A stretch of 64,000 nt of DNA from Candidatus Peribacteria bacterium (GTDB lineage: Bacteria; Patescibacteriota; Gracilibacteria; UBA1369; UBA12463). Each line of letters begins with the position of its first letter. Within the stretch, counting starts at the first letter, position 1. A program made the translations under genes and the position numbers. The notes below the pieces were generated by a model. The model was given only the letters and a program-made list of their open reading frames with translations, was not told the DNA's origin and did no database searches. Where the stretch lies: NCBI GenBank assembly GCA_943354965.1, contig CALRDN010000005.1, positions 25,363 to 89,362 on the forward strand, given 5' to 3'. Of the stretch, positions 1-64,000 are shown in pieces.

Positions 1-902
1 ATTTTTCTGATCTGCCTCAATTTTTGACGTCGAATGATGTATTGATTTTTAATCAGTCGAAGGTGATCCCCGCTCGTATTACGTTTACGTTTGGTGGGAA
101 AGAGTGCGAGTTATTTTTCTTACGTGTTTCCGGTGAGAATGAGTGGGAGGTGATGGTGCGTCCGGGGAAGCTTTTTCGTGAGGGGTGTAGGGTGACGATT
201 GATGAGAATGCTTCCGTTGAGGTCGTGCGAGTCATGTCTGAGGCGGAGCATGGTCACCGCATCGTGAAGGTGAGTGATGCGCTGAAGCGCGATACTTTTG
301 ACCTGCTCGATGATATCGGTACGATTCCCCTTCCTCCTTATATTGAGACGGCCGAGGGGGCCAATCTATACCAAACGGTGTACGCGTCGGTTCCGGGGAG
401 TGTTGCTGCGCCTACGGCGGGCTTCCATTTCACGCAGCGATTATTGGATGAGATTGCTGCGATGCATGTGCAGACGGAGTATGTGACCTTGCACGTAGGC
501 GCGGGTACGTTCCTTCCGGTAATGGTGGATAAGATTACCGATCACGTGATGCATCATGAGTACTATACTATTGAGCCGGAGGTCTTGAGTCGGCTTATCG
601 AGGCGAAGAAGGCAGGTAAACGAATTATTGGTGTGGGAACCACGGCGTGCCGTGCGATTGAGAGTTGTTTCAAGGATGTAGATCATCCTATGACGGAGGG
701 CTCGACGAACTTATTTATTTATCCGGGTTATACCTTCAAATTTATTGATAGCTTGATTACCAATTTCCATCTGCCGAAAAGTACCCTCCTGATGCTGGTT
801 TCTACGTTGGCCGGAATGGATGTTATCAGAAAGGCTTACAGTGAGGCCGTTGCAGAGAAATATCGATTTTTCAGTTTTGGAGACGGGATGTTTATTATAT
901 AA
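1..902 (+). CDS. queA: S-adenosylmethionine:tRNA ribosyltransferase-isomerase QueA (5'-partial)
   Basis: QueA transfers and isomerises the ribosyl group of SAM onto preQ1 in tRNA, giving epoxyqueuosine at the wobble position. The reading frame is open to the left edge (codons begin at base 3), and the residues encoded before the first possible TTG at 24 still match the family (F-x-x-L-P before the N-D-V-L-I-F-N motif). The gene therefore starts outside the window and about 35-40 residues are missing. Family motifs seen are VIPAR, FHFT near the middle, HVGAGTFLPV and TNFHLPKSTLLMLVS near the C-terminus. The C-terminal end is complete. No other queuosine gene is in the window. Confidence 0.95.
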   Translation, partial: FSDLPQFLTSNDVLIFNQSKVIPARITFTFGGKECELFFLRVSGENEWEVMVRPGKLFREGCRVTIDENASVEVVRVMSEAEHGHRIVKVSDALKRDTFDLLDDIGTIPLPPYIETAEGANLYQTVYASVPGSVAAPTAGFHFTQRLLDEIAAMHVQTEYVTLHVGAGTFLPVMVDKITDHVMHHEYYTIEPEVLSRLIEAKKAGKRIIGVGTTACRAIESCFKDVDHPMTEGSTNLFIYPGYTFKFIDSLITNFHLPKSTLLMLVSTLAGMDVIRKAYSEAVAEKYRFFSFGDGMFII

Positions 903-940
903 GCGTTGACTGATTTTATATTTGTATTTTGACCGAGTAA

Positions 941-974
941 TTTCCCCGGGGAAATTTTCAGCTTTAAAAATGCC
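941..974. repeat. Palindrome plus tail motif, copy 1
   Basis: A perfect 14-bp palindrome (TTTCCCCGGGGAAA, 941-954) is followed by a tail with AGCTTTAAAAATGCC at 960-974. The same arrangement with the same spacing occurs at 27412-27445. In addition TTTTCAGCTTTAA at 955-967 is repeated inverted at 1070-1082, just before the next gene's promoter. Function unknown. Confidence 0.6.
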
Positions 975-1065
975 TGTTTTTTGATAAAAGTATTGTTTTG
1001 ACTCTGTTTTCGTAGAAGTAAAGGTTCTTAGACCCTCAAAGTCTCGCTTATTTTGATCGTACCAG

Positions 1066-1094
1066 TGGATTAAAGCTGAAAAATGAGGTATACT
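1066..1094 (+). promoter_or_regulatory. Promoter of the surface-protein gene
   Basis: A weak -35 TGGATT (1066-1071) lies 17 bases before a good -10 TATACT (1089-1094). Transcription would begin near 1101, inside the longest possible reading frame, which supports the ATG at 1134 as the start. Confidence 0.5.
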
Positions 1095-1133
1095 GCAGGG
1101 AAGTCAAAAACATATCTCTTTGATGAAATTCGT

Positions 1134-3251
1134 ATGAACACATCTATGTCAGCTCAATCATCTTCATTTCGTTTTGTTCACATCGGTGTACTAGCGATGG
1201 TGGCTGCTCTAGCCGCTGTTGGATTTTATTCGGCATCTGCCGTGAGTAGTAATCCTACTTTGAGTGTGGCTGGTACGATTGCGGGATATGGGACTACGTT
1301 GCAGGCGGAGGGTTTAAGCTCTTTTGAGCCTGTTATCATATCTATTATTAGTCCAAAGGATAATACGTTCCAATTGACTGCGAAGGCGGATAGCAAGGGA
1401 AATCTCACCTATACTCTGGATGATATGTATACGAGAGTGTCCGGTCGATATGGTGTTAGTCTTATTTCTAAAGGAAGTTCGGAGACGGTTGCTACCGGAT
1501 CGTTTGATGTGAATGCTGATGTTAGCTCAACGGATCGTTCTGGGGTGGTGGCCTCTAAGGATGTGGTTCATACGGGTTCGTATGACTTTTCTGTGATTAA
1601 TGTGAAATTGACCGATCTTATGGGGAACTCCATTGTGGATCATTTTGTTACGGTGATTTCTAATCGTACTTCTGATTCTATCAAACCATTGAAGGCGGGA
1701 GTTACTCGCACGGATAAGAATGGCATGGTTTCTTTCGCTGTTACTTCTGTTGTTCCCGGTCAGTCTGATTATGTTGTTTATGATATGAGTACGCAGAAGG
1801 TCATTGGTGATCCGGTTCATATTTTGTACGTAGGTGCCGATCCTGTGAAGTCATCGTATCTCTCCGCAAGTGTTCTCGGAGCAGTAGGTGGAGAATATGT
1901 CGCTGCTAATACGTTGGAGGCGGGACCGGCCGAGAGTTTCAAATTTGAGGATATGCCAGCGGCTATCAAGACGAATCAACCTGTTGATTTCACAGTGACG
2001 GCTTATGATACTAATCAGAAATTGGCGGTTGGATATTTGGGAACGGTTCACTTCCAGGCGGTTGGCGCTAATGCTGTTTTTGCTAGTTTGCCTAAGGATT
2101 ATACTTTTACGGCAGAAGATCTCGGTAAACATATCTTCCCTCTTGCGATGCAGTTTCAACAGGAAGGAACCTATGAAATCGATGTAACGGATACGGTGAA
2201 AAAGACGGCAACCGGTCATATTTCTCTAGTTGTAAAAGGAGGAAGTGCTGCTGCCGCTGTTGATACGAAGGTTACGGTTACTACCCCTTCACCTGGATCC
2301 TATAGTGCAAATACGCAAAATATTACCGGAACGGCTCCTGCCGGAAAGGATGTAAAACTTTTTGATGGAACGGAAAATATTGGATCTGCGGTAACGAATG
2401 TGCAGGGTCAGTATTCTTTTGTTACTCAACCTCTCGTAGATGGTGAGCATATGCTTTCTGTTTCTACGATGGATCAAAATGGTGCGATTCTTGGCACCTC
2501 AGAAAAAGTAAAAATCGTTATTGATACCCAACCTCCAAAGGTTGATTCCGTTGTCTTGACGCCAAGTTTCGATGTTACTCCGGGATTACCGGTTCAGGTG
2601 GAGCTTCAGTCAGAAGAGAAACTCAAGAAGGCTTTGGTGGATATTAATGGCACCGTTTCCGAGTTGTCCGAAGATTTAGAGAAGGCTGGTACCTATCATG
2701 GAGCTTTTGCTTCTCCGGATAAGGACGGTAGTTATGATATCAAATTTACGCTGTCGGATGCGCTTAGCAACGAGAGTGTGATTACCTATGCGACGAAGTT
2801 GCAAGTTACTACTGCCGGAGCCATCAAGGCTGTTCGTCAGTTGAAGGCGGTACCGGGAGCGTTTAAGATTTCATTGAGCTGGTCAGCTCCTGAGGGAAAT
2901 ATTTCCTCAATTGATCATTATCGTATTTTTTATGGAACGGATGCTAATAATTTAACCGGAAAAGTTGATACCGTCGGTAATGTTTTGAGCTGGTATATTC
3001 CAAACTTGAATAATAATACTCCATACTATTTCGGTGTTGTGGGCGTAGATAAGAGCGGATATATCGGAGAGGCCGGAACGCTTGCGGTAGCCACTCCTCG
3101 TGAGGATGGCGCTATCGGTGGTGATGGTTTGCCGGTTGCTAGTTACATATCGGCGTTTGGGATGCGTGGCGATACTGGACCTGAAATATTCTGGCTCGTG
3201 CCATTGAGCGTTGCTCTTGGTGGTTTCTTGAAGCGAAAGCGCCGCAAGTAG
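1134..3251 (+). CDS. Exported surface protein with Ig-like and fibronectin III domains and a sorting-like tail
   Basis: Predicted protein of 705 residues. An ATG at 1083 is in frame, but the -10 box overlaps it, so 1134 is preferred. A hydrophobic signal/anchor segment lies at about residues 12-32. The middle is beta-rich repeats, with a bacterial Ig-like segment around 375-465 and a fibronectin type III domain around 570-655 (L-S-W-S-A-P and Y-Y-F-G-V-V motifs). The C-terminus has RGDTGPE, then a hydrophobic stretch and the basic tail KRKRRK, which is the layout of a cell-wall or membrane sorting signal. It probably acts outside the cell in adhesion or envelope structure. No sortase gene is visible here. 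Exact function unknown. Confidence 0.8.
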   Translation: MNTSMSAQSSSFRFVHIGVLAMVAALAAVGFYSASAVSSNPTLSVAGTIAGYGTTLQAEGLSSFEPVIISIISPKDNTFQLTAKADSKGNLTYTLDDMYTRVSGRYGVSLISKGSSETVATGSFDVNADVSSTDRSGVVASKDVVHTGSYDFSVINVKLTDLMGNSIVDHFVTVISNRTSDSIKPLKAGVTRTDKNGMVSFAVTSVVPGQSDYVVYDMSTQKVIGDPVHILYVGADPVKSSYLSASVLGAVGGEYVAANTLEAGPAESFKFEDMPAAIKTNQPVDFTVTAYDTNQKLAVGYLGTVHFQAVGANAVFASLPKDYTFTAEDLGKHIFPLAMQFQQEGTYEIDVTDTVKKTATGHISLVVKGGSAAAAVDTKVTVTTPSPGSYSANTQNITGTAPAGKDVKLFDGTENIGSAVTNVQGQYSFVTQPLVDGEHMLSVSTMDQNGAILGTSEKVKIVIDTQPPKVDSVVLTPSFDVTPGLPVQVELQSEEKLKKALVDINGTVSELSEDLEKAGTYHGAFASPDKDGSYDIKFTLSDALSNESVITYATKLQVTTAGAIKAVRQLKAVPGAFKISLSWSAPEGNISSIDHYRIFYGTDANNLTGKVDTVGNVLSWYIPNLNNNTPYYFGVVGVDKSGYIGEAGTLAVATPREDGAIGGDGLPVASYISAFGMRGDTGPEIFWLVPLSVALGGFLKRKRRK

Positions 3252-3316
3252 GTCGATATTTTACGTCTGAGTTATCTCTAGACCCCTTTCTGCTATTTTG
3301 GTAGAATGCTCTTCGT

Positions 3317-3613
3317 ATGGCCATTATTGGAATTATCGCTATGTTCGTGTTCTTTCTGCAGCGTCTTCTGGACGTTTTGCTCTTTGCTGTTTTTGCGAGA
3401 GTAATCTTTTCCTGGTTCCCGATGCATGATATTCAACAGAATCGGATTTATAGTTTTTTCCATGATGTGACTGAGCCGCTATTTCGCTTGGTTCAGAAAC
3501 TTCCCCATCGTATTGGTATGATGGATATTTCTGCTATTTATGTTTTTGTCTTGATCAATTTCCTTTCTCAAATTTTGAGTGTTGTGGCCGCTTCCTTTAT
3601 CTCGTCATTGTAG
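3317..3613 (+). CDS. YggT family membrane protein
   Basis: A small protein of 98 residues with two hydrophobic regions (about 5-30 and 70-97), separated by a segment with the W-F-P, F-x-x-x-T-E-P-x-F and R motifs of the YggT family. Members are integral membrane proteins often found near cell-division or wall genes. Their biochemical role is not established. The ATG follows a TAGAAT hexamer (3302-3307) by nine bases, so the transcript probably has almost no leader. cysS begins four bases after the stop and is likely co-transcribed. Confidence 0.85.
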   Translation: MAIIGIIAMFVFFLQRLLDVLLFAVFARVIFSWFPMHDIQQNRIYSFFHDVTEPLFRLVQKLPHRIGMMDISAIYVFVLINFLSQILSVVAASFISSL

Positions 3614-3617
3614 TTCC

Positions 3618-4997
3618 ATGCTTTCGATTCACACTACCAATCATCGTAAAAAGGTTGCTTTTAAGCCCTTGGTCGAAGGTGCTGTTTCCATGTATGTCTG
3701 TGGACCAACTGTCTATGACAAGGGTCATTTGGGCCATGGGAGAAGTGCCGTAGCGTTTGATATGGTTCGCAGGTATTTGATGTATAGAAAATTCAAGGTT
3801 ACGTATGTGAGTAATTATACGGATATAGACGATAAAATGATCAACCGAGCTGCGGAAAGAGGGATCAGTGTCCCGGAACTAGCTGAAGAGATCATTCCGT
3901 TATATGTGAGGGATTTTGGTGAGTTGAGAGTTTTACCGGCGGATGTTTCACCTCGAGCCACTGAGTTTGTGCCGCAGATGATTGAGCTGATTGGCGAGCT
4001 GGAGTTAAAAGGTCTTACCTATGTGATTTCCGATGGAGTGTATTTTGATGTCTCAAAATTCGAGATGTATGGGGCACTATCCGGCCAGCAGATGGAGGAT
4101 TTACAGGCTGGTGCCCGTAAAGAGGTAAATATGGAAAAGAGAAATCATCAGGATTTCGTATTATGGAAGATGGCGAAGAGTGGCGAGCCCGCATGGGCGA
4201 GTCCATGGGGTTCTGGTCGACCAGGCTGGCATATAGAGTGCTCAGCAATGGTTCGCAGTGTTCTCGGCCAGCCCATCGATATCCATGGTGGTGGTTTGGA
4301 CTTAACCTTTCCGCATCATGAGTGCGAGATCGCCCAAAGCGAGGCGGCATATGGCGTGAAGTTTGCCCAATACTGGCTCCATAACGGTTTCGTTAATATC
4401 AACAAGGAGAAGATGTCGAAGTCGCTTCATAACTTCATTACGCTTGAAGATGTTCTGAAGGTGTACGAAGGTCGTGTTATCCGTTTCCTTTATTTGCAGA
4501 CACATTATCGCTCCCCTCTTGATTTTTCTGAAGAAATGTTAGAGCAGAGTAAGAACGGTTTGGCTCGTGTGGATCAGTTTATCGCTTTGTTGAGACATTA
4601 TACACCAGCCGATGACGCTATCGACCTTTCCGTGTTTTTTGATCAGTACCGAGAACTATTTATCACTGCTATGGATAACGACTTCGATATGCCCGGGGCT
4701 ACCGGCGTGATGTTCTCTTTTATTAATTTCTGCCAGGATTTATTGAAGAGGAAGATTTTTTCTCAGGAAAATGTTTTGGAAGTTCTTGGTTTCATGGATG
4801 AACTTGATGCTGTCTTTGCTATTCTCTCTCGAGAAAAGCATGATATTCCAGAATCAGTTATGGTTCTCATTAATGAACGTGAACAGGTACGGAAGGATCG
4901 TAACTTCAAGCGTTCTGATGAGATTCGTGAAGAGCTCAAGACTCAGGGTTTTGAAGTCGAAGATACTTCGGATGGACCGATGGTGAAGAGAATATAG
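3618..4997 (+). CDS. cysS: Cysteinyl-tRNA synthetase
   Basis: A class I aminoacyl-tRNA synthetase that charges tRNA-Cys. The ATG at 3618 gives 459 residues and the canonical N-terminus running into YVCGPTVYD. An in-frame ATG at 3579 lies inside yggT and is rejected. Visible motifs are the HIGH-type box as GHLGHGRS, the zinc ligands (C in CGPTVYD, C in WHIECSAM, the H-H-E of FPHHECEIAQSEA) and KMSKS in EKMSKSLHNF. The isoleucine of HIGH is leucine here, a conservative change. It lies in an operon behind yggT and is convergent with murC. The spacer between them carries repeat copy A. Confidence 0.97.
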   Translation: MLSIHTTNHRKKVAFKPLVEGAVSMYVCGPTVYDKGHLGHGRSAVAFDMVRRYLMYRKFKVTYVSNYTDIDDKMINRAAERGISVPELAEEIIPLYVRDFGELRVLPADVSPRATEFVPQMIELIGELELKGLTYVISDGVYFDVSKFEMYGALSGQQMEDLQAGARKEVNMEKRNHQDFVLWKMAKSGEPAWASPWGSGRPGWHIECSAMVRSVLGQPIDIHGGGLDLTFPHHECEIAQSEAAYGVKFAQYWLHNGFVNINKEKMSKSLHNFITLEDVLKVYEGRVIRFLYLQTHYRSPLDFSEEMLEQSKNGLARVDQFIALLRHYTPADDAIDLSVFFDQYRELFITAMDNDFDMPGATGVMFSFINFCQDLLKRKIFSQENVLEVLGFMDELDAVFAILSREKHDIPESVMVLINEREQVRKDRNFKRSDEIREELKTQGFEVEDTSDGPMVKRI

Positions 4998-5018
4998 TCG
5001 TTGTCGCTTTTGATTTAG

Positions 5019-5236
5019 ATGTATATCCCCCAAGGGACACCCCTGCTGGGGCGCAGGTAATATCCTTTCGCTTCCCTGGCTGGAGTTTATTTTAGTTGTT
5101 TTGAAATGATATCAATTTGATAGCAATTTAGTATCAAGTTGCTATGGGTTTGTATATCGTGGGATATTATTTCAAAAGTAGTATAGAAGAGGTGCCAGGA
5201 AGTGAATTAATGTATATCCCTTGATATCATTTCGAT
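5019..5236 (+). repeat. Intergenic GATATC-rich repeat, copy A
   Basis: Copy A of a three-member family (see also 18315-18531 and 46861-47043). The conserved core runs from GAAATGATATCAATTTGAT through GCTATGGGTTTGTATATCGT (about 5103-5163). Ends related as inverted repeats carry tandem GATATC/TATATC units. The right end overlaps the last codons of murC. The left end is interrupted by a 27-nt hairpin (5027-5053). Confidence 0.85.
5027..5053 (+). repeat. 27-nt mobile hairpin inserted in repeat copy A
   Basis: The hairpin starts CCCCCAAGGGACACC and ends TGCTGGGGCG. It folds as CCCC/GGGG around AGGG-acac-CCCT. It separates TGTATAT from CAGG in the left end of repeat A, whereas copy C at 46861 is uninterrupted there. 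An identical 27-mer is at 18371-18397 and a diverged copy is at 45941-45965. Confidence 0.8.
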
Positions 5237-6529
5237 TTGTTCAGAGAGCGTTACTCCTACTTGATTTATATTTCCTGCCCCCATAGTAATAATTACATCA
5301 AATTGTGATGATATTTTTTGGCATAGAGATATGGTTTTTTCTATTGAGATACCATCCGATGCTTTTACCTCCTTTTTGCCATTTATAGCGTCTACGAGTT
5401 TTTTTACCGATATAGAGGCCTTATCCTTTGCGGTATCTCGCGCTTCATAAATATTAGGAATAATTACCTTGTCGGTTTGAGTGAAGGCGGTGGCGAAGTC
5501 CTTCAGAAAGGCCTTGGTCCGGCTGTACTGGTGGGGCTGGAAGATCGTGAGGATTTTTCCTTTTGGATAGAGCTCACGGATGGCCTCGAGAGTTGCTTTG
5601 ATTTCGGTTGGATGGTGGCCGTAGTCGTCGTAGATTTTTGTTTTCCCTCTTTTACCAATGAACTCCAGGCGACGCTTGGTGCCGCTGAATTCGAGAAGGG
5701 CCTTGAGGGCAACTTTCGGATCAACGTCGAGATATTTGGCGACAGCGAGGGCGAGAGAGGCGTTTTTTTGATTATGAATACCGGGAATGTGCATTTTGAT
5801 CTTTTCAATTTCTACCGGGATGGCGAGTGGATGTTTTACTTTTTTCAGTAATTTTTCTACGGTTTTTTCTCCCTTGAGATAAATAATAGCTCCTGTTTTG
5901 GGGACCATTTTCATATACTTCAAAAAGGCTGCATCATAACGTGCTTTGGTTTTGTAGTAATCAATGTGATCAAAATCAATATTGGTAATAATGAGAATAT
6001 CCGGTGGGATATCGAGAAATGATTTCTTGTACTCACAGGTTTCGATTACGGCGAGGTGGGACGTTCCGAGATGTTCGTTTTGATTATTCAACTCCTTCAC
6101 CTCTGAACCAACGATGACGGTTGGGTCTTTCTTGGCTGCGAGAAGGATACTTGCGACCATCGCCGTGGTCGTTGTCTTGCCGTGAGTACCCGAAATGCAG
6201 ACTTTTGTCTTGTTCTTGAGATACTTCCCTACCGCCTGTGGGTAGGTTATTGATGTTATTTTTCTTCGTTTGGCTTCTTTTAACTCTGGATTGGTAAGTG
6301 GAATTGCCTGCGAATAAATCACCTCATCGATGTTTTTACCGATGTGGGATGTATCGTGAGTTGGGTAGATTTCTATGCCGATTTTTCTGAGTGTCTGTTT
6401 CTTGGCGTTATCAGGTGAGGAGTCGGATCCTGAAACGTGATGTCCCATTTCTGAGAGCATACGGGCAAGGCCGCTGAGGCCGCTTCCTCCAATTCCTATG
6501 GCGAATATGTTTTTCTTTGCTGTTTTCAT
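5207..6529 (-). CDS. murC: UDP-N-acetylmuramate--L-alanine ligase
   Basis: MurC adds L-alanine to UDP-MurNAc in cytoplasmic peptidoglycan precursor synthesis. The N-terminal nucleotide-binding motif is GIGGSGLSGLA, the ATP-binding P-loop is SGTHGKTTTT, and the C-terminal domain has YDDYGHHPTEI and FQPHQYSRT, all typical of MurC. The ATG at 6529 gives 440 residues. An ATG four codons upstream (6541) is possible but adds an atypical MLCS. The final residues (about EMISRDIH) are encoded inside intergenic repeat copy A, so the C-terminus may have been rewritten by the repeat. It diverges from the FtsB-like gene at 6586. Confidence 0.95.
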   Translation of the reverse strand: MKTAKKNIFAIGIGGSGLSGLARMLSEMGHHVSGSDSSPDNAKKQTLRKIGIEIYPTHDTSHIGKNIDEVIYSQAIPLTNPELKEAKRRKITSITYPQAVGKYLKNKTKVCISGTHGKTTTTAMVASILLAAKKDPTVIVGSEVKELNNQNEHLGTSHLAVIETCEYKKSFLDIPPDILIITNIDFDHIDYYKTKARYDAAFLKYMKMVPKTGAIIYLKGEKTVEKLLKKVKHPLAIPVEIEKIKMHIPGIHNQKNASLALAVAKYLDVDPKVALKALLEFSGTKRRLEFIGKRGKTKIYDDYGHHPTEIKATLEAIRELYPKGKILTIFQPHQYSRTKAFLKDFATAFTQTDKVIIPNIYEARDTAKDKASISVKKLVDAINGKKEVKASDGISIEKTISLCQKISSQFDVIITMGAGNINQVGVTLSEQIEMISRDIH

Positions 6530-6585
6530 CGAGCATAACATTACTTTGTTTGTCGGCGCCTGACAAGTATGCTATATATGTAGCC

Positions 6586-7023
6586 ATGAAGTTCGAGTTT
6601 CATCATGCTTCGAGAATGACGAAAATGGTACTCATTGGTGAGTTCCTGCTCGTCTCGTACCTGCTGTATGCGCTTACGACGCATATTTATAATAATTATC
6701 AGATTGATTATCACATCAATAATTTTCGTGCGATGAATGATAAAATCACTCATGACAATAGGAAGGCGGCTGAGGATTTGGTGTATTATAAATCAGATGC
6801 TTTTATTGAAAAGATGGCTAAACAAAACTTCAATCTCGTTAATCAAGGAGAGGAGGTTATTGTGATTTCTGACGACCTACTGCAAACTCCTGTTGCCGAT
6901 AGTAGTTTACCGGATAATTCCGATCAGATTTCGAAGTATTATTCGCTCTCAAACCCGCAAAAGTGGTGGAAGTTTTTCTTTGAGATGGATCATACTTTGA
7001 AGACCGTGAAACCGGCCAATTAG
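6586..7023 (+). CDS. FtsB/DivIC-like septum formation initiator
   Basis: A protein of 145 residues. A short basic N-terminus is followed by one membrane segment (about 14-34) and a coiled-coil-like stretch with N-N-F/A-M-N-D-K-I-T, then the Y-Y-K-x-D-x-F-I-E-K-x-A-K/N-F-N-L-V segment that marks FtsB/DivIC family proteins, whose conserved form is E-x-x-A-R-x-x-L-x-x-V. These proteins form a bitopic complex with FtsL/FtsQ at the division site. The start at 6586 follows a TATGCT/TATATA promoter-like stretch in the intergenic space shared with murC. The longer frame from 6517 would run back into murC and is rejected. Confidence 0.75.
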   Translation: MKFEFHHASRMTKMVLIGEFLLVSYLLYALTTHIYNNYQIDYHINNFRAMNDKITHDNRKAAEDLVYYKSDAFIEKMAKQNFNLVNQGEEVIVISDDLLQTPVADSSLPDNSDQISKYYSLSNPQKWWKFFFEMDHTLKTVKPAN

Positions 7024-7044
7024 TCTTTTGGCTTTGTTCTGCTT

Positions 7045-7072
7045 TTGACTTTCGCTTAAAATGCTCTATACT
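7045..7072 (+). promoter_or_regulatory. Promoter of the initiator tRNA
   Basis: -35 TTGACT (7045-7050) and -10 TATACT (7067-7072) are separated by 16 bases. The tRNA begins 39 bases downstream. Confidence 0.6.
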
Positions 7073-7111
7073 CTTGGCGTTGTTCGTCTAGCTTTGAATG
7101 TTTGCACGCGT

Positions 7112-7186
7112 CGCGGGGTGGAGCAGTGGTAGCTCGCAAGGCTCATAACCTTGAGGTCGGTGGTTCGAGTCCACCCCCCGCAACCA
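7112..7186 (+). tRNA. Initiator tRNA-fMet (CAT)
   Basis: The 5' acceptor strand CGCGGGG faces CCCCGCA, leaving the C1:A72 mismatch that marks bacterial initiator tRNA. The anticodon loop is CTCATAA and CCA is encoded. The anticodon stem reads CAAGG/CCTTG, so the three initiator G-C pairs next to the loop are reduced to two, with A29:U41 replacing one. This variant is also known from mycoplasmas. Confidence 0.93.
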
Positions 7187-7241
7187 GAATGATTATTTGA
7201 TTAGCCGTAAGGTGTATACTCTAAGCATCTTTCTTTTTTCT

Positions 7242-7517
7242 ATGTCATTTTTTGTTTATATCCTTCGTTGTAATGATTCGACCCTTTATGTTGGATCCAC
7301 AAACGACATTGTGCGGAGGTTGTATCAGCATAATAATTTGAAATCCGGGGCGACCTATACGAAGGGACGGCGACCCGTGACGCTTGTTTATTTTGAGAGC
7401 TTTAAGACGTTTAGAGAGGCACATCAAAGAGAGTATGCGCTCAAGTGCTTAACGAGGGAGGAGAAGTTGAAAGTGGTGGCAGGAGTGGGAGTTGAACCCA
7501 CGACCAACGGCTTATGA
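7242..7517 (+). CDS. GIY-YIG nuclease family protein (UPF0213-like)
   Basis: A protein of 91 residues. The start at 7242 gives MSFFVYILRC, the usual beginning of this family, and a TATACT box lies at 7215-7220. The signature appears as FVYILRC followed by LYVGST, with R and Y-Q-H of the helix and G-A-x-Y-T-K-G-R-R-P. Stand-alone members are putative endonucleases of unknown cellular role. The last residues (VGVEPTTNGL) come from reading the complement of the tRNA at 7474-7548. The family domain ends before them, and the stop codon overlaps the complement of that tRNA's anticodon. The gene is flanked by two tRNAs with anticodon CAT. Confidence 0.85.
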   Translation: MSFFVYILRCNDSTLYVGSTNDIVRRLYQHNNLKSGATYTKGRRPVTLVYFESFKTFREAHQREYALKCLTREEKLKVVAGVGVEPTTNGL

Positions 7518-7548
7518 GTCCGCTGCTCTACCACTGAGCTACCCTGCC
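7474..7548 (-). tRNA. tRNA with anticodon CAT (elongator Met, or Ile2 if lysidine-modified)
   Basis: On the minus strand GGCAGGG pairs with CTCCTGCC-type 3' acceptor bases. The D-arm TAGCTCAGTGGTAGAGC is canonical, the T-loop is GGTTCAACTCC and CCA is encoded. The anticodon loop is CTCATAA. The pair next to the loop is A:G instead of A:U. Sequence alone does not separate elongator Met from tRNA-Ile2. It overlaps the end of the GIY-YIG gene antisense. Confidence 0.88.
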
Positions 7549-7621
7549 AAGAGTACGATTGTGGTCGCGGAAAGTGTAATGGAGGAGACTTGGAATTGCA
7601 AGTCTTAGCTTTCGTTTCTCT

Positions 7622-8653
7622 TTATTCGGCGATCCAAGCCTGAACCTGCTTCTGAATATCCTCGTAATTGCCTGTTTTTGGCAGGAGAATCCACTGACCT
7701 TGCTTGTTGTAGGTAGAGTAGACCAAGCCGGATCCTTCGATGACATGGCTCGTTTTGATCGTATAATCGGCTGTTTGTGAGGCTAGGGCCATTGCGTCTG
7801 TAAATGATACATTTGTCTTGATATTCTTGTTGAGATTTTCGTAAAGGCTGCTGAGGATGTTATAGAAATCCCCTGCCTGTAGTCGATCCTTTACGGCACT
7901 GATAACCTCCTGTTGTCGCCTGGATCGATCATAGTCAGAGGTAGATTTGCGGCTACGTGCGTATTTGAGGGCGAGAGCACCATCTAAATGATGAGGTCCT
8001 GCGCTTATAGAAAATACCTCATAATCGATTTTGTTTTTTGGGTACTGATAGTCGCGAATGGCTTTTTCGACATTAATATCAATTCCACCAATAGCATCGA
8101 TAAACTGCGTGAATGCCTTCATATCTACGATAATGAACTTGTCGAGTTTAATATTTGTAACTAGCTCAATTTTTTCCGCTAATTTTTGAATACCGAAGAA
8201 TTCATAAAACTCGTTAATCTTTCTCCCATCAATGGCGAAATCTCGGGGAATGCTTATGAGGGTTACTTCTTTGTTCTTGTTGTTGAGGACGGCGATGATG
8301 ATGGAATCGGTGAGCTGACTATGCTGACCGACGAGCAGATACGCTGTGGTATCGGATGCAGGTACGAGCGATGGAGAACTTGTTGTGACCGTTTGGCTTG
8401 TCTGTTCTGTTGCTACGTCCCCTTTCGTAATTTCTTGCGATAGAGGTATTAGTCGCATTTCGTTTTTTTCAGGCGGTATTGATGTGGTTATATTTCCTGC
8501 CTTCAGATTTCCAATCTCATCTATCAGTACATTGATTTGGGCTTGTTTTAGTTTTAAGTCTTTCACGATATTAATTCCGGATACAAGCATCGTTAGCGTG
8601 GCAATTGATATTACCGTAACGAGTACTGCGAGATTTAATTTCCAGTGTTTCAT
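7622..8653 (-). CDS. LytR-CpsA-Psr (LCP) family protein
   Basis: LCP enzymes transfer lipid-linked polymers onto peptidoglycan at the outer face of the membrane. The protein has 343 residues. A membrane anchor spans about 7-27 and a Ser/Thr-rich linker runs to about 105. The LCP domain follows, with LLVG, L-T-D-S-I-I-I-A, S-I-P-R-D, K-I-N-E-F-Y and Y-A-R-S-R with R-R-Q-Q-E. The first conserved Asp/Arg site (usually LxGxDxR) is GQHSQL, so one metal or phosphate ligand appears altered. The start ATG overlaps the stop of the TraG-like gene (ATGA), so the two are translationally coupled. Confidence 0.9.
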   Translation of the reverse strand: MKHWKLNLAVLVTVISIATLTMLVSGINIVKDLKLKQAQINVLIDEIGNLKAGNITTSIPPEKNEMRLIPLSQEITKGDVATEQTSQTVTTSSPSLVPASDTTAYLLVGQHSQLTDSIIIAVLNNKNKEVTLISIPRDFAIDGRKINEFYEFFGIQKLAEKIELVTNIKLDKFIIVDMKAFTQFIDAIGGIDINVEKAIRDYQYPKNKIDYEVFSISAGPHHLDGALALKYARSRKSTSDYDRSRRQQEVISAVKDRLQAGDFYNILSSLYENLNKNIKTNVSFTDAMALASQTADYTIKTSHVIEGSGLVYSTYNKQGQWILLPKTGNYEDIQKQVQAWIAE

Positions 8654-11385
8654 TGTGGTGTTTGTGTTGGAGTTGTCGGTACTGCCGGTGCAGCTGGTTC
8701 TGGAGTGGACACGATGGGTGTTTGAGGCTCTGTAGGCGCAGGAGTTGCTTCGACTCCGAGTGTTGCTGCGAGTGCTCCTTCAGTTGTCTCCGGTGGTGTT
8801 TCCGGTTCGGCCTCGATACCGATTCTCGCCATGATTTCTTGCTCAACGAAGTCGTGTTTACGGCCGTACTTCATACGAGCGTACTCACGAACGATTGCTC
8901 CAATCTTCTTATTCTCACCCTTCTTATCCCAAATGGTTTCGAGAGAGAATGGACGGGAGGTGGTATTATTAATATTAAGTTTTACGTAGGCTTTATAGTT
9001 GGAGATACCCACGAGATCTTGCTCTGTAACGATTGGGGCAAATTCTTTTGCGAGGTATTCAGCATCTTCCGCGCCCACCTTGAAGGCGCAAATGGTACCA
9101 ACGTTACCGAAGACGGCATCGCGGATTTGCGTGTTACTCGAGCCTGTTTTGGTCACTACGAGCTGACTGATATACTGATGAGCCATGATCAACGCGAGAT
9201 GGTACTTACGAGCCTCAGATAGAATTGATGCAAAGCTTTCTGTGGCAAAGTTCTGGAACTCATCTACATAGAGGTAGAAGTCACGTCGTTGTTCTTCCGG
9301 GATATCGGCACGACTCATGGCTGCCATCTGAATACGAGCTACCATGATCAAACCGAGAAGCTGCGTGTTGAGGTCACCGATCTTACCCTTTGAGAGGTTC
9401 ACGAGGAGAATTTTCCCGGAGTCCATACACTCACGGAAGTTAAAGGCGGACTTTGGCTGTCCAATCGTATTACGCATAATGGAGTTCGTAATAAACGGAC
9501 CGAATTTTGCAGAGAAGTACGGGATCATTTCCTGCTTTTCTCTATCGCCGGTTTCGGCATACTCATGCTTCCAGAATGAGAGAACAACCGGGTTTTTCGC
9601 CTTACTGATTTTGTAATTTCTGAATTCCGTATCCACAAAGATTCTTGGGACGTCGATAAGTGTTGCACCCTCGTCCGGGTCCTCCATGAGCGTCAAGCAG
9701 GCATTACGGAAGTAGTGCTGAATACGAGGTCCAAAGATCTCATCACCGAATAACTTGATAAAGATCTCTGTCGCCTGGCTCGAGGCGAGGTCCTGCTCTT
9801 CCGGCGTCTTGGCCTCGAGAATATTGAGACCCATAGGTCTGTCAGTATCACCGGCATCGAATATGACTACATCCTTTACTCGCTCCTTTGGAACATAGTT
9901 TAAAGCATCCTCAATCAAGTCTCCATGCGGGTCGATGACACAGATTCCCTCTCCGTTTTTGATATCCTGACGAATCATATAACTCAAGAGCGAAGACTTA
10001 CCTGAACCGGATTTACCAATGATATACTGGTGACGAGCGCGATCTTTCTTCAGGAAGACGACCGGCTTGATCACACCTCGATAACTGTTATTTCCGAGCA
10101 TCATGCCTTCCATACCCATATCAGCCGGGACTGGCAGCTTCTTGTACGAGAGCCACATGATAGACGGCGTGAAGTTATACTTGCCATCCGGAAAGTGGTA
10201 TACCGTTGCGAGCTCTTCTTCCGAGAGAATATTTTCCCTCTCTCCCCACCCGAAGATTCTTGTTTCCAAAATTCTTTTATTAAAGTTCCGTAACATATAC
10301 ATGTTATTGATGAAGTCAATTGGAATGACTCTACGAGTGTCGAATCCATTTGATCCCTCATCGTTAACGGAGTTGATAGCGATCTCCATACTACTCATCA
10401 TTTTCTGTGCTTTCTCTTCGGTAGAAGAGGATGCGATCATTCTGATGACTACGTGAAAATTAGATTGCTGGGACTTTTCACCCATTCTTTTTGCCGTGTC
10501 TTCTTTGCTCGCGATCATACGTACCATACCTCGCTGATAATAGTCTTCTCCTTTTTCTTGCTTCTGGTCGTCCTTTCCTTTTGCGGCTAGTGAAAATAAA
10601 TCTCCGATGAATCCAAGTATTGATGATCCCTTTGGATTTCCTTCACTATCTACAGGTCTTCCCTGAAATATGGCTTCACTTACTTTCAAAGCTTTGTTTG
10701 CAATTTTTTTCGCGGCAGGTCTCATGATTATTTGAATGCCCCCCACTTCATCTTCGTCCATCTTGGTGAAGATATTCGTAATAGCATTGAGCGGGTCATT
10801 TTCAATTGTTTTGAATGTTTTGATGGGGAACCAGTATTTTTCCTTTTGCTTAACGTAGAAGCATTTAATGAAATTTGTGTCGGTTTTTTTGATATAAATC
10901 GGGCTCACTGGCTCAATCTCGGCACTTGGATATAGTGACGTAATTTGTTTTTCGATTAGTGCACTGTAACTTTCGACCGTTACGACATAGAAGTTGATTA
11001 TTTTCTTTTCTACGATAATTTCAAAGGAGAATATATCAGAGTGGAAGAAGAATCTTCGTACCATGTTCATGATGTTGAGGCCGCGAAGCTCGTAGAGCGA
11101 GCGGTAGCACTGCTGCATGATGGCTATTTTTTCTTTTAGGTCCTTCTGGACTTCCTTCTCCTTATCCTTCTGCGAGTCTTCACGTGGAAGTGTTACCTTG
11201 AAATAGACATTTTTTACATGCCCTATATACAAGTATCGAAGGAACCAAGATAAAAAGTGGAGCGCAAGGGGTACTCCAATAACTACTACTATGATCGCAA
11301 TTGGATTTGCTTTTGTGAAGCTCCAGACGATGTTCCAGTAGTGAGAAATGAGAGCCGTATCGATGTTTATTTTTGGAAGCGTCAT
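8650..11385 (-). CDS. Membrane-anchored TraG/VirD4-VirB4-like ATPase, paralogue 1
   Basis: A protein of 911 residues. One N-terminal membrane region (about 29-55) is followed by a family-specific alpha/beta region and a HerA/FtsK-type P-loop ATPase with Walker A GKSGSGKSS near 455, DPHGDLIED after it, and Walker B FYLYVDEFQN near 707, then S-E-A-R-K-Y and A-H-Q-Y. The C-terminus (after about 860) is a Pro/Thr/Glu-rich tail. Families of this build act as coupling proteins or DNA pumps in type IV secretion and conjugation. No other secretion gene is nearby. A close paralogue lies at 36796-39342. It heads an operon with the LCP gene, driven by the promoter at 11423-11451. Confidence 0.82.
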   Translation of the reverse strand: MTLPKINIDTALISHYWNIVWSFTKANPIAIIVVVIGVPLALHFLSWFLRYLYIGHVKNVYFKVTLPREDSQKDKEKEVQKDLKEKIAIMQQCYRSLYELRGLNIMNMVRRFFFHSDIFSFEIIVEKKIINFYVVTVESYSALIEKQITSLYPSAEIEPVSPIYIKKTDTNFIKCFYVKQKEKYWFPIKTFKTIENDPLNAITNIFTKMDEDEVGGIQIIMRPAAKKIANKALKVSEAIFQGRPVDSEGNPKGSSILGFIGDLFSLAAKGKDDQKQEKGEDYYQRGMVRMIASKEDTAKRMGEKSQQSNFHVVIRMIASSSTEEKAQKMMSSMEIAINSVNDEGSNGFDTRRVIPIDFINNMYMLRNFNKRILETRIFGWGERENILSEEELATVYHFPDGKYNFTPSIMWLSYKKLPVPADMGMEGMMLGNNSYRGVIKPVVFLKKDRARHQYIIGKSGSGKSSLLSYMIRQDIKNGEGICVIDPHGDLIEDALNYVPKERVKDVVIFDAGDTDRPMGLNILEAKTPEEQDLASSQATEIFIKLFGDEIFGPRIQHYFRNACLTLMEDPDEGATLIDVPRIFVDTEFRNYKISKAKNPVVLSFWKHEYAETGDREKQEMIPYFSAKFGPFITNSIMRNTIGQPKSAFNFRECMDSGKILLVNLSKGKIGDLNTQLLGLIMVARIQMAAMSRADIPEEQRRDFYLYVDEFQNFATESFASILSEARKYHLALIMAHQYISQLVVTKTGSSNTQIRDAVFGNVGTICAFKVGAEDAEYLAKEFAPIVTEQDLVGISNYKAYVKLNINNTTSRPFSLETIWDKKGENKKIGAIVREYARMKYGRKHDFVEQEIMARIGIEAEPETPPETTEGALAATLGVEATPAPTEPQTPIVSTPEPAAPAVPTTPTQTPQ

Positions 11386-11422
11386 TTGTTGGTTTTGGTT
11401 TTAGCCTTTTTTACTTCTTTTC

Positions 11423-11451
11423 ATTATATCATATTTTAGCTTTGGCGGCAA
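11423..11451 (-). promoter_or_regulatory. Promoter of the TraG-like/LCP operon
   Basis: On the minus strand -35 TTGCCG (11446-11451) is 17 bases from -10 TATAAT (11423-11428), which is preceded by TGA (extended -10). The start codon is at 11385, giving a leader of about 30 bases. Confidence 0.75.
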
Positions 11452-11563
11452 GGGTGGTGGCTTGCTTGTCACGTGATTTCTTTGGTTTTTTTTCAGCTTC
11501 AAAAAGTCACATATTATTCAAATATAGTATAATATTAGTTTCTGCGTGCGCAGAAGTTGCTCG

Positions 11564-11908
11564 TTATCTACCTAATACCGCTCCAATTACCTCGTCTAGG
11601 TGACAGTATCCTTTTTTGAATACACCTGCGCACTTCAACTTTATGTCCGGGTTGAGGCTTTCCGGAAGCGTACTGAGAACTACAACTCTGATATTTTTCT
11701 CTAGAGCAGCCTGGGCGACGGCTTCCCCATCGCCACGATGTGGCATATGCAAGTCGGTGAGCACGGCGTCGATGTTTTCATTTTTGAGGATTTCCAGTGC
11801 CTGCTCCTTGTCTTGAGCTTCAAAAACCTCCGTGTTCTTTCGTAACATCACCGCCAGTTCGTTTCGGAGGGCGTCGTTATCTTCCGCTATGAGAATATTT
11901 TTTCGCAT
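11564..11908 (-). CDS. Stand-alone response-regulator receiver domain
   Basis: A protein of 114 residues from the ATG at 11908. A longer frame from 11938 lies inside the methyltransferase gene. It consists only of a CheY-like receiver: acidic pair in ILIAEDND, phospho-acceptor Asp in VLTDLHMP, Ser/Thr in VVVLST and Lys in GVFKKGY. There is no output domain, so it would act through a partner protein. The ATG shares one base with the stop of the upstream methyltransferase gene (TAATG), which means coupled translation. No histidine kinase is in the window. Confidence 0.88.
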   Translation of the reverse strand: MRKNILIAEDNDALRNELAVMLRKNTEVFEAQDKEQALEILKNENIDAVLTDLHMPHRGDGEAVAQAALEKNIRVVVLSTLPESLNPDIKLKCAGVFKKGYCHLDEVIGAVLGR

Positions 11909-13023
11909 TACTTTGAGAGAAATGAGTAGAGATAGCACTTGATTCCTCCATTGAATAATTTTCTATTCTTGTCGGCTGGTCGGCCAAAGAGCTGGGGGAA
12001 GTTTTCACTCGGAGTGATGATGAAGAGCGAACAGTTTCTTGATTGTGCGAACTCCTTCCCAAATTCTCGATACATTTTTTCAACAGATGGCTTATCTTCC
12101 AGTCGTTCGCCGTACGGTGGATTACAGATGAAGGTGGTGTTTTCAAACTTGGCAAAGTCGATATCGTGGAAGTCTGTGCACTGGAAGTTAATATTTCTGA
12201 AACCTGCATTGCCGGCGTTTCCCCCTGCTGTTCGAAGTATCCCCGCGTCGATATCAAAACCATAGATTCGCAGTTTTACCTCTGATTTTTTCTCCGCTTG
12301 AGCCTCTTCATGGATGTTCTTAAACATATTTTGGTCTATCCATGGCCACTTTTCGAAAGCAAATGTTCGATTGAGGCCGGGCGCTATATTCTGCGCCATG
12401 AGTGCCGCCTCGATGAGAATTGTTCCGCTTCCGCAAAATGGATCGACTAACGTGCGATCAGGAGTCCAGTCCGAGAGCTTCACCATCGCCGCAGCGAGCG
12501 TCTCCTTCATTGGTGCTTCGTTGGTCTTGGTACGGTAGCCACGTTTATGGAGACTATCGCCCGAGGAGTCGATCGTAATGACGAACTGATCTTTGTTCGA
12601 CTTCACCATGATCTGATAGGTGGCCCCTGAATTTTCCGAGAGAATTTCGCTCTTATGTTTCAATTGAAGTCTCTTTACTACTGATTTTTTTACAATACTT
12701 TGGATGGCCGGTTCGGAGTGGAGTATAGATTTCACACTCGTGGCGTCTACGGGAAAAGCGTCACTCTTGCCAATATACTTCTCCCATGGGAGTACTCCTA
12801 CCATGTCGAATAGCTCATCAAATGTTGTCGCCTGGAACTCCCCCATCTTTATCTGAATACGATCGGCGCAGCGGAGCCAGAGGTTGGCTTGTATCATTGC
12901 CTTCTCGTCACCCTCAAAGGTGATCCTTCCATCCTCGGTTTTGAGAATAGGCAGGCCCAGCTTCTTGAGCTCATCCTGTACGAGCTTTTCCAGTCCAAAG
13001 GCGCATGTAGCAATCAGTTCCAT
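11908..13023 (-). CDS. THUMP-domain class I RNA methyltransferase (RlmL/YpsC-like)
   Basis: A protein of 371 residues. The N-terminal region (about 1-150) matches the ferredoxin-like plus THUMP part of RlmL/YpsC proteins (M-E-L-I-A-T-C-A-F-G-L-E). The C-terminal Rossmann methyltransferase has RGYR, DPFCGSGTILIEAALMA for SAM binding, GFDID and the catalytic NPPYGERL. Family members make N2-methylguanosine in 23S rRNA (G2445-type). The substrate here is inferred. It lies 16 bases behind the NUDIX gene and overlaps the receiver gene by one base. Confidence 0.9.
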   Translation of the reverse strand: MELIATCAFGLEKLVQDELKKLGLPILKTEDGRITFEGDEKAMIQANLWLRCADRIQIKMGEFQATTFDELFDMVGVLPWEKYIGKSDAFPVDATSVKSILHSEPAIQSIVKKSVVKRLQLKHKSEILSENSGATYQIMVKSNKDQFVITIDSSGDSLHKRGYRTKTNEAPMKETLAAAMVKLSDWTPDRTLVDPFCGSGTILIEAALMAQNIAPGLNRTFAFEKWPWIDQNMFKNIHEEAQAEKKSEVKLRIYGFDIDAGILRTAGGNAGNAGFRNINFQCTDFHDIDFAKFENTTFICNPPYGERLEDKPSVEKMYREFGKEFAQSRNCSLFIITPSENFPQLFGRPADKNRKLFNGGIKCYLYSFLSK

Positions 13024-13039
13024 GCGCGTACTGTACCTT

Positions 13040-13480
13040 TTATTCGGAAATTTTGAAATAGTGCTTTATACAGGCGTCCAAATCGGTAATCAGCTTCATT
13101 TGAAGCGCTTCTTGCGGAGTAACCCATTTATAATCTTTGTGCTCGCTTGGCCTTAGAATGATTTCTGGTCTTTCCGTATAGGATGTAGAAAACGAGTGAT
13201 ACAGAAAATCATACTCGGGATAACGAACGTGCAAACTGTCGTGAAATGTAATGTCTTGGCCTGGAATAATTAGCCCTGTTTCTTCCTGTATTTCGCGAAT
13301 CATTCCTTCATGAATGGACTCACCTTTCTCTCTCTTCCCTGCCGGTAATCCCCAAACATTTGGCTGTAAATCGTCCGAGTCCTGACGGTGGAGCAGTAGT
13401 ATTTTTCCATCATGTATCAAGAAGCAACTCACTACCTCGAAGCGTGGATTGAAGTCCGATGGAGATTGAGAGTGGAGCAT
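13040..13480 (-). CDS. NUDIX hydrolase
   Basis: A protein of 146 residues with a complete Nudix box: G in AGKREKGES, then R-E-I-Q-E-E-T-G-L at about residues 60-70, plus W-G-L-P-A-G before it. Nudix enzymes hydrolyse nucleoside diphosphates linked to another group. The substrate cannot be read from sequence. It stands between three unknown genes and the THUMP methyltransferase in one closely packed minus-strand operon. Confidence 0.9.
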   Translation of the reverse strand: MLHSQSPSDFNPRFEVVSCFLIHDGKILLLHRQDSDDLQPNVWGLPAGKREKGESIHEGMIREIQEETGLIIPGQDITFHDSLHVRYPEYDFLYHSFSTSYTERPEIILRPSEHKDYKWVTPQEALQMKLITDLDACIKHYFKISE

Positions 13481-13484
13481 GATG

Positions 13485-14054
13485 TTATTTTTCTAATTTC
13501 TTTTGTTCAGTTTTTCCTAATCTTAGGACTCCTTCAATCATTGACCTTCCCCATTCCACAAGCGATCTGATGGCAATTTCTGTTTTTACTGCGCTGGGTT
13601 GAGCATTGATATATCTTTTTACGGCACGCATTTTTCCGCCGCGTGATTCTTCATAAAATTTATGTACAAATGCCATACCTTCCGGAGTGTCTGCCTCAAT
13701 GTGTTGCGCAATTTCTCTCGCGTTATATTTTTTTGGATTTGAAACAATAAACATATTCTCTGCAACCGGCCTATCTTGAATTGGGGCATGTTTTACGACA
13801 TCGAGAAGATCTCTTTTTGCATTTTTTAAAACTTCTGCCTTTTTCTCTCTATATAAGGTAATCAATGAGAATACGGCTGGGTCGCGTGCTGTCATTTTTC
13901 TTATGAGCTCATCTCGCGAAAATGATCCGACTCCAGGAATTTTCATGCCTTGACTCCTGCTTAATTTGGAAATCATCGTAATCATCTTTCCGAGTTCCTC
14001 CTCGGTAACTTCTGCCATTCCTCCACTTTCTACGTCCGTTTTTGTTTCTACCAT
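13485..14054 (-). CDS. Unrecognised protein, 189 residues
   Basis: I do not recognise this family. The protein is soluble, charged and predicted mostly helical, with no signal peptide or membrane segment. It ends in a Lys/Glu-rich tail (TEQKKLEK). It is the third gene of a tight operon (15 bases behind the 275-residue gene, 4 bases before the NUDIX gene). The close spacing and coding-like composition support a real gene. Function unknown. Confidence 0.65.
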   Translation of the reverse strand: MVETKTDVESGGMAEVTEEELGKMITMISKLSRSQGMKIPGVGSFSRDELIRKMTARDPAVFSLITLYREKKAEVLKNAKRDLLDVVKHAPIQDRPVAENMFIVSNPKKYNAREIAQHIEADTPEGMAFVHKFYEESRGGKMRAVKRYINAQPSAVKTEIAIRSLVEWGRSMIEGVLRLGKTEQKKLEK

Positions 14055-14069
14055 ATTTTTTTATGAGAT

Positions 14070-14897
14070 TTATAGCGCAGACTTTGCTGCAGGGTCTCTC
14101 AGGTTAGCAAACATTCTCTCCCATTCCATATCAGAATATCCCATCTGAATTCCCAATGGAACATGTCCTAAATCTCTTTTGGCCATTGCAATGAGGTCAA
14201 CTGGATTTAACGTTGAATATGTAGCCATTCTTTCCTTGTGACTTAATCCACCACCGCTGAGCCTCGTGACATCACGTCTTAAGGAAGCAAAAGTGAGATC
14301 CCCTCTATGTAAAATATTCGTCGCCAAATTTTTCAGGATTGCATTCAGTGTCTCGGTATAATCCGGGCTAAATTGCATCAATAAATTTCGTGCTTCATCG
14401 CTGAGTAAGTCAGCATGACTCATTTCCTTATCATGCCGAAGAGTGGTTGAGAATGTTAATGTTTCGCTCCCTAGATGTAATACATCTCCTTTCCCGCCTT
14501 TTTCTTCTGCTGGTATTCCGGATCTCAGGGATAATATATCCCAGACTGCTCCTCCTATTTTGTGTCGAAATATAATTATGAGTTTATTTGTAGAGAGTGT
14601 AGAGGCACGGGCAAGCGGTATTTCTTGATATGCGTCCCTTTCGTTACGGGCATGATTATGACGAGGTATTACCGGGACTACCTCCAAGACCTCTCGATCC
14701 ACATAACTTGCTTCCTGGATTGCCATGAGGAGATTTCCGATAATGGCATTTATCTGCGCAAGAGATGTTTCAGGAATTCCAATACTATTTGCTGCACTTA
14801 TGTACTGAGTATTTTTGAAATCAGAAGGCGTGACAATCTCACCCTTATCCGAAAGGCTTTTGAATTGTCCATCGAGATGTAATGATCCGTATGACAT
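14070..14897 (-). CDS. Unrecognised protein, 275 residues
   Basis: No family is recognised. The protein is soluble, mixed alpha/beta in appearance, without membrane segments. It has 3 bases of spacing behind the 74-residue gene and 15 before the 189-residue gene. The trio appears to be one functional unit that may be transcribed through into NUDIX, methyltransferase and receiver genes. Function unknown. Confidence 0.65.
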   Translation of the reverse strand: MSYGSLHLDGQFKSLSDKGEIVTPSDFKNTQYISAANSIGIPETSLAQINAIIGNLLMAIQEASYVDREVLEVVPVIPRHNHARNERDAYQEIPLARASTLSTNKLIIIFRHKIGGAVWDILSLRSGIPAEEKGGKGDVLHLGSETLTFSTTLRHDKEMSHADLLSDEARNLLMQFSPDYTETLNAILKNLATNILHRGDLTFASLRRDVTRLSGGGLSHKERMATYSTLNPVDLIAMAKRDLGHVPLGIQMGYSDMEWERMFANLRDPAAKSAL

Positions 14898-14900
14898 GGT

Positions 14901-15125
14901 TTATAGCGTTGGATAATCATTAATCACATTCTGGAGTAACTCTATTGCTCCTTTATTTTGCATTAATGCTATGGCCCTTCGCGCCTCACGAATATAGAGA
15001 GACCTTATATTATTTCCATCTGAATCTCCGCAGGGTTTGGCAATATGCGTAAGCAAAAAGAGTGCATGCTGCATATCTAGCAGGCTATCTTTCATTGGTT
15101 GATCTGGTGTCTCTCCTAAGCTCAT
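14901..15125 (-). CDS. Small unrecognised protein, 74 residues
   Basis: The first gene of the minus-strand operon. It is short and helical (L-L-D-M-Q-H-A-L-F-L-L and R-R-A-I-A-L-M), with no recognised motif. A purine-rich AAGGAGG sits just upstream on the other strand, not on its own, so translation lacks an obvious ribosome-binding site. It is supported mainly by its position three bases before the next gene. Confidence 0.5.
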   Translation of the reverse strand: MSLGETPDQPMKDSLLDMQHALFLLTHIAKPCGDSDGNNIRSLYIREARRAIALMQNKGAIELLQNVINDYPTL

Positions 15126-15289
15126 ATTTTTTCAAATAAGGAGGAGAGTGTATCAATTCCCGTGCCTTGAGGCAATATTTTTCATTTTGTATGATTTTGA
15201 TGAATTTGCCACTATAAAATTCATGATTTTGCTGTTCTATGTCAGCTTTTTGTTAGATCCATGGTGTAGCGTTGTAATTACCAGATTCC

Positions 15290-15360
15290 GGGGGTTTGCC
15301 GGTGCACTCACTGGACTCGTCATTCCAGTGATACGGGTTCGACTCCCGTAACCTCCACCA
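15290..15360 (+). ncRNA. tRNA-like 3' module with G3:U70 pair (degenerate tRNA-Ala or tmRNA 3' end)
   Basis: GGGGGTT (15290-15296) can pair with AACCTCC near the 3' end with one G:U at position 3:70, the alanine identity element. A perfect T-arm (ACGGG/CCCGT around TTCGACT) and ACCA follow. Between them a perfect 8-bp stem (TCACTGGA/TCCAGTGA) with an 8-base loop replaces the normal anticodon arm, and no proper D-arm can be drawn. A strong terminator follows at 15376-15412. No tmRNA tag-coding region or 5' half is visible upstream, so this is a relic, an attachment-site fragment, or an aberrant RNA. The spacer 15126-15289 holds nothing else I can name. Confidence 0.45.
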
Positions 15361-15432
15361 GTCTGGGAGACGAAGAAAAAGAGCTACCTAAACAGTTAGG
15401 TGGCTCTTTTTTGGGAACTCACTGGACTCGTC
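15306..15432 (+). repeat. 16-bp direct repeat flanking the tRNA-like 3' half
   Basis: ACTCACTGGACTCGTC occurs at 15306-15321, inside the tRNA-like module, and again at 15417-15432, just after its terminator. The spacing is 111 bases. This looks like a recombination or duplication scar. Confidence 0.7.
15376..15412 (+). terminator. Rho-independent terminator
   Basis: An 11-bp stem (GAGC-T-ACCTAA with TTAGGT-G-GCTC) has a 4-base loop ACAG, an A-run before it and TTTTTT after it. It ends the tRNA-like transcript and could also serve the opposing operon that ends at 15452. Confidence 0.85.
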
Positions 15433-15451
15433 GGTGCTATTATAGCATATA

Positions 15452-15718
15452 TTATTTATTCTTCAAAAGATCTATATCAATCTCGAGGTTCTCGGCGTTC
15501 TGCCTAATAGTCATTTTGGCATCCTCGATAGCCCTATTATACATATCCTTCGAGAGAGCCTCCTGGAAAAAATCTAGGATTTCCCCAGCGGCCAGCATGC
15601 CAATCTCCTCACCTCTTTCTTTTTCGAAGTAGGTTGTGATTTCTCTGATGAAGCCTGAACGCCTTTCTTTGCTTAAGATATCACACTTTCGTTTAATGGT
15701 TGCCATAAATATGTACAT
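15452..15718 (-). CDS. DUF2164 family protein
   Basis: A protein of 88 residues, or 84 if it starts at 15706. It matches the DUF2164 pattern Y-F-E-K-E-R-x-E-E-I-G-x-L-A-A-x-x-I-L-D-F-F, followed by Y-N-x-A-I-x-D-A. The family's function is unknown. The ATG at 15718 immediately follows the stop of the upstream gene (TAAATG), which favours the longer form. It is last in a five-gene operon headed by dtd and glyQS. Confidence 0.85.
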   Translation of the reverse strand: MYIFMATIKRKCDILSKERRSGFIREITTYFEKERGEEIGMLAAGEILDFFQEALSKDMYNRAIEDAKMTIRQNAENLEIDIDLLKNK

Positions 15719-15970
15719 TTATAATTCGGCAAACTCCGATGGAGTGCCGTTGTGAAACTCGTCAAAACTTTCTTTTGTGACTTCCTGGAAGTTATTTATA
15801 GTAATATTCGTATCTTGTCCGGCATCTTTATCGAATACTGCTTTTATTTTATTTTTTGCCTCGAGAATCGGAAAGAAGTTTTTGTCCGTTGAAAACACGG
15901 ACATATGCGTAAAATGCTGATGCGTAGCATTTATGACGAGCGTGAAATTGACGAAGTAATATTTTTTCAT
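15719..15970 (-). CDS. Small unrecognised protein, 83 residues
   Basis: No family is recognised. The N-terminal half looks like beta strands (YYFVNFTLVINA, H-Q-H-F-T-H-M-S-V-F-S) and the C-terminal half is acidic. There are four bases between it and the upstream gene and none between it and the DUF2164 gene. Operon position supports it. Function unknown. Confidence 0.6.
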   Translation of the reverse strand: MKKYYFVNFTLVINATHQHFTHMSVFSTDKNFFPILEAKNKIKAVFDKDAGQDTNITINNFQEVTKESFDEFHNGTPSEFAEL

Positions 15971-15974
15971 AGCG

Positions 15975-16373
15975 TTATACGTTTAATGAATATTTCATAA
16001 TTGTAAAAGCAGATTCATCCTTCTTCTTTTCATTATATATGACTGAAAATGCTTCATTTACGTCGTTTACGCAATGCCCAATTACTATTCCTTGAGGAGT
16101 AATCTCTCCAAGATCACGAGTCTGCTCGAGTTTCATTGATAGTCCACGATCTCGTAATAGGTCTGCTAGCTTAGACATTCCCAGTACTGTCTTCATGGCT
16201 TTATCTATCTCAGCACGTAATATTTTTATTTTTGATATCTTTGTACATCGACGACAAACCTTTTCACAGCACCTATCCCGACCTTCACCTATAAGGTCTC
16301 GAAGTAGTTTTTGCTGCTTGATCATTGGGGAATCAAGGAAGTTTCGAAGGGCCGAGAGAATGTTTAGGGTCAT
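15975..16373 (-). CDS. Unrecognised protein with a cysteine cluster, 132 residues
   Basis: Near residues 34-43 it carries C-C-E-K-V-C-R-R-C, which could bind a metal such as zinc. The rest is helical and charged with no recognised domain. It begins eight bases after glyQS, so it is probably co-transcribed with it. Function unknown. Confidence 0.6.
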   Translation of the reverse strand: MTLNILSALRNFLDSPMIKQQKLLRDLIGEGRDRCCEKVCRRCTKISKIKILRAEIDKAMKTVLGMSKLADLLRDRGLSMKLEQTRDLGEITPQGIVIGHCVNDVNEAFSVIYNEKKKDESAFTIMKYSLNV

Positions 16374-16381
16374 ATACTTAT

Positions 16382-17782
16382 TTATATCGTCAGTCCCTTC
16401 CCATTAAACCACTCTACCAACTCATCAATAGCTACTCTTTCCTGGGCCATGGTGTCGCGATCGCGTACTGTGACCTTTTTGTCTTCTACCGTGTCGAAAT
16501 CAATCGTAATACAATATGGTGTACCAATCTCATCCTGACGGCGGTATCTCTTGCCGATGGAGCCGGTTTCGTCGTATTGGCACATCCAGGACTTTTTGAG
16601 TTTGTTGGCAATTTCGTGGCCGATTGTTGAGAGGGGTTCTTTTTTGGATAATGGGAGGACGGCCATCTTGATAGGAGCGAGCTTTTTTGGGAGACGGAGA
16701 ATGTATTCTTTTTCGTGAACGGTATCTTCTTCGCCGGATCGGGCGTCGAGTTCTTCGAAGGCGGAGCAGAGGACGACCAAGAGAGTGCGGTTGAGACCCC
16801 ATGTAGGTTCGATGCAGTGTGGCATGAATACTTCATTGGTGAGCGGGTCGCGGTACTGGAGGTCTTGCTTGGAGGCCTTGGAGTGGGCCTGGAGATCGAA
16901 GTCCGTACGGTAGGCGATACCGTAGAGCTCTTTGAGACCAAATGGGAACTGGTATTCGGTGTCGACGGAGCGTTTGGAGTAGTGGGCGCGGTCTTCGGGG
17001 GCGATCTCGTGGAAGACGAGGTTTTCTGGTTTGGCACCAATGGCGGTGAGCCAGTTTTTCTGCTGATCGAGCCAGTATTCAAACCACTTTTCCCAATCGT
17101 TTGGATGGACAAAGAACTCAATTTCCATCTGCTCGAACTCGCGGGTACGGAAGATGAAGTTTCCAGGAGTGATCTCGTTGCGGAAGGCGTGGCCGATCTG
17201 GGCGATACCGAATGGGATTCTTTGACGGCTGGTTTCTTGGATCGTCTTGAAGTCGACGAACATACCCTGGGCGGTCTCGGGACGCAGATAGACCGTGTTC
17301 TCGGCGTCGCTTGTTGGACCGAGGTGTGTCTGGAACATCATGTTGAACTGTTTTGGCGGGGTGAGCTCGTTTCCTTTTGGAGATTTGAGGTTTATGTCCG
17401 TTGCCTTCTGTACCATATCGTCGAAAGACATGCCGTTCACATTAACTCCTTTTTCCTCGAGGAGGTGATCGAGACGGTAGCGTTCATTTGTTTTTTTGTC
17501 CTCTACGAGTGGATCGTTGAAGTTGGCGACGTGGCCGGAGGCCTGCCAGACTTTTGGGTTCATGATGAGGGCGGCATCGAGACCGACGACGTCATCGCGT
17601 TCCTGAACGAACGTTTTCCACCAGAGTTTCTTGATGTTGTTTTTGAGTTCGACTCCGAGTGGTCCGTAGTCCCATGAGTTTGCGAGACCACCATAGATGT
17701 CGCTTCCGGGGAAGATGAATCCCCTTCTTTTACAAAGAGATGTAATTTTTTCCATAATGGAGTTTGCGTCCGGTTTAGCCAT
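16382..17782 (-). CDS. glyQS: Glycyl-tRNA synthetase, single-chain (alpha2) type
   Basis: A class II synthetase of the eukaryote/archaea/Gram-positive type, not the bacterial alpha2beta2 enzyme. The protein has 466 residues. Motifs are RRGFIFPGSDIYGG at the N-terminus, GPLGVELKNN, the motif 2 region with FRNEITP and F-E-Q-M-E-I-E-F-F, and motif 3 as E-P-T-W-G-L-N-R-T. The C-terminal anticodon-binding domain contains VLPLSKKE and YRRQDEIGTPYCITID. It lies 11 bases downstream of dtd, which fits a shared role in tRNA charging quality. Confidence 0.96.
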   Translation of the reverse strand: MAKPDANSIMEKITSLCKRRGFIFPGSDIYGGLANSWDYGPLGVELKNNIKKLWWKTFVQERDDVVGLDAALIMNPKVWQASGHVANFNDPLVEDKKTNERYRLDHLLEEKGVNVNGMSFDDMVQKATDINLKSPKGNELTPPKQFNMMFQTHLGPTSDAENTVYLRPETAQGMFVDFKTIQETSRQRIPFGIAQIGHAFRNEITPGNFIFRTREFEQMEIEFFVHPNDWEKWFEYWLDQQKNWLTAIGAKPENLVFHEIAPEDRAHYSKRSVDTEYQFPFGLKELYGIAYRTDFDLQAHSKASKQDLQYRDPLTNEVFMPHCIEPTWGLNRTLLVVLCSAFEELDARSGEEDTVHEKEYILRLPKKLAPIKMAVLPLSKKEPLSTIGHEIANKLKKSWMCQYDETGSIGKRYRRQDEIGTPYCITIDFDTVEDKKVTVRDRDTMAQERVAIDELVEWFNGKGLTI

Positions 17783-17793
17783 GGGGTGTTTTG

Positions 17794-18252
17794 TTATGCG
17801 TTAGATGTAGGATGATTTTTTTCGAGTGTGAATGTAGCAGGGCCGTCGTTTACGAGCGAGACCATCATATGTGCGCCGAACTCTCCTGTTTGGATGTTGA
17901 GATTTGTCGCCTTGAGAAGTTCTACTGTTTTTTCATACAGAGGTTTTGAGTGGTCGGGCCGTGAGGCGTTAGCAAAATCAGGGCGTCGCCCCTTGTCGCA
18001 TGAGCCATAGAGTGTGAACTGAGATACGATGAGGATTTCTAATTTTGCATCGAGCACCGAGAGGTCGAACTCCTGTTCTCCTTGTGGGAAGAGTCGGAGG
18101 TTCGCGATCTTCTCTACTATCCACTTCGCTTCGTCTTCAGTATCGGTTTGCGTGATTCCTAGGAAAACGAGGAGACCTTTTTGGATAGTGCCGATTGTTT
18201 GGGCGCCGACGGTTACGGAGGCGCTGTTTACTCGTTGAATGATAGCTTTCAT
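17794..18252 (-). CDS. dtd: D-aminoacyl-tRNA deacylase
   Basis: Dtd hydrolyses D-aminoacyl-tRNA (and Gly-tRNA-Ala). The protein has 152 residues. The N-terminus MKAIIQRV is typical, the active-site strand is SQFTLYGSCDKGRRPDF, and the cross-subunit Gly-cisPro region is NDGPATF, close to the usual NxGPVT. It is the first gene of a minus-strand operon with glyQS. Upstream lies repeat copy B. Confidence 0.95.
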   Translation of the reverse strand: MKAIIQRVNSASVTVGAQTIGTIQKGLLVFLGITQTDTEDEAKWIVEKIANLRLFPQGEQEFDLSVLDAKLEILIVSQFTLYGSCDKGRRPDFANASRPDHSKPLYEKTVELLKATNLNIQTGEFGAHMMVSLVNDGPATFTLEKNHPTSNA

Positions 18253-18314
18253 AGTTCTTTCCTTATAGTGTGCTTATTATAGACAGACGGCAGGGGTATT
18301 GTCGAGTGACGAAA

Positions 18315-18531
18315 GTGATATCACTTGATATCCTTTGGTGCGGTTTCTAGCATGTCTTTTACCCTACTTTCCCCCAAGGGACACCCCTGCTGGGGCGTGA
18401 AAAGCTATCCTACGATATACAAACCCATAGCAAGTTGATACTAAAATGCTATCAAATTGATATCATATCAAAAACACCCCAGGGATATACCACCAAGTGA
18501 ACGAAAGGATATCACCTGATATACATTGATC
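18315..18531 (-). repeat. Intergenic GATATC-rich repeat, copy B
   Basis: Copy B lies in reverse orientation to copies A and C. Read on the minus strand it starts with GTATATCAGGTGATATCC (right end here) and contains the same core, with the ATAGCA/TGCTAT dyad, as copy C. It ends with a GATATC-rich inverted repeat at 18315-18335. A 27-nt hairpin interrupts it at 18371-18397. It fills most of the spacer between dtd and the winged-helix gene. I see nothing else in 18532-18718 beyond a possible upstream extension of that gene. Confidence 0.85.
18371..18397 (+). repeat. 27-nt mobile hairpin inserted in repeat copy B
   Basis: Identical base for base to 5027-5053 but inserted at another position of the repeat and in the opposite orientation relative to it. 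Copy C has TTTTCAAAAGTAG at this position with no insert. Confidence 0.8.
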
Positions 18532-18718
18532 TATTTGTGATGTTCCGATCAGCGTGTCAACAATCTGAGAACTGTTGTCAGATTTGAATGACACATTTTT
18601 TAAACACACTTTTTGTTCAGGAGATGCCATTTATCCCATGACATTCGTTAACGTAGATTTGTTATCCTTTCTTCATTTCATCATCATGGCGCTACTTTTA
18701 CTTCGTAATCCATTTTTT

Positions 18719-19381
18719 ATGTACGGTGTTATTTTTACTCGGCAATCAAATCATTTTTCTTTTACTATTGAGGGTTTTCTTCGTGAAGGCATACGGCTGG
18801 AGGTTGTAAACCCCACCTCCAATTTGCGTGAAAATGATGTTATCTACACTTCGAGTGTTTTTCTCTTTCAAGGAGTTCTGTCTCCGGTAGATATTAACAT
18901 TATCAAACTCATTCGTTTGCTCAAGCCGACGAGTTGTATTGTTCTCCTGGATCCCGAAGAGACCAATGACTCAGAGTATGTTGATTTGATGGTAACACGA
19001 CCGTTTTCTTATCCTTATCTCAGTGTGATGATTCAAAAACATATTTGCGAGAGGCGCGAGGAGCGAAAAGGCGATACTTTAAAAATGGGTTTGATGACAC
19101 TACATATTTATACGAGAATTTTGGCTACTGGAAGCCATGAAATTATTCTTAGAAATAAAGAATTTGAGTTGGTTCGATACTTCTTTCTCAATCCGGGACG
19201 TATTGTTACTCGTTCGGACCTTCTCGAAAGTGTCTGGGACAGAAGTTCAACTATCTCTACAAATACTATAGATGTACATATTTCCAGATTGCGTCGAAAA
19301 TTGAAAGAATGCCATGTGGAAGAGCTGCTTCGAACCGTGCCATGTTTAGGTTATCAGTGGTTAGTTGGTGTTACATCATAA
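18719..19381 (+). CDS. OmpR/PhoB-type winged-helix regulator with degenerate receiver
   Basis: Predicted 220 residues from the ATG at 18719. In-frame ATGs at 18575, 18638 and 18686 add an odd hydrophobic stretch. The receiver-like fold begins naturally at MYGVIFTR. The C-terminal 100 residues are a trans_reg_C winged helix: L-R-N-K-E-F-E-L-V-R-Y-F, P-G-R-I-V-T-R-S-D-L-L-E-S-V-W-D, N-T-I-D-V-H-I-S-R-L-R-R-K-L and V-P-C-L-G-Y-Q-W. The N-terminal part has the shape of a receiver, but I see no acidic pair and no phospho-Asp (the position reads as S-S-V or L-L-D-P), so phosphorylation control is doubtful. Targets are unknown. Confidence 0.78.
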   Translation: MYGVIFTRQSNHFSFTIEGFLREGIRLEVVNPTSNLRENDVIYTSSVFLFQGVLSPVDINIIKLIRLLKPTSCIVLLDPEETNDSEYVDLMVTRPFSYPYLSVMIQKHICERREERKGDTLKMGLMTLHIYTRILATGSHEIILRNKEFELVRYFFLNPGRIVTRSDLLESVWDRSSTISTNTIDVHISRLRRKLKECHVEELLRTVPCLGYQWLVGVTS

Positions 19382-19472
19382 ATCTTTTTTTCCACAATCT
19401 CATTTCCTTCACACCTTCATAAATTATTCTATAATTTCAAACGTTAGTACATGACTTACCCCACACTCACCT

Positions 19473-20543
19473 ATGGACACCATTCAACAAAACGCGAAGG
19501 AAGTTTTCTCAAAAGTTTCTGATGTAGTAGCCGAACTGTTGCGCCTTCTTTCGCCAAAAGAACGTCTGGTTATTGAGAGACGCTATAACCTTGGTCACAC
19601 CAAACGTGCCACGCTCGAAGAAATTGGTAAGGATTTCAAGGTTACTCGTGAGAGAATTCGACAAATCGAAAAGAGTGCTCTTCAAAAACTACGAAGAAAC
19701 GTTTTTACTACGCCACTTTCCTCCCTCTTTACTATTGCTACGGAGGTTATGAAGGAGCATGGCGGTGTTATGCACCAGGATCTTTTCTTCAATGAATTAA
19801 TTCAGAAAATTGTTGGTTCAGGAACCGTAGATCGTGACTCTTTGGCGCTTGCTTTCGAGCTCGACTCGGCCTATGTCGTCGTCGGAAACACTATTAAGTT
19901 ACATCCATATGTTAGACTGATGTTCGTGACGGATGATCTCATTACCGAAATCTGTAGCGGAGCTGTTCGACTTCTTGACGAGGACGGCGATGTCGCTATT
20001 AAGGACACTTTTGTAAAACGACTCTTTGGTATTCATCAAACAAAGGCTCACGTATCTCCTGCGTTGATTGAGTCCATTCTTCACCTCGATAAAAATTTAA
20101 AGGTACTCCCGGAGGGGTATGGTCTTTACAGCTGGAGACATATTCACCCACGAACTCTCCGAGATAAGATTTTCTTCACGCTTCGACAGAATACCAAGCC
20201 ACTTCATTTCGTTGATATTGCTAATAGAATCATTGAAACTCATTTTGATTCTAAGCGTGTTAATCTCCAGGCGGTTCACAATGAACTTATCCGATGTGGG
20301 GATTTTGTATTGATTGGCCGAGGTATCTACGCCCTCAAAGAATGGGGATACCAGTCCGGAACGGTTCTCGATGTTATCGAGAGTGTTCTCCTCGAACACA
20401 AAGAGCTTGAACAGGAAGAGATTGTTAAGGCCGTGCTTGAGCGACGTCAGGTCAAGCGCATCACGATTCTCCTCGCACTCAAAAATGGCGAGAAGTTCAC
20501 TCGTGTCGGTCGTAAACAGTATCGACTTGCCACGAAGGCTTAG
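19473..20543 (+). CDS. Sigma region 4 + HARE-HTH transcription factor, paralogue 1
   Basis: A protein of 356 residues. Residues about 20-75 are a sigma-70 region 4 helix-turn-helix (L-S-P-K-E-R-L-V-I-E-R-R-Y, T-L-E-E-I-G-K, V-T-R-E-R-I-R-Q-I-E). A winged-helix-like stretch follows. At about 230-290 there is a HARE-HTH domain (K-P-L-H-F-V-D-I-A, L-I-G-R-G-I-Y-A-L-K-E-W-G), as in RNA polymerase delta, then another small winged helix ending F-T-R-V-G-R-K-Q-Y-R-L. Regions 2 and 3, needed for -10 recognition and melting, are absent, so it is not an ordinary sigma factor. It may act at -35 sites or on RNA polymerase. A paralogue is at 28052-29131. Confidence 0.85.
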   Translation: MDTIQQNAKEVFSKVSDVVAELLRLLSPKERLVIERRYNLGHTKRATLEEIGKDFKVTRERIRQIEKSALQKLRRNVFTTPLSSLFTIATEVMKEHGGVMHQDLFFNELIQKIVGSGTVDRDSLALAFELDSAYVVVGNTIKLHPYVRLMFVTDDLITEICSGAVRLLDEDGDVAIKDTFVKRLFGIHQTKAHVSPALIESILHLDKNLKVLPEGYGLYSWRHIHPRTLRDKIFFTLRQNTKPLHFVDIANRIIETHFDSKRVNLQAVHNELIRCGDFVLIGRGIYALKEWGYQSGTVLDVIESVLLEHKELEQEEIVKAVLERRQVKRITILLALKNGEKFTRVGRKQYRLATKA

Positions 20544-20559
20544 TTTGAATATTGATGAA

Positions 20560-21489
20560 TTAGAGCGACGTAAAAGCATTCTTATTTAATGCTTGTTCGC
20601 CTTTCATTTCTTGGTAGCTTGTTGCTATCTGATTTTCTGTTTCTTCCTGAAGTTGTTTGGCGTATTTCGCTTTTGCCTGTACTGCCATATCCTTGGCGGT
20701 TTTATCGAGTGGGTCAAAATGAAGAATCTCTTCGGCTACTTGCGCGGCTTTTTCATACTTTCCGAGCTGATAAAGTGTCTTCATATTTTCCGTCGCCTTG
20801 AGGGTGAACTCTTGCTTGTTGCTTACCTGAGATACGAGTAAGTTTTTTTTGTATTTATTGAGAAGTTCTTCTACCTGTTTATTAGTACGGTCGATTTTTT
20901 GCATCTGGTAAAGAAAATTCACGATGTCTTCGTTTTTTTCTGTTTCGAAGAGTGATTTTTTTTCTGCAATTTTTATGGTAATAATTTTGTCTCGGTAACT
21001 CTGGTGAATGGCGTTGAGTTGTGGATTCGTTAGCGCATCACGATTTTTCTCGAGCATGAGTTTGATCATCTCGTCGTATTTTTTTTCCTGAAGAAGATTT
21101 TCCAGCTCCTGCATATAGATTGCCAGGACGTCTTTGGTTTGCGCGGCGAACTGCTTTCTATAGAGATCCTGCGCCTGGGCGAGCTGCTCTTCCAGTGGTC
21201 CGTAATGTGGCGCAAAGCGATAGAGCTCGCTGAGATTTTTTATCAGTTGATTGTACTCTCCGGCCTCCCATAGAGGTTTGAACGACTTTAGTTTTTCATC
21301 GATTGCCTGCTGGTTGAAGTTCAGCGCCGCATCAGAAATTTTCTCCTTCATCTTTAAAGCGCCCTCGTTTTCGGGGTCGGCCTCGAGCACCTTCGTACAG
21401 AGGTTGTAGGCATCTTTGAGCTTCCCTTCACTGAGGAGAAGTCCTGCTTGAGCGGTGTACTGATTGAATACATCCTGAATATCTGCCAT
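20560..21489 (-). CDS. TPR-like helical repeat protein
   Basis: A protein of 309 residues, highly helical. It contains TPR-like pairs such as AGLLLSEGKLKDAYNLCTKV with L-E-A-D-P-E-N-E-G-A-L, and near the C-terminus LYQLGKYEKAAQVAEEIL with H-F-D-P-L-D-K-T-A. The middle is coiled-coil-like with many Lys/Glu/Gln. There is no signal peptide, so it is probably a cytoplasmic scaffold. It is convergent with the sigma-like gene and lies downstream of valS on the same strand with a 51-base gap. Confidence 0.75.
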   Translation of the reverse strand: MADIQDVFNQYTAQAGLLLSEGKLKDAYNLCTKVLEADPENEGALKMKEKISDAALNFNQQAIDEKLKSFKPLWEAGEYNQLIKNLSELYRFAPHYGPLEEQLAQAQDLYRKQFAAQTKDVLAIYMQELENLLQEKKYDEMIKLMLEKNRDALTNPQLNAIHQSYRDKIITIKIAEKKSLFETEKNEDIVNFLYQMQKIDRTNKQVEELLNKYKKNLLVSQVSNKQEFTLKATENMKTLYQLGKYEKAAQVAEEILHFDPLDKTAKDMAVQAKAKYAKQLQEETENQIATSYQEMKGEQALNKNAFTSL

Positions 21490-21540
21490 GAGTGCGTTTT
21501 TTAGTTGAGATCTAGGTTCTGCTAGATTCCAGCTATTGTA

Positions 21541-24207
21541 TCACATTTTGGCAGCTTTTTCGAGGGATTTTTCGTGCGTGGAGAGGTTCTCGAGCTGTTC
21601 GGTGAGCTGAGCGGCCTGTTCTTTGGCTTGAGCTACCACTTCTTTCGGGGCGTTCGCGACGAAGCTTTGGTTCCCGAGACGACCGTTGATGGCGGCGAGT
21701 TCTGATGAAATCTGCTTCTTCTCCTTGGTAATTCTCTCTAGCTCCTGCTCGAGGTTGAACATGTTCTGGAGGGGAAGGTAGATCTCCATGGGCCCGGCGA
21801 GAATTTTCAGCGCCTGCGGAATTGGCTCGCCTTTCTTCGCAATTTCCAGGTTGCTGAGGTTGCCGAGTCGCATGATGGCTTCTTTCTTCTCCCAGATCAG
21901 GTCGGTGAGCGCGCCACCGTATATTGTGGCATCGATTTTCTTCACCGGATCAATCTTGTACTCAGATTTCGTTTTTCTGATTGATGTAATAGCGGTGTAG
22001 ATGTGTTCAATTTTCTTCGCTTCTGCGTTGAAGATGAGTCCAGCATCATACTGTGGCCACGCCTCGAGCATGATGAACTTCTTCTCTCCCAGCATCGACC
22101 AGATCGCCTCTGTGACGTATGGCACGAATGGATGCAGGAGCTTGAGTGTTGTCTTGAGTGCGTGGATGAGTACGGCAGGATTCTTATGCTCTCCTTTTGA
22201 GAACTCGATGTACCAGTTGCACATCTCGTTCCAGAGGAAGTCATAGATTTGTGTGCCGGCCTCGGAAAAGTTGTATTTTTCAATATGCTTCGTTGAGTCT
22301 TTTATGAGCAGCTGGAGTCGGGTCATGATCCACTTGTCTGCTGTGGAGGTGACATCTTTTTTGCTGAATTTTTTGTTCAGATCCTCGGTAGAAACATTAA
22401 GGAGGATGAATCGTGATGCATTCCAAATCTTGTTAACAAAGTTGCGATATCCGGCGATTTTCTCTTCATAGAGCCTCGTATCGTTACCTGGGGCTCCTCC
22501 GATAACCATACTCAACCTGAGAGCATCTGCTCCGTATTTCTCAATCATATCTAGTGGATCGATGCATGAGTCCGGTTTGGACTTGCTCATTTTTTCTCCG
22601 GATCGAGTGCGAATGAGACCATGGAGGTAGACTGTCTTGAAAGGTACCTCGCCGAGTGCGTAGGTTGTCATGAGAATCATTCTGGCGACCCAGAAGAATA
22701 AAATATCATAACCGGTTTCGAGAACCGATGTTGGGTGGAAGTACTCAAGTTCCTTTGTTTTCTTCGGCCAGCCGAGTGTGGAAAACGTCCATAGGCCTGC
22801 GGAAAACCAGGTGTCGAGCACGTCGGGATCCTGCGTGATGTTTTTACTCTTACATGCCGAACATTTCGATGGCGTTTCGATGGATACGATAGGAGAACCT
22901 TTGCAATCTTTGCAATACCATACGGGAATCTGATGACCAAACCATATCTGTCTGGAGATACACCAGTTGTGTAAATTGCCCATCCAGTGTGCATATATTT
23001 TTTCGAATTTTTCAGGAAGAATTTCGATACCTCCTTTTTTTACCGCATCAATAGAGAGCTGTTTGAGTGTTTTGTTTCTTCCTGGAATTTTCTTATCAAC
23101 ATCAATAAACCACTGCGTAGAGAGGATAATCTCAACCGTCGTACCGCAACGATAGCATGAACCGACATTGTGTGTGATGTCCTGTACCTCCTTCATGAGT
23201 CCGTTCAGTTCCAAATACATTACCACTTCTTCTCGTGTTTCTTTCACGCTTTTGTTATCAAATTCCGTTACTACTCCCTGTTCGTTAATTACATTTTTAA
23301 TTTCTCGTACGGCCTTGGAACCGGCGTGTCGTTCATACATCTCGAAGTCTACATGGCTATGCGCAGGGGTAATTCCCACGGCGCCTGTTCCAAATGCAGG
23401 GTCAATGCTCTTGTCGGGGAAGACCTCTATGGTGAGTTTTTTTCCTCCAGCAAATACGACATCAAATTTTTTATTCAGATATTTCTTGAATCTCTTGTCG
23501 TCCGGATGAACTGCTACTCCCGTGTCACCAAGCTTTGTCTCTGGTCGAGTTGTAGCGATTTCAAATGGGAAATTTTTATCATACTTGAATACGTATAATT
23601 TTCCTTTTGCTTCTTTGTAGTCGACCTCATCATCTGCGAGCGTGGATTGGCAACGCGTACACCAGTTAACGGTTCTATTGCCTCGATAAATTAATCCATC
23701 ATCAAACATACTTTTAAAAATCGTTCGTACGGCGAGCGATGGACCTGCATCAAGCGTATAAGATTCTCGACTCCAGTCACAGCTTGATCCCATTTTTCTC
23801 ACCTGATTTCTGATGGTTGTTTTGGATGTTTCCACAAAAGCCTCAACTTCCTTCAAAAACTTCTCTCTCCCGAGGTCGTGCCTTGTGATGTTTCGAGCGG
23901 CTAGATTTTTTTCTACACGGTTCTGAGTAGCGATAGCAGCATGGTCCGTTCCTGGGAGCCAGAGGGTCTCGTCCCCTTTCATTCGGTGGTAGCGCACCAT
24001 GATGTCCTCAAGTGCGAGCATCACTGCATGGCCCAGATGAAGGGTACCTGTAGCGTTTGGCGGTGGCATAATTACCGTGAATGGCTTCTTCTTTGGGTTT
24101 ACCTTTGCCTTGAAGGCGCCGGAGCTCTCCCATTTGGCATAAATATCATTCTCAAATTTAGAGGCGTCATAGGCTTTGGGAAGCTGGTCTTCCGTGAGGT
24201 GGTTCAT
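21541..24207 (-). CDS. valS: Valyl-tRNA synthetase
   Basis: A class I synthetase that charges tRNA-Val and edits threonine. The ATG at 24207 gives 888 residues and puts LPKAYDASKFE at the usual N-terminal place. An ATG at 24255 would add 16 residues. The HIGH box is in PPPNATGTLHLGHAVM and KMSKS is in GEKMSKSKPDSC. The editing domain lies between (T-T-R-P-E-T-K-L-G-D-T-G-V-A-V-H-P). CYRCGT and the C-x2-C pairs around CKDC/CSAC suggest zinc sites. The C-terminal about 60 residues form the coiled-coil tRNA-binding arm. It diverges from the 24385 operon. Confidence 0.96.
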   Translation of the reverse strand: MNHLTEDQLPKAYDASKFENDIYAKWESSGAFKAKVNPKKKPFTVIMPPPNATGTLHLGHAVMLALEDIMVRYHRMKGDETLWLPGTDHAAIATQNRVEKNLAARNITRHDLGREKFLKEVEAFVETSKTTIRNQVRKMGSSCDWSRESYTLDAGPSLAVRTIFKSMFDDGLIYRGNRTVNWCTRCQSTLADDEVDYKEAKGKLYVFKYDKNFPFEIATTRPETKLGDTGVAVHPDDKRFKKYLNKKFDVVFAGGKKLTIEVFPDKSIDPAFGTGAVGITPAHSHVDFEMYERHAGSKAVREIKNVINEQGVVTEFDNKSVKETREEVVMYLELNGLMKEVQDITHNVGSCYRCGTTVEIILSTQWFIDVDKKIPGRNKTLKQLSIDAVKKGGIEILPEKFEKIYAHWMGNLHNWCISRQIWFGHQIPVWYCKDCKGSPIVSIETPSKCSACKSKNITQDPDVLDTWFSAGLWTFSTLGWPKKTKELEYFHPTSVLETGYDILFFWVARMILMTTYALGEVPFKTVYLHGLIRTRSGEKMSKSKPDSCIDPLDMIEKYGADALRLSMVIGGAPGNDTRLYEEKIAGYRNFVNKIWNASRFILLNVSTEDLNKKFSKKDVTSTADKWIMTRLQLLIKDSTKHIEKYNFSEAGTQIYDFLWNEMCNWYIEFSKGEHKNPAVLIHALKTTLKLLHPFVPYVTEAIWSMLGEKKFIMLEAWPQYDAGLIFNAEAKKIEHIYTAITSIRKTKSEYKIDPVKKIDATIYGGALTDLIWEKKEAIMRLGNLSNLEIAKKGEPIPQALKILAGPMEIYLPLQNMFNLEQELERITKEKKQISSELAAINGRLGNQSFVANAPKEVVAQAKEQAAQLTEQLENLSTHEKSLEKAAKM

Positions 24208-24321
24208 GATGATTGAGGGGGTCCTTGACTCTGACTTTAGCTTTGTAGGTTTCATATATTTTTTAGTTGTATGATTTGGCTTCGAAATGATAGCATGAGC
24301 TTCATAGGGAACCCAAACTAT

Positions 24322-24350
24322 TTGACAAAGTGCAGTTTTTAGCTTATAGT
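24322..24350 (+). promoter_or_regulatory. Strong promoter of the nad operon
   Basis: Consensus -35 TTGACA (24322-24327) and -10 TATAGT (24345-24350) with 17-base spacing. Transcription should begin near 24357, before the ATG at 24385. Confidence 0.85.
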
Positions 24351-24384
24351 TAGCTTGTGGACAGTTCTATCATCTTTTCGTCAC

Positions 24385-24855
24385 ATGGCAGAAAATAAAC
24401 CATTATTCAACATCGCTCCCGGTCAAAATCCTGAATCTGGATCCCGTCCGGTTGCTACTCCTGATGCTTCTCCGGATCTCAGCGCTGATATTTCAAGCAG
24501 TTTGCGTGAGGTGGTTGGATCGCTTCCTGCTGAGCAAAAGAAGAGTGGTACTGCGGCTGCGGCACAACAAAAAGTTGTCAAAACACCTCAGGAACGTAAA
24601 GAAGAACTCTTGGCTCGTCTTCCCAAGGATCCTGCAAAAGCTGAGCGTTTTTTGCGACATGACCTTGAGAAGAATTTAGAAAAGACACTCGGAGAGTTAG
24701 AGCACCAGCTTCACAAGAATCCCTCTTATTTTGAGATGAATACCCTCTTGTCACGGATTCGCGAGTTCCGCGAGGTTCTTGCACAGCTTGCCTATTACGC
24801 ATTTGAGCAGCTGAAGGTCCTATGGCTTCGGTTTGTGCATAATCTTTCCATATAG
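24385..24855 (+). CDS. Unrecognised protein, 156 residues, first gene of the nad operon
   Basis: The ATG at 24385 lies behind a consensus promoter. A GTG/ATG at 24355 would precede the transcription start. The N-terminal half is Pro/Ala/Ser-rich and probably disordered. The C-terminal half is helical (L-E-K-T-L-G-E-L-E-H-Q-L, then E-F-R-E-V-L-A-Q-L-A-Y-Y-A-F-E-Q-L), ending in a hydrophobic stretch. Twelve bases separate it from nadA. No known NAD-pathway protein is recognised. L-aspartate oxidase (NadB) is not encoded here. Confidence 0.65.
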   Translation: MAENKPLFNIAPGQNPESGSRPVATPDASPDLSADISSSLREVVGSLPAEQKKSGTAAAAQQKVVKTPQERKEELLARLPKDPAKAERFLRHDLEKNLEKTLGELEHQLHKNPSYFEMNTLLSRIREFREVLAQLAYYAFEQLKVLWLRFVHNLSI

Positions 24856-24867
24856 TAGAATCTGGTC

Positions 24868-25839
24868 GTGACGACCTTAACTACCCATCAACTCGAGCTC
24901 ATTGAGAAGATTCGTGCTTTGAAAGCCTCGAAGAATGCTCTCGTTCTTGTTCATAATTATTTGCGGCCGGAGGTGTACGAGGTTGCCGATTATATTGGCG
25001 ACTCTTTAGGTCTGTGTGAGAAGGCGGCGGAAACCGATGCCGATATTGTCGTGTTTTCTGCGGTACACTTCATGGCTGAGAGTGCGGCGCTCCTCCTTCC
25101 AACTAAGAAAGTTTTACTTCCGGATTACGATGCTGGTTGTGCGTTATCCGATATGATTACGGCGGAGCAGCTACGCGAGTTCCGGGCGCAGTATCCGAAG
25201 GCAGGAGTTGTCTGCTATATCAACTCAACCGCCGAGGTGAAGGCCGAGTCTGACGCCGTGTGCACCTCATCGAATGCGGTGGAGGTTACCCGTGCGCTGC
25301 CCTATGATCAAATACTCTTCGTTCCGGATAAAAATTTAGCTGCGTTTGTGGCGAAGCAGGTTCCCGAAAAAGAAATTATTCCATGGATGGGATACTGCCC
25401 TATTCATCACCGTATCACCGCAGATCAAGTGAGACGAGCGAAGGCAGAGAATCCGAATGCAAAGGTTATTGCGCACCCGGAGTGCCCTGAAGATGTCCTT
25501 ATGATCGCTGATGAGGTAGCAAGTACCTCTGGTATGATTTCTTATGCTGAGAAAAGCCCGGAGACAGAGTTTATCGTTTTGACTGAGTGTGGCCTGGCAC
25601 AGCGAATGGTTCGTGATATGCCGAATAAGAAGTTTATGTCGGTGTGCAATCTCTGTTATGATATGAAAAAGACAACATTGGATTCTGTGTATGAGGCACT
25701 TGTGAATGAACAGTACGAGATCAAAATTCCTGAACCTATTGCGATTCGAGCACGTGAAAGTTTCCGAAAAATGTTTGCTCTTACGAGTGTTCCGATTTCT
25801 CTCCCCTCACTTACCTCTCTAACCTCACGACATGGATAG
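24868..25839 (+). CDS. nadA: Quinolinate synthase
   Basis: NadA condenses iminoaspartate with dihydroxyacetone phosphate to quinolinate using a 4Fe-4S cluster. The protein has 323 residues and a GTG start. Motifs are LVHNYLRPEVYEVADYIGDS, D-A-G-C-A-L-S-D (cluster Cys near 91), N-S-T-A-E-V-K-A, G-Y-C-P-I-H-H (Cys near 178), H-P-E-C, T-E-C-G-L and C-N-L-C-Y-D-M-K-K-T-T-L (third cluster Cys). Its end overlaps the start of nadC. With nadC it gives de novo NAD synthesis from a precursor that must be made elsewhere, which is unusual for a reduced CPR genome. Confidence 0.96.
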   Translation: MTTLTTHQLELIEKIRALKASKNALVLVHNYLRPEVYEVADYIGDSLGLCEKAAETDADIVVFSAVHFMAESAALLLPTKKVLLPDYDAGCALSDMITAEQLREFRAQYPKAGVVCYINSTAEVKAESDAVCTSSNAVEVTRALPYDQILFVPDKNLAAFVAKQVPEKEIIPWMGYCPIHHRITADQVRRAKAENPNAKVIAHPECPEDVLMIADEVASTSGMISYAEKSPETEFIVLTECGLAQRMVRDMPNKKFMSVCNLCYDMKKTTLDSVYEALVNEQYEIKIPEPIAIRARESFRKMFALTSVPISLPSLTSLTSRHG

Positions 25840-26809
25840 GTCAATACTGGCTCAAAAAACGCATAATCAAGGTAACCGTCTTCATCCGAGTGATGCCTTG
25901 TACAAGCAGTGGATCTTCCGTTATACCTTCTTGGAGTACGCGAAAGATGTCGGTGAGGATGGCGATATTACTACCGAGGCGCTCTTCCCGGATCCTGTGG
26001 AGATTGACGCCTTTGTTGTTTCGAAATCGACAGGCGTGGTGGCCGGCTTACAGGAGGCGCATTATTTTCTTGTCGCTAGCGATCCTGCCTTCAAGCCACG
26101 ATTGGGGCATATTACCGCCGATTTTTTGAAAAAGGATGGTGATGCTGTTGTCCCTGGAGATATTTTATTACGACTACGAGGATCTATTCAGGATATTCTG
26201 AAGGTTGAAAGAGTTTTACTGAACTTACTGCAACGCATGAGTGGTGTGGCTACCATCACGCGTACTTATGTTGATTATCTCCGACGTCTGGGATCGGATG
26301 TTTTATTGGTTCCAACTCGCAAGACACTCTGGGGTCTGCTCGATAAGCGGGCTGTGGTGCTTGGTGGCGGTGGAACCCATCGACTTGATTTATCTGATGC
26401 TGTTCTCATCAAAGATACCCACTCCGAACTCCTTCAGCATAATATTTCTTATATGCTTGGTGTTTGCGCCAATCGTCCCGGAAGATTTCTGGAGATTGAG
26501 GTAGAGACAAAAGAGCGTGCCGTGGAGGCGGCGAAAGTTTTCCAGAAGTTGCATACACCCGGCGGGCTGAGCGTCCCCGGTGTGATCATGTTCGACAATA
26601 TGAAGCCTTCCCAAATACGTGAATCTATCGCGGCTATTCGTGAGAATGGATATGAGTCCGAGCAGGTACTCTATGAGGCATCAGGTGGAATAAATTTAGA
26701 CAATCTTGAACATTACGGCCCATGCGGAGTTGATATATTATCCGTCGGTCAAATCACCCACTCAGCTCCGAGTTTGGATTTTTCTTTGGAGATCAAAGTC
26801 CAGAATTAG
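25832..26809 (+). CDS. nadC: Nicotinate-nucleotide pyrophosphorylase (carboxylating)
   Basis: NadC converts quinolinate and PRPP to nicotinate mononucleotide and CO2. The protein has 325 residues. Motifs are EDGDITTEALFP, L-N-L-L-Q-R-M-S-G-V-A-T, T-R-K-T-L-W-G-L, G-G-G-G-T-H-R-L-D-L-S-D, I-K-D-T-H, the E-V-E-T strand, M-F-D-N-M-K-P and E-A-S-G-G-I-N. The ATG lies inside the nadA stop region (8-base overlap), so the two are coupled. The first about 25 residues are longer than in many homologues. Confidence 0.95.
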   Translation: MDRSILAQKTHNQGNRLHPSDALYKQWIFRYTFLEYAKDVGEDGDITTEALFPDPVEIDAFVVSKSTGVVAGLQEAHYFLVASDPAFKPRLGHITADFLKKDGDAVVPGDILLRLRGSIQDILKVERVLLNLLQRMSGVATITRTYVDYLRRLGSDVLLVPTRKTLWGLLDKRAVVLGGGGTHRLDLSDAVLIKDTHSELLQHNISYMLGVCANRPGRFLEIEVETKERAVEAAKVFQKLHTPGGLSVPGVIMFDNMKPSQIRESIAAIRENGYESEQVLYEASGGINLDNLEHYGPCGVDILSVGQITHSAPSLDFSLEIKVQN

Positions 26810-26810
26810 A

Positions 26811-27125
26811 TTAATGTCCGATGAGGTGGAGATGAATATGGAAGACTTCCTGTCCTCCTTCCTTTCCGACGTTGAATTGAAGTTTATACCCCGAGAGGTT
26901 GAGCATCTGTGCTAACTTTTTTCCTGTTGTAATAAGATGTCCTAGAAGTGGCTCTTGCTCGCCATTTGCATCCGCTACGGTTGGAATGTGCTCACGTGGA
27001 ACAATCAGAAGATGGGTTTTGTCTTTTGGGTGAATATCGGCAAAGGCTACACATTTTTCATCTTCGTAGATGAGGGGTGATGGGATGGTTTGCGCGATGA
27101 TTTTACAGAAGATGCAGTCGGGCAT
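26811..27125 (-). CDS. HIT family (histidine triad) hydrolase
   Basis: A protein of 104 residues, the normal length for HIT/HINT proteins. It begins with DCIFCKI and P-S-P-L-I-Y-E-D-E-K-C-V-A-F-A-D-I-H-P, has H-L-L-I-V-P-R-E-H, and ends in the catalytic triad HIHLHLIGH. These proteins hydrolyse purine phosphoramidates or dinucleotides. It is convergent with nadC, one base apart, with no separate terminator visible. Confidence 0.93.
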   Translation of the reverse strand: MPDCIFCKIIAQTIPSPLIYEDEKCVAFADIHPKDKTHLLIVPREHIPTVADANGEQEPLLGHLITTGKKLAQMLNLSGYKLQFNVGKEGGQEVFHIHLHLIGH

Positions 27126-27161
27126 GGGTGATTGATCATGAATATGTTGTCCCTATTCTCT

Positions 27162-27359
27162 CTATTTTATGAATATTTCGCAATGTTCTTTATGTCCGAA
27201 CAGCATCATAATTTGACCGTATCTCGCATGGTAGTCAAACAAAAGAGTCTGACATGCACATACTTCAGCATTATCAATTATTGATAGAATAGTGGAAGTA
27301 CTGGTGTCTAAAAAGACCCCAGTTTTCCCATAACCAAAATAATGGCTTATGTTAGGCAT
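27162..27359 (-). CDS. Possible small protein, 65 residues (doubtful)
   Basis: An open frame with ATG at 27359. Its N-terminal part (GYGKTGVFLDT) is encoded across one arm of the inverted repeat at 27311-27526. The other arm, read on the plus strand, encodes the similar MKTGVFSAGAI. No family is recognised. It may be a gene fragment carried by the repeat, not an active gene. Confidence 0.3.
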   Translation of the reverse strand: MPNISHYFGYGKTGVFLDTSTSTILSIIDNAEVCACQTLLFDYHARYGQIMMLFGHKEHCEIFIK

Positions 27360-27526
27360 TATAAAATATTAAGTTTGTTGACTTAACATATTATGTTGTA
27401 TGGCTCACTTCTTTTCCCGGGAAAACTTTTAGCTTTAAAAATGCCCATTATTTCAAGATAGTGTGATTAAAAACTCATATGATGAAAAATCAAGGTGCGC
27501 CAATTTTATGAAAACTGGGGTCTTTT
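27311..27526. repeat. 17-bp perfect inverted repeat enclosing a 216-bp segment
   Basis: AAAAGACCCCAGTTTTC (27311-27327) is repeated inverted at 27510-27526. CTGGTG stands outside both arms in direct orientation (27301-27306 and 27530-27535). The enclosed DNA is AT-rich and holds the palindrome motif at 27412-27445 and the 13-base palindrome AACATATTATGTT at 27385-27397. The layout resembles a miniature inverted-repeat element. I see no other gene in 27360-27540. Confidence 0.55.
27412..27445. repeat. Palindrome plus tail motif, copy 2
   Basis: TTTTCCCGGGAAAA (27412-27425), then AGCTTTAAAAATGCC at 27431-27445, with the same centre-to-tail distance as at 941-974. The flanking sequence is unrelated. 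Confidence 0.6.
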
Positions 27527-27540
27527 CAGCTGGTGCCATC

Positions 27541-28029
27541 CTATGCATAAATAAAAGACTCTAACCACTTCCTTCGTTTTTCATAATGGGCAGGATTTGG
27601 TGTTGGGCCGTTCATGCTTTCGAAGACAAAAATTCTTCCACCGTTTCCATATCCTGATCCGGTAGCGGGGCCAAAAATTTCCACTAATTTATCTCGTCCT
27701 CTATCTCCTCCGAGGTAACGAATACCTTCTACTTTCCAGCTATCCTGAATGTTAAATAGATATCCATTAGTGAAGTTGAGTCCCGTAGGTGTCGCAAAAA
27801 AATCTCCTAATGTAATCGGATCTACCGGTTCCGCCCTTACCTCTAACAATACTTCCTTTACTCGGTACCCAAACATCGCCGCTAGGTCGGTGAGTTTCAT
27901 ATCAGGTTTACCGTTTTGCAAATCCTCTACTTTTCGAGCGTCTAGTGTTTTGAGCTCGTTACAGGTTCGGCTTATATCGTCGAGCGTAACTTCTGCGAGA
28001 CGTTTTGGTTGCGGGGCAGATTGTGTCAT
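27541..28029 (-). CDS. Unrecognised protein, 162 residues
   Basis: A soluble protein with no recognised family. The N-terminal half is helical (LDDISRTCNELKTLDARKVED). The C-terminal half has G-G-D-R-G-R-D-K-L-V-E and a glycine-rich loop G-P-A-T-G-S-G-Y-G-N-G-G-R-I-F-V-F-E-S. It lies 22 bases downstream of the sigma-like gene on the same strand and may be co-transcribed. Function unknown. Confidence 0.6.
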   Translation of the reverse strand: MTQSAPQPKRLAEVTLDDISRTCNELKTLDARKVEDLQNGKPDMKLTDLAAMFGYRVKEVLLEVRAEPVDPITLGDFFATPTGLNFTNGYLFNIQDSWKVEGIRYLGGDRGRDKLVEIFGPATGSGYGNGGRIFVFESMNGPTPNPAHYEKRRKWLESFIYA

Positions 28030-28051
28030 CTGATTCTTGAATGATATATTA

Positions 28052-29131
28052 CTACTTCTTCAAAGCATATACCGCTCTACCAACTCGGACGAACTCCGGG
28101 TTCTTCTGGAGGTTGAGGGAGATAGTGCCTTTCTTGACCTGACGTTGCTTGAGAACGCCGAGGATGATGTCTTGTTTTGAGAGTGGGCTCTTCTTTTTGA
28201 GAAGACCTTCGATGATTTCGGAGACGGTTCCTTTCTTGTAGCCCCATTCTTTGAGTGCGTAGAGACCACGGCCGACGAGGACGAACTGCTCGTAACGGAT
28301 AAGCTCGTTATGAACGGCCTGAACGGTTACGACTTTCTTGTCAAATCCGCTTTCGATAATCTTGTTCGCAATTTCGATGAAGTGAAGTGGGTTGCCAATT
28401 CTTTTGAGGACGATATACGCCTTGTCTCGGATACTTCGTGGATTGATATGTCTCCATGTGTTCAAACCAAAACCATCCTTGACCTTGCGAAGACGCTTGT
28501 CGACCTCGAGGCTTGAGAGAATGGCTGCAGCATCATAATTGAGTCCTTCTTCGAGAAGCTTGTTCTTGATCTGTTCAGCAACCTGTTCGAAAGCTACCAC
28601 ATCGCCAGCATCCTGGAGCTTCTGTACACCGACCTCTACCATTCGCTGTACGTCCTTCATCGGAATCTCCTTAAGTCTCCAGAAAGCGTGAATCTGATTA
28701 TTTTTCTCTGACTTCACGAGTGATGGATTGATATTGAGAGAAAGTCGGATGATGTTTCCGTCGATGACATTTTCAGATCCGATAGCATTGAGAATCTCTG
28801 CAAGAATCTTGGACTCGAGACAGATACCGCCGCACTTTTTGATTGATGCGCTGGCAAGCTCGTTGATCATTTGCAGCTTAGAGTTCTGAACTGTTCGGCG
28901 AAGTTTCGTCAGGGCAATCTTCTCAATCTGTCGAATACGTTCACGGGTAACCGCGAACTTCTGGCCGATCTTCTCAAGCGTGAGTCGTGGGCTATCATCA
29001 AGACTAAAACGCTTCACCATAACCTCCTTTTCCTTCGGTGAAAGAACAAGAAGCATTTCTTGCATGAGCTGTTCGAGATTCATTTTCTGTGAGGATGTCT
29101 TTTTTTCTTGGCTTTCTAGTGTGGTTTCCAT
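28052..29131 (-). CDS. Sigma region 4 + HARE-HTH transcription factor, paralogue 2
   Basis: A protein of 359 residues that aligns along its length with 19473-20543. Region 4 is at about 25-85 (V-L-S-P-K-E-K-E-V-M-V-K-R-F, V-T-R-E-R-I-R-Q-I-E-K). The HARE-HTH domain is at about 230-300 (N-P-L-H-F-I-E-I-A-N-K-I, L-V-G-R-G-L-Y-A-L-K-E-W-G-Y) and a last winged helix ends F-V-R-V-G-R-A-V-Y-A-L. Sigma regions 2 and 3 are absent. Three consensus-like promoters in tandem lie upstream, suggesting high or condition-dependent expression. Conservation is strongest in the helix-turn-helix and HARE parts. Confidence 0.86.
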   Translation of the reverse strand: METTLESQEKKTSSQKMNLEQLMQEMLLVLSPKEKEVMVKRFSLDDSPRLTLEKIGQKFAVTRERIRQIEKIALTKLRRTVQNSKLQMINELASASIKKCGGICLESKILAEILNAIGSENVIDGNIIRLSLNINPSLVKSEKNNQIHAFWRLKEIPMKDVQRMVEVGVQKLQDAGDVVAFEQVAEQIKNKLLEEGLNYDAAAILSSLEVDKRLRKVKDGFGLNTWRHINPRSIRDKAYIVLKRIGNPLHFIEIANKIIESGFDKKVVTVQAVHNELIRYEQFVLVGRGLYALKEWGYKKGTVSEIIEGLLKKKSPLSKQDIILGVLKQRQVKKGTISLNLQKNPEFVRVGRAVYALKK

Positions 29132-29159
29132 AAGGGGTGGGTGTTACTGAGCGGGGTTT

Positions 29160-29188
29160 ACAATATGTAGTAATGGATTCCGTGTCAA
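29160..29188 (-). promoter_or_regulatory. Promoter P3 (proximal) of the sigma-like gene
   Basis: Minus strand: TTGACA (29183-29188), 17 bases, TATTGT (29160-29165). The start codon at 29131 is about 28 bases after the -10. Confidence 0.7.
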
Positions 29189-29235
29189 ACATATCTTCTA
29201 TTCTTACTTTCGGCTTTTGAGAGGATTAAGGGTTC

Positions 29236-29264
29236 ATTTTAGGCAATACTATCTTATTTGTCAA
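29236..29264 (-). promoter_or_regulatory. Promoter P1 of the sigma-like gene
   Basis: Minus strand: TTGACA (29259-29264), 17 bases, TAAAAT (29236-29241). The spacer contains GATAGTATTGCC, shared with P2. Confidence 0.75.
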
Positions 29265-29272
29265 GTTCTTGT

Positions 29273-29356
29273 TTATTCAGCTTCAGTTGGTGGAAGGGTG
29301 TGAGAGTCCAATACTCCGTTCAAGGCTATATTATACTGAGTATTGAGACCATCCAT
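29273..29356 (-). other. Candidate 27-residue leader ORF with overlapping hairpin
   Basis: Between P2 and P1, ATG at 29356 opens a 27-codon frame (MDGLNTQYNIALNG...) ending TAA at 29273. It overlaps an 8-bp inverted repeat CAATACTC/GAGTATTG (29309-29316 and 29338-29345). It could be an attenuator-like leader or chance. No homology is recognised. Confidence 0.3.
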
Positions 29357-29385
29357 TGGCGATGAGAATATTTCTTTGTGTTATT

Positions 29386-29414
29386 AACTTAGGCAACACT
29401 ATCAAATTTGTCAA
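29386..29414 (-). promoter_or_regulatory. Promoter P2 (distal) of the sigma-like gene
   Basis: Minus strand: TTGACA (29409-29414), 17 bases, TAAGTT (29386-29391). It shares AACTTGACAAAT and GATAGT-TTGCCTAA with P1, as if duplicated. Confidence 0.6.
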
Positions 29415-29488
29415 GTTAGTGGGATAATTTGTACTTTTGGCTTTAAGTTTCTTGTTGAGCGTGATACAAGTTAAAGGCTATCCAAAAT

Positions 29489-29572
29489 GCCTGGGTGGTG
29501 AAATGGCAGACACGCCAGCCTTAGGAGCTGGTATCGCAAGATGTGGAGGTTCGAGTCCTCTCCCAGGCACCA
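29489..29572 (+). tRNA. tRNA-Leu (TAG)
   Basis: The acceptor GCCTGGG pairs with CCCAGGC. The anticodon stem CCAGC/GCTGG encloses CTTAGGA (anticodon TAG). A long variable arm typical of leucine tRNA, T-loop GGTTCGAGTCC and encoded CCA are present. dnaE starts 17 bases after the end. Confidence 0.95.
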
Positions 29573-29588
29573 ATCATATACTGCTTTC

Positions 29589-32500
29589 ATGTCATTCGTT
29601 CACCTCCACTCCCATTCCTATTACAGTCTTCTGGATGGACTCAGGTCACCGGATGCGATGGTTTTACGTGCCAAGGAGATGGGTTGTCCGGCTTTGGCCG
29701 TTACGGATCATGGGGTTATGTATGGGGCGATTGATTTCTACAAAGCCGCGAAGAAGGCTGGAATTAAGCCTATTATCGGATGCGAGATGTATGTGGCTCA
29801 GAGGACTCGATTTGATAAGTCGGCCGGTATTGATAATAAGCCGTTCCATTTGACGGTTCTGGCGACGAGCTATAAAGGATATCAGAACTTGATGCAGCTC
29901 GTGACGAAGGCGAATTTGGAGGGTTTTTATTATAAACCTCGTATTGATCATGCATTATTGGGTGTATATAAAGAGGATTTAATAGTATTGAGTGGATGTC
30001 TGAATGGTGAGGTAAGTAGGGCGATTCTGTCCGGAGATACGGTGAAGGCGGAGGAGATTGTGATGATCTATAAGGAGATGCTAGGACCGGATCATTATTA
30101 TTTGGAGATTCAAGATAATCCGGAGTTGGAGCAGCAGACGATTGTGAATGAGGGCATGATCGCGCTTTCGAGGAAGTTTGGAGTGGGTTTGGTGGCAACA
30201 GGAGATTCACATTATGTGAAAGAGTCTGAACACCATTCGCATGACATTCTTTTGTCGATTCAGACCGGAACAAATATTTACGATGAGAATAGGATGAAGT
30301 TTTCTGGGAATTTTGCGTTGAAGACTCCGGAGCAGATGAAGGAGGCGTTTAAGCATGTGCCGGAGGCGATTAAAAATACATTGAAGATTGCAGCGATGTG
30401 TAATATCGAGATTCCACTTCATCAGAACTTATTGCCGAATTTTGATACGCCGAATAATGTGCCGCCCGATGAGTATTTGCGGCAGTTATGTAATGAGGGC
30501 TTGCAGGTGAGGTACAATGGCGCACCTTCAGAAAAGGTTATTACGCAGCTCGAATATGAGCTAGGAATTGTGCATCAGATGGGATTTGATGCGTACTTTC
30601 TCATCGTGTGGGATTTTATTCGGGCCGCGCGTGAGCGCGGCATCGTGGTTGGTCCGGGCCGCGGCTCCGCCGCGGGCTCTCTCCTCTCCTACGCACTTTT
30701 CATTACCCAGCTTGATCCACTTGAGCATGGGTTGATCTTCGAGCGCTTCTTGAATCCGGAACGTATTTCGATGCCTGATATCGACGTCGATTTTGCTGAT
30801 GATCGTCGCGGGGAAGTTTTGGAATATGTTATCAATAAATACGGACGAGAAAATGTCGCTCAAATTATCACCTTTGGAACGATGGCTTCTAGAGCCGCTG
30901 TTCGTGATGTTGGCCGTGCGCTTGGTTATCCATACGCGGAGGTTGATGCTGTTTCTAAGAAAATTCCACCACCGGTTCAGGGTAAACACGTCCCCCTTCG
31001 TGAATCTATCGAGAAGGATCCGGAGTTGAAAGAACTTTATAAAAAGGATGAACGAGCTCGCGCATTACTGGATGATGCCATGGAGCTGGAGGGTACGGTT
31101 CGACATGCCGGTACGCACGCATGCGCCGTCGTTATCTCTTCCAAGCCATTAGTTCAGTATACACCGTTGCAGTTTGGCGCCGGTGGCGAGCAGAAGGATA
31201 TCGTGACGCAGTATTCCATGAAACCGATTGAGGAAATTGGTCTGCTCAAGATGGACTTCTTGGGATTGAAAAATCTTACGGTCATGGAAAAGGCGTTGGG
31301 GATTATCAAACGCTCCCGTGGTATAGAAATTGATTTGAATAATTTGCCAATGGATGACCCAAGGGCTTTTGCGCTCCTGCAGAAGGGTGAAACGACCGGA
31401 GTCTTCCAGTTGGAGTCCGGCGGTATGCGACGCTACTTGAAGGAACTTGTTCCTACAAACTTTAACGATATCGTTGCGATGGTTTCGCTTTATCGTCCGG
31501 GTCCGATGGATTGGATTCCGAGTTATATCAAAGGAAAGCATCATCCTGAATCCGTTCATTACTTGGATAAAAGTTTCGAGACGATTCTGAATGAAACCTA
31601 TGGCGTAGCCGTATATCAGGAGCAGATTCTTCAGATTGCGCAGCAGTATGCAGGATTCTCGCTTGGAGAGGCTGATTTATTGCGAAAGGCTGTAGGTAAA
31701 AAAATTATGGAGTTACTTGTGGAACAGAAGGAGAAATTTCTCAAGGGAGCTGTGAAAAAAGGCCACACGAGAAAAAATGCTGAAGAGGTTTTTGAAAAAG
31801 TTATCGAACCGTTTGCGGGTTATGGTTTCAACAAAGCGCATGGCGCCTGTTATGGCATGATTGCCTACCAGACGGCATATCTCAAGGGTAACTATCCTGA
31901 TGAGTTAATGACGGCGCTTCTGATGTGCGATCAGGGAGACTTGGATCGTATGGCTATTGAGATTGAAGAGTGTGAGTCGATGGGAATTCAGGTTCTCCCA
32001 CCTTCTATCAATGAGTCGGAGTCTAATTTCACCCTTGTTGATACGGGGAAGATTCGTTTTGGACTTTCGGCGGTGAAGGGTGTAGGAGAGGCTCCGGTGT
32101 TGGAGATTCTACGTATTCGTAACGAGGGAGGACCGTTTACTTCTATCCAGAATTTTGCCGAACGCGTTCCGTCTAGCTGCATCAACAAGAAACTTTTTAG
32201 CGCGCTCGCCTACTGCGGTGCGCTTGAAGAATTCGGAGAACGCATGACCTTGATTGAAAATTTTGATCGCATCGTGCAACACTCCAAATCACATCAGGGC
32301 GGGCAGGCTCAGGGGCAGACGGGGTTATTTGATGATTTCGGATCTGATGATGGCATCCCGCAATTCTCTCTGGAGAAAGCAACCCCTGCGTCACGCACCG
32401 ATTGCTTGAGATGGGAAAAAGAATATCTTGGTCTGTATGTCTCCAGTCACCCACTTCAGGGACTTCGATCTTACTTTGGGAAAAAAGTTCTTCTCGCTGA

Positions 32501-33206
32501 AAAAATTACAAAGAAATATATCGGGAAGAGTGTGCAGTTTGCCGGACTTGTTACCAATCCTAAGAAGATCTTTACGAAGTCGGGAACCTATATGATGCAG
32601 TTCTTGCTTGAGGATCCTACTGGTAGAATTAATGCCGTAGTTTTCCCGAAGTCCTATGCGATGTTTGCAGAAAAATTAAAACAGGATCATATCGTTATCG
32701 TTACCGGTCGACTCGACTTACGCCGTAATGAGTACAATTTAACAGTAGATGCGGTTTCAAGCATGTCACTCGAGAGTATGATCTCGAAGGCGAAAGAGCT
32801 TGGACTGTATAAGCCCGAGGAGAAGGTCCGTCGTCAGATGATTGTTATCGCTCCCGATGAGGTGAAGAAAGAGAAGCCTGTTGTCGAAGAGGGGGAGATG
32901 CCTACGGAGGATCATGGGAATGAAGATAACCCCGTTCATCCATCCGGTGAGGTTTCCGGTATATCCGGCCCTACTGTTAGTATAGATGGAGACACCTTGA
33001 TTGTTTCTATTTTGAAAGATACTCCGGCTCCAATTATGGCTGCCATTAAAGGAATTTTGAACAAACATACCGGCGTTCATCCTACCGAGATCCACCTCCG
33101 CGATGGCCAGGAGGTACGGAAAATTCGTCTCCCGGTGGGTGTCTCTTTTGAGGGTCAGGTCAAAGAGGAGCTGGAAGCCCTTTTCCAACAACCAAAGATA
33201 GGCTAA
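29589..33206 (+). CDS. dnaE: DNA polymerase III alpha subunit
   Basis: The replicative polymerase catalytic subunit, 1205 residues from the ATG at 29589. A frame from 29541 would run into the tRNA. The N-terminal PHP domain has HLHSHSYYSLLDG, VTDHGVMYGA and G-D-S-H-Y-V with metal-ligand histidines present, so it may have proofreading activity, as in other non-proteobacterial DnaE proteins. The polymerase active-site aspartates are in PDIDVDFADDRR near 395-405. Other motifs are G-P-G-R-G-S-A-A-G-S and Y-R-P-G-P-M-D. An OB-fold domain near residue 970-1060 is followed by a disordered linker and a C-terminal domain. No dnaQ is nearby. Confidence 0.97.
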   Translation: MSFVHLHSHSYYSLLDGLRSPDAMVLRAKEMGCPALAVTDHGVMYGAIDFYKAAKKAGIKPIIGCEMYVAQRTRFDKSAGIDNKPFHLTVLATSYKGYQNLMQLVTKANLEGFYYKPRIDHALLGVYKEDLIVLSGCLNGEVSRAILSGDTVKAEEIVMIYKEMLGPDHYYLEIQDNPELEQQTIVNEGMIALSRKFGVGLVATGDSHYVKESEHHSHDILLSIQTGTNIYDENRMKFSGNFALKTPEQMKEAFKHVPEAIKNTLKIAAMCNIEIPLHQNLLPNFDTPNNVPPDEYLRQLCNEGLQVRYNGAPSEKVITQLEYELGIVHQMGFDAYFLIVWDFIRAARERGIVVGPGRGSAAGSLLSYALFITQLDPLEHGLIFERFLNPERISMPDIDVDFADDRRGEVLEYVINKYGRENVAQIITFGTMASRAAVRDVGRALGYPYAEVDAVSKKIPPPVQGKHVPLRESIEKDPELKELYKKDERARALLDDAMELEGTVRHAGTHACAVVISSKPLVQYTPLQFGAGGEQKDIVTQYSMKPIEEIGLLKMDFLGLKNLTVMEKALGIIKRSRGIEIDLNNLPMDDPRAFALLQKGETTGVFQLESGGMRRYLKELVPTNFNDIVAMVSLYRPGPMDWIPSYIKGKHHPESVHYLDKSFETILNETYGVAVYQEQILQIAQQYAGFSLGEADLLRKAVGKKIMELLVEQKEKFLKGAVKKGHTRKNAEEVFEKVIEPFAGYGFNKAHGACYGMIAYQTAYLKGNYPDELMTALLMCDQGDLDRMAIEIEECESMGIQVLPPSINESESNFTLVDTGKIRFGLSAVKGVGEAPVLEILRIRNEGGPFTSIQNFAERVPSSCINKKLFSALAYCGALEEFGERMTLIENFDRIVQHSKSHQGGQAQGQTGLFDDFGSDDGIPQFSLEKATPASRTDCLRWEKEYLGLYVSSHPLQGLRSYFGKKVLLAEKITKKYIGKSVQFAGLVTNPKKIFTKSGTYMMQFLLEDPTGRINAVVFPKSYAMFAEKLKQDHIVIVTGRLDLRRNEYNLTVDAVSSMSLESMISKAKELGLYKPEEKVRRQMIVIAPDEVKKEKPVVEEGEMPTEDHGNEDNPVHPSGEVSGISGPTVSIDGDTLIVSILKDTPAPIMAAIKGILNKHTGVHPTEIHLRDGQEVRKIRLPVGVSFEGQVKEELEALFQQPKIG

Positions 33207-33245
33207 TATACCCACGATTTCACCTACATTTTCTATCAATTCTTT

Positions 33246-35015
33246 ATGTATCGTTCTCATACCTGTTCCGAATTGCGTCCTTCCCATATTGGCAGCGAGA
33301 TTACTTTGGCCGGTTGGGTTCACCGAAGACGTGACCATGGTGGCTTGATTTTTATCGATCTCCGAGACCGATATGGACTGACACAGGTTGTCATTGATCC
33401 GTCTCAGGAAGGTGCTCACGGAATTGCAGAAGATGTGAGAAGTGAGTTCGTTTTGCAGGTGACCGGCACGGTTCGTGCTCGACCGGAGGGTTCTGAGAAT
33501 AAGAATATGCCTACAGGTGGAGTGGAGGTAGCCGTAAAATCACTTAAGGTTTTGAATCCTTCCAAAACTCCCCCATTTGAAATTGATATTGAGAAAGATG
33601 CGAATGAAGAACTCCGTTTACAGTACCGCTATTTAGATCTCCGACGCGAGCGCATGAAGAATAATATCGTGGCTCGTCACAAGATTATTAAATCTATCCG
33701 AGACTACATGGATCGATATGATTTCGTTGAAGTTGAGACTCCTATTTTGATCAAAGGTACTCCGGAGGGATCACGTGAGTATATTGTTCCTTCACGTGTG
33801 TATCCGGGGAAATTTTTCGTACTTCCTCAGTCTCCACAGCAGATGAAGCAGCTTTTGATGGTGGCCGGTATGGATCGCTACTTCCAGATTGCTCGATGTT
33901 TCCGCGATGAAGATCAGCGTGGTGACCGTCAGCCGGAGTTTACACAGCTCGATGTGGAAATGTCCTTTGTGGATGCTGAGGACATTATGAGCTTGAATGA
34001 GGGCTTGATGATCGAGCTTGTCGAGAAATTTGTTCCGAATAAAAAAATGTTACAGAAGCCGTTTCCACGATTAACCTGGAAGGAGGCTATGTCTACATAT
34101 GGTTCAGATAAGCCAGATTTGCGATTTGGAATGCCAATTTGCGATGTAAGTGAGTTGGTAAAAGGATGTGGATTCAAGGTGTTCGCCGATGCGGTTGCGC
34201 AGCCGGAGGGAGTTGTATTCGCTCTTCGCGTTGAGGGTGCTGCTGGATTTACACGTAAACAGATCGACGATCTCACCGAGGTTGCGAAAATCTATGGAGC
34301 CAAAGGTTTGGCCTATATCGTCATGGAAGAAGCGGGAGTTAAATCCCCTATTGCGAAGTTTTTCTCAGAAGATGAAATGAAGAAATTGGTGGAGACAAGT
34401 GGTGCCAAGACGGGCGATATCGTCTTCTTCGGAGCCGATACCTTCGATACCGCCGCTACCGCACTCGGACAGGTTCGATTGGCTTGTGGAGATACCTTGG
34501 GACTAAGAAAGGCCGATGAGCTCGCCTTCTGCTGGATTTATGAGTTTCCATTATTCGAGTATAGCAAGGAAGACAAGCGTTTAGTTTCCGCTCACCATCC
34601 GTTTACGGCTCCCATGAAGGAGGATATTGCGATGCTTGATACCGACCCAAAACATGTTCGTGCTCAGGCTTACGATCTCGCTCTTAACGGCTCAGAAATT
34701 GGTGGTGGAAGTATTCGTATCCATGATGCTACTGAGCAGGCAAAGATTTTCGAGGTACTTGGCGTATCAAAAGAAGACTGCGAGATTCGTTTCGGACACA
34801 TGCTGAAGGCCTTCGAATTTGGCGCTCCGCCACATGGTGGTATTGCCTGGGGCATTGATCGTCTCGTCATGATCTTCCAGAACGAACCAAATATCCGTGA
34901 GGTTATCGCCTTCCCAAAGGATCAGAAAGCCAAAGACCTGATGATGGGCGCACCTTCAGAAATCCCTGCCATACAGGTAGCCGAGATGCATATCGAGGTG
35001 ATGAAGGAGGCGTAA
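33246..35015 (+). CDS. aspS: Aspartyl-tRNA synthetase, bacterial type
   Basis: A class II synthetase of 589 residues with the N-terminal OB anticodon-binding domain (GWVHRRRDHGG), the catalytic core with Q-S-P-Q-Q-M-K-Q-L-L, R-C-F-R-D-E-D and Q-P-E-F-T-Q-L-D-V-E, the inserted GAD domain, and motif 3 as G-I-A-W-G-I-D-R. The RDHGG motif (instead of RDLGS as in E. coli) is a feature of non-discriminating AspRS, so it may also charge tRNA-Asn for the transamidation route. This is inference. It starts 39 bases after dnaE. Confidence 0.96.
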   Translation: MYRSHTCSELRPSHIGSEITLAGWVHRRRDHGGLIFIDLRDRYGLTQVVIDPSQEGAHGIAEDVRSEFVLQVTGTVRARPEGSENKNMPTGGVEVAVKSLKVLNPSKTPPFEIDIEKDANEELRLQYRYLDLRRERMKNNIVARHKIIKSIRDYMDRYDFVEVETPILIKGTPEGSREYIVPSRVYPGKFFVLPQSPQQMKQLLMVAGMDRYFQIARCFRDEDQRGDRQPEFTQLDVEMSFVDAEDIMSLNEGLMIELVEKFVPNKKMLQKPFPRLTWKEAMSTYGSDKPDLRFGMPICDVSELVKGCGFKVFADAVAQPEGVVFALRVEGAAGFTRKQIDDLTEVAKIYGAKGLAYIVMEEAGVKSPIAKFFSEDEMKKLVETSGAKTGDIVFFGADTFDTAATALGQVRLACGDTLGLRKADELAFCWIYEFPLFEYSKEDKRLVSAHHPFTAPMKEDIAMLDTDPKHVRAQAYDLALNGSEIGGGSIRIHDATEQAKIFEVLGVSKEDCEIRFGHMLKAFEFGAPPHGGIAWGIDRLVMIFQNEPNIREVIAFPKDQKAKDLMMGAPSEIPAIQVAEMHIEVMKEA

Positions 35016-35031
35016 TTTCACATACATACCC

Positions 35032-36330
35032 ATGATTATCGAGCAACACGAGCAGTTCGCGAAAGCGATACATTTGATGGAGGAGACACATCGTAGCGTA
35101 TTCCTCACTGGTAAAGCGGGAACGGGAAAGTCGACACTGCTTACCCACTTCATGGAGCGGACGGCGAAGAAGGTTGTCGTGCTGGCGCCTACGGGTGTGG
35201 CGGCACTGAATGTGCAGGGTGAGACGATTCATTCGTTTTTTGGATTTATTCCGGGAATTACGATTGATAAGGCGAAAAAGAAGGGCGCAAAAGCGACGAA
35301 GCGAGAAATGTATCTTTCACTGACGACCATTATTATTGATGAGGTATCGATGGTGCGTGCTGACCTCATGGACTGCGTGGATGCGTTTTTGAAATCTGCT
35401 CGAAAGAATAAAGAGCCGTTTGGTGGCGTACAAATGGTCTTTATCGGGGATCTCTATCAGCTCCCACCGATCGTAATGCGTCATGAGGAGGAGTTTTTCG
35501 CGGAGTTTTATCAGAGCCCGTGGTTCTTCCATTCGAAGTCGGTTCGCGATGAGAGGTTCTATATGGAGCTCGTTGAACTGGATAAAATTTATCGCCAAAG
35601 TGATGACGCCTTCATCGACCTCCTCAATGCTATTCGTGTGAATAGTGTCACGGATATGCAGATCAATGCCATTAATTCGAGAGTGCTCGATTCTGGTGCG
35701 CATGATTCAGACAGTATTCATCTCACCTCGACGAATCAGTTAGCGGCGGATATCAACGATGCGCGTTTATCCAAACTCAAAACTCCTGCTCATTCTTTTT
35801 CCAGTACTATCAAGGGAAGCTTCGATATGAAGCAGTATCCGGCGGATCAAGCGCTCACGCTCAAGGTCGGAGCCCAGGTAATGTTCGCCAATAATGACAT
35901 CGACGGTGAGTGGGTCAACGGAACCATTGGTCAGGTGACCGAGATTCTTCCACGAGCGGTCATCGTACAGATACACGGAGGCAAGGAGGTGCACGTCACC
36001 TCTCATGAATGGAAACTGTATCGGTATGAGTATGACTCTTCTTCTCAGTCCCTATCTCAAAAAAGTGCCGGATCGTTCGAACAGATTCCGCTAAAGTTGG
36101 CATGGGCTATCACTATTCACAAGAGTCAGGGAAAGACTTTTGATAAGGTTGTTATTGATCTAGGAAGTGGAAGTTTCGCCTCAGGGCAGACGTATGTAGC
36201 GCTGAGTCGTTGTAGAACCTTCGGCGGTATTCGCCTGCGGAACCCAATCCGAAAGAGCGATGTGAAGGTAGATAAGCAGGTTCACAGGTTCTTTACGGAG
36301 TTTGCCAGAGAAACGTACGAGAGGATTTAA
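35032..36330 (+). CDS. PIF1-like superfamily 1 DNA helicase
   Basis: A protein of 432 residues. Walker A FLTGKAGTGKSTLL near 24-37 and motif Ia APTGVAALNVQGETIHSFF are the hallmark of PIF1/RRM3 helicases. Walker B is IIIDEVSMVRADL, motif III is FIGDLYQLPP, and the C-terminal motif is WAITIHKSQGKTFDKVVIDL with YVALSRCR. PIF1 proteins unwind 5' to 3' and remove G-quadruplexes and R-loops. It starts 16 bases after aspS, so it is probably the third gene of a dnaE-aspS transcription unit. Confidence 0.93.
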   Translation: MIIEQHEQFAKAIHLMEETHRSVFLTGKAGTGKSTLLTHFMERTAKKVVVLAPTGVAALNVQGETIHSFFGFIPGITIDKAKKKGAKATKREMYLSLTTIIIDEVSMVRADLMDCVDAFLKSARKNKEPFGGVQMVFIGDLYQLPPIVMRHEEEFFAEFYQSPWFFHSKSVRDERFYMELVELDKIYRQSDDAFIDLLNAIRVNSVTDMQINAINSRVLDSGAHDSDSIHLTSTNQLAADINDARLSKLKTPAHSFSSTIKGSFDMKQYPADQALTLKVGAQVMFANNDIDGEWVNGTIGQVTEILPRAVIVQIHGGKEVHVTSHEWKLYRYEYDSSSQSLSQKSAGSFEQIPLKLAWAITIHKSQGKTFDKVVIDLGSGSFASGQTYVALSRCRTFGGIRLRNPIRKSDVKVDKQVHRFFTEFARETYERI

Positions 36331-36344
36331 ATCTCTCTTATGAT

Positions 36345-36629
36345 CTATTTCTTAAAAAGCTGACCATGAAGATTATCGGCGGCCCATTTTTCTACGTCAC
36401 TTGCGGTTGGCAGCTGATATTTTGAAGCTTCATATGATGCAGCTATTACTCCTGCTGCTAGGAGTAGTGCGATCACTCCACGTCTTACGTTGCCACTTCC
36501 TTTGTCAATTGACTCTGTAACTTCATCGGCTGCAGGTTTTACTCTCTCTTCTGGTGCTCGTCCATATAGTCTGCTCTCTCTGTCTGCGAGTGATAAATCT
36601 CCTTTTGGTAGGTTTGCCATGTTAATCAT
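36345..36629 (-). CDS. Small single-pass membrane protein, 94 residues
   Basis: ATG at 36629 or at 36620 (MANLPKGDLS). A charged, probably disordered N-terminus is followed by one membrane segment at about 50-66 (GVIALLLAAGVIAASYEA) and a short C-terminal part. No family is recognised. It is convergent with the PIF1-like gene, 14 bases apart. Function unknown. Confidence 0.6.
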   Translation of the reverse strand: MINMANLPKGDLSLADRESRLYGRAPEERVKPAADEVTESIDKGSGNVRRGVIALLLAAGVIAASYEASKYQLPTASDVEKWAADNLHGQLFKK

Positions 36630-36746
36630 TGGTTATGTTGTGTATATTAAAACATTTATGTTTACTGTAGTCAATACAATATATAGCTTCACGAGCTCAT
36701 TCACCTCATTCTCCTGCCCAGCTAGCTTTCCCAAAGCTACCTTTTC

Positions 36747-36755
36747 TGGTATAAT
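36747..36755 (+). promoter_or_regulatory. Extended -10 promoter of TraG-like paralogue 2
   Basis: TGG directly before TATAAT (36750-36755), with no good -35. The leader is about 34 bases and includes a short GATGG/CCATC dyad. Confidence 0.6.
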
Positions 36756-36795
36756 GAATTGATGGTAGAATTCCATCGCGCAAATACATACACCT

Positions 36796-39342
36796 ATGAA
36801 CCTTAATCTCGTATTCTCTCTTATCGGTATCGCTGTCGGACTTTTTGGACTTTTCCACCTCGTGGAATATCTCATTCATCATGCCATGGACCACCGACGT
36901 ATGATGGATATGGTGTTTTTGCAGGTGCGCGTGCCGAGAAAGGAGTCCAAGGAAGATGTGGAAAAAGAAACACAGGCTTTTTCTGCACAGAAGAGTTTCA
37001 AGGAGATTATGGGTATCATGACGCACTTCTATGAGTCACTTCATAGTATGTATGACAAAGGATGGAAGTATCACTTCATCGGACAGGATTATCTGTCTCT
37101 GGAATATGTTGTTATTGATGGAGAGGTCAAATTTTTTATGGTTATGCCTCGTGATTTACTCGTCTTCGTGGAGAAACAGCTGACGAGTTTTTATCCTGAC
37201 TGTCATATCGAAAAAGTTCCGGATTACAATATTTTCAAGCCGGATTCAAAGGTCTATGGATGCTATATGAGTCTCGAAGATGATTATCATATTCCTTTCA
37301 AAAATTACAATCGTCTCAACTCGGATCCGCTTAACTCTATCGTAAATGCTTTGTCGAAGTTTGGTAAGGACGAGGGCGCGGCGATTCAGATTCTGATCAA
37401 GCCTGAATCCAATCACTGGCAACATACCGGACGCGAGTTAGCCAAGGAAAAAAGTGCTAACAAAACTCATCATGGGTTTGCTTGGTACAATCCTATTGGA
37501 TGGATTGCCGCGTTGTTTGACGCTTTCATGACGAAGGAGCATAAACCTGAGGCGCAAGAGCAAAATCGTATGACGGCCGCTGGCGATGAGGAGGTCAAGG
37601 CACTTGATGAAAAAAATTCGCATCCTGGATTTGATACCATTATTCGTATTGTGTGTACGGCTCCGAATTTGAAGGACGCCAAGATTAATGTGGCGAATAT
37701 TTATCGATCGTTTGGACAGTTTTCTTTCTCCAATGCGAACTCGTTTGAACACTCTAAATATCATCTCATTGATCCGCTTGTTCGATCATTTATTTTTAGA
37801 AAATTTCAGAGAAACTTCCTCCAGTGGATTAAGATTTTTGAGTCGAAGAGAAAGATGATTCTTTCGTCCGAAGATTTAGCAAGTCTGTATCACCTTCCAA
37901 GTATTCGATACAACATGAATCCGAATATCGTGTGGCAGAACTATAAAGTAGCACCAGCTCCAGCAAATATCCCTACTGATGGCATTCTCCTAGGACACAA
38001 TACCTATCGAGGAGAGACGAAGGAGATACGCATGAAACGCGATGATCGATTCCGTCACTTCTATGTCATTGGACAAACGGGAACGGGTAAATCTTCGATT
38101 TTGCAGGCGATGATTCGACAGGATTTGCGCAATGGTGATGGTATCGCGATTATTGATCCGCACGGAAGTTTGATTGAGGATATTATGCCGTTTATTCCAC
38201 GAGAACGTGCTGATGATGTGATTTACTTCAATCCTGGCGACATGGATCGACCGATGGGATTGAACCTACTCGAGGGTGACACCTGGGAGGAAAAAGAAAT
38301 GGTCTCTATGGAGGCGATGAACATCATGATCAAGTTGTTCGGTGAAGAAATTTTCGGTCCACGTATTCAGGATTACTTCCGAAACGGTTGTTTGACACTG
38401 ATGTCTGATCCGGAGGGTGGCTCTATTACTGACATCGTTCGTTTGTTTACGGATGATGAGTATGCCGCCTACAAGACGGAGAAGGTTACCAACCCTATCG
38501 TGAAGTCATTCTGGGATAACCAGATGGCGAAGACGGGACAGCGTGAGAAACAGGAGATGATCCCGTACTTAGCCGCGAAGTTCGGTCAGTTCGTTACGAA
38601 TACGATGATGCGTAATATTATCGGCCAGGCGAAGTCGGCCTTCAATGTTGCCGATGTTATGGAGAATGGAAAGATCTTATTGGTTAACCTCTCAAAGGGT
38701 GAAACCGGTGAGATGAACTCCAAGCTCCTTGGTTTGATTATGGTGTCGAAGATTCAGATGGCGGCGTTGAGCAGACAGAAATTATTGAAACAAGGAAAAA
38801 AGCCTCGCGACTTCTTCCTCTATATCGATGAGTTCCAAAACTACGTTACGGATTCGATTGAGGTGATTCTCTCTGAAGCTCGTAAATACCGCCTGGGTAT
38901 GGCGGTCGCTCATCAGTACCTGGCGCAGCTCGAGGACAAGGGGGGTGGATTGAATAAAAAGGGGTCGAGTATCAAGGAGGCGATCTTTGGTAACGTTGGT
39001 ACGATTTTGAGTTATAAGATTGGTGCCCAGGATGCCGAGTACATGGCGAAGGAGATGGCTCCGGTGTTCAGTGATCAGGATATGGTCAACTTGGACAAGT
39101 TCAAGGCGGTCATGAAGCTTTCTATTGATACCCAACCTTCCAGACCGTTTAGCATTACTCCGTTGAATATATACTTGGAGAAGGGAGACAAGTCGGCCGC
39201 GGAGGCCTTTAAGCAGCTTTCGAGATTGAAATACGGCCGAGACAAGGACTTCGTGGATCGTGAGATCATCCGACGTCTGGGTCTTACTAATGGTGGCGTA
39301 CAAGTTCCAAAGAAAAAACAGGATGATCCTTTTGGATTTTAG
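36796..39342 (+). CDS. Membrane-anchored TraG/VirD4-VirB4-like ATPase, paralogue 2
   Basis: A protein of 848 residues. The N-terminal membrane region is at about 5-30. Walker A is IGQTGTGKSS near 425, then I-I-D-P-H-G-S-L-I-E-D, and Walker B is FFLYIDEFQNY near 673, with S-E-A-R-K-Y and A-H-Q-Y after it. Long stretches match 8650-11385 nearly residue for residue (for example EKQEMIPY and GKILLVNLSKG). It lacks the Pro-rich tail of paralogue 1. The role is inferred as DNA translocation, possibly in uptake or secretion. No pilus or mating-pair genes accompany it. Confidence 0.82.
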   Translation: MNLNLVFSLIGIAVGLFGLFHLVEYLIHHAMDHRRMMDMVFLQVRVPRKESKEDVEKETQAFSAQKSFKEIMGIMTHFYESLHSMYDKGWKYHFIGQDYLSLEYVVIDGEVKFFMVMPRDLLVFVEKQLTSFYPDCHIEKVPDYNIFKPDSKVYGCYMSLEDDYHIPFKNYNRLNSDPLNSIVNALSKFGKDEGAAIQILIKPESNHWQHTGRELAKEKSANKTHHGFAWYNPIGWIAALFDAFMTKEHKPEAQEQNRMTAAGDEEVKALDEKNSHPGFDTIIRIVCTAPNLKDAKINVANIYRSFGQFSFSNANSFEHSKYHLIDPLVRSFIFRKFQRNFLQWIKIFESKRKMILSSEDLASLYHLPSIRYNMNPNIVWQNYKVAPAPANIPTDGILLGHNTYRGETKEIRMKRDDRFRHFYVIGQTGTGKSSILQAMIRQDLRNGDGIAIIDPHGSLIEDIMPFIPRERADDVIYFNPGDMDRPMGLNLLEGDTWEEKEMVSMEAMNIMIKLFGEEIFGPRIQDYFRNGCLTLMSDPEGGSITDIVRLFTDDEYAAYKTEKVTNPIVKSFWDNQMAKTGQREKQEMIPYLAAKFGQFVTNTMMRNIIGQAKSAFNVADVMENGKILLVNLSKGETGEMNSKLLGLIMVSKIQMAALSRQKLLKQGKKPRDFFLYIDEFQNYVTDSIEVILSEARKYRLGMAVAHQYLAQLEDKGGGLNKKGSSIKEAIFGNVGTILSYKIGAQDAEYMAKEMAPVFSDQDMVNLDKFKAVMKLSIDTQPSRPFSITPLNIYLEKGDKSAAEAFKQLSRLKYGRDKDFVDREIIRRLGLTNGGVQVPKKKQDDPFGF

Positions 39343-39461
39343 CTTTGCGTCTGGCCTTGAGCTTTGACTTTTCTATTTCAGCTTTGCTTAGCTTTGCTTT
39401 TGCGTAAAAGTACTTTTCATTTGTTTGGCAATAGTATATAAAGGTGGCCACCCCATTTTTG

Positions 39462-39470
39462 TGATATACT
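39462..39470 (+). promoter_or_regulatory. Extended -10 promoter
   Basis: TGA plus TATACT (39465-39470). Transcription would start near 39477, favouring the ATG at 39507 over the one at 39474. Confidence 0.6.
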
Positions 39471-39506
39471 TGTATGAAATCAAACATACATACAAACACA
39501 AGCCCT

Positions 39507-41270
39507 ATGCATACACCCATACGATTTCGATGTTCGGTCCAACAATTGATACTTTCCGTGAGAGTTCCATCCGCTCGTGTAATTGTCGCAAGCTTCTTGC
39601 TGGCTATTTCCTTTAACTCCTATCTGCCTTTTATGAGTGGGGCTCAGGTAGCCGGAGCACAAGAACAGCCGTCAGCAGCGACGCCTATCGTTGAGCCTGC
39701 TAATGGTCCTCGGGTTCAGTATCTCGACATCACTGCCTACTATTCACCTCAGCCGGATCAACAGTATTATGTTACGGGATCCTATGCGAGCGATATTGCC
39801 CTAAACGGTTCCGGTACTCATGGAGCAGACGGTACACCGGTTTACCCTGGTATGGTTGCCGCTCCGAAAACTTATGCCTTCGGGACGAAGATGTATATCA
39901 AGGGAATCGGTACCGTTGCCGTCCATGATCGCGGAGGGGCTATCGTAAAGGCAGGTAGTGGCCTGCAATATGATCGTTTGGATATCTGGATGGGATATGG
40001 TGATACCGGACTGCAGCGCGCCTTGGGCTGGGGACGACGAGTTATAGAGGTCACTATCTATGGAATTGATCCATCTATCAAGGAAGATGTTTCTTTTGCT
40101 GGAGTTGTTTCCGCGGAGGTTCCGGTAAAGAGAAATGTTAAGCCACCTATGTTTCCTCAGGACGTTTGGTATTTGAGTCATGGAGCCGAGGTAGTGAAGT
40201 TACAAAAAACTCTCGATAGTCTCGGGTATTTCAGCGGAGCGATAAATGGTTTCTATGGAGAGGAGACAAAGGCAGCTGTGTATACCTTCCAGAAGGATCA
40301 CAACCTCTTTACGAGCGACGATGAGCTCGGAGCTGGTCATACCGGCCCTGCTACACGTCTCAACCTCGAGAACGCCTTTACGGAGCGGAAGAGGTCCAGA
40401 CTTCCAACTTCACAGATGGGAAGAGGCACCCAGGGTGACGATGTGACGAAGTTACAGGAGATTCTCAAAAATCTTGGATACGCCGTGAAAATTACCGGAG
40501 TGTTCGATGATCAGACCGAAAGCGCTCTTTACAAGTTCCAGCTCGACCAACATATCGTGAAGAGTAAGAATGATAGCGGAGCGGGATATTTCGGACCTAG
40601 GACGGTTACAGCTCTTGAGAAGCAGTACATCGCCTCTATCGTTCAGAATACGACTATTGCTGTTGTAGATGTTCCTAGTTACTTGGTTCAAGATCTTTCC
40701 TTGAATGAAAGTGGAGATGCTGTCAGACAGCTCCAAAACGAACTTCAGAAATTGAACTTTTTAAAAATTGAACCTACCGGATTGTATGGAACTGTAACGG
40801 CTCATGCGGTCTTCAAATTCCAGCAGTCTCAGGGACTTGTCGCCTCTATTGGTGATACAGGAGCTCAGGTTTTTGGACCGGATACGCGAGCCCGTCTCAA
40901 CGAAATTATTGCCGCACGTTTCCACACCAAACAGCTGATTGCAGCGCGCAATCCAAAACCTCAAGACGTCTCTGTCACCGGCACGGTGGCCGCCGTAGCT
41001 GTCTCAAAAACGAGTCTTCTTATAGAAGAAGGACTCATGAAGGGTGGCGACAAGACTCAGACACTCGCTCTCCAAAAATTTCTTTCAAAAGAAGGATACC
41101 TCTCAAAGGTTGATGCTACCGGAACGTTCGGTAACAAAACGGAAATGGCCCTCGTGTCTTTTCAGAAGGCTCATAGAATTATCTTTTCTCTCAATGATAG
41201 CGGAGCCGGTCGCGTAGGCCCGAGGACATTGGCACTCATCCAGGCGTTCGCTCGATTGCAGTCTGTATAA
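39507..41270 (+). CDS. Exported 3D-domain protein with four peptidoglycan-binding repeats
   Basis: Predicted 587 residues. The signal segment is at about 22-50. A 3D domain (double-psi beta barrel, named for three Asp) follows at about 70-190, with Y-L-D-I-T-A-Y-Y-S-P, K-M-Y-I-K-G-I-G-T-V-A-V-H-D-R-G-G-A-I and R-L-D-I-W. Four PG_binding_1-like repeats come next, each with a D-x-V-x-K-L-Q-x-x-L-x-x-L-G-Y core and F-Q-x-x-H. 3D domains of this kind belong to lytic transglycosylase-like wall hydrolases (Rpf/YabE/MltA relatives). It probably remodels peptidoglycan outside the membrane. The repeats contain D-S-G-A-G-x-x-G-P-x-T motifs. Confidence 0.85.
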   Translation: MHTPIRFRCSVQQLILSVRVPSARVIVASFLLAISFNSYLPFMSGAQVAGAQEQPSAATPIVEPANGPRVQYLDITAYYSPQPDQQYYVTGSYASDIALNGSGTHGADGTPVYPGMVAAPKTYAFGTKMYIKGIGTVAVHDRGGAIVKAGSGLQYDRLDIWMGYGDTGLQRALGWGRRVIEVTIYGIDPSIKEDVSFAGVVSAEVPVKRNVKPPMFPQDVWYLSHGAEVVKLQKTLDSLGYFSGAINGFYGEETKAAVYTFQKDHNLFTSDDELGAGHTGPATRLNLENAFTERKRSRLPTSQMGRGTQGDDVTKLQEILKNLGYAVKITGVFDDQTESALYKFQLDQHIVKSKNDSGAGYFGPRTVTALEKQYIASIVQNTTIAVVDVPSYLVQDLSLNESGDAVRQLQNELQKLNFLKIEPTGLYGTVTAHAVFKFQQSQGLVASIGDTGAQVFGPDTRARLNEIIAARFHTKQLIAARNPKPQDVSVTGTVAAVAVSKTSLLIEEGLMKGGDKTQTLALQKFLSKEGYLSKVDATGTFGNKTEMALVSFQKAHRIIFSLNDSGAGRVGPRTLALIQAFARLQSV

Positions 41271-41271
41271 T

Positions 41272-41796
41272 TCAGAATCGTACCGTAGCGAGATTCTTCC
41301 CTGCCATGCATGAGAGTTCTTCTTCCAGTGCTCGTATCTCCTTCTCGATGTTCTTGTTTCTTTTTCCATACCGCTTGCTCCCCTCCTCAAACCTCTCCTC
41401 CAGCGAGACAATATCCGTATGGGCGACTCGCTTGTCGGCATAATACACAATCATTTCTTCGATACTCTTGAGTGGATGGGTCTTCGAAATTACCGCATCA
41501 AACTGTTGGCTGAGAACGGCGCGGGCGAGATCTTTTTCTTTGTGCTCTGCGAGAATCTCTGAGGTGATTACGACATCGTGAATGTTTATTTTTTTATTCT
41601 CCTTGAATGAAAGAGCCTTCATAAGGTCATGAATCAGAGCGAGATTCTTGGTAAATGTTACATCAACATCGTGTCCGTTTCTTTTGATTTTTTTCGCCAT
41701 ACTTTCCGCAACGCTCGCTACCTGTTTCATGTGCTCCTGCACGTGTAGAGGCGTTTTGCATACCATATAGAGCTTGCGCAGCGCACTCGAGGTCAT
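41272..41796 (-). CDS. HD-domain phosphohydrolase-like protein
   Basis: A protein of 174 residues. The pattern H-V-Q-E-H-M-K-Q-V at the N-terminus, L-I-H-D-L-M-K-A (the HD pair) and Y-Y-A-D-K-R-V towards the end match HD/HDIG phosphohydrolases that act on nucleotides or nucleotide-linked substrates. The C-terminus is a charged helix. The ATG follows directly after the tsaE stop (TAAATG), so expression is coupled to tsaE. Confidence 0.8.
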   Translation of the reverse strand: MTSSALRKLYMVCKTPLHVQEHMKQVASVAESMAKKIKRNGHDVDVTFTKNLALIHDLMKALSFKENKKINIHDVVITSEILAEHKEKDLARAVLSQQFDAVISKTHPLKSIEEMIVYYADKRVAHTDIVSLEERFEEGSKRYGKRNKNIEKEIRALEEELSCMAGKNLATVRF

Positions 41797-42228
41797 TTAT
41801 TTCTTGTGATGTTGTACGGTGATGTCGCGGGAGATTTCATTTCTCACTCTTACGTGAACATCCGTTCGATTTTTCGGAATGAACTCTTCTAGAAATTCAG
41901 CCCACTCAATAATCAGTACATCATGAGGACGAACTATGAGCTCTGAGATGATTTCATTCGCCGCGCTAGGCTTACCTTCTAATCGATAGAGGTCACAGTG
42001 AAATATAATTTTCCCCTGAGATTCGATTTCGCGAACATACGTGTAGGTCGGACTTTTTACGAGTTGATCCGTGATTCCCATCGCCAAAGCTAAACCCTTG
42101 GTGAAGGTTGTCTTGCCTGCTCCAAGCTGACCGTAGAGACAGATGATGTTTCCTTTTGGTAGCTCCTTGAGTACTTTTGAAGCTATTTCGTGGGTTTGGC
42201 CGGTACTTTTCGAGACGTGTCTCTTCAT
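41797..42228 (-). CDS. tsaE: tRNA threonylcarbamoyladenosine biosynthesis ATPase TsaE
   Basis: TsaE works with TsaB/TsaD to form t6A37 in ANN-decoding tRNAs. The protein has 143 residues. The P-loop is LYGQLGAGKTTFTKGL near 32-47, followed by V-K-S-P-T-Y-T-Y, F-H-C-D-L-Y-R-L and I-I-E-W-A-E. Length and motifs are normal. TsaB and TsaD are not in the window. It diverges from the M23-SLH gene, and the two promoters lie within about 55 bases. Confidence 0.94.
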   Translation of the reverse strand: MKRHVSKSTGQTHEIASKVLKELPKGNIICLYGQLGAGKTTFTKGLALAMGITDQLVKSPTYTYVREIESQGKIIFHCDLYRLEGKPSAANEIISELIVRPHDVLIIEWAEFLEEFIPKNRTDVHVRVRNEISRDITVQHHKK

Positions 42229-42257
42229 TTGATATTTTGTGTGAAAACTGGTATACT
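42229..42257 (+). promoter_or_regulatory. Promoter of the M23-SLH gene
   Basis: -35 TTGATA (42229-42234), 17 bases, then -10 TATACT (42252-42257) preceded by TGG. The leader is about 20 bases and A-rich. Confidence 0.75.
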
Positions 42258-42283
42258 ATAGAGAAATATAAAAACAAACACAA

Positions 42284-44275
42284 ATGACATATCTTCCAGG
42301 AGGCGACGACCAATTCATTGATAGCCCGATTCACCAACTCGAGGTGAGCAAGAAGCACCGTCACGCCGTTGCATGGGTAGGACTCCTCGTTTTGGCCCTT
42401 GGTTCTTTTGCGATTGTAGGTGGTGGAAGCTCAAACTTCTTCGCCAGCATCTTGCCTATCAAACAGCATCCTGCTTTTGACGGTACGGTTTATCCCGTAG
42501 AGAAGGCACCAAACTGGGTTGCCCTCATGAGCGCAGAATACAAATATTCTTACGAACAGATTCCTTCGAATAAGTTTAATCCGATGCCGGTTTACAATGC
42601 GACTAATCTTGCGCAGCCTGTTGAGAATCTCAAGTGGGGTAATCCTGCCGATGACGCTATTCGTAATCAGAAGATTACCTATTCCGTTCCGTATATGGGC
42701 AGTTACCGTTTGAATGGAAAAGAAAATGATGGAAGTCATCTTGCGGTAGATATCAAAGTTCCGGTGAATACACCTGTTCGATCCATTGCGAATGGAACGG
42801 TTATCAAGGTCGCATCTGCTACCAGCGGTTTTGGAAAGCATATCGTCGTCCAACATACCAATGTCCCTTCCGTAGATAGTCCTTCCGTCCTTACAACCTA
42901 CTACTCATCATACAGCCATCTTGCTACGGTATTGATTTCCGAGGGTGATGTGGTACTACGAGGTCAGAATATCGCGCTTTCCGGCGAGTCTGGTTTTGCC
43001 ACTACGCCACATATTCATTTCCAAATCGATCGTGCGGAATCACCTTGGCACCCTTATTGGGCGTTTACTTTTCAGGAGCAGTCTGCTGCCGGATTAGACT
43101 TTGTCGGCGCTATCAATGCTGGACTGGGAAAAGAAAAAGCTCTTCTGAATACCGTAAATCCTATGATATTTATTCAAAACAATCTCACGAGTGCCCCTAT
43201 TCTTGCCGCCGGATCTATTCCTGCGACACAGGTTGCTGCTCCTACTCCTGAGCCCGTAGTTACGCCCGTTGTCGTACCAGTTGTTCAGGTAGTTACCCCA
43301 ACTCCTGATGCGACAGTCGTTGCCCCTGTGGCCGCAACTCCAATCTTTACCGTGAGCGGAAAAACGTTGTATCAAATCTCTGAGGAGGTGAAACTTACGG
43401 TATCTGTAAAAGATGCATCTGGTTCAACCTTGAATCATTTTAATGGCTCTGCGCTTGCGCTTCTGACTGGTGATGTTGGAGTTCTCTCGAAGGCCAATGT
43501 TATTGAAGACGATCTCGTCGGTGGACAGTTTGTCGTTCAGATTCTTACACCGAAGTCGGGTAAGGGTCAGCTCACGATTCTCTATAATGATGTCGCCGCC
43601 AAGTCTCAAGAGTTCTATATCGTAGCACCTGAGCCGGTCGTTGTCGCCCCCGCAGTTGAGGAAAAGGCAGCTGCCGTGGTCACAACGAATAGACCAAAAA
43701 TCTTCGCTGATGTTGGAGGAAGTTCGTCTTCCTATGATGCTATTAAATATGTTAAGCAGCAGTCTGTATTTGGAGGGTACGAAGATGGAACATTCAAACC
43801 TGATCAAGTAATCTCACGTGTCGAGGTACTGAAAGTTGCCCTGAAGACAGCCAATCGTCAGCTCCTCAATACGAGCGGTACACTTTCTTATGCTGATATT
43901 GATGCGAAGGCATGGTACGTGCCGTATATCGCTACTGCCCAACAGAATGGCATTGCCAGTGGATATATTGGAGGCTTCTTCAAACCAAACCAGAATGTAA
44001 CTCGAGGTGAGTTTTTGAAGATACTTCTTCTCTCTGCCCCGGTTTCTATTGATCCGATCGTTAACGCATCTCCATACACCGACGTAGCGGTTAGTGATTG
44101 GTACGCCGTCTTCGCACAATTCGCCAAGCAGAAGAACCTTCTCCCTGGTGGCGGAGCTGAGTTTAAACCAAACGAAGAAATCACCCGCGCCGAGGTGGCC
44201 GAGATTATCTATCGCTTACTGCTCGTCATGAAGACGGGTGCGAGTACGTATACAGCGGGACTGGCGAATGGGTAG
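42284..44275 (+). CDS. M23 metallopeptidase with three S-layer homology domains
   Basis: A protein of 663 residues. A membrane anchor is at about 28-50. The M23 (LytM-like) endopeptidase domain is at about 130-250, with N-D-G-S-H-L-A-V-D-I-K as the H-x3-D zinc motif and P-H-I-H-F as H-x-H. A Pro/Val/Thr-rich linker and an Ig-like domain (about 345-450) follow. Three SLH repeats occupy the C-terminus, each with F/Y-x-D-V/I near the start and F-x-P-N/D-x-x-x-x-R-x-E at the end. It is predicted to be held on the envelope by SLH binding and to cut peptidoglycan cross-links. The SLH repeats suggest an S-layer. Confidence 0.9.
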   Translation: MTYLPGGDDQFIDSPIHQLEVSKKHRHAVAWVGLLVLALGSFAIVGGGSSNFFASILPIKQHPAFDGTVYPVEKAPNWVALMSAEYKYSYEQIPSNKFNPMPVYNATNLAQPVENLKWGNPADDAIRNQKITYSVPYMGSYRLNGKENDGSHLAVDIKVPVNTPVRSIANGTVIKVASATSGFGKHIVVQHTNVPSVDSPSVLTTYYSSYSHLATVLISEGDVVLRGQNIALSGESGFATTPHIHFQIDRAESPWHPYWAFTFQEQSAAGLDFVGAINAGLGKEKALLNTVNPMIFIQNNLTSAPILAAGSIPATQVAAPTPEPVVTPVVVPVVQVVTPTPDATVVAPVAATPIFTVSGKTLYQISEEVKLTVSVKDASGSTLNHFNGSALALLTGDVGVLSKANVIEDDLVGGQFVVQILTPKSGKGQLTILYNDVAAKSQEFYIVAPEPVVVAPAVEEKAAAVVTTNRPKIFADVGGSSSSYDAIKYVKQQSVFGGYEDGTFKPDQVISRVEVLKVALKTANRQLLNTSGTLSYADIDAKAWYVPYIATAQQNGIASGYIGGFFKPNQNVTRGEFLKILLLSAPVSIDPIVNASPYTDVAVSDWYAVFAQFAKQKNLLPGGGAEFKPNEEITRAEVAEIIYRLLLVMKTGASTYTAGLANG

Positions 44276-44282
44276 TATTAGA

Positions 44283-44357
44283 TGGTGCTCCCAGAAGGAA
44301 TCGAACCTTCATCTTCGCCTTAGAAGGGCGTTGCTCTATCCATTGAGCTATGGAAGC
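44283..44357 (-). tRNA. tRNA-Arg (TCT)
   Basis: Minus strand: the acceptor GCTTCCA pairs with TGGGAGC (one G:U), the D-arm is TAGCTCAATGGATAGAGC, and ACGCC/GGCGA enclose CTTCTAA (anticodon TCT). The T-loop is GGTTCGATTCC and CCA is encoded. It lies just after the stop of the M23-SLH gene on the other strand. Confidence 0.93.
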
Positions 44358-44413
44358 GTGTGCTTTCGCGGGACATTCTAGTAAACTTTCTGGAAATATG
44401 CTACTAATTTAGT

Positions 44414-44887
44414 ATGCATCTACGAGGACACGAAGTTATTCAGAAGGTTTATAGGCGTCACTACTTCCCTTTCCTCCTTACGGTGGTGAAGATTTTGGCT
44501 GCCAGTTTTCCGTTTTATTTTCTTCTGTTTGCCGCAGAGGATAGTGTAACGCAGGGGTTTTTCTATGGGATGTTTGGAGCCATTACTTTCCTTTTTATTC
44601 TTGTTTTTTGGTACGCCTCGTTCGTGTATTGGGCGGACAAACTGATAGTGACGAACTTCCGAGTTATCTATATTGATTGGAAATTGATAAATGTCAGCGA
44701 AGAGATGGAGGCGGAAATTGAGGTTATTCAAGATATTCATATTATTGGAAAGGGTATTTTCTCCTTTATTCCTTTTTTGGATTACGGGACGCTGGCGATC
44801 GCCACTTCATCGAGCAAGGTATCTGTTCATTTTAATCACGCACCGAATCCTAATGAGATTAAGCGTTTTATTTTTTCGTTCAAATAG
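44414..44887 (+). CDS. Bacterial PH-domain membrane protein
   Basis: A protein of 157 residues. Two adjacent membrane segments are at about 19-41 and 48-72. A bacterial PH domain follows, with [11 protein letters not shown], the [14 protein letters not shown] strand pair and [14 protein letters not shown]. These proteins sit in the cytoplasmic membrane. Their function is mostly unknown. It lies 20 bases before ruvB. Confidence 0.8.
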
Positions 44888-44892
44888 CGTTG

Positions 44893-44901
44893 TGCTATAC
44901 T
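44893..44901 (+). promoter_or_regulatory. Extended -10 promoter giving a leaderless ruvB mRNA
   Basis: TGC plus TATACT (44896-44901). The ATG at 44908 is six bases after the hexamer, i.e. at the expected first base of the transcript. Confidence 0.6.
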
Positions 44902-44907
44902 CCGGGT

Positions 44908-45996
44908 ATGATTCAGAGAGATAAACAGTTTGCCGATCAGAGTAGTGCGGAGATTGAGGCTTTGTTGAAGCCCGTGATTGAAGATGCGCCAATGGCGGCG
45001 CAGTTTGAGAATACATTGAGACCCAGGATGTTGAGTGAGTATGTGGGGCAAGATTTGATTAAGAAAAATTTGGGAATTAGTATTGATGCGGCGAAGTCGA
45101 GAGACGAGCCGCTTGAGCATGTTTTGCTCCACGGTCCACCGGGCTTAGGGAAGACGACCTTGGCAAGCATTTTGGCTCAGGAGATGGGAACGAGTATCAA
45201 AATTACCTCGGGACCCGCACTTGAAAAGCAAGGAGATCTGGCTTCTATCCTCACGAACATGAAAGATCATGAGGTTTTATTTATTGATGAGATTCATCGA
45301 TTACGGCCGGTGATTGAAGAGGTTCTGTATACAGCTATGGAGGATTATTGTTTGGATTTAATGATTGGGAAAGGTCCATCGGCTCGGTCCATGCGACTAA
45401 ATCTTCCGAAGTTTACGTTGATTGGTGCGACGACGAAGTTAAATATGCTTTCTTCACCTCTGAGGGCGCGCTTTGGACATGTGTTTAAATTTGAATTGTA
45501 TACGATTGAAGATATTGAGTCTATTTTGCATCGATCGGCGAAAATATTAGATTGCGAAATTACTGCCGGTGCGGCGAAAATTTTGGCGCAGTCGGCTAGA
45601 CAGACTCCGCGAGTTGCCAATAGATTACTGCGAAGGGTACGGGATTATGCTGCGCACAAGGGTGTTACGGTTATTACCGAAGAGATTGCAACCTCTACCC
45701 TCGCTTCGCTCGGGGTCGACCATCTCGGACTCGACCGGACTGACGTTGATTTGTTAAAAATTATTATTGAGAAGTTCCAGGGTGGACCGGTGGGACTGAG
45801 TACAATGGCGGCCGCGCTGTGTGAGGAGCAGGAGACCATTGAGGATATCTATGAGCCATACTTGTTACAGCTGGGATTCCTAGAGCGTACGGCACGCGGC
45901 CGCATCGTCACGACTCATGCTTATCACCATCTCGGACTTTCCCAAGGGACAACCCCGCTGGGCCGCCCTTCTTCTCACAACCCTTCACTTCTTTAA
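44908..45996 (+). CDS. ruvB: Holliday junction branch-migration helicase RuvB
   Basis: RuvB is the AAA+ motor that drives branch migration with RuvA. The protein has 362 residues from the ATG at 44908. An earlier ATG at 44890 precedes the -10 box. Motifs are L-R-P-x-x-L-S-E-Y-V-G-Q, Walker [13 protein letters not shown], Walker [10 protein letters not shown], sensor I IGATTK and a C-terminal winged helix ending [15 protein letters not shown]. The last 18 residues ([18 protein letters not shown]) are not part of the family. They are encoded by a copy of the 27-nt hairpin and the bases after it, so the C-terminus has been extended by that insertion. Confidence 0.96.
45941..45965 (+). repeat. 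Diverged copy of the mobile hairpin inside the ruvB 3' end
   Basis: CCCAAGGGACAACCCCGCTGGG plus CCG differs from the 27-mer at 5027 and 18371 by a few bases but keeps the nested dyad. It lies in frame within the last codons of ruvB. Confidence 0.7.
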
Positions 45997-46005
45997 TTTT
46001 TTCCT

Positions 46006-46827
46006 ATGAAGCGTATTTTTCCTTTTATCTTATTCTTTCTCGTTGTAGTAGGAGTGACGTATGTTCTCTACGGTAGCAAAATTACTATTGGTTTAAATAA
46101 TGCTCCAGGACAGGCGTCAGAAGATGATGATCACGTGAGAGAAACTGCTGCTGCGGGTAAGTTGCAGTCGCTTGGTACGGTTGCCATTCCGGGATCCGGC
46201 ACACATATTCTCGTACAGAAGGATAAGAAAACTATTCTCCTCAGCGGGCTTGGTGTGAATCTGGATGCCTATATTGGCAAACAGGTAGAGATAGAGGGAC
46301 GACCTACGACAACAGCTAGTGGCAAGGATCTCATTCAGGTTTTACGGTTGAGAGAGCTCACCGCCGAAGAAGTTGCCGCTGTTGAAACCGTTGTCTCAAA
46401 AGCATGGATTCCATTCGAGGATAGCGTACTTGGTGTGAAATTTTTGAAGAGAGATTTTTGGAAAACGTCATCAGGAAAAGATACCATTACTCTTACCATC
46501 CCTGCTGATCTATCTGTCTGCGGTATCGTATGTGACACCATCAAGGATGACACTATTACCCTCGAACGTTTAGACAACACCAAGGGCGCCACCCTCGTAT
46601 CCTTTGCCGGCGATGAGAAGTTGGCCAGTCATAATGTTATTGGTACCAAATCCCTCAGTGGCTATAAGTTTACGTCGCCCGATGGCAAGATTACCGCTGT
46701 AGTTGCCCGCGAGAAGTCTGTCTTCCGACTTACATATACTCCCGGATCTGTGAAATCGGCCGATAGCGTAGCCAATGATTTTCACTCGCTTTTAAATTCG
46801 TTTGAGTTTATTCCTTTGGTGAAATGA
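46006..46827 (+). CDS. Unrecognised membrane-anchored exported protein, 273 residues
   Basis: One N-terminal membrane segment (about 4-23) is followed by a charged linker. The domain at about 50-115 has an OB-like look (G-K-Q-V-E-I-E-G-R-P). A second, longer beta-rich domain contains C-G-I-V-C. No family is recognised. It follows ruvB by nine bases and is probably co-transcribed. The downstream spacer holds repeat copy C and the clpC promoter. Confidence 0.65.
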   Translation: MKRIFPFILFFLVVVGVTYVLYGSKITIGLNNAPGQASEDDDHVRETAAAGKLQSLGTVAIPGSGTHILVQKDKKTILLSGLGVNLDAYIGKQVEIEGRPTTTASGKDLIQVLRLRELTAEEVAAVETVVSKAWIPFEDSVLGVKFLKRDFWKTSSGKDTITLTIPADLSVCGIVCDTIKDDTITLERLDNTKGATLVSFAGDEKLASHNVIGTKSLSGYKFTSPDGKITAVVAREKSVFRLTYTPGSVKSADSVANDFHSLLNSFEFIPLVK

Positions 46828-46860
46828 TTAGCCTTGATTGGCTACCTCAATGTTTTTGTA

Positions 46861-47043
46861 TGTATATCAGGTGATATCCTTTCGCTTCCTTGGTGGTAGT
46901 TCCCTGGGTGTGGTTTTGAAATGATATCAATTTGATAGCATTTTAGTATCAACTTGCTATGGGTTTGTATATCGTAGGATAGCTTTTCAAAAGTAGTACA
47001 TGGGATACAGAAAAAGTTCACCAAAGGATATCAAGTTATATCA
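46861..47043 (+). repeat. Intergenic GATATC-rich repeat, copy C (uninterrupted)
   Basis: The left end TGTATATCAGGTGATATCC and the right end GGATATCAAGTTATATCAC form imperfect inverted repeats. The core has ATAGCA/TGCTAT and GGGTTTGTATATCGTAGGATA. This copy lacks the 27-nt hairpin found in copies A and B, so it shows the empty sites. Confidence 0.85.
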
Positions 47044-47076
47044 CTTCTCACATTCGACCTGATGGAAAATAATCTG

Positions 47077-47105
47077 TTGACGGTGATAATTTGGCACTCT
47101 ATAAT
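47077..47105 (+). promoter_or_regulatory. clpC promoter
   Basis: -35 TTGACG (47077-47082), 17 bases, -10 TATAAT (47100-47105). It is overlapped by the CIRCE operator. A second weaker promoter may lie near 47203-47208 (TGG plus TACTAT). Confidence 0.85.
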
Positions 47106-47117
47106 CGGGAGTGCTAG
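47091..47117 (+). promoter_or_regulatory. CIRCE operator (HrcA binding site)
   Basis: TTGGCACTC, nine bases, GAGTGCTAG. The known CIRCE consensus is TTAGCACTC-N9-GAGTGCTAA, so two positions differ (A to G in the left arm, the terminal A to G in the right) and the spacing is exact. The -10 box lies in the nine-base centre, so HrcA bound here would block RNA polymerase. hrcA itself is not in the window. Confidence 0.88.
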
Positions 47118-47267
47118 ATTGTTCCTATTTATGCACTATAAGTCAAACAACCCATTTGGGAACTGTAAAGCTCAACTGAATGAAATCGGCTTTGGCTTAT
47201 GGTACTATAGAGTGACTGGCGACTGATTCTTTTTCCCTCAATTACTCCCCCATTTACCCCAACACCT

Positions 47268-49991
47268 ATGTCAGACTTCTCACGATTTGAAAAGTTCACA
47301 AAGGAGGCAAAGCAGGCACTCGTCTACGCTCAAGATAGAGCAAAGGAGGCGAGGTTAAATTATGTTGGTACAGAACACATCTTGCTCGGTATTCTTTCTC
47401 AGACCAACTCTCTCGGATCTTCCATTCTCTTAAGCTTTGGAGTATCATTGGAAAATGTTCACTTGGTTTTGAAGACGGTTGGACGTACCGGTCAGCAGCA
47501 GACAAGCGAAAAAGGCCCGACGGGATTGAGTGGATTTGCGAAGAAAGTTATCGAGGACGCTGTACACTGCGCCGCAGAGTTTAGCCATGCGATGGTTGGA
47601 ACGGAGCATTTATTATACGCACTCGTCTCTCAGGAAAATACGGCAGCGACCGTGATTTTGGAAAATATGAAGGTCAATCCTCAAGATGTGAAGGATCAAG
47701 TTATTGAGGCATTTGAACGAAGTCGTATGCAGAATGGTGGCAGCCCGATGGGACAAAACAATCAGATGATGAATCCTATTGAGTTCTTCTTGAACGGACT
47801 TCAGGGTGTTATGACGCAAAATCAAGAGGGCGGAAAAACCGGAGCTCAGTTTGGTCGTAATGACGCCGCTGCTGCGGCGGCAGCGGGCGCTACCGGAGGC
47901 AAGAAAGCACAAAAGGGAAATAATCAGAAACAGAGCAAGACCCCAGCGCTCGACTACTTTACGACGGACCTCGTTCTCGAGGCGCGTAAGGGAAAGTTAA
48001 GTCCCGTTATCGGACGTGCAAAAGAAATTCAACGTGTTATTAGTATTCTTTGCCGCAAGACGAAGAACAATCCCGCCCTTCTCGGTGAGCCTGGTGTTGG
48101 TAAAACTGCCATTGCCGAGGGTCTCGCCCAGGCAATCGTTCGTGAACAGGTGCCAGATTGTCTCTTGGACAAGCGGTTATTGTCACTCTCTATGACATCA
48201 CTCGTCGCCGGTACGAAGTATCGTGGTGAGTTTGAAGAGCGCATCAAGCAGGTTCTGGACGAGGCATCGAGCCAAACGAATATTATTTTGTTTATTGATG
48301 AAATGCATACCGTGATTGGCGCAGGTTCCGCAGAAGGAAGCCTCGATGCCGCTAATATCCTGAAGCCCGCGCTTTCGCGCGGCCAGGTCCAAGTAATCGG
48401 TGCTACGACCACGGCCGAGTATCGCAAACATATCGAAACTGATACCGCTCTCGAGCGACGTTTCCAGGTAGTTATGGTAGCCGAACCGAACATCGAAGAC
48501 ACACTAGAGATGATTCATGGCTTGAAAGAGGGTTTCGAGGAGCATCACAGCTTGATTATTGAAGATAGCGCTGTAGAGGCTGCCGTACGCCTTTCTAAGC
48601 GTTACGTTCATGACAGATTCCTCCCGGATAAGGCGATCGACTTGATCGATGAGGCTTCTTCGTTGAAGCGTATTTCCGCTAAGGGAAATATTGATACGAT
48701 TCGTAAATTGCAGCAGGAGTTAAATGAAACTATTAAGTCAAAGGAAGAGGCCGTATCAAATCAGAACTACGAACATGCTGCAGAACTTCGTAATAAGGAG
48801 TTAGAAGTTATGCGCGCGATTGATGAGGCAAAGACACTGAAGATTCCGCGAGAACAGCGCGAGCATGTCACGGAAGAAGACGTCGCGCGCGTCGTCGCCA
48901 CCATGACCGGCGTTCCCGTCATGCGTTTGATCAAGGAGGATGCTGATAATTTACTCAAACTCGAAGAGACCCTTCATAATACGATTATTGGTCAGGATGA
49001 GGCCGTTGTTTCCGTGGCGAAGGCGATCCGTCGTTCACGCACGGGAATTTCTGATCCGAACCGTCCGATCGCTTCTTTTATCTTCTTGGGACCAACGGGT
49101 GTTGGTAAAACTGAGTTAGTAAAAACCTTGGCGAAACAAGTTTTCAACGACAAAGATGCGCTCATCAAAATCGATATGTCCGAGTTCATGGAGCGACACA
49201 ATACTTCACGCTTGGTCGGTACAACAGCTGGTTATGTCGGCTATGAAGACGGAGGCCAGCTCACCGAACAGGTGCGCAGGAAGCCATATGCCGTTATTCT
49301 CTTCGATGAGATCGAGAAGGCTCATTCCGAGGTATTCAACTTACTCCTTCAGATTCTTGAAGATGGCGTTTTGACTGATGGTAAGGGTCGAAAAGTTGAT
49401 TTCAAAAATACGATTATCGTCATGACCTCCAATATCGGTGCTGATAAATTGACAGAGAAGGCCGCTCCATTTGGATTCAATCTCCGTGGTGGTGAGCTCG
49501 AGCAGGCGATGTCCAATTTCGAGGCGATGGAAGAAGATGTTCAGAAAGAATTAAAAATGAAGTTCCGTCCTGAGTTCCTCAATCGTATTGATAAGATCGT
49601 CATGTTCAAGCCACTTGTTCATGAGGATGTGAAGAAGATTGTCGAGCTTAATTTGCGACAATTACAGGAGCGATTGAAATTGAAAAATATCACGCTCGAA
49701 CCAGATCAATCCGGACTCGATGTCATCTCCAAGAAGGGCTACGATCCTCAGTACGGTGCTCGTCCTGTCCGTCGTGCTATCCAGATGCTCGTCGAAGATC
49801 TCCTCACGCAGGGCTTCCTCGATGGATCATTCAACGAGGGCGACACGATCGCCATCACCGCAGATCCTTCTGATGAGAACAAAGTCATGCTCACAAAAGT
49901 CACCCATGTAGACGCCACCGCTCCTCGCAAAACGAAGTCAGTTGCGAAGACGACCAAGAAGGTGAAGGTGGATGAGGTGGCGAAGGAGTAG
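47268..49991 (+). CDS. clpC: ClpC-type ATP-dependent protease ATPase subunit
   Basis: An AAA+ unfoldase of the Hsp100 family that feeds ClpP, 907 residues. Two Clp_N repeats are at about 1-150 and a Gly/Ala/Asn-rich linker runs to about 225. AAA-1 has Walker A GEPGVGKT near 272 and Walker B I-I-L-F-I-D-E. A UVR-like helical segment is at about 485-520, followed by AAA-2 with Walker A GPTGVGKT near 607 and a C-terminal D2 small domain. It ends in a Lys/Thr-rich tail. The presence of the UVR-like segment and the short middle domain favours ClpC over ClpB. Expression should rise on heat stress through CIRCE. Confidence 0.93.
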   Translation: MSDFSRFEKFTKEAKQALVYAQDRAKEARLNYVGTEHILLGILSQTNSLGSSILLSFGVSLENVHLVLKTVGRTGQQQTSEKGPTGLSGFAKKVIEDAVHCAAEFSHAMVGTEHLLYALVSQENTAATVILENMKVNPQDVKDQVIEAFERSRMQNGGSPMGQNNQMMNPIEFFLNGLQGVMTQNQEGGKTGAQFGRNDAAAAAAAGATGGKKAQKGNNQKQSKTPALDYFTTDLVLEARKGKLSPVIGRAKEIQRVISILCRKTKNNPALLGEPGVGKTAIAEGLAQAIVREQVPDCLLDKRLLSLSMTSLVAGTKYRGEFEERIKQVLDEASSQTNIILFIDEMHTVIGAGSAEGSLDAANILKPALSRGQVQVIGATTTAEYRKHIETDTALERRFQVVMVAEPNIEDTLEMIHGLKEGFEEHHSLIIEDSAVEAAVRLSKRYVHDRFLPDKAIDLIDEASSLKRISAKGNIDTIRKLQQELNETIKSKEEAVSNQNYEHAAELRNKELEVMRAIDEAKTLKIPREQREHVTEEDVARVVATMTGVPVMRLIKEDADNLLKLEETLHNTIIGQDEAVVSVAKAIRRSRTGISDPNRPIASFIFLGPTGVGKTELVKTLAKQVFNDKDALIKIDMSEFMERHNTSRLVGTTAGYVGYEDGGQLTEQVRRKPYAVILFDEIEKAHSEVFNLLLQILEDGVLTDGKGRKVDFKNTIIVMTSNIGADKLTEKAAPFGFNLRGGELEQAMSNFEAMEEDVQKELKMKFRPEFLNRIDKIVMFKPLVHEDVKKIVELNLRQLQERLKLKNITLEPDQSGLDVISKKGYDPQYGARPVRRAIQMLVEDLLTQGFLDGSFNEGDTIAITADPSDENKVMLTKVTHVDATAPRKTKSVAKTTKKVKVDEVAKE

Positions 49992-50003
49992 GACGTAATA
50001 TAC

Positions 50004-51230
50004 TTAGGGCTTATGGTTCACCTTTTTTTGCTTCTTCCTTTCTCTCAAAGTGGCTAAATTCTTGTAATTGCGTATTTCCGCTAATGTTGGATTTTTCACT
50101 TCTTCTTTAGTCCCCATCGCTTTCGTTTTTGTGCCGATTGCGCTTGGATTTTCGGCCAGATATGCATATAATTTATCTGCGTCGAAAGCTTTACTTGCGT
50201 CTATCACCACAACGTTAACGTCGTTATATGCTAAAACCGCAGAAAATGGCAGCATATCACTTTCGCTTGTTCCTGGCATAAGACTCCGCCTACCGGGAAT
50301 GCCATCCTCATGCGCTGCACCAAGAGTAAGAAAACTTACCTTCTCTCCACTCTTTTTCACCGCATCAGCAACATTTTGAGCGATAAATATATTCACGGAA
50401 GTAGCTCGATATTTAAGTGGCCCGTTTGGTTTATTCCACATCTTAATCATCTGATCTTGCAGCCTTGATTCCTCTATCCCTCGAATTTTCAATTTATCAC
50501 CGAGAGTATCATGCGCCTGTACGTATCCATGCTCTTTTGCGGTCGGACCTGCTAATTTTCCTTCTTCGATGTGCTTAGAAGTAACTTCTTCTTCCGCATC
50601 AGCCCCCTCTGCATAAAGTGTATTTCCTATATTACCATTTACCATACCAACAAGTGCTTTATAAATTTCTGCTTGGGATTTTTTTACTCCGGCAATTTCC
50701 ATAAACGCATCGGACAATCCAGGGTTTGGATGAATCTGCATGAAGAAAACTACTGTCGGCGCAGATGGGTTTCCTTTTGTTAAGACATATTCCGGCGTGA
50801 CTCCTATTTCTTTTAGCCTTTTTACCGTATCTGTTATCACGCTCTGATCCGGTGATTCTATGCGGACACCAGCGCGGCTTATTTCATATCTCATTTCCGT
50901 AAGCATGTAACCGAATGAGCTGTCTAAATTCAATTCTTCACCTTTGTCATAATCTAAAAATAAATCATCGTTCATTGTTTGTAATCTTCTCACCTCGTTG
51001 TCATTTGGGTATTTTTCGTATAGCACTCTTAATTTTTCAGCATTCTCGCGAAGTAAGAATATGATCGTATCTCTATCCTTTGTTTCGTTTTCATCCCAAC
51101 TGTTTAGTAGATATATTCTCCTTTTTATATCTTTCATCTCGGCAATATCTACCGCCTCTTTTGGACGAAGGGGTTTTTGGGCTTCTAGAGGTGGAGATGG
51201 TGGTGGTGATTCTGGGCCGAGAGGACTCAT
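50004..51230 (-). CDS. Unrecognised protein, 408 residues
   Basis: A Pro-rich N-terminus is followed by a soluble body. The segment T-V-V-F-F-M-Q-I-H-P-N-P-G, then I-Y-K-A-L-V and L-Y-A-E-G, and later F-L-T-L-G-A-A-H-E-D-G-I-P, resembles TraB/ChaN/erythromycin-esterase-like folds (conserved H, E and G-x-x-H), but this is a weak pattern match. The start overlaps the stop of a 55-residue gene (ATGA), which confirms the start and the operon. It is convergent with clpC, 12 bases apart. Confidence 0.65.
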   Translation of the reverse strand: MSPLGPESPPPSPPLEAQKPLRPKEAVDIAEMKDIKRRIYLLNSWDENETKDRDTIIFLLRENAEKLRVLYEKYPNDNEVRRLQTMNDDLFLDYDKGEELNLDSSFGYMLTEMRYEISRAGVRIESPDQSVITDTVKRLKEIGVTPEYVLTKGNPSAPTVVFFMQIHPNPGLSDAFMEIAGVKKSQAEIYKALVGMVNGNIGNTLYAEGADAEEEVTSKHIEEGKLAGPTAKEHGYVQAHDTLGDKLKIRGIEESRLQDQMIKMWNKPNGPLKYRATSVNIFIAQNVADAVKKSGEKVSFLTLGAAHEDGIPGRRSLMPGTSESDMLPFSAVLAYNDVNVVVIDASKAFDADKLYAYLAENPSAIGTKTKAMGTKEEVKNPTLAEIRNYKNLATLRERKKQKKVNHKP

Positions 51231-51394
51231 ATATTTGAGAGTTTTTCTTGTGTTTGCTCAAAAGAATCGATTTTTTCTTGTAGTTCGTTTGCACTATGAA
51301 GAAGCAATTTTGTTTTTTTCGTTTTTTCTACATATGCTGATTTGAGCTTTGTCGCAAGCTCTTCGCATAGGATAAGAAGTTTTGTTTTTGCCAT
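51227..51394 (-). CDS. Short coiled-coil-like protein, 55 residues
   Basis: ATG at 51394 to TGA at 51227 (MAKTKLLILCEELATKLKSA...). It is rich in Lys, Leu and Glu, likely one long helix. It has a near-consensus promoter whose -10 box ends six bases before the ATG, so the mRNA is leaderless, and an ATGA overlap with the next gene. Those two facts support a real gene although it is too short for many gene finders. Function unknown. Confidence 0.65.
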   Translation of the reverse strand: MAKTKLLILCEELATKLKSAYVEKTKKTKLLLHSANELQEKIDSFEQTQEKLSNI

Positions 51395-51400
51395 ACTTGT

Positions 51401-51429
51401 ATTTTACCATATTTCATGCACTTTGGCAA
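51401..51429 (-). promoter_or_regulatory. Promoter of the 55-residue gene
   Basis: Minus strand: TTGCCA (51424-51429), 17 bases, TAAAAT (51401-51406). The transcript should start at the ATG (51394). Confidence 0.75.
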
Positions 51430-51519
51430 TTTCCACCCCATTCAGCATAGCTCATTCACCCTTGACGTTGCTTCGCTAAATCCGTAGAATGCCTCCGCTT
51501 TCGCTCTGACGGGTACACA

Positions 51520-51589
51520 GATAATACAGCCGTTGAAGCTGAAAGTGAGGTAACCAAGCCTCAATTTTTATATTTTTACCTGTATTATC
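51520..51589 (+). promoter_or_regulatory. Structured leader before rpsA
   Basis: GATAATACAG (51520-51529) is perfectly complementary to CTGTATTATC (51580-51589). A smaller hairpin TGAGG/CCTCA (51546-51550 and 51559-51563) lies inside. The start codon is 11 bases after the outer stem, and no Shine-Dalgarno sequence is seen. It is a candidate translational autoregulation site for S1. Confidence 0.5.
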
Positions 51590-51600
51590 GAACTTTTATT

Positions 51601-52803
51601 ATGCCACAGCGCGTACAAAAAAAGGAGTCTCCGATTATGGATGCACTTCTAGCCAAGGAGAGTCTGATGCCCGATTTCAAGCCGGGTATGTTAGTTGAGG
51701 GAACCGTAGCTCTGATTACCAAGAGAACGATTCTCGTAGATTTCAATGGAGTGGCGACCGGTCTCGTATCGGGACGTGAGCTTCATGATAGTTTAAATAC
51801 CCTTAAAGGATTGCAGATTGGAGACAAGATCTCCGCCTATGTCATTGAAGATGAAAATGAGGATGGTCTCGTACTTCTTTCACTCCGAAAGGCTTCACAG
51901 GAAAAACGATGGGTTCAGTTCATCGATGCATTCAATACTGGAAAAATTATCAAAGTCGTTGCTAGCGAGGCAAACAAGGGAGGTCTTCTCCTTGAACTCG
52001 ACGGTATCAAGGGCTTTATCCCGGTTTCACAGCTCGCCCCCCTACACTATCCACGTGTTGATGGCGCTGATCCAAGCCTTATTCTCAACCGATTACAGTC
52101 ACTTGTTGGTGTTGAGTTTGCGGTCAAGATTATCTCTATTGATAAAGAAAATGGTAAGCTTATTCTTTCTGAGAAGGCAGCATTTGATGAGGACCGACGT
52201 AAGAGTTTGGTCACGCTCAAGCCTGGAACGGTTGTTCATGGAAAGGTTAGCGGTATCGTGAAGTTCGGTATCTTCGTCGCCTTTGACGGCCTGGAAGGTC
52301 TCGTTCACATCTCAGAAATCGCTTGGGGACACGTTTCCAATCCTGCAGACTTCGCTAAACTTGGCGATAAGGTCGATGTTCAGGTCATTGGCGTTGAGGG
52401 AGATAAGATTTCATTGAGCATCAAGCGTTTGATTGCTGATCCTTGGTTAGAGGTCGCAAGCAAGTACTCTGTCGGAACGGTTGTTGAGGGAGAGATTAAC
52501 CGTATCACTCCATTCGGTGCCTTCCTCGCACTTGAGGGCGATATCAATGGTCTCATCCACGTTACAGAAATTACCGATAAGCAGATTAGCGATCCTAGTG
52601 AGGCGTTGAAGGTTGGTGACAAGGTGAAGGCACGTGTCATCGCTATCGAGCCTGAGGAGCGACGAATCGGTCTCTCGATTAAGGCTGTTGATAACCCACC
52701 AGAAGGCATCACGGAAGGTCCAGACGGCGAGGTCGTCAAGAAGCCAAGAAAGAAGGCTGGAGCCAAGAAAGATTTGAGCGATTTGAAAGAGATCGCCGGA
52801 TAA
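51601..52803 (+). CDS. rpsA: Ribosomal protein S1 (four S1 domains)
   Basis: A protein of 400 residues with four S1/OB RNA-binding domains at about 25-95, 110-190, 205-275 and 290-365. The third and fourth are the clearest (G-x-V-x-x-I-x-x-F-G-x-F-V/L-A, G-L-V-H-I-S-E-I and G-L-I-H-V-T-E-I, L-S-I-K). The basic tail is Lys-rich. E. coli S1 has six domains. Four-domain forms are common in other bacteria. It binds mRNA at the 30S subunit and would be important where Shine-Dalgarno sites are scarce. It is followed by a strong terminator. Confidence 0.9.
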   Translation: MPQRVQKKESPIMDALLAKESLMPDFKPGMLVEGTVALITKRTILVDFNGVATGLVSGRELHDSLNTLKGLQIGDKISAYVIEDENEDGLVLLSLRKASQEKRWVQFIDAFNTGKIIKVVASEANKGGLLLELDGIKGFIPVSQLAPLHYPRVDGADPSLILNRLQSLVGVEFAVKIISIDKENGKLILSEKAAFDEDRRKSLVTLKPGTVVHGKVSGIVKFGIFVAFDGLEGLVHISEIAWGHVSNPADFAKLGDKVDVQVIGVEGDKISLSIKRLIADPWLEVASKYSVGTVVEGEINRITPFGAFLALEGDINGLIHVTEITDKQISDPSEALKVGDKVKARVIAIEPEERRIGLSIKAVDNPPEGITEGPDGEVVKKPRKKAGAKKDLSDLKEIAG

Positions 52804-52829
52804 TTCAGATTGAATTAAAAAAATTAAAG

Positions 52830-52860
52830 GAGGCGTCCTAAGTGGGGCGTCTCTTTTTTT
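52830..52860 (+). terminator. Rho-independent terminator of rpsA
   Basis: A nine-base-pair stem (GAGGCGTCC with GGGCGTCTC, including G:U pairs) is followed by seven T. Confidence 0.88.
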
Positions 52861-52861
52861 A

Positions 52862-52890
52862 TTGAAGTTGGCAATAGTATATGTTATAAT
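52862..52890 (+). promoter_or_regulatory. Orphan promoter after rpsA
   Basis: -35 TTGAAG (52862-52867), 17 bases, -10 TATAAT (52885-52890). No coding frame follows on this strand. Between the boxes lies TTGGCAATAGTATAT, which also occurs at 39425-39439. Confidence 0.6.
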
Positions 52891-52896
52891 TTGTTC

Positions 52897-52956
52897 ACTT
52901 TTTCGAGGTTTCTCGCGACCCTGCCCTCTCACGAAGGCAGGGAAAATTTTATTTTA
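52897..52956 (+). ncRNA. Candidate short RNA of about 60 nt
   Basis: Starting at the predicted first base after the promoter, the sequence forms CGAG-GTTT-CTCG and then CCCTGCC/GGCAGGG (52919-52942), followed by AAAATTTTATTTT. This is the build of a minimal sRNA with its own terminator. It ends at the mazF-like stop on the other strand. No homologous RNA is recognised. Confidence 0.35.
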
Positions 52957-53343
52957 GAAATACAAGTCTCTGAATCTTTCTCTGATAATTTTAAGGTTCA
53001 TTTCATCGAGTCTCCCTAACCGTGACGATAACCTACGATAATCAATTGTTCGCGCCTGATGGAGGCATGCTGTAACTTGATAATTACGAAACATGTATGC
53101 CACAAACCATGTTCCATATTTAATTTTCGACGTGAGAGGAATTACAAAAAATAGTGATTTAGAAAACCTTTTAAAAATAACTACTGGCCGAGTAAATGCT
53201 TCATTTTTCCCGTTAATCTCACCTCCAATATTTTCGCCCATACTTGCCCACCAAACTTCACCTTCGTTAACTTGCGGAGGCGGGGATATTTTTCCATGCA
53301 ATTTTTCTTTAAGCGCGATCCAGAGGGCGAACCATTTATTCAT
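52954..53343 (-). CDS. MazF/PemK-like toxin family protein (orphan)
   Basis: 129 residues from the ATG at 53343. A frame from 53388 adds 15 atypical residues. The MazF-type core reads V-N-E-G-E-V-W-W-A-S-M-G-E-N-I-G, then R-P-V-V-I-F-K-R-F and F-F-V-I-P-L-T-S-K, and ends D-Y-R-R-L-S-S-R-L-G-R-L. MazF proteins are ribosome-independent mRNA endoribonucleases. The usual small antitoxin upstream is missing. The neighbour at 53427 is 169 residues and unrelated to known MazE folds as far as I can see. Confidence 0.75.
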   Translation of the reverse strand: MNKWFALWIALKEKLHGKISPPPQVNEGEVWWASMGENIGGEINGKNEAFTRPVVIFKRFSKSLFFVIPLTSKIKYGTWFVAYMFRNYQVTACLHQARTIDYRRLSSRLGRLDEMNLKIIRERFRDLYF

Positions 53344-53426
53344 ACAGCATAAAATTAGATGCCTAAGAATAGCATGTGGATCTAACAAAATCCTGAAAGG
53401 AACATTACAAATTGTTGAATACTAGA

Positions 53427-53936
53427 TTACGCCGTTCTGACCGTCATCTTCCAGGAGTGCTTGAGCGAAGCGTCTAATTGCGATCTCACCCTGGTGCTAA
53501 CCGCTTCTCGCTGGCGTCTCCTACTTTCTTCGATACGGGCACGTGCATTATATTCTGGTGGTACAATACGGAACCAACTCTTGTACATCTCTAACTGAAA
53601 TGACTCGAGATCGCCCTGAAATGTTTTCATGCTCTTCATAAAAAATCCATTGAGGATATTGAGCTGCTCGATGTCGATATATTCACCGTATCTCATCTCA
53701 TATTCGTCTCGAAGCGTCTGTCGGTGCATTCCATCCTGAAGGTGGTCTACGAGAATGAAAAATAGTCTCCTCATCATTTCATTCGAAAATCGGTACATGA
53801 TTTCTCTGCGGAGGGGCTCCTTGATTTCGGCGTCCTGAGAAAATCTCGTCTGATCGTCAAACGGCGAGTTGATGGCATCTACTTTTGGCCCGCCTTTACT
53901 TCGAACTGGCTCCGGGAGGTGCGTTGGACTGTTCAT
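53427..53936 (-). CDS. Unrecognised protein, 169 residues
   Basis: A soluble, strongly charged, helical protein (for example EMMRRLFFILVDHLQDGMHR, then I-E-E-S-R-R-R-Q-R-E-A-V). No family is recognised. It lies upstream of the MazF-like gene on the same strand with an 83-base gap, so it could be a non-standard partner, but there is no motif evidence for an antitoxin. The 53937-54038 spacer shows nothing else. Confidence 0.55.
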   Translation of the reverse strand: MNSPTHLPEPVRSKGGPKVDAINSPFDDQTRFSQDAEIKEPLRREIMYRFSNEMMRRLFFILVDHLQDGMHRQTLRDEYEMRYGEYIDIEQLNILNGFFMKSMKTFQGDLESFQLEMYKSWFRIVPPEYNARARIEESRRRQREAVSTRVRSQLDASLKHSWKMTVRTA

Positions 53937-54038
53937 TGGTTCATTATTCTGGGTACTTTCTTTCGGATCGATATTTTATCATATATTCATATTTGTACAA
54001 ATCCAGTGTTGTGGGCTTTGTGGTACACTCTCGATATT

Positions 54039-54098
54039 ATGGATTTAGAAGAACTCAATCAGGCGCAACGAGAGGCGGGACACCTTGCTAAGAAGTGA
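54039..54098 (+). pseudogene. Fossil 5' end of a UvrD/PcrA-type helicase gene
   Basis: A 19-codon frame (MDLEELNQAQREAGHLAKK, then TGA) matches the N-terminus of PcrA/UvrD helicases (L-N-P-x-Q-R-E-A-V before the P-loop), then stops. It still has an extended -10 (TGG plus TACACT) in front. The intact, unrelated-length UvrD-like gene starts 90 bases downstream. It is probably a remnant after deletion or replacement. Confidence 0.4.
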
Positions 54099-54187
54099 AA
54101 AAGTACCGCATATAATCTTCTGGACGTCCAGAGATTCGAATTATCACATAACCGCGGCCTCTTTGATTATGATATACTTGGCACACT

Positions 54188-57100
54188 ATGAATTCCGAAG
54201 ACTCCTTCCAAGAACGGTACAAGAATCTCAATTCTGAGCAGAAGAAAGCCGTGGATACGATCGAGGGGCCGGTGATGGTGATTGCGGGGCCGGGGTCTGG
54301 GAAAACAGAGCTCCTCGGTTTACGAGTAGCCAATATTCTACGACTGACGGATACACTTCCCTCTTCTATCTTGTGCCTGACATATACCGAGGCGGGGGCG
54401 ATGAATATGAGGAAGAGGCTTTCCGGGCTCCTGGGGCTGGATGCGTACAAGGTCGCGGTTCACACGTTCCATGGATTTGGGACGGAGATTATTAACAAAA
54501 ATCCTGAATATTTTTATCAGGGCGGTCGGTACAATCCCGCGGATGATTTGACGAGGTATGCGATTTTGGAACAAATCCTCGAACATTTGAAGTATGATTC
54601 TTCGCTAAAATCCTATCATCCAGAGCAGGGTTATACTTTTCTTAAAGATATTATTAGCAAAATTGGTGAGCTCAAAAAAGGAGGTTTGAATCCGGAGAAT
54701 TTCAAGGAAATATTGGAGGAGAACAAGAGCTTCCTGGAGCAGGCGAATGCGCTACTGGAGCCGGTTTTTCAGAAAACAATGAGCGCAAAAACGCTTGTCG
54801 CAATCCCAGAACTGATTGCGAATCTCAAGGGAATTACCTTCCAGGCTCGGGCGACTCCACTCCCCTACCTGGATATGAAAGAGACTCTCATCACTTCACT
54901 GGAGGAAGCCTATGAGGCGGCTATGGCCGGAGATAAGCCAATTTCGAAGCCCGTCACGGCATGGAAGGATCTCTATGCGAAAAAAAATGATGACAAAATG
55001 TATACCTTCAAAGATTTGGAAAGAATCAAGAGACACCTAGAGCTCTGCGATGTATATGCGCAATATCAGAAGCAGCTCCACAAAGAAGGCTTCTTCGACT
55101 ATGAAGATATGTTGTTGGATACTGTGGATGCGTTCACGAAATATCCCGAGCTGAAATACAACCTACAGGAGAGATACCTTTATGTTTTGGTTGATGAGTT
55201 TCAGGATACGAATGGCGTGCAGATGCGACTTTTAGATCAATTACTCGATAATGACGTGCATGAGGGGCGGCCGAATATTTTGGCGGTTGGTGATGATGAT
55301 CAGGCGATTTATAAGTTCCAGGGGGCAAATATGGCGAATTTGATGGAGTTTCACAAGAAATATCGAGAGCCTACCATGGTTGTGTTACAGCAAAATTACC
55401 GCTCTACGCAGCCGATTCTCGACTTTGTGAGAAATGTTATTTTAAAAGGCGAAGAGCGATTGGAGAATCAACTTCCTGACCTCATTAAAAAAGAACTCTA
55501 CTCGGCCAATACCAGCCTTACGACGGGAGAAATTGTGGAAAAAGAATTTTCGACGAGTTTGGAGGAGATGGTGTGGTTGTCAGAAATTATTCAAAAGAAA
55601 CTTTCCGACAAAAATACTTCACCTTCCGCTATAGCGGTGATTGCGCGTAAACATGAGACGCTCGAACGCGCGGCCAAAGTCCTCGACTACTTCGGCATAC
55701 CGGTTTCCTATGAGAGGAAGCAGGATCTCCTCGAACAGAAACATATCAAGGAGCTCATTACGATACTCAAATTTGTGAATACCATAGCCACGAAAAACCA
55801 GAGCGAGGCGGATGAACTTTTACCGGAGATTTTGAGTTTTCCTTTTTGGGGTGTGGACCGAATTGCGATTTGGAAAATTTCCACAACGGCATATAAGGAT
55901 AAAAAAGATTGGCTAACGGTCATGCTAGAAAGTGACAACGAACAGCTCAAACAGATCGCCACCTTCCTGATTCACCTCGGCATCGATGCGAAGGAGAAAA
56001 CCGCGGAGGAGATTATCGATATGATTACCGGTGTGGATGAGGCAGAAACGGCTTTCCAAAGCCCATACAAGGCATACTACTTCAACGCATCCAAATTTGA
56101 ACATGAGAAGCTGTCCTACATCAATCATTTACAGGCGCTACAGGCGCTCATAGAGAAAGTGCGTTCATACAAGGGAACCGGTGCGAAGACGGTCTCAGAC
56201 GTCGTAGAACTCACTACGCTCCATGAGAAACATCTAATCAAGATGACCTACCGTAATGCGTTTAATAATGAAGAAAAGGCCGTGAACCTCATGACCGCAC
56301 ACGGGGCAAAGGGACTCGAGTTTGAAAGTGTCTTCCTGCTCCACTGCCATGACGCCGAGTGGACTCGTAGCCACTCTGCAGACAAGCTCACCCTCCCGTC
56401 GAATATTCCCCTCGCCGCCGAATCCGAAACCGATGATGACAAGTTACGATTATTGTACGTTGCCCTTACTCGTGCCAGGAGTAACTTGTACCTCACCCGA
56501 CATCAGTACAATGAAAAGGGTAAAGAGCAGATCAGGCTGCGCTTCCTGGAGGATTCAACACTAGAGAAAAAAACGAAAGAGAATCTCGATTCAGCATCAA
56601 TTGAGCAGATGCATACTGATTTTGCCCAGGCAAAGGGGCTTGAGAAACTTCTTCTGCTGCAGTTGAAAATAGAAAAACACGAGGTGAAAAATATTGAGGA
56701 GCAGGACATTCTGAAAGGACTTCTGAAAGATTACAAACTCAGCGTCACCCACCTCAATAACTTCCTCGACATCACGAAGGGCGGCCCTCAGACGTTTCTG
56801 GAGCAGAATTTATTGCGATTCCCACAGCGACCTACCTTGCCGGGCGTATATGGAAACGTCGTGCACCACGCGTTGAATGCGTTTTCCAATGAATTTAGAA
56901 TGACAAAAATTCTCCCATCCCTCGACTTCCTCCTGAAGCGATTTGAGCAAGAACTTGGACAGCAGCGACTGAATAAAAAAGATTTCACCGACTCCCTCGA
57001 AAAAGGACGAGACCATTTAAGCGCCTACTACAGCGAACGAAAGGGTTACTTCAGCCCCGATGACCAATCCGAATACGACTTCCGAGGCCAGGGCGTCGTG

Positions 57101-57526
57101 ATCGAGAATGCCGAACTCACGGGAAAAATCGACAAGATGAACCACAACAAAGAGAACAAAGAAATCATCGTCTACGACTACAAAACCGGCAAACCGCTCA
57201 AGGATCTGGAACACGGCACTGACTATGAAAAAGTAAAATCCTGGAACTACCGGAACCAGCTCGTCTTCTACAAAATCCTCGTGGAGAACGCCAGAGATTT
57301 AAAGGGAAACAAGGTCCATCACGGCTTCCTCGAGTTCCTCGTCCCAACGGACGGTAAAATTACCATCCTTCCTGTAGATATCACTGAAGAAGAAACCGAG
57401 AGGATGAAAAGGCTGATTGTGGCGGTGTATAACAAGATTATCGGGTTGGATTTCCCGGATGTGAGTGGGTATGAGAAGAATTTGGAGGGAATCAACCAAT
57501 TTATTGAGGAGCTCTTGGATTCGTAG
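54188..57526 (+). CDS. UvrD/AddA-like helicase fused to a PD-(D/E)XK nuclease
   Basis: A protein of 1112 residues. The superfamily 1A helicase has L-N-x-E-Q-K-K-A-V, Walker A AGPGSGKT near 33-40, motif Ia LCLTYTEAGAMNMRKR, motif II VDEFQDT near 335, motif III GDDDQAIYKFQGA, motif IV LQQNYRST, motif V VNLMTAHGAKGLEF and motif VI LLYVALTRAR. The C-terminal nuclease domain (about 860-1100) has H-H-A-L-N, then GKID near 979 and the catalytic D-Y-K-T-G-K near 996. This is the AddA/AdnB-type plan for end-processing at double-strand breaks. No AddB partner follows. The extended -10 TATACT at 54173-54178 is nine bases before the ATG. Confidence 0.92.
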   Translation: MNSEDSFQERYKNLNSEQKKAVDTIEGPVMVIAGPGSGKTELLGLRVANILRLTDTLPSSILCLTYTEAGAMNMRKRLSGLLGLDAYKVAVHTFHGFGTEIINKNPEYFYQGGRYNPADDLTRYAILEQILEHLKYDSSLKSYHPEQGYTFLKDIISKIGELKKGGLNPENFKEILEENKSFLEQANALLEPVFQKTMSAKTLVAIPELIANLKGITFQARATPLPYLDMKETLITSLEEAYEAAMAGDKPISKPVTAWKDLYAKKNDDKMYTFKDLERIKRHLELCDVYAQYQKQLHKEGFFDYEDMLLDTVDAFTKYPELKYNLQERYLYVLVDEFQDTNGVQMRLLDQLLDNDVHEGRPNILAVGDDDQAIYKFQGANMANLMEFHKKYREPTMVVLQQNYRSTQPILDFVRNVILKGEERLENQLPDLIKKELYSANTSLTTGEIVEKEFSTSLEEMVWLSEIIQKKLSDKNTSPSAIAVIARKHETLERAAKVLDYFGIPVSYERKQDLLEQKHIKELITILKFVNTIATKNQSEADELLPEILSFPFWGVDRIAIWKISTTAYKDKKDWLTVMLESDNEQLKQIATFLIHLGIDAKEKTAEEIIDMITGVDEAETAFQSPYKAYYFNASKFEHEKLSYINHLQALQALIEKVRSYKGTGAKTVSDVVELTTLHEKHLIKMTYRNAFNNEEKAVNLMTAHGAKGLEFESVFLLHCHDAEWTRSHSADKLTLPSNIPLAAESETDDDKLRLLYVALTRARSNLYLTRHQYNEKGKEQIRLRFLEDSTLEKKTKENLDSASIEQMHTDFAQAKGLEKLLLLQLKIEKHEVKNIEEQDILKGLLKDYKLSVTHLNNFLDITKGGPQTFLEQNLLRFPQRPTLPGVYGNVVHHALNAFSNEFRMTKILPSLDFLLKRFEQELGQQRLNKKDFTDSLEKGRDHLSAYYSERKGYFSPDDQSEYDFRGQGVVIENAELTGKIDKMNHNKENKEIIVYDYKTGKPLKDLEHGTDYEKVKSWNYRNQLVFYKILVENARDLKGNKVHHGFLEFLVPTDGKITILPVDITEEETERMKRLIVAVYNKIIGLDFPDVSGYEKNLEGINQFIEELLDS

Positions 57527-57536
57527 ATGATTTGTA

Positions 57537-57545
57537 TGATAAAAT
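57537..57545 (+). promoter_or_regulatory. Extended -10 promoter of the zeta-toxin gene
   Basis: TGA plus TAAAAT (57540-57545), six bases before the ATG at 57552, predicting a leaderless mRNA. Confidence 0.55.
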
Positions 57546-57551
57546 ATACAT

Positions 57552-58256
57552 ATGACCGATGAAGAAATAAAACAGCGAGCACATGAGTTTGCCCGCAAAA
57601 ATAAAGACGATATTGCGAAATCAATGACGAACATATTAATCTACCCGCCTGATGATTTCCCGGTATCCGTATTCATGGCTGGATCACCTGGAGCAGGTAA
57701 AACAGAATCATCAAAGAATCTTATAACGATACTCAAGGACAATCATCCCATTCTTCGAATTGATCCGGACGATTTACGACCAAAATTCGAGGAGTATTCA
57801 GGCAATAACTCATCGCTTTTTATCTACAGCACATCTATCATTGCAGATAGAATGCAAGACTATGCGCTATCAAATAAACAGAGTTTTGTTTTTGATGGAA
57901 CATTTTCCAATCTCGATCGCTCTCGAGAAAACATAAAACGCTCACTCAAAAAAGAAAGATTTGTTCAAATTCTCTATGTCTATCAAGAGCCCCTTCAGGC
58001 CTGGAACTTTGTAAAGGCACGAGAGATTAAGGATGGAAGAAAAGTGCCGAAGGAGGCGTTTATTGAGCAATATTTCATGGCAAGGGATAATGTAAATCTT
58101 TTGAAAAAGGAATTTGGAGGCCACATTCAGGTCGATTTGGTTACAAAAAATATTGATGGAACAGACCTAAATTACTATAAAAACATCGATAAAATTGACT
58201 ACTCCATACCGGAAAAGTATACTAAAGCCCAACTCGAAGAAATCATCATTGCCTAA
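57552..58256 (+). CDS. Zeta-toxin family kinase
   Basis: A protein of 234 residues. Walker A FMAGSPGAGKTESSKNL is near 43-59, followed by R-I-D-P-D-D-L-R, the D-G-T-F-S-N strand and late basic residues (K-A-R-E-I-K-D-G-R) that would bind ATP. Zeta/PezT toxins phosphorylate UDP-GlcNAc or related nucleotide sugars and block wall synthesis. No epsilon/PezA antitoxin precedes it. A 60-residue gene follows within ten bases and is the only linked partner. Codon use is AT-rich, as in the rest of the island. Confidence 0.88.
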   Translation: MTDEEIKQRAHEFARKNKDDIAKSMTNILIYPPDDFPVSVFMAGSPGAGKTESSKNLITILKDNHPILRIDPDDLRPKFEEYSGNNSSLFIYSTSIIADRMQDYALSNKQSFVFDGTFSNLDRSRENIKRSLKKERFVQILYVYQEPLQAWNFVKAREIKDGRKVPKEAFIEQYFMARDNVNLLKKEFGGHIQVDLVTKNIDGTDLNYYKNIDKIDYSIPEKYTKAQLEEIIIA

Positions 58257-58265
58257 GTCACGAAT

Positions 58266-58448
58266 ATGTTCAAATATCTCATTGCAAAAATTAGCAGTCA
58301 CAAAGCTGAAAAGAAGGATACTTCCAGCAAATTTTCAAAATTCTTTCGTACCGCCTCCGCGGGAGAGAAAAAGAAGGTATTTCTCGATGTCGCCAGAAAA
58401 GCGAGCAAAGAGCAGCTTGATCTGATTCGAAGTGTGCAAAATGGTTAG
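58266..58448 (+). CDS. Small basic protein after zeta toxin, 60 residues
   Basis: Starts nine bases after the toxin gene. Very lysine-rich and helical: K-I-S-S-H-K-A-E-K-K-D, then S-A-G-E-K-K-K-V-F-L-D-V-A-R-K-A-S-K-E-Q. No known antitoxin fold is recognised. Position alone suggests it could be the antitoxin or an accessory. It is convergent with the 58453 gene, four bases apart. Confidence 0.6.
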   Translation: MFKYLIAKISSHKAEKKDTSSKFSKFFRTASAGEKKKVFLDVARKASKEQLDLIRSVQNG

Positions 58449-58452
58449 AACC

Positions 58453-58866
58453 CTAGCAGTATCTCTTGTACTCCGGAAAGGCACCCTTTACCTGCTCCAA
58501 TATCCACTGTGTCTCGGACTGCTTTTTCGGGCAGTGAATTTTCCCGTACACCAGCAAAATCTCAATACGACCAGTCTTATTTGATAATGAAAAAATCGCT
58601 CTATTACCTGATAATTTCGGTGATTCATTCGTTCCTGCTACTCGAAAATCGAGCTTAAATATTCCAATCACATCCTCTTGAGAAAATTTCAGATTATCAA
58701 TCAGCGCCGTTTGTTGAAATGTAAAAGAGCGCCCCAACGTCTCCACAATAGTCTTTCTCGTTTCGACCCACTGCTTCGGTTTATACTTTTTCAAAAACTC
58801 CTTGCAGAAATACTTCTCAGCATGCGAAGAAAATTCCACCCGAAATGATAGATCTTTAATAAACAT
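58453..58866 (-). CDS. Probable RelE/ParE-fold toxin paired with the Panacea antitoxin
   Basis: A protein of 137 residues. The C-terminal half has D-F-R-V-A-G-T, G-N-R-A-I-F-S-L-S-N-K-T-G-R-I-E-I-L-L-V-Y-G-K, the strand pattern of RelE/ParE-type toxins. N-terminal helices carry K-K-Y-K-P-K-Q-W. It overlaps the end of the antitoxin gene by 11 bases, the usual order antitoxin then toxin. Fold assignment is inference. Operon structure strongly supports a toxin role. Confidence 0.7.
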   Translation of the reverse strand: MFIKDLSFRVEFSSHAEKYFCKEFLKKYKPKQWVETRKTIVETLGRSFTFQQTALIDNLKFSQEDVIGIFKLDFRVAGTNESPKLSGNRAIFSLSNKTGRIEILLVYGKIHCPKKQSETQWILEQVKGAFPEYKRYC

Positions 58867-59548
58867 TTTCCGGCTCTTCGTTGTTAATAAGGGAATACGG
58901 GATTACCTCTCGATCCCTGCACATAGCCCATGGGAGCTGTTTATGGGTGAAATCGACAATCTGCTTGGTATCGGCCTTTTTCCATTTTTCACAGATGATA
59001 CGAACCAATTTCTGCTCTTCTTTACTCAATACCGAATCGTCAGGCTGCTCGTTGAGTGAGACCAAAAACGCATTATTTTTCTTCTCCACACTGATCGACT
59101 CATTTGACTCCAAAATATCAAAAAACTCAATCGCCACCGGACCCTGCGCCAGTTTGTGATACTCCAGCCCCGAGATGGGATGAAGCGACTTGTAATAGCT
59201 CGCAAAATCGCAAAGATATACCAGTTTCGCCAGTTTTGTTTTGGTGATCTTCCCATCAGCTCCCGCCCCATACTTAATACACTGCAGTATCAGATTATGA
59301 AACTTCTGAAATGCCTTCTCGCTAAAATTCTGTAGCTCCACCTTCTCCGAAACCCCCATATCCTCATCCAAAATCACCTCCACGGGCATATCAAAAATCT
59401 TTGATATGAGTTTGAGCTCTCCGAGCGTGATATCTCGGGTTCCATTCTCCACCGCCATCAGCGTAGGCCTTGATATCCCGAGCTTCTGTGCAAGCTCCTC
59501 CTGCGACAGTTTTGCCGCCTTTCTGAGCTTGATGATGAGATTTTTCAT
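58856..59548 (-). CDS. Xre-HTH plus Panacea (DUF4065) antitoxin
   Basis: 230 residues from the ATG at 59548, where the helix-turn-helix begins. A frame from 59584 is longer but atypical. Residues 1-60 are an Xre-type HTH (L-S-Q-E-E-L-A-Q-K-L-G-I-S-R-P-T-L-M-A-V-E-N-G). Residues about 80-210 are the Panacea domain: K-T-K-L-A-K-L-V-Y-L-C-D-F, G-L-E-Y-H-K-L-A-Q-G-P-V. Panacea domains are known general antitoxins that neutralise diverse toxins (PanAT systems). The HTH presumably gives autoregulation at the operator upstream. Confidence 0.88.
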   Translation of the reverse strand: MKNLIIKLRKAAKLSQEELAQKLGISRPTLMAVENGTRDITLGELKLISKIFDMPVEVILDEDMGVSEKVELQNFSEKAFQKFHNLILQCIKYGAGADGKITKTKLAKLVYLCDFASYYKSLHPISGLEYHKLAQGPVAIEFFDILESNESISVEKKNNAFLVSLNEQPDDSVLSKEEQKLVRIICEKWKKADTKQIVDFTHKQLPWAMCRDREVIPYSLINNEEPENVY

Positions 59549-59570
59549 GGGTGGGAGGGTGAGAGATTGG

Positions 59571-59609
59571 ATTATAGTCACCATACAGTATAGTCAAGTA
59601 AATAGTCAA
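59571..59609 (-). promoter_or_regulatory. Promoter and operator of the Panacea toxin-antitoxin pair
   Basis: Minus strand -10 TATAAT (59571-59576) has a TTGACT 15 bases upstream. ATAGTCA occurs three times on the plus strand (59574-59580, 59590-59596, 59602-59608), covering the promoter, as expected for binding of the HTH antitoxin. The spacer 59610-59715 is very AT-rich without other features. Confidence 0.5.
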
Positions 59610-59729
59610 CTATTTTTACAATTTATATATATTTATCAATAATTTAACCTATATTGTATATTTTTATTACATATTTTATAATACTAAGAGCCATGGTAAT
59701 TATGATCAATACTTATATAATGCAGTCAC

Positions 59730-60077
59730 ATGAAAAGTATAAATGAACTGACTAAAAAAATAATTGCGTTTCGGGATGCTCGAGACTGGAAACAGTTTCA
59801 TAATCCAAAGGATATTGCACTTTCACTTGTCCTTGAGGCAACTGAAGTTATGGAGCATTTTCAATGGAAGAACGTGAAGGAGGTCGAAAAGCATGTAAAA
59901 ATTCAAAAAAATGAAATAGGCGAGGAATTGGCCGATGTACTATTCTGGGTTTTATTAATGAGCCACGATCTAAATATAGAAATATCCGAGGCTCTTATAA
60001 AGAAGATTAAAAAGAACGAGGGTAAATACCCTATCGAAAAGGCAAAAGGTAAACATACAAAATACAACAAACTTTAA
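59730..60077 (+). CDS. MazG-like nucleotide pyrophosphohydrolase
   Basis: A protein of 115 residues of the small all-alpha NTP pyrophosphatase type (MazG/RS21-C6). The metal-binding pattern is E-A-T-E-V-M-E-H-F-Q-W in helix 2 and E-I-G-E-E-L-A-D-V-L in helix 3 (E-E-x-x-D). Such enzymes cut non-canonical or deoxy-NTPs to the monophosphate and PPi. TATAAT (59716-59721) is eight bases before the ATG. It is followed three bases after the stop by the DUF2075 gene, so the two form one unit. Confidence 0.9.
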   Translation: MKSINELTKKIIAFRDARDWKQFHNPKDIALSLVLEATEVMEHFQWKNVKEVEKHVKIQKNEIGEELADVLFWVLLMSHDLNIEISEALIKKIKKNEGKYPIEKAKGKHTKYNKL

Positions 60078-60080
60078 ATA

Positions 60081-61946
60081 ATGATTATTTATCAATCTAC
60101 TAAAGGTAATTTTATTGGCGATGTTGTATCAAATAATATCGAAAATAAAATTCATGAAGCCTATTTTGAAAGGACTGGAAAGCAAGTTGGGCAATCAGAA
60201 CAAGATTCATGGAGGAAATCAATGAGATACATGAGAGATGTTTTAAACGATGAGGAAATCCCCCCGGATTCTGGCGTGACAATCGAATTTCAGATTCCGC
60301 AGACATCAAAGCGTATAGATTTTATTTTGACTGGTCAAAATCATGAAAAGGCCGATCATGTAGTAATAATCGAGCTTAAACAGTGGTCAGAGGCCATGCT
60401 TAGTGAAAAAGATGGAATGGTGAATACAAATTTTTTTGGTGAAGTAGTACATCCTTCATACCAAGCGTGGAGTTATGCGGCATTACTCGAAGGGTTCAAC
60501 GAGGTAGTATACACTGAGAATATTCAATTAAAACCTTGTGCATATTTGCATAATTATATTGAGGATAATGTGATTAGGAACGAGCTCTATTCTGACTATC
60601 TTGAAAAGGCACCTGTCTTCCTTGAGGGTGATGCAGAAAAAGAAAAACTGAGGGCATTCATTAAGCAGTTTGTTAAACATGGAGACAAGGCAAGAGTCAT
60701 GTACCGCATAAATAACGGGAGAATTAGACCATCAAAAAACCTCGCAGATAGTATGGCGAAAATGCTAAAGGGAAATTCCGAGTTTGTCATGATTGATGAC
60801 CAAAAAATTGTTTACGAAACCGCGATGGCTCTTGGAAAAAAGTCTACTTCGGAGAATAAAAATGTATTAATTGTAGAGGGTGGTCCCGGTACAGGAAAAT
60901 CGGTGGTTGCCGTAAATTTGCTTGTACAGCTAACAAAACTTGGTCTTGTTACTCAATATGTAACAAAAAATTCAGCTCCTCGGGCGGTCTATGAAAGTAA
61001 ACTTACTGGCACAATGAGGAAGACCGTAATAGGAAATTTATTCTCAGGATCAGGCGCATATATAAATGTTCCAAAAAATACCTTCGATGCTTTGGTTGTA
61101 GACGAGGCGCATCGACTCAATGCAAAATCTGGTATGTTTAAAAATCTTGGCGAGAACCAGGTTAAGGAAATAATTGAGGCATCAAAATTTTCTGTTTTTT
61201 TTATAGACGAGGATCAAAAGGTTACTTGGCACGATATCGGAAAAAAGGATGAAATAGAGAATTGGGCAAAAAATATTGGCGCAAAAGTTCAGACCTTAGA
61301 ACTTGCCTCGCAGTTTCGTTGCAGTGGATCTGATGGGTATCTTTCCTGGCTAGATGGAGTACTTCAAATCAAAGAGACTGCAAATATAGCGCTCGACAAT
61401 CATGGATACGACTTTCAGATCATTGAATCTCCAACGGAACTAAAGGAAATCATATTTGAGAAAAATAAGGAAAGAAATAAGGCCCGACTTGTAGCTGGCT
61501 ACTGCTGGAACTGGATAAGCAAAGCTAATAAAGCCCTAATGGACATCAAAATTCCTGAACATAATTTTGCAATGCAATGGAATCTTAATAGTGATGGAAT
61601 GCTTTGGGTAATGGCACCCGAGTCGGTTAATGAAATTGGATGCATTCACACCTGTCAGGGATTAGAAGTAGACTATGTCGGTGTAATTGTCGGTCTAGAT
61701 TTTGTTATAAGGAATGGGAAAGTTATAACGGACCCAAGCAAACGTGCAAGAAGTGATTCCTCACTAAAAGGATATATTCGGGATAGTAAAATTAATCCTG
61801 AAATGGCTAAGAATAAAGCCGATGCAATTATCAAAAATACATACAGGACTCTTATGACACGAGGAATGAGAGGATGTTATGTTTATTTCGTGGACAAGGA
61901 AACTGAGGAATATTTTAAAAAAGAAGTATTAATACAGGAAAATTAG
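60081..61946 (+). CDS. PD-(D/E)XK-like nuclease fused to DUF2075 helicase-type ATPase
   Basis: A protein of 621 residues. The N-terminal about 240 residues contain K-R-I-D-F-I near 76 and V-V-I-I-E-L-K-Q-W near 97, the D...ExK core of PD-(D/E)XK nucleases. The C-terminal DUF2075 ATPase has Walker A EGGPGTGKSVVAVNL near 265, Walker B A-L-V-V-D-E-A-H-R-L, F-F-I-D-E-D-Q-K-V-T, L-A-S-Q-F-R-C-S-G-S-D-G-Y and late I-H-T-C-Q-G-L-E-V-D-Y-V-G-V. This is superfamily 1-like architecture, also related to the Schlafen helicase part. It is coupled to a MazG-like enzyme in an island of toxin-antitoxin genes, which suggests a role in phage or plasmid defence. Confidence 0.85.
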   Translation: MIIYQSTKGNFIGDVVSNNIENKIHEAYFERTGKQVGQSEQDSWRKSMRYMRDVLNDEEIPPDSGVTIEFQIPQTSKRIDFILTGQNHEKADHVVIIELKQWSEAMLSEKDGMVNTNFFGEVVHPSYQAWSYAALLEGFNEVVYTENIQLKPCAYLHNYIEDNVIRNELYSDYLEKAPVFLEGDAEKEKLRAFIKQFVKHGDKARVMYRINNGRIRPSKNLADSMAKMLKGNSEFVMIDDQKIVYETAMALGKKSTSENKNVLIVEGGPGTGKSVVAVNLLVQLTKLGLVTQYVTKNSAPRAVYESKLTGTMRKTVIGNLFSGSGAYINVPKNTFDALVVDEAHRLNAKSGMFKNLGENQVKEIIEASKFSVFFIDEDQKVTWHDIGKKDEIENWAKNIGAKVQTLELASQFRCSGSDGYLSWLDGVLQIKETANIALDNHGYDFQIIESPTELKEIIFEKNKERNKARLVAGYCWNWISKANKALMDIKIPEHNFAMQWNLNSDGMLWVMAPESVNEIGCIHTCQGLEVDYVGVIVGLDFVIRNGKVITDPSKRARSDSSLKGYIRDSKINPEMAKNKADAIIKNTYRTLMTRGMRGCYVYFVDKETEEYFKKEVLIQEN

Positions 61947-61959
61947 TACAAACTACGCC

Positions 61960-62073
61960 ATGTCCCTCTACTACAACTCCCAACGCACGCGTAACCTTTA
62001 TGATCTGTATTCGGCGGTCCCCTTTCGGATTAGTCGGTTGAAGATTGATCTGTTTGTGGAGTGTAGCAGATAA
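61960..62073 (+). pseudogene. Truncated duplicate of the 63072 nuclease gene 5' end
   Basis: A 37-codon frame (MSLYYNSQRTRNLYD...) ending TAA at 62071. It matches the first 35 codons of the gene at 63072 at nearly nine of ten bases, then stops. The two copies bracket the KilA-N fossil and the HicBA pair. Confidence 0.8.
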
Positions 62074-62148
62074 GGTGATTGTATTGCTGAAATCTGAATA
62101 CGAAATGCTGTATTCAGAGTTTATGGAGTAAATCTGAATATAGCTGAC

Positions 62149-62384
62149 ATGATATTGAAAGTGTTTTTTCTTGACGGTGAATTGAAATTGATGGAGAAAA
62201 GTATATTTCTCTTACGGATTTAGCGAGAAATTTTGGTGAACCACATGTGATGATTGCCAGCTGGATGAAAAGGAAAGATACCATTGAATTTCTTGGCATT
62301 TGGGAAAAACTCAATAATCAAAATTTTAAACCCCACGAATTCGAGGGATTTAAACATGAGGCGGGAACAAAAAATGGTGAATGA
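62149..62384 (+). pseudogene. KilA-N domain protein remnant
   Basis: The frame open at 62181-62384 encodes I-E-I-D-G-E-K-Y-I-S-L-T-D-L-A-R-N-F, W-M-K-R-K-D-T-I-E-F-L-G-I-W-E-K-L-N-N and F-K-P-H-E-F-E-G-F, the start of a KilA-N DNA-binding domain. The beginning (MILKVFFLDGE from the ATG at 62149) is in another frame and a TGA ends it early, so it is frameshifted and truncated. KilA-N proteins are phage antirepressor-like or defence-linked regulators. The region 62074-62148 has a CTGAATAC/GTATTCAG hairpin (62094-62117). Confidence 0.7.
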
Positions 62385-62421
62385 TCTCTCCAGATGAGCA
62401 TTTACTCATCTATGGCGCCCA

Positions 62422-62430
62422 TGGTACAAT
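62422..62430 (+). promoter_or_regulatory. Extended -10 promoter of hicB-like gene
   Basis: TGG plus TACAAT (62425-62430), six bases before the ATG at 62437, predicting a leaderless mRNA. Confidence 0.5.
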
Positions 62431-62436
62431 GCTCAC

Positions 62437-62778
62437 ATGAAAGCTAATTCCTTGAATACGTACAAAAGCGGCACTCTGAATTTTCTTATCTATCCGACAG
62501 ATGATGGAACGTATGTAGCTGCGTGCAGAGAGCTTTGTTTGATTGAGGAGGGTAAGGATTCGGAGACCCTACGATACAAAATCATGGGACGGGCACAGTC
62601 TTATATTGTGAATGTCTGTAAAAATAAGCTTGGGACGCACCTGCTTAATCAAGAATTGCCAAAGGAAATTGTTAAAGAATTTAACGACTACCGCGCAAAA
62701 AAAATAAATGAAAATTTTCAAAAATGGCTCACTGACATAAAAAAGCTTCTTGAATCTAAAAATGTAGCTCTTTGTTAA
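62437..62778 (+). CDS. HicB-like antitoxin
   Basis: A protein of 113 residues. The N-terminal half is a HicB-type RNase-H-like fold: L-N-F-L-I-Y-P-T-D-D-G-T-Y-V-A-A-C-R-E-L, then E-E-G-K-D-S-E-T-L. The C-terminal half is helical and basic. No classical DNA-binding helix-turn-helix or ribbon-helix-helix is clear. The gene order (antitoxin first, toxin seven bases later) is the less common hicB-hicA arrangement. Confidence 0.7.
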   Translation: MKANSLNTYKSGTLNFLIYPTDDGTYVAACRELCLIEEGKDSETLRYKIMGRAQSYIVNVCKNKLGTHLLNQELPKEIVKEFNDYRAKKINENFQKWLTDIKKLLESKNVALC

Positions 62779-62785
62779 TTTTTCT

Positions 62786-63034
62786 GTGGGCAAACAAATT
62801 CTCAAAAATTGGAGCCCAAGAAGGATAATCAGTTTCTTAAAAAGGAACGGATTTGAGGAGGTCAAGATACACAAAGGCGATCATTGCGGATTATCAAATC
62901 CCCTAACGAAAGCCTATACTGAGATTGATCGTGGGCGAGACGCATTTACTCGGAGAGAAATGCTTGGATTTATTACGCAGACCGGAATAGCAGAAAAATA
63001 TTGGCTGAAAGAAAAGAAAATCAAAGAATTATAA
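62786..63034 (+). CDS. HicA-like mRNA interferase toxin
   Basis: A protein of 82 residues, GTG start. The pattern S-P-R-R-I-I-S-F-L-K-R-N-G-F-E-E-V-K, then K-G-D-H-C-G-L-S-N and R-R-E-M-L-G-F-I-T-Q-T-G-I fits HicA, a double-stranded-RNA-binding-like fold with a catalytic His (usually in G-S-H, here G-D-H). HicA cuts mRNA and is neutralised by HicB. Confidence 0.78.
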   Translation: MGKQILKNWSPRRIISFLKRNGFEEVKIHKGDHCGLSNPLTKAYTEIDRGRDAFTRREMLGFITQTGIAEKYWLKEKKIKEL

Positions 63035-63071
63035 CATTTATACCCCCCCAATACGCGCTTGCGTGACCCCC

Positions 63072-63842
63072 ATGTCCCAATACTACAATTCCCAACGCAC
63101 GCGTAACCTTTATGATCCGTATTCGACTGTCCCCTTTCGGATTAGTCGGTCGAAGATTGATCTGTATTTGCAGTGTAAGAGGTGTTTTTATTATGATAGA
63201 CGGCTTGGGGTGGGGAGGCCACCGGGGTTTCCGTTTTCGTTGAATTCGGCGGTGGATACGTTGCTGAAGAGGGAGTTTGATCTTCATAGGGCGGAGGGTA
63301 CGGCGCATCCGTTGATGAAGGAGTATGGGATTGAGGCGGTACCGTTTAAGCATGAGCGGATGGATGAGTGGAGGGATTCGCTGCGGAGGGGTGTGACGTA
63401 TGAGGTGCCGGGGACAAATTTAGTTGTCACGGGAGGAGTGGATGATGTGTGGGTGCGCCCTAGTGGCGAACTGATTATTGCGGATTACAAGGCGACGGCG
63501 AAGGATGGCGAGGTGTCGCTCGACGCGGAGTGGCAGGATGGGTACAAGCGGCAGATGGAGGTGTATCAGTGGCTCTTTCGGATGAATGGGTTTGCCGTGT
63601 CGAATACGGGGTATTTTGTGTACTGCAATGGGGATAGCGGGAGGGAGGGTTTTGACGGGAGGTTGGAGTTTACGGTGAAGTTGATCCCGTATAAGGGGGA
63701 TGGGGGGTGGATTTTAGGGACGGTGATGGAGATGAAGAAGTGTTTGGATGGGGGTGAGGTGCCGGAGGCGGGGGCGGAGTGTGATTACTGCGCGTATGTG
63801 GAGAGTTTGGGGAGGGCGGAGGTGAAGGGGAGGTTGTTTTAG
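63072..63842 (+). CDS. Cas4/RecB-like PD-(D/E)XK nuclease with cysteine pairs
   Basis: 256 residues from the ATG at 63072, the start shared with the duplicate at 61960. A GTG at 63063 is possible. C-K-R-C-F-Y-Y-D lies near residue 35 and C-D-Y-C-A-Y-V near the C-terminus. The two pairs could hold a 4Fe-4S cluster or zinc as in Cas4/AddB. The nuclease core is G-G-V-D-D-V-W-V, then L-I-I-A-D-Y-K-A-T-A and a Q-M-E-V-Y-Q-W motif. The second half is strikingly G-rich on the coding strand, unlike its AT-rich neighbours. No CRISPR array or other cas gene is in the window, so a repair or mobile-element role is as likely. Confidence 0.85.
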   Translation: MSQYYNSQRTRNLYDPYSTVPFRISRSKIDLYLQCKRCFYYDRRLGVGRPPGFPFSLNSAVDTLLKREFDLHRAEGTAHPLMKEYGIEAVPFKHERMDEWRDSLRRGVTYEVPGTNLVVTGGVDDVWVRPSGELIIADYKATAKDGEVSLDAEWQDGYKRQMEVYQWLFRMNGFAVSNTGYFVYCNGDSGREGFDGRLEFTVKLIPYKGDGGWILGTVMEMKKCLDGGEVPEAGAECDYCAYVESLGRAEVKGRLF

Positions 63843-63859
63843 AGGTCTACCTGCGCACG

Positions 63860-64000
63860 TTAAACCGTGGAATGCATAATTTGTGACCGGTGCTCCTCGT
63901 ATACCTCCTTTGGAGTGCGGTAATTGAGAGTTCGACGTGGGCAATTATTGAGCCAATCAACCGCCAAGTCAACTTGCTGCTGCGTTACCGTAGAAAAATC
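63860..64000 (-). CDS. IS30-family-like transposase, C-terminal part (runs off the window)
   Basis: The frame is open from the right edge to TAA at 63860, giving 46 residues: D-F-S-T-V-T-Q-Q-Q-V, then D-W-L-N-N-C-P-R-R-T-L-N-Y-R-T-P-K-E-V-Y. The L-N-x-x-P-R-x-T-L-x-Y-x-T-P-x-E-V signature is the C-terminal end of IS30-type (DDE) transposases. The rest, and whether the element is intact, lies beyond the window. Confidence 0.8.
   Translation of the reverse strand, partial: DFSTVTQQQVDLAVDWLNNCPRRTLNYRTPKEVYEEHRSQIMHSTV

What the first reader, a model, noticed from the sequence alone, without database searches (positions are those of the whole stretch)
5027..18397. An identical 27-nt hairpin has inserted at two different points of the same repeat family
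The 27-mers at 5027-5053 and 18371-18397 are identical. In repeat copy A it separates TGTATAT from CAGG. In copy B it separates TTTTCA from AAAGTAG, in opposite relative orientation. Copy C at 46861-47043 has both sites uninterrupted. So the hairpin moved after the larger repeat had spread, without a visible target-site duplication. It has a nested dyad (CCCC/GGGG outside AGGG/CCCT) and no coding capacity. I know of no described element matching it. It may be copied by a host transposase, like REP/BIME hairpins.
Basis: partly seen in the sequence, partly recalled or inferred. Interest (0 to 1): 0.78.

Follow-up and report, generated by a model that had tools for sequence, protein, structure and literature searches.

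The report
27-letter hairpins hopping into genes
A 27-letter DNA element with more than 100 copies in five related Peribacteria genomes has inserted, cleanly and in frame, into many housekeeping genes, and because its copies tend to point the same way along the chromosome it likely spreads as a short folded strand during DNA replication, moved by a predicted but unidentified enzyme.

Summary
The two 27-mers are real, identical and inserted at different points of one repeat. They belong to a larger family: a covariance model finds 105 matches at E<=1e-3 (120 at E<=0.1) in the five genomes of one Peribacteria/Peregrinibacteria genus and one marginal match in 84 other genomes of the order. At 14 of 23 gene loci tested, an orthologue lacks exactly 27 nt. 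Units lie in frame inside MurG, DnaG, iPGM, MurJ, AroA-AroK, LeuS, ArgS and others, so the element is coding. Units also insert into and beside each other. Orientation follows the keto-rich (presumed leading) strand in 66 of 83 cases but not gene direction, which suggests single-stranded insertion at replication forks. Pfam Y1_Tnp reaches its cut-off in none of the five genomes, and no reverse transcriptase was found in the genome with most copies, so the mobiliser is unknown. It works like REP/RPE elements and mitochondrial hairpin elements, but fails the tag and transposase tests of REPs: a new variant of a known kind.

The parts
5027..5053 (+). 27-nt double-hairpin unit in repeat copy A (H1 5028-5036, H2 5038-5053)
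18371..18397 (+). identical 27-nt unit in repeat copy B (H1 18372-18380, H2 18382-18397)
45939..45965 (+). diverged unit TTCCCAAGGGACAACCCCGCTGGGCCG read in frame near the C-terminus of ruvB
5019..5234 (+). repeat copy A (GATATC-ended repeat), split by the unit at its left end
18301..18526 (-). repeat copy B, split by the unit at an internal point
46860..47058 (+). repeat copy C, uninterrupted at both points (empty-site reference)
44890..45996 (+). ruvB, whose reading frame runs through the third unit

Best explanation
The 27-mers belong to a genus-specific family of 27-nt double-hairpin DNA elements that has inserted at many sites, including in frame within proteins, and that likely moves as a folded single strand into replication forks, predicted to be driven in trans by an enzyme not yet identified. 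Shown by the calls: copy number, sites that differ by exactly 27 nt between orthologues, compensatory stem changes, in-frame read-through, nesting and arrays, and an orientation that follows the keto-rich strand but not gene direction. Inferred: that the keto-rich strand is the leading strand, so that the CCCCC strand lies on the lagging-strand template; that the hairpins are what is recognised; that the intermediate is single-stranded; that a trans-acting enzyme exists. Survival inside genes is explained by the length (nine codons) and by residues that proteins tolerate, mostly in three of the six frames; no benefit to the host need be assumed.
For: 105 model matches at E<=1e-3 in five genomes of one genus and 1 marginal in 84 others of the order. 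Orthologues lacking exactly 27 nt at 14 of 23 loci, 28 comparisons. Covariation 0.346 against 0.127 +/- 0.012, 0.455 against 0.188 +/- 0.015 on the other strand. Strand: 66 of 83, P = 5.6e-8, in G000 21/27, G001 10/12, G003 35/44, while relative to genes it is 15 against 21 of 36. Preferred junction G/T^C/T: 47 of 54 and 49 of 54. Another unit or part next to 24 of 78. Uneven frame use, chi-square P = 0.005. Insertion into the lagging-strand template and strand-specific hairpins are established for IS200/IS605 elements (PMC6006769, passages).
Against: No mobiliser found: Y1_Tnp over cut-off in 0 of 5 genomes. The strand that pairs better is the GGGGG strand, not the CCCCC strand that would lie on the lagging-strand template; this fits a plain IS608-like model badly, though it rests mostly on positions 13/26 and 14/25, which are inherited in subfamilies. 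Leading strand is inferred from skew, not from a mapped origin; contig C3 of G000 is only 4 of 8. Two of five covariation measures on the CCCCC strand are not exceptional (60 and 96 of 500 shuffles). Fold energies of single units are weak. 9 of 23 gene loci gave no clean 27-nt comparison.
Confidence: 0.55

Rival explanations
1. RNA-mediated spread: the GGGGG strand is an RNA that folds with G-U pairs and is copied back into DNA, for instance at the fork, by a reverse transcriptase.
For: That strand pairs in 93.9% of cells against 83.5%; RVT_1 is over cut-off in G000 and G004.
Against: No RVT_1 match in G003, which has most copies, and only sub-threshold ones in G001 and G002. Orientation is not biased relative to genes, 15 against 21 of 36.
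Confidence: 0.15
2. The multi-copy HNH endonuclease family mobilises the units by cutting and repair, as proposed for intron endonucleases and yeast mitochondrial GC clusters.
For: In G003 7 of the 13 HNH genes or fragments viewed carry a unit (one of them a weak match); three have it at the same codon position of the HNH motif. One more each in G000 (L076) and G002 (L051).
Against: The HNH family is in 61 of 79 genomes of the order while the units are confined to one genus. Units at the HNH motif introduce a stop codon, so these genes look like victims. Only 1 of 8 HNH genes viewed in G000 carries a unit.
Confidence: 0.1
3. A true REP-type family whose Y1 transposase (RAYT/TnpA) is too diverged for Pfam, was lost, or lies in an assembly gap.
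For: Size, hairpin with a conserved non-Watson-Crick position (13/26), strand bias. E. coli REPs have a conserved stem mismatch needed for cleavage (PMC8266576, passages). G004 has a sub-threshold Y1 match, E 0.028.
Against: GTAG or CGTC abuts 0 of 78 units on either side; Y1_Tnp over cut-off in 0 of 5 genomes, although the same search is over cut-off in 6 of 14 control genomes.
Confidence: 0.12
4. The unit is a functional cis element (terminator, RNA signal, or a stretch that ribosomes bypass) kept by selection rather than a mobile element.
For: Hairpin structure is conserved and length is fixed.
Against: Seven of eight clear sites of this genome are empty in the sister species. Frame use is uneven, which bypassing would not require. 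No terminator-like site was found in window 4900-5300.
Confidence: 0.05

Closest known systems
Rickettsia palindromic elements (RPE); Wolbachia palindromic elements
   Same: Palindromic repeats read in frame inside conserved proteins and also found between genes; no known mobiliser (PMC2229807 and PMC10969869, passages).
   Different: RPEs are given as 105-146 bp or about 150 bp; here the unit is always 27 nt, a double hairpin with compensatory stems, nested and strand-biased, in another phylum. Two short RPEs are counted as CGTC REPs (PMC3733652, passages); the tag is absent here.
REP sequences (GTAG and CGTC families) and TnpAREP/RAYT
   Same: 20-40 nt hairpins, a conserved stem mismatch, intragenic copies in some species (PMC3733652, PMC8266576, passages).
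   Different: No GTAG or CGTC tag next to any of 78 units, no Y1 transposase over cut-off.
IS200/IS605 elements (IS608, ISDra2)
   Same: Strand-specific hairpins, insertion into the lagging-strand template through single strands (PMC6006769, passages).
   Different: No TnpA found, no fixed tetranucleotide target, whole element only 27 nt.
Mitochondrial double-hairpin elements, yeast GC clusters, byps
   Same: Short GC-rich mobile hairpins, tandem arrays, presence/absence between relatives, unknown mobiliser (PMC4478555, passages and one section; double-hairpin and byp papers only as reference entries or recall).
   Different: Bacterial chromosome; GC clusters are flanked by AG or ACT repeats, here at most one base; read in frame in many housekeeping genes.

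Membership tests
REP (GTAG or CGTC type) | 20-40 nt palindromic repeat | tested here: met
   27 nt, hairpins with covariation
REP (GTAG or CGTC type) | GTAG or CGTC tag at one end | tested here: not met
   abutting 0 of 78 on either side; within 8 nt GTAG 2 and CGTC 5 occurrences; an internal CGTC on the GGGGG strand in 14 of 78
REP (GTAG type) | associated Y1 transposase (RAYT/TnpAREP) | tested here: not met
   PF01797 over cut-off in 0 of 5 genus genomes; one sub-threshold match in G004; assemblies are in many contigs
RPE-like protein-coding palindrome | read in frame inside conserved proteins | tested here: met
RPE (Rickettsia) | sequence and size of the described Rickettsia elements (about 105-150 bp) | tested here: not met
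   unit is 27 nt; sequence not compared with RPE entries
IS200/IS605-type element | orientation bias relative to the replication fork | tested here: inconclusive
   66 of 83 follow the keto-rich strand; origin not mapped
IS200/IS605-type element | fixed target tetra- or pentanucleotide | tested here: not met
   only G/T^C/T preferred; TTAC or TTGAT abuts at most 1 of 78 (motifs recalled)
Double-hairpin element (mitochondrial type) | two adjacent hairpins kept by compensatory changes | tested here: met
Double-hairpin element (mitochondrial type) | sequence relation to described mitochondrial elements | not tested
   no sequences compared
MITE | terminal inverted repeats with target-site duplication of a parent transposon | tested here: not met
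   hairpins are side by side, not terminal repeats; orthologues differ by exactly 27 nt; a one-base duplication is possible, as position 1 equals the next base in 40 of 54

The most novel reading that the evidence does not exclude
A 27-nt folded strand that spreads through a bacterial chromosome with no transposase of its own or of its host: the folded GGGGG strand is built into nascent lagging-strand DNA between Okazaki fragments by replication and ligation. That would fit both its better pairing and the orientation bias, and make it the smallest self-spreading DNA known in a bacterium.
Probability: 0.12. Interest if true: 0.93.

Novelty: new variant of a known kind. Interest (0 to 1): 0.72.

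Why it matters
How short palindromes without a transposase spread is open. This family appears young (seven of eight clear sites of this genome are empty in the sister species), is very short and fixed in length, lives in small Patescibacteria genomes and is strand-biased. Gains, losses, target choice and strand can be read site by site, and it supplies natural nine-residue insertions in enzymes such as MurG, DnaG and LeuS that appear to be tolerated.

Tried and rejected
Y1/RAYT mobiliser: none over cut-off. Reverse transcriptase as common mobiliser: no match in the genome with most copies. Element-target covariation as in IS200/IS605 guides: 220 position pairs, lowest P 0.0015, not convincing after correction; pair 1/+1 had been tested before on its own. 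Phage or viral carriers: exact pattern 0 matches in viral contigs. Rfam at gathering threshold: only five tRNAs in the window. HNH as mobiliser: its distribution does not follow the element. In genome contigs the exact pattern gave 29 stretches: 18 in three Peribacteria/Peregrinibacteria assemblies and 11 single ones in other bacteria that I took as chance and did not inspect. Print: the searches listed no paper that I recognised as describing this element, judged by titles and abstract starts; bioRxiv and most subscription papers are not held.

Rows dropped: of 89 hits with up to 3 mismatches I left out 7 with 3 mismatches and 4 others that did not look like the element (in L039, L044, L055, L061), leaving 78; this favours the pairing figures slightly. 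One nested unit read by eye in L060 was added to give 64 distinct rows. Strand test: 105 rows at E<=1e-3, less 12 further units of arrays or nests collapsed by hand, leaves 93; G002 (5), G004 (1) and four units on contigs not fetched were left out, leaving 83. Frame count: 44 units in long spanning frames, collapsed to 36 loci. The relaxed pattern hits in G004 include doubtful ones.

Full report
Observation. The two 27-mers are identical and lie where stated, on the same chromosomal strand but in opposite orientation relative to the larger repeat. Copy C of that repeat is uninterrupted at both points. A diverged third unit at 45939-45965 lies in the reading frame of ruvB near its C-terminus.

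Family. The own genome (G000, 1.16 Mb in 23 contigs) has four exact copies and three more within 3 mismatches. A relaxed pattern, CCCCNAGGGACNNNNCTGCTG with up to 2 mismatches, gives 26 in G000, 11 in G001, 4 in G002, 38 in G003, 3 in G004 and 0 in three genomes of the sister genus; the reversed pattern gives 0 in all eight. A covariance model gives 33, 16, 6, 60 and 5 matches at E<=0.1, 120 in all, of which 105 have E<=1e-3. In the order, beside these five genomes, 1 of 84 has a match, a marginal one (E 0.007; stricter filters).

Anatomy. Sixty-four distinct units align without gaps and fit two hairpins: H1 pairs 2-10, 3-9 and 4-8 with a three-base loop; H2 pairs 12-27 to 17-22 with loop TGCT. 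Pair 3-9 occurs as C-G, A-T and T-A; 12-27 as C-G, A-T and G-C; 15-24 in all four Watson-Crick forms. The covariation score is 0.346 against 0.127 +/- 0.012 in shuffles and at most 0.099 when partners are slid; two further measures, the number of pairs changed on both sides and of further pair types, are reached by 60 and 96 of 500 shuffles. Read on the other strand the score is 0.455 against 0.188 +/- 0.015 and 93.9% of cells pair, against 83.5%. The difference comes mostly from A.C at 13/26 and 14/25, which are T.G on the other strand; such states are inherited in subfamilies, so I treat the strand inference as suggestive only.

Movement. At 23 gene loci I compared the filled gene with orthologues in the genus. 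At 14 of 23, in 28 comparisons, an orthologue lacks exactly 27 nt with no other gap near the site: iPGM (L071), DnaG (L072), L075, MurJ (L084), two sites in family-2 glycosyltransferase genes (L005, L091), NAD(P)H-hydrate dehydratase (L092), a PD-(D/E)XK protein (L093), glucose-6-phosphate isomerase (L107), a T2SSE-type ATPase (L097), MurG (L007), AroA-AroK (L025), UppP (L046) and a polysaccharide deacetylase (L065); names. The other nine (L094, L076, L077, L081, L082, L069, L004, L030, L031) were arrays, variable or paralogous regions, or aligned unclearly and count neither way; LeuS (L031) shows 27 nt in the multiple alignment but 24 in the pairwise one. Of eight clear sites of this genome with a G001 orthologue, seven are empty there and one is filled (L005/L032), although the two species share 87-97% identity in three proteins. 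LeuS and ArgS carry units in G001 and G003 but not in G000, which groups with G001 (three proteins, support 0.98): either loss or repeated gain at one place.

Target and ends. In 54 isolated units the base before is G or T in 47 and the base after C or T in 49. Position 1 equals the next base in 40 of 54, and the two vary together (Fisher P = 2.7e-4 on the 48 C/T rows). The element may thus be 26 nt with a one-base duplication; copy B of the window, C against T, does not show it. Of 78 units 24 have another unit or part of one next to them: head-to-tail arrays in ArgS of G001 and G003, in a 6PGD gene and in L108 of G003, and units inside H2 of another (L073, L013, L100, L089, L060, L066).

Strand. 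With the keto-rich strand taken as leading, the CCCCC strand is co-linear with it in 66 of 83 (P = 5.6e-8): G000 21 of 27, G001 10 of 12, G003 35 of 44; with skew of at least 0.15, 41 of 47. Contig C3 of G000, weakly skewed, is 4 of 8. Relative to genes the orientation is 15 against 21 of 36, so gene direction does not explain it. A few sites are shared by descent, so P is somewhat too small. Single-strand insertion at forks, as established for IS608 (PMC6006769, passages), is the simplest reading, but the better-pairing strand is the other one, which that model does not predict.

Coding. In 36 loci within long open frames, use of the frames is 11, 1, 3 (forward) and 2, 10, 9 (reverse); chi-square against even use P = 0.005. 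Part of this comes from stop triplets, which 51 of 64 variants hold in some frame. I infer that inserts are translated and filtered by what the protein tolerates. In G003 three HNH genes carry a unit at the same codon of the HNH motif, with a stop in frame: not all insertions are harmless.

The larger repeat. Sixteen copies were collected, from G000 and G001. Their ends carry TATATCAGGTGATATC-like motifs. Six copies have a unit at TATAT^CAGG of the right end, most with a second unit nested in it or traces of one; copy A of the window has it at the left end. No other copy has a unit exactly at the B point; L258 has one 4 nt before it, followed by sequence like the repeat end, as if two copies had been joined at a unit. 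So B is an event of its own; A may be one or may result from exchange between ends.

Mobiliser. Y1_Tnp reaches its cut-off in 0 of 5 genomes (one sub-threshold match in G004). RVT_1 is over cut-off in G000 and G004 only. An HNH family is in 61 of 79 genomes of the order, most without the element; in G003 7 of 13 HNH genes or fragments viewed carry a unit, in G000 1 of 8. The enzyme remains open: one not covered by these searches, one lost, or none.

Known kinds. It works like RPEs (in-frame palindromes), REPs (short hairpins with a conserved mismatch) and mitochondrial double-hairpin elements. It fails the tag and transposase tests of REPs and differs from RPEs in size. Of PMC10969869, PMC2229807, PMC3733652, PMC8266576, PMC6006769 and PMC2800124 I saw passages, of PMC4478555 passages and one section; Allomyces double-hairpin elements, byps and Wolbachia elements come from reference entries or recall.

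Verdict. A real, recently active, genus-specific mobile 27-nt double hairpin; a new variant of a known kind; movement as a single strand at the fork is likely but unproved.

Noticed in passing
window 5019-5234, 18301-18526, 46860-47058; copies in L208, L211-L214, L219, L223, L248, L249, L252, L258, L011, L019: An unnamed repeat of about 180-200 bp with TATATCAGGTGATATC-like motifs at its ends, 13 BLAST matches in this genome (two of them one copy) and more in G001; looks MITE-like.
   Followed up: partly
L051, L057, L060, L076, L089, L271-L290: A multi-copy HNH endonuclease family of about 290 aa, in 61 of 79 genomes of the order, with no Pfam family over its cut-off in five members tested.
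   Followed up: partly
L267 (G000:C7:320-931); also G000:C13:320-931 and C16:1247-1714: Reverse-transcriptase genes near contig ends of this genome, apparently a repeated element.
   Followed up: no
window 61958-62065 and 63070-63177: Two direct repeats of 108 nt, 91% identical, 1112 nt apart.
   Followed up: no
L258 530-613 region: A repeat copy in which an internal stretch is joined through a unit to sequence like the repeat end, as if units serve as recombination points.
   Followed up: no
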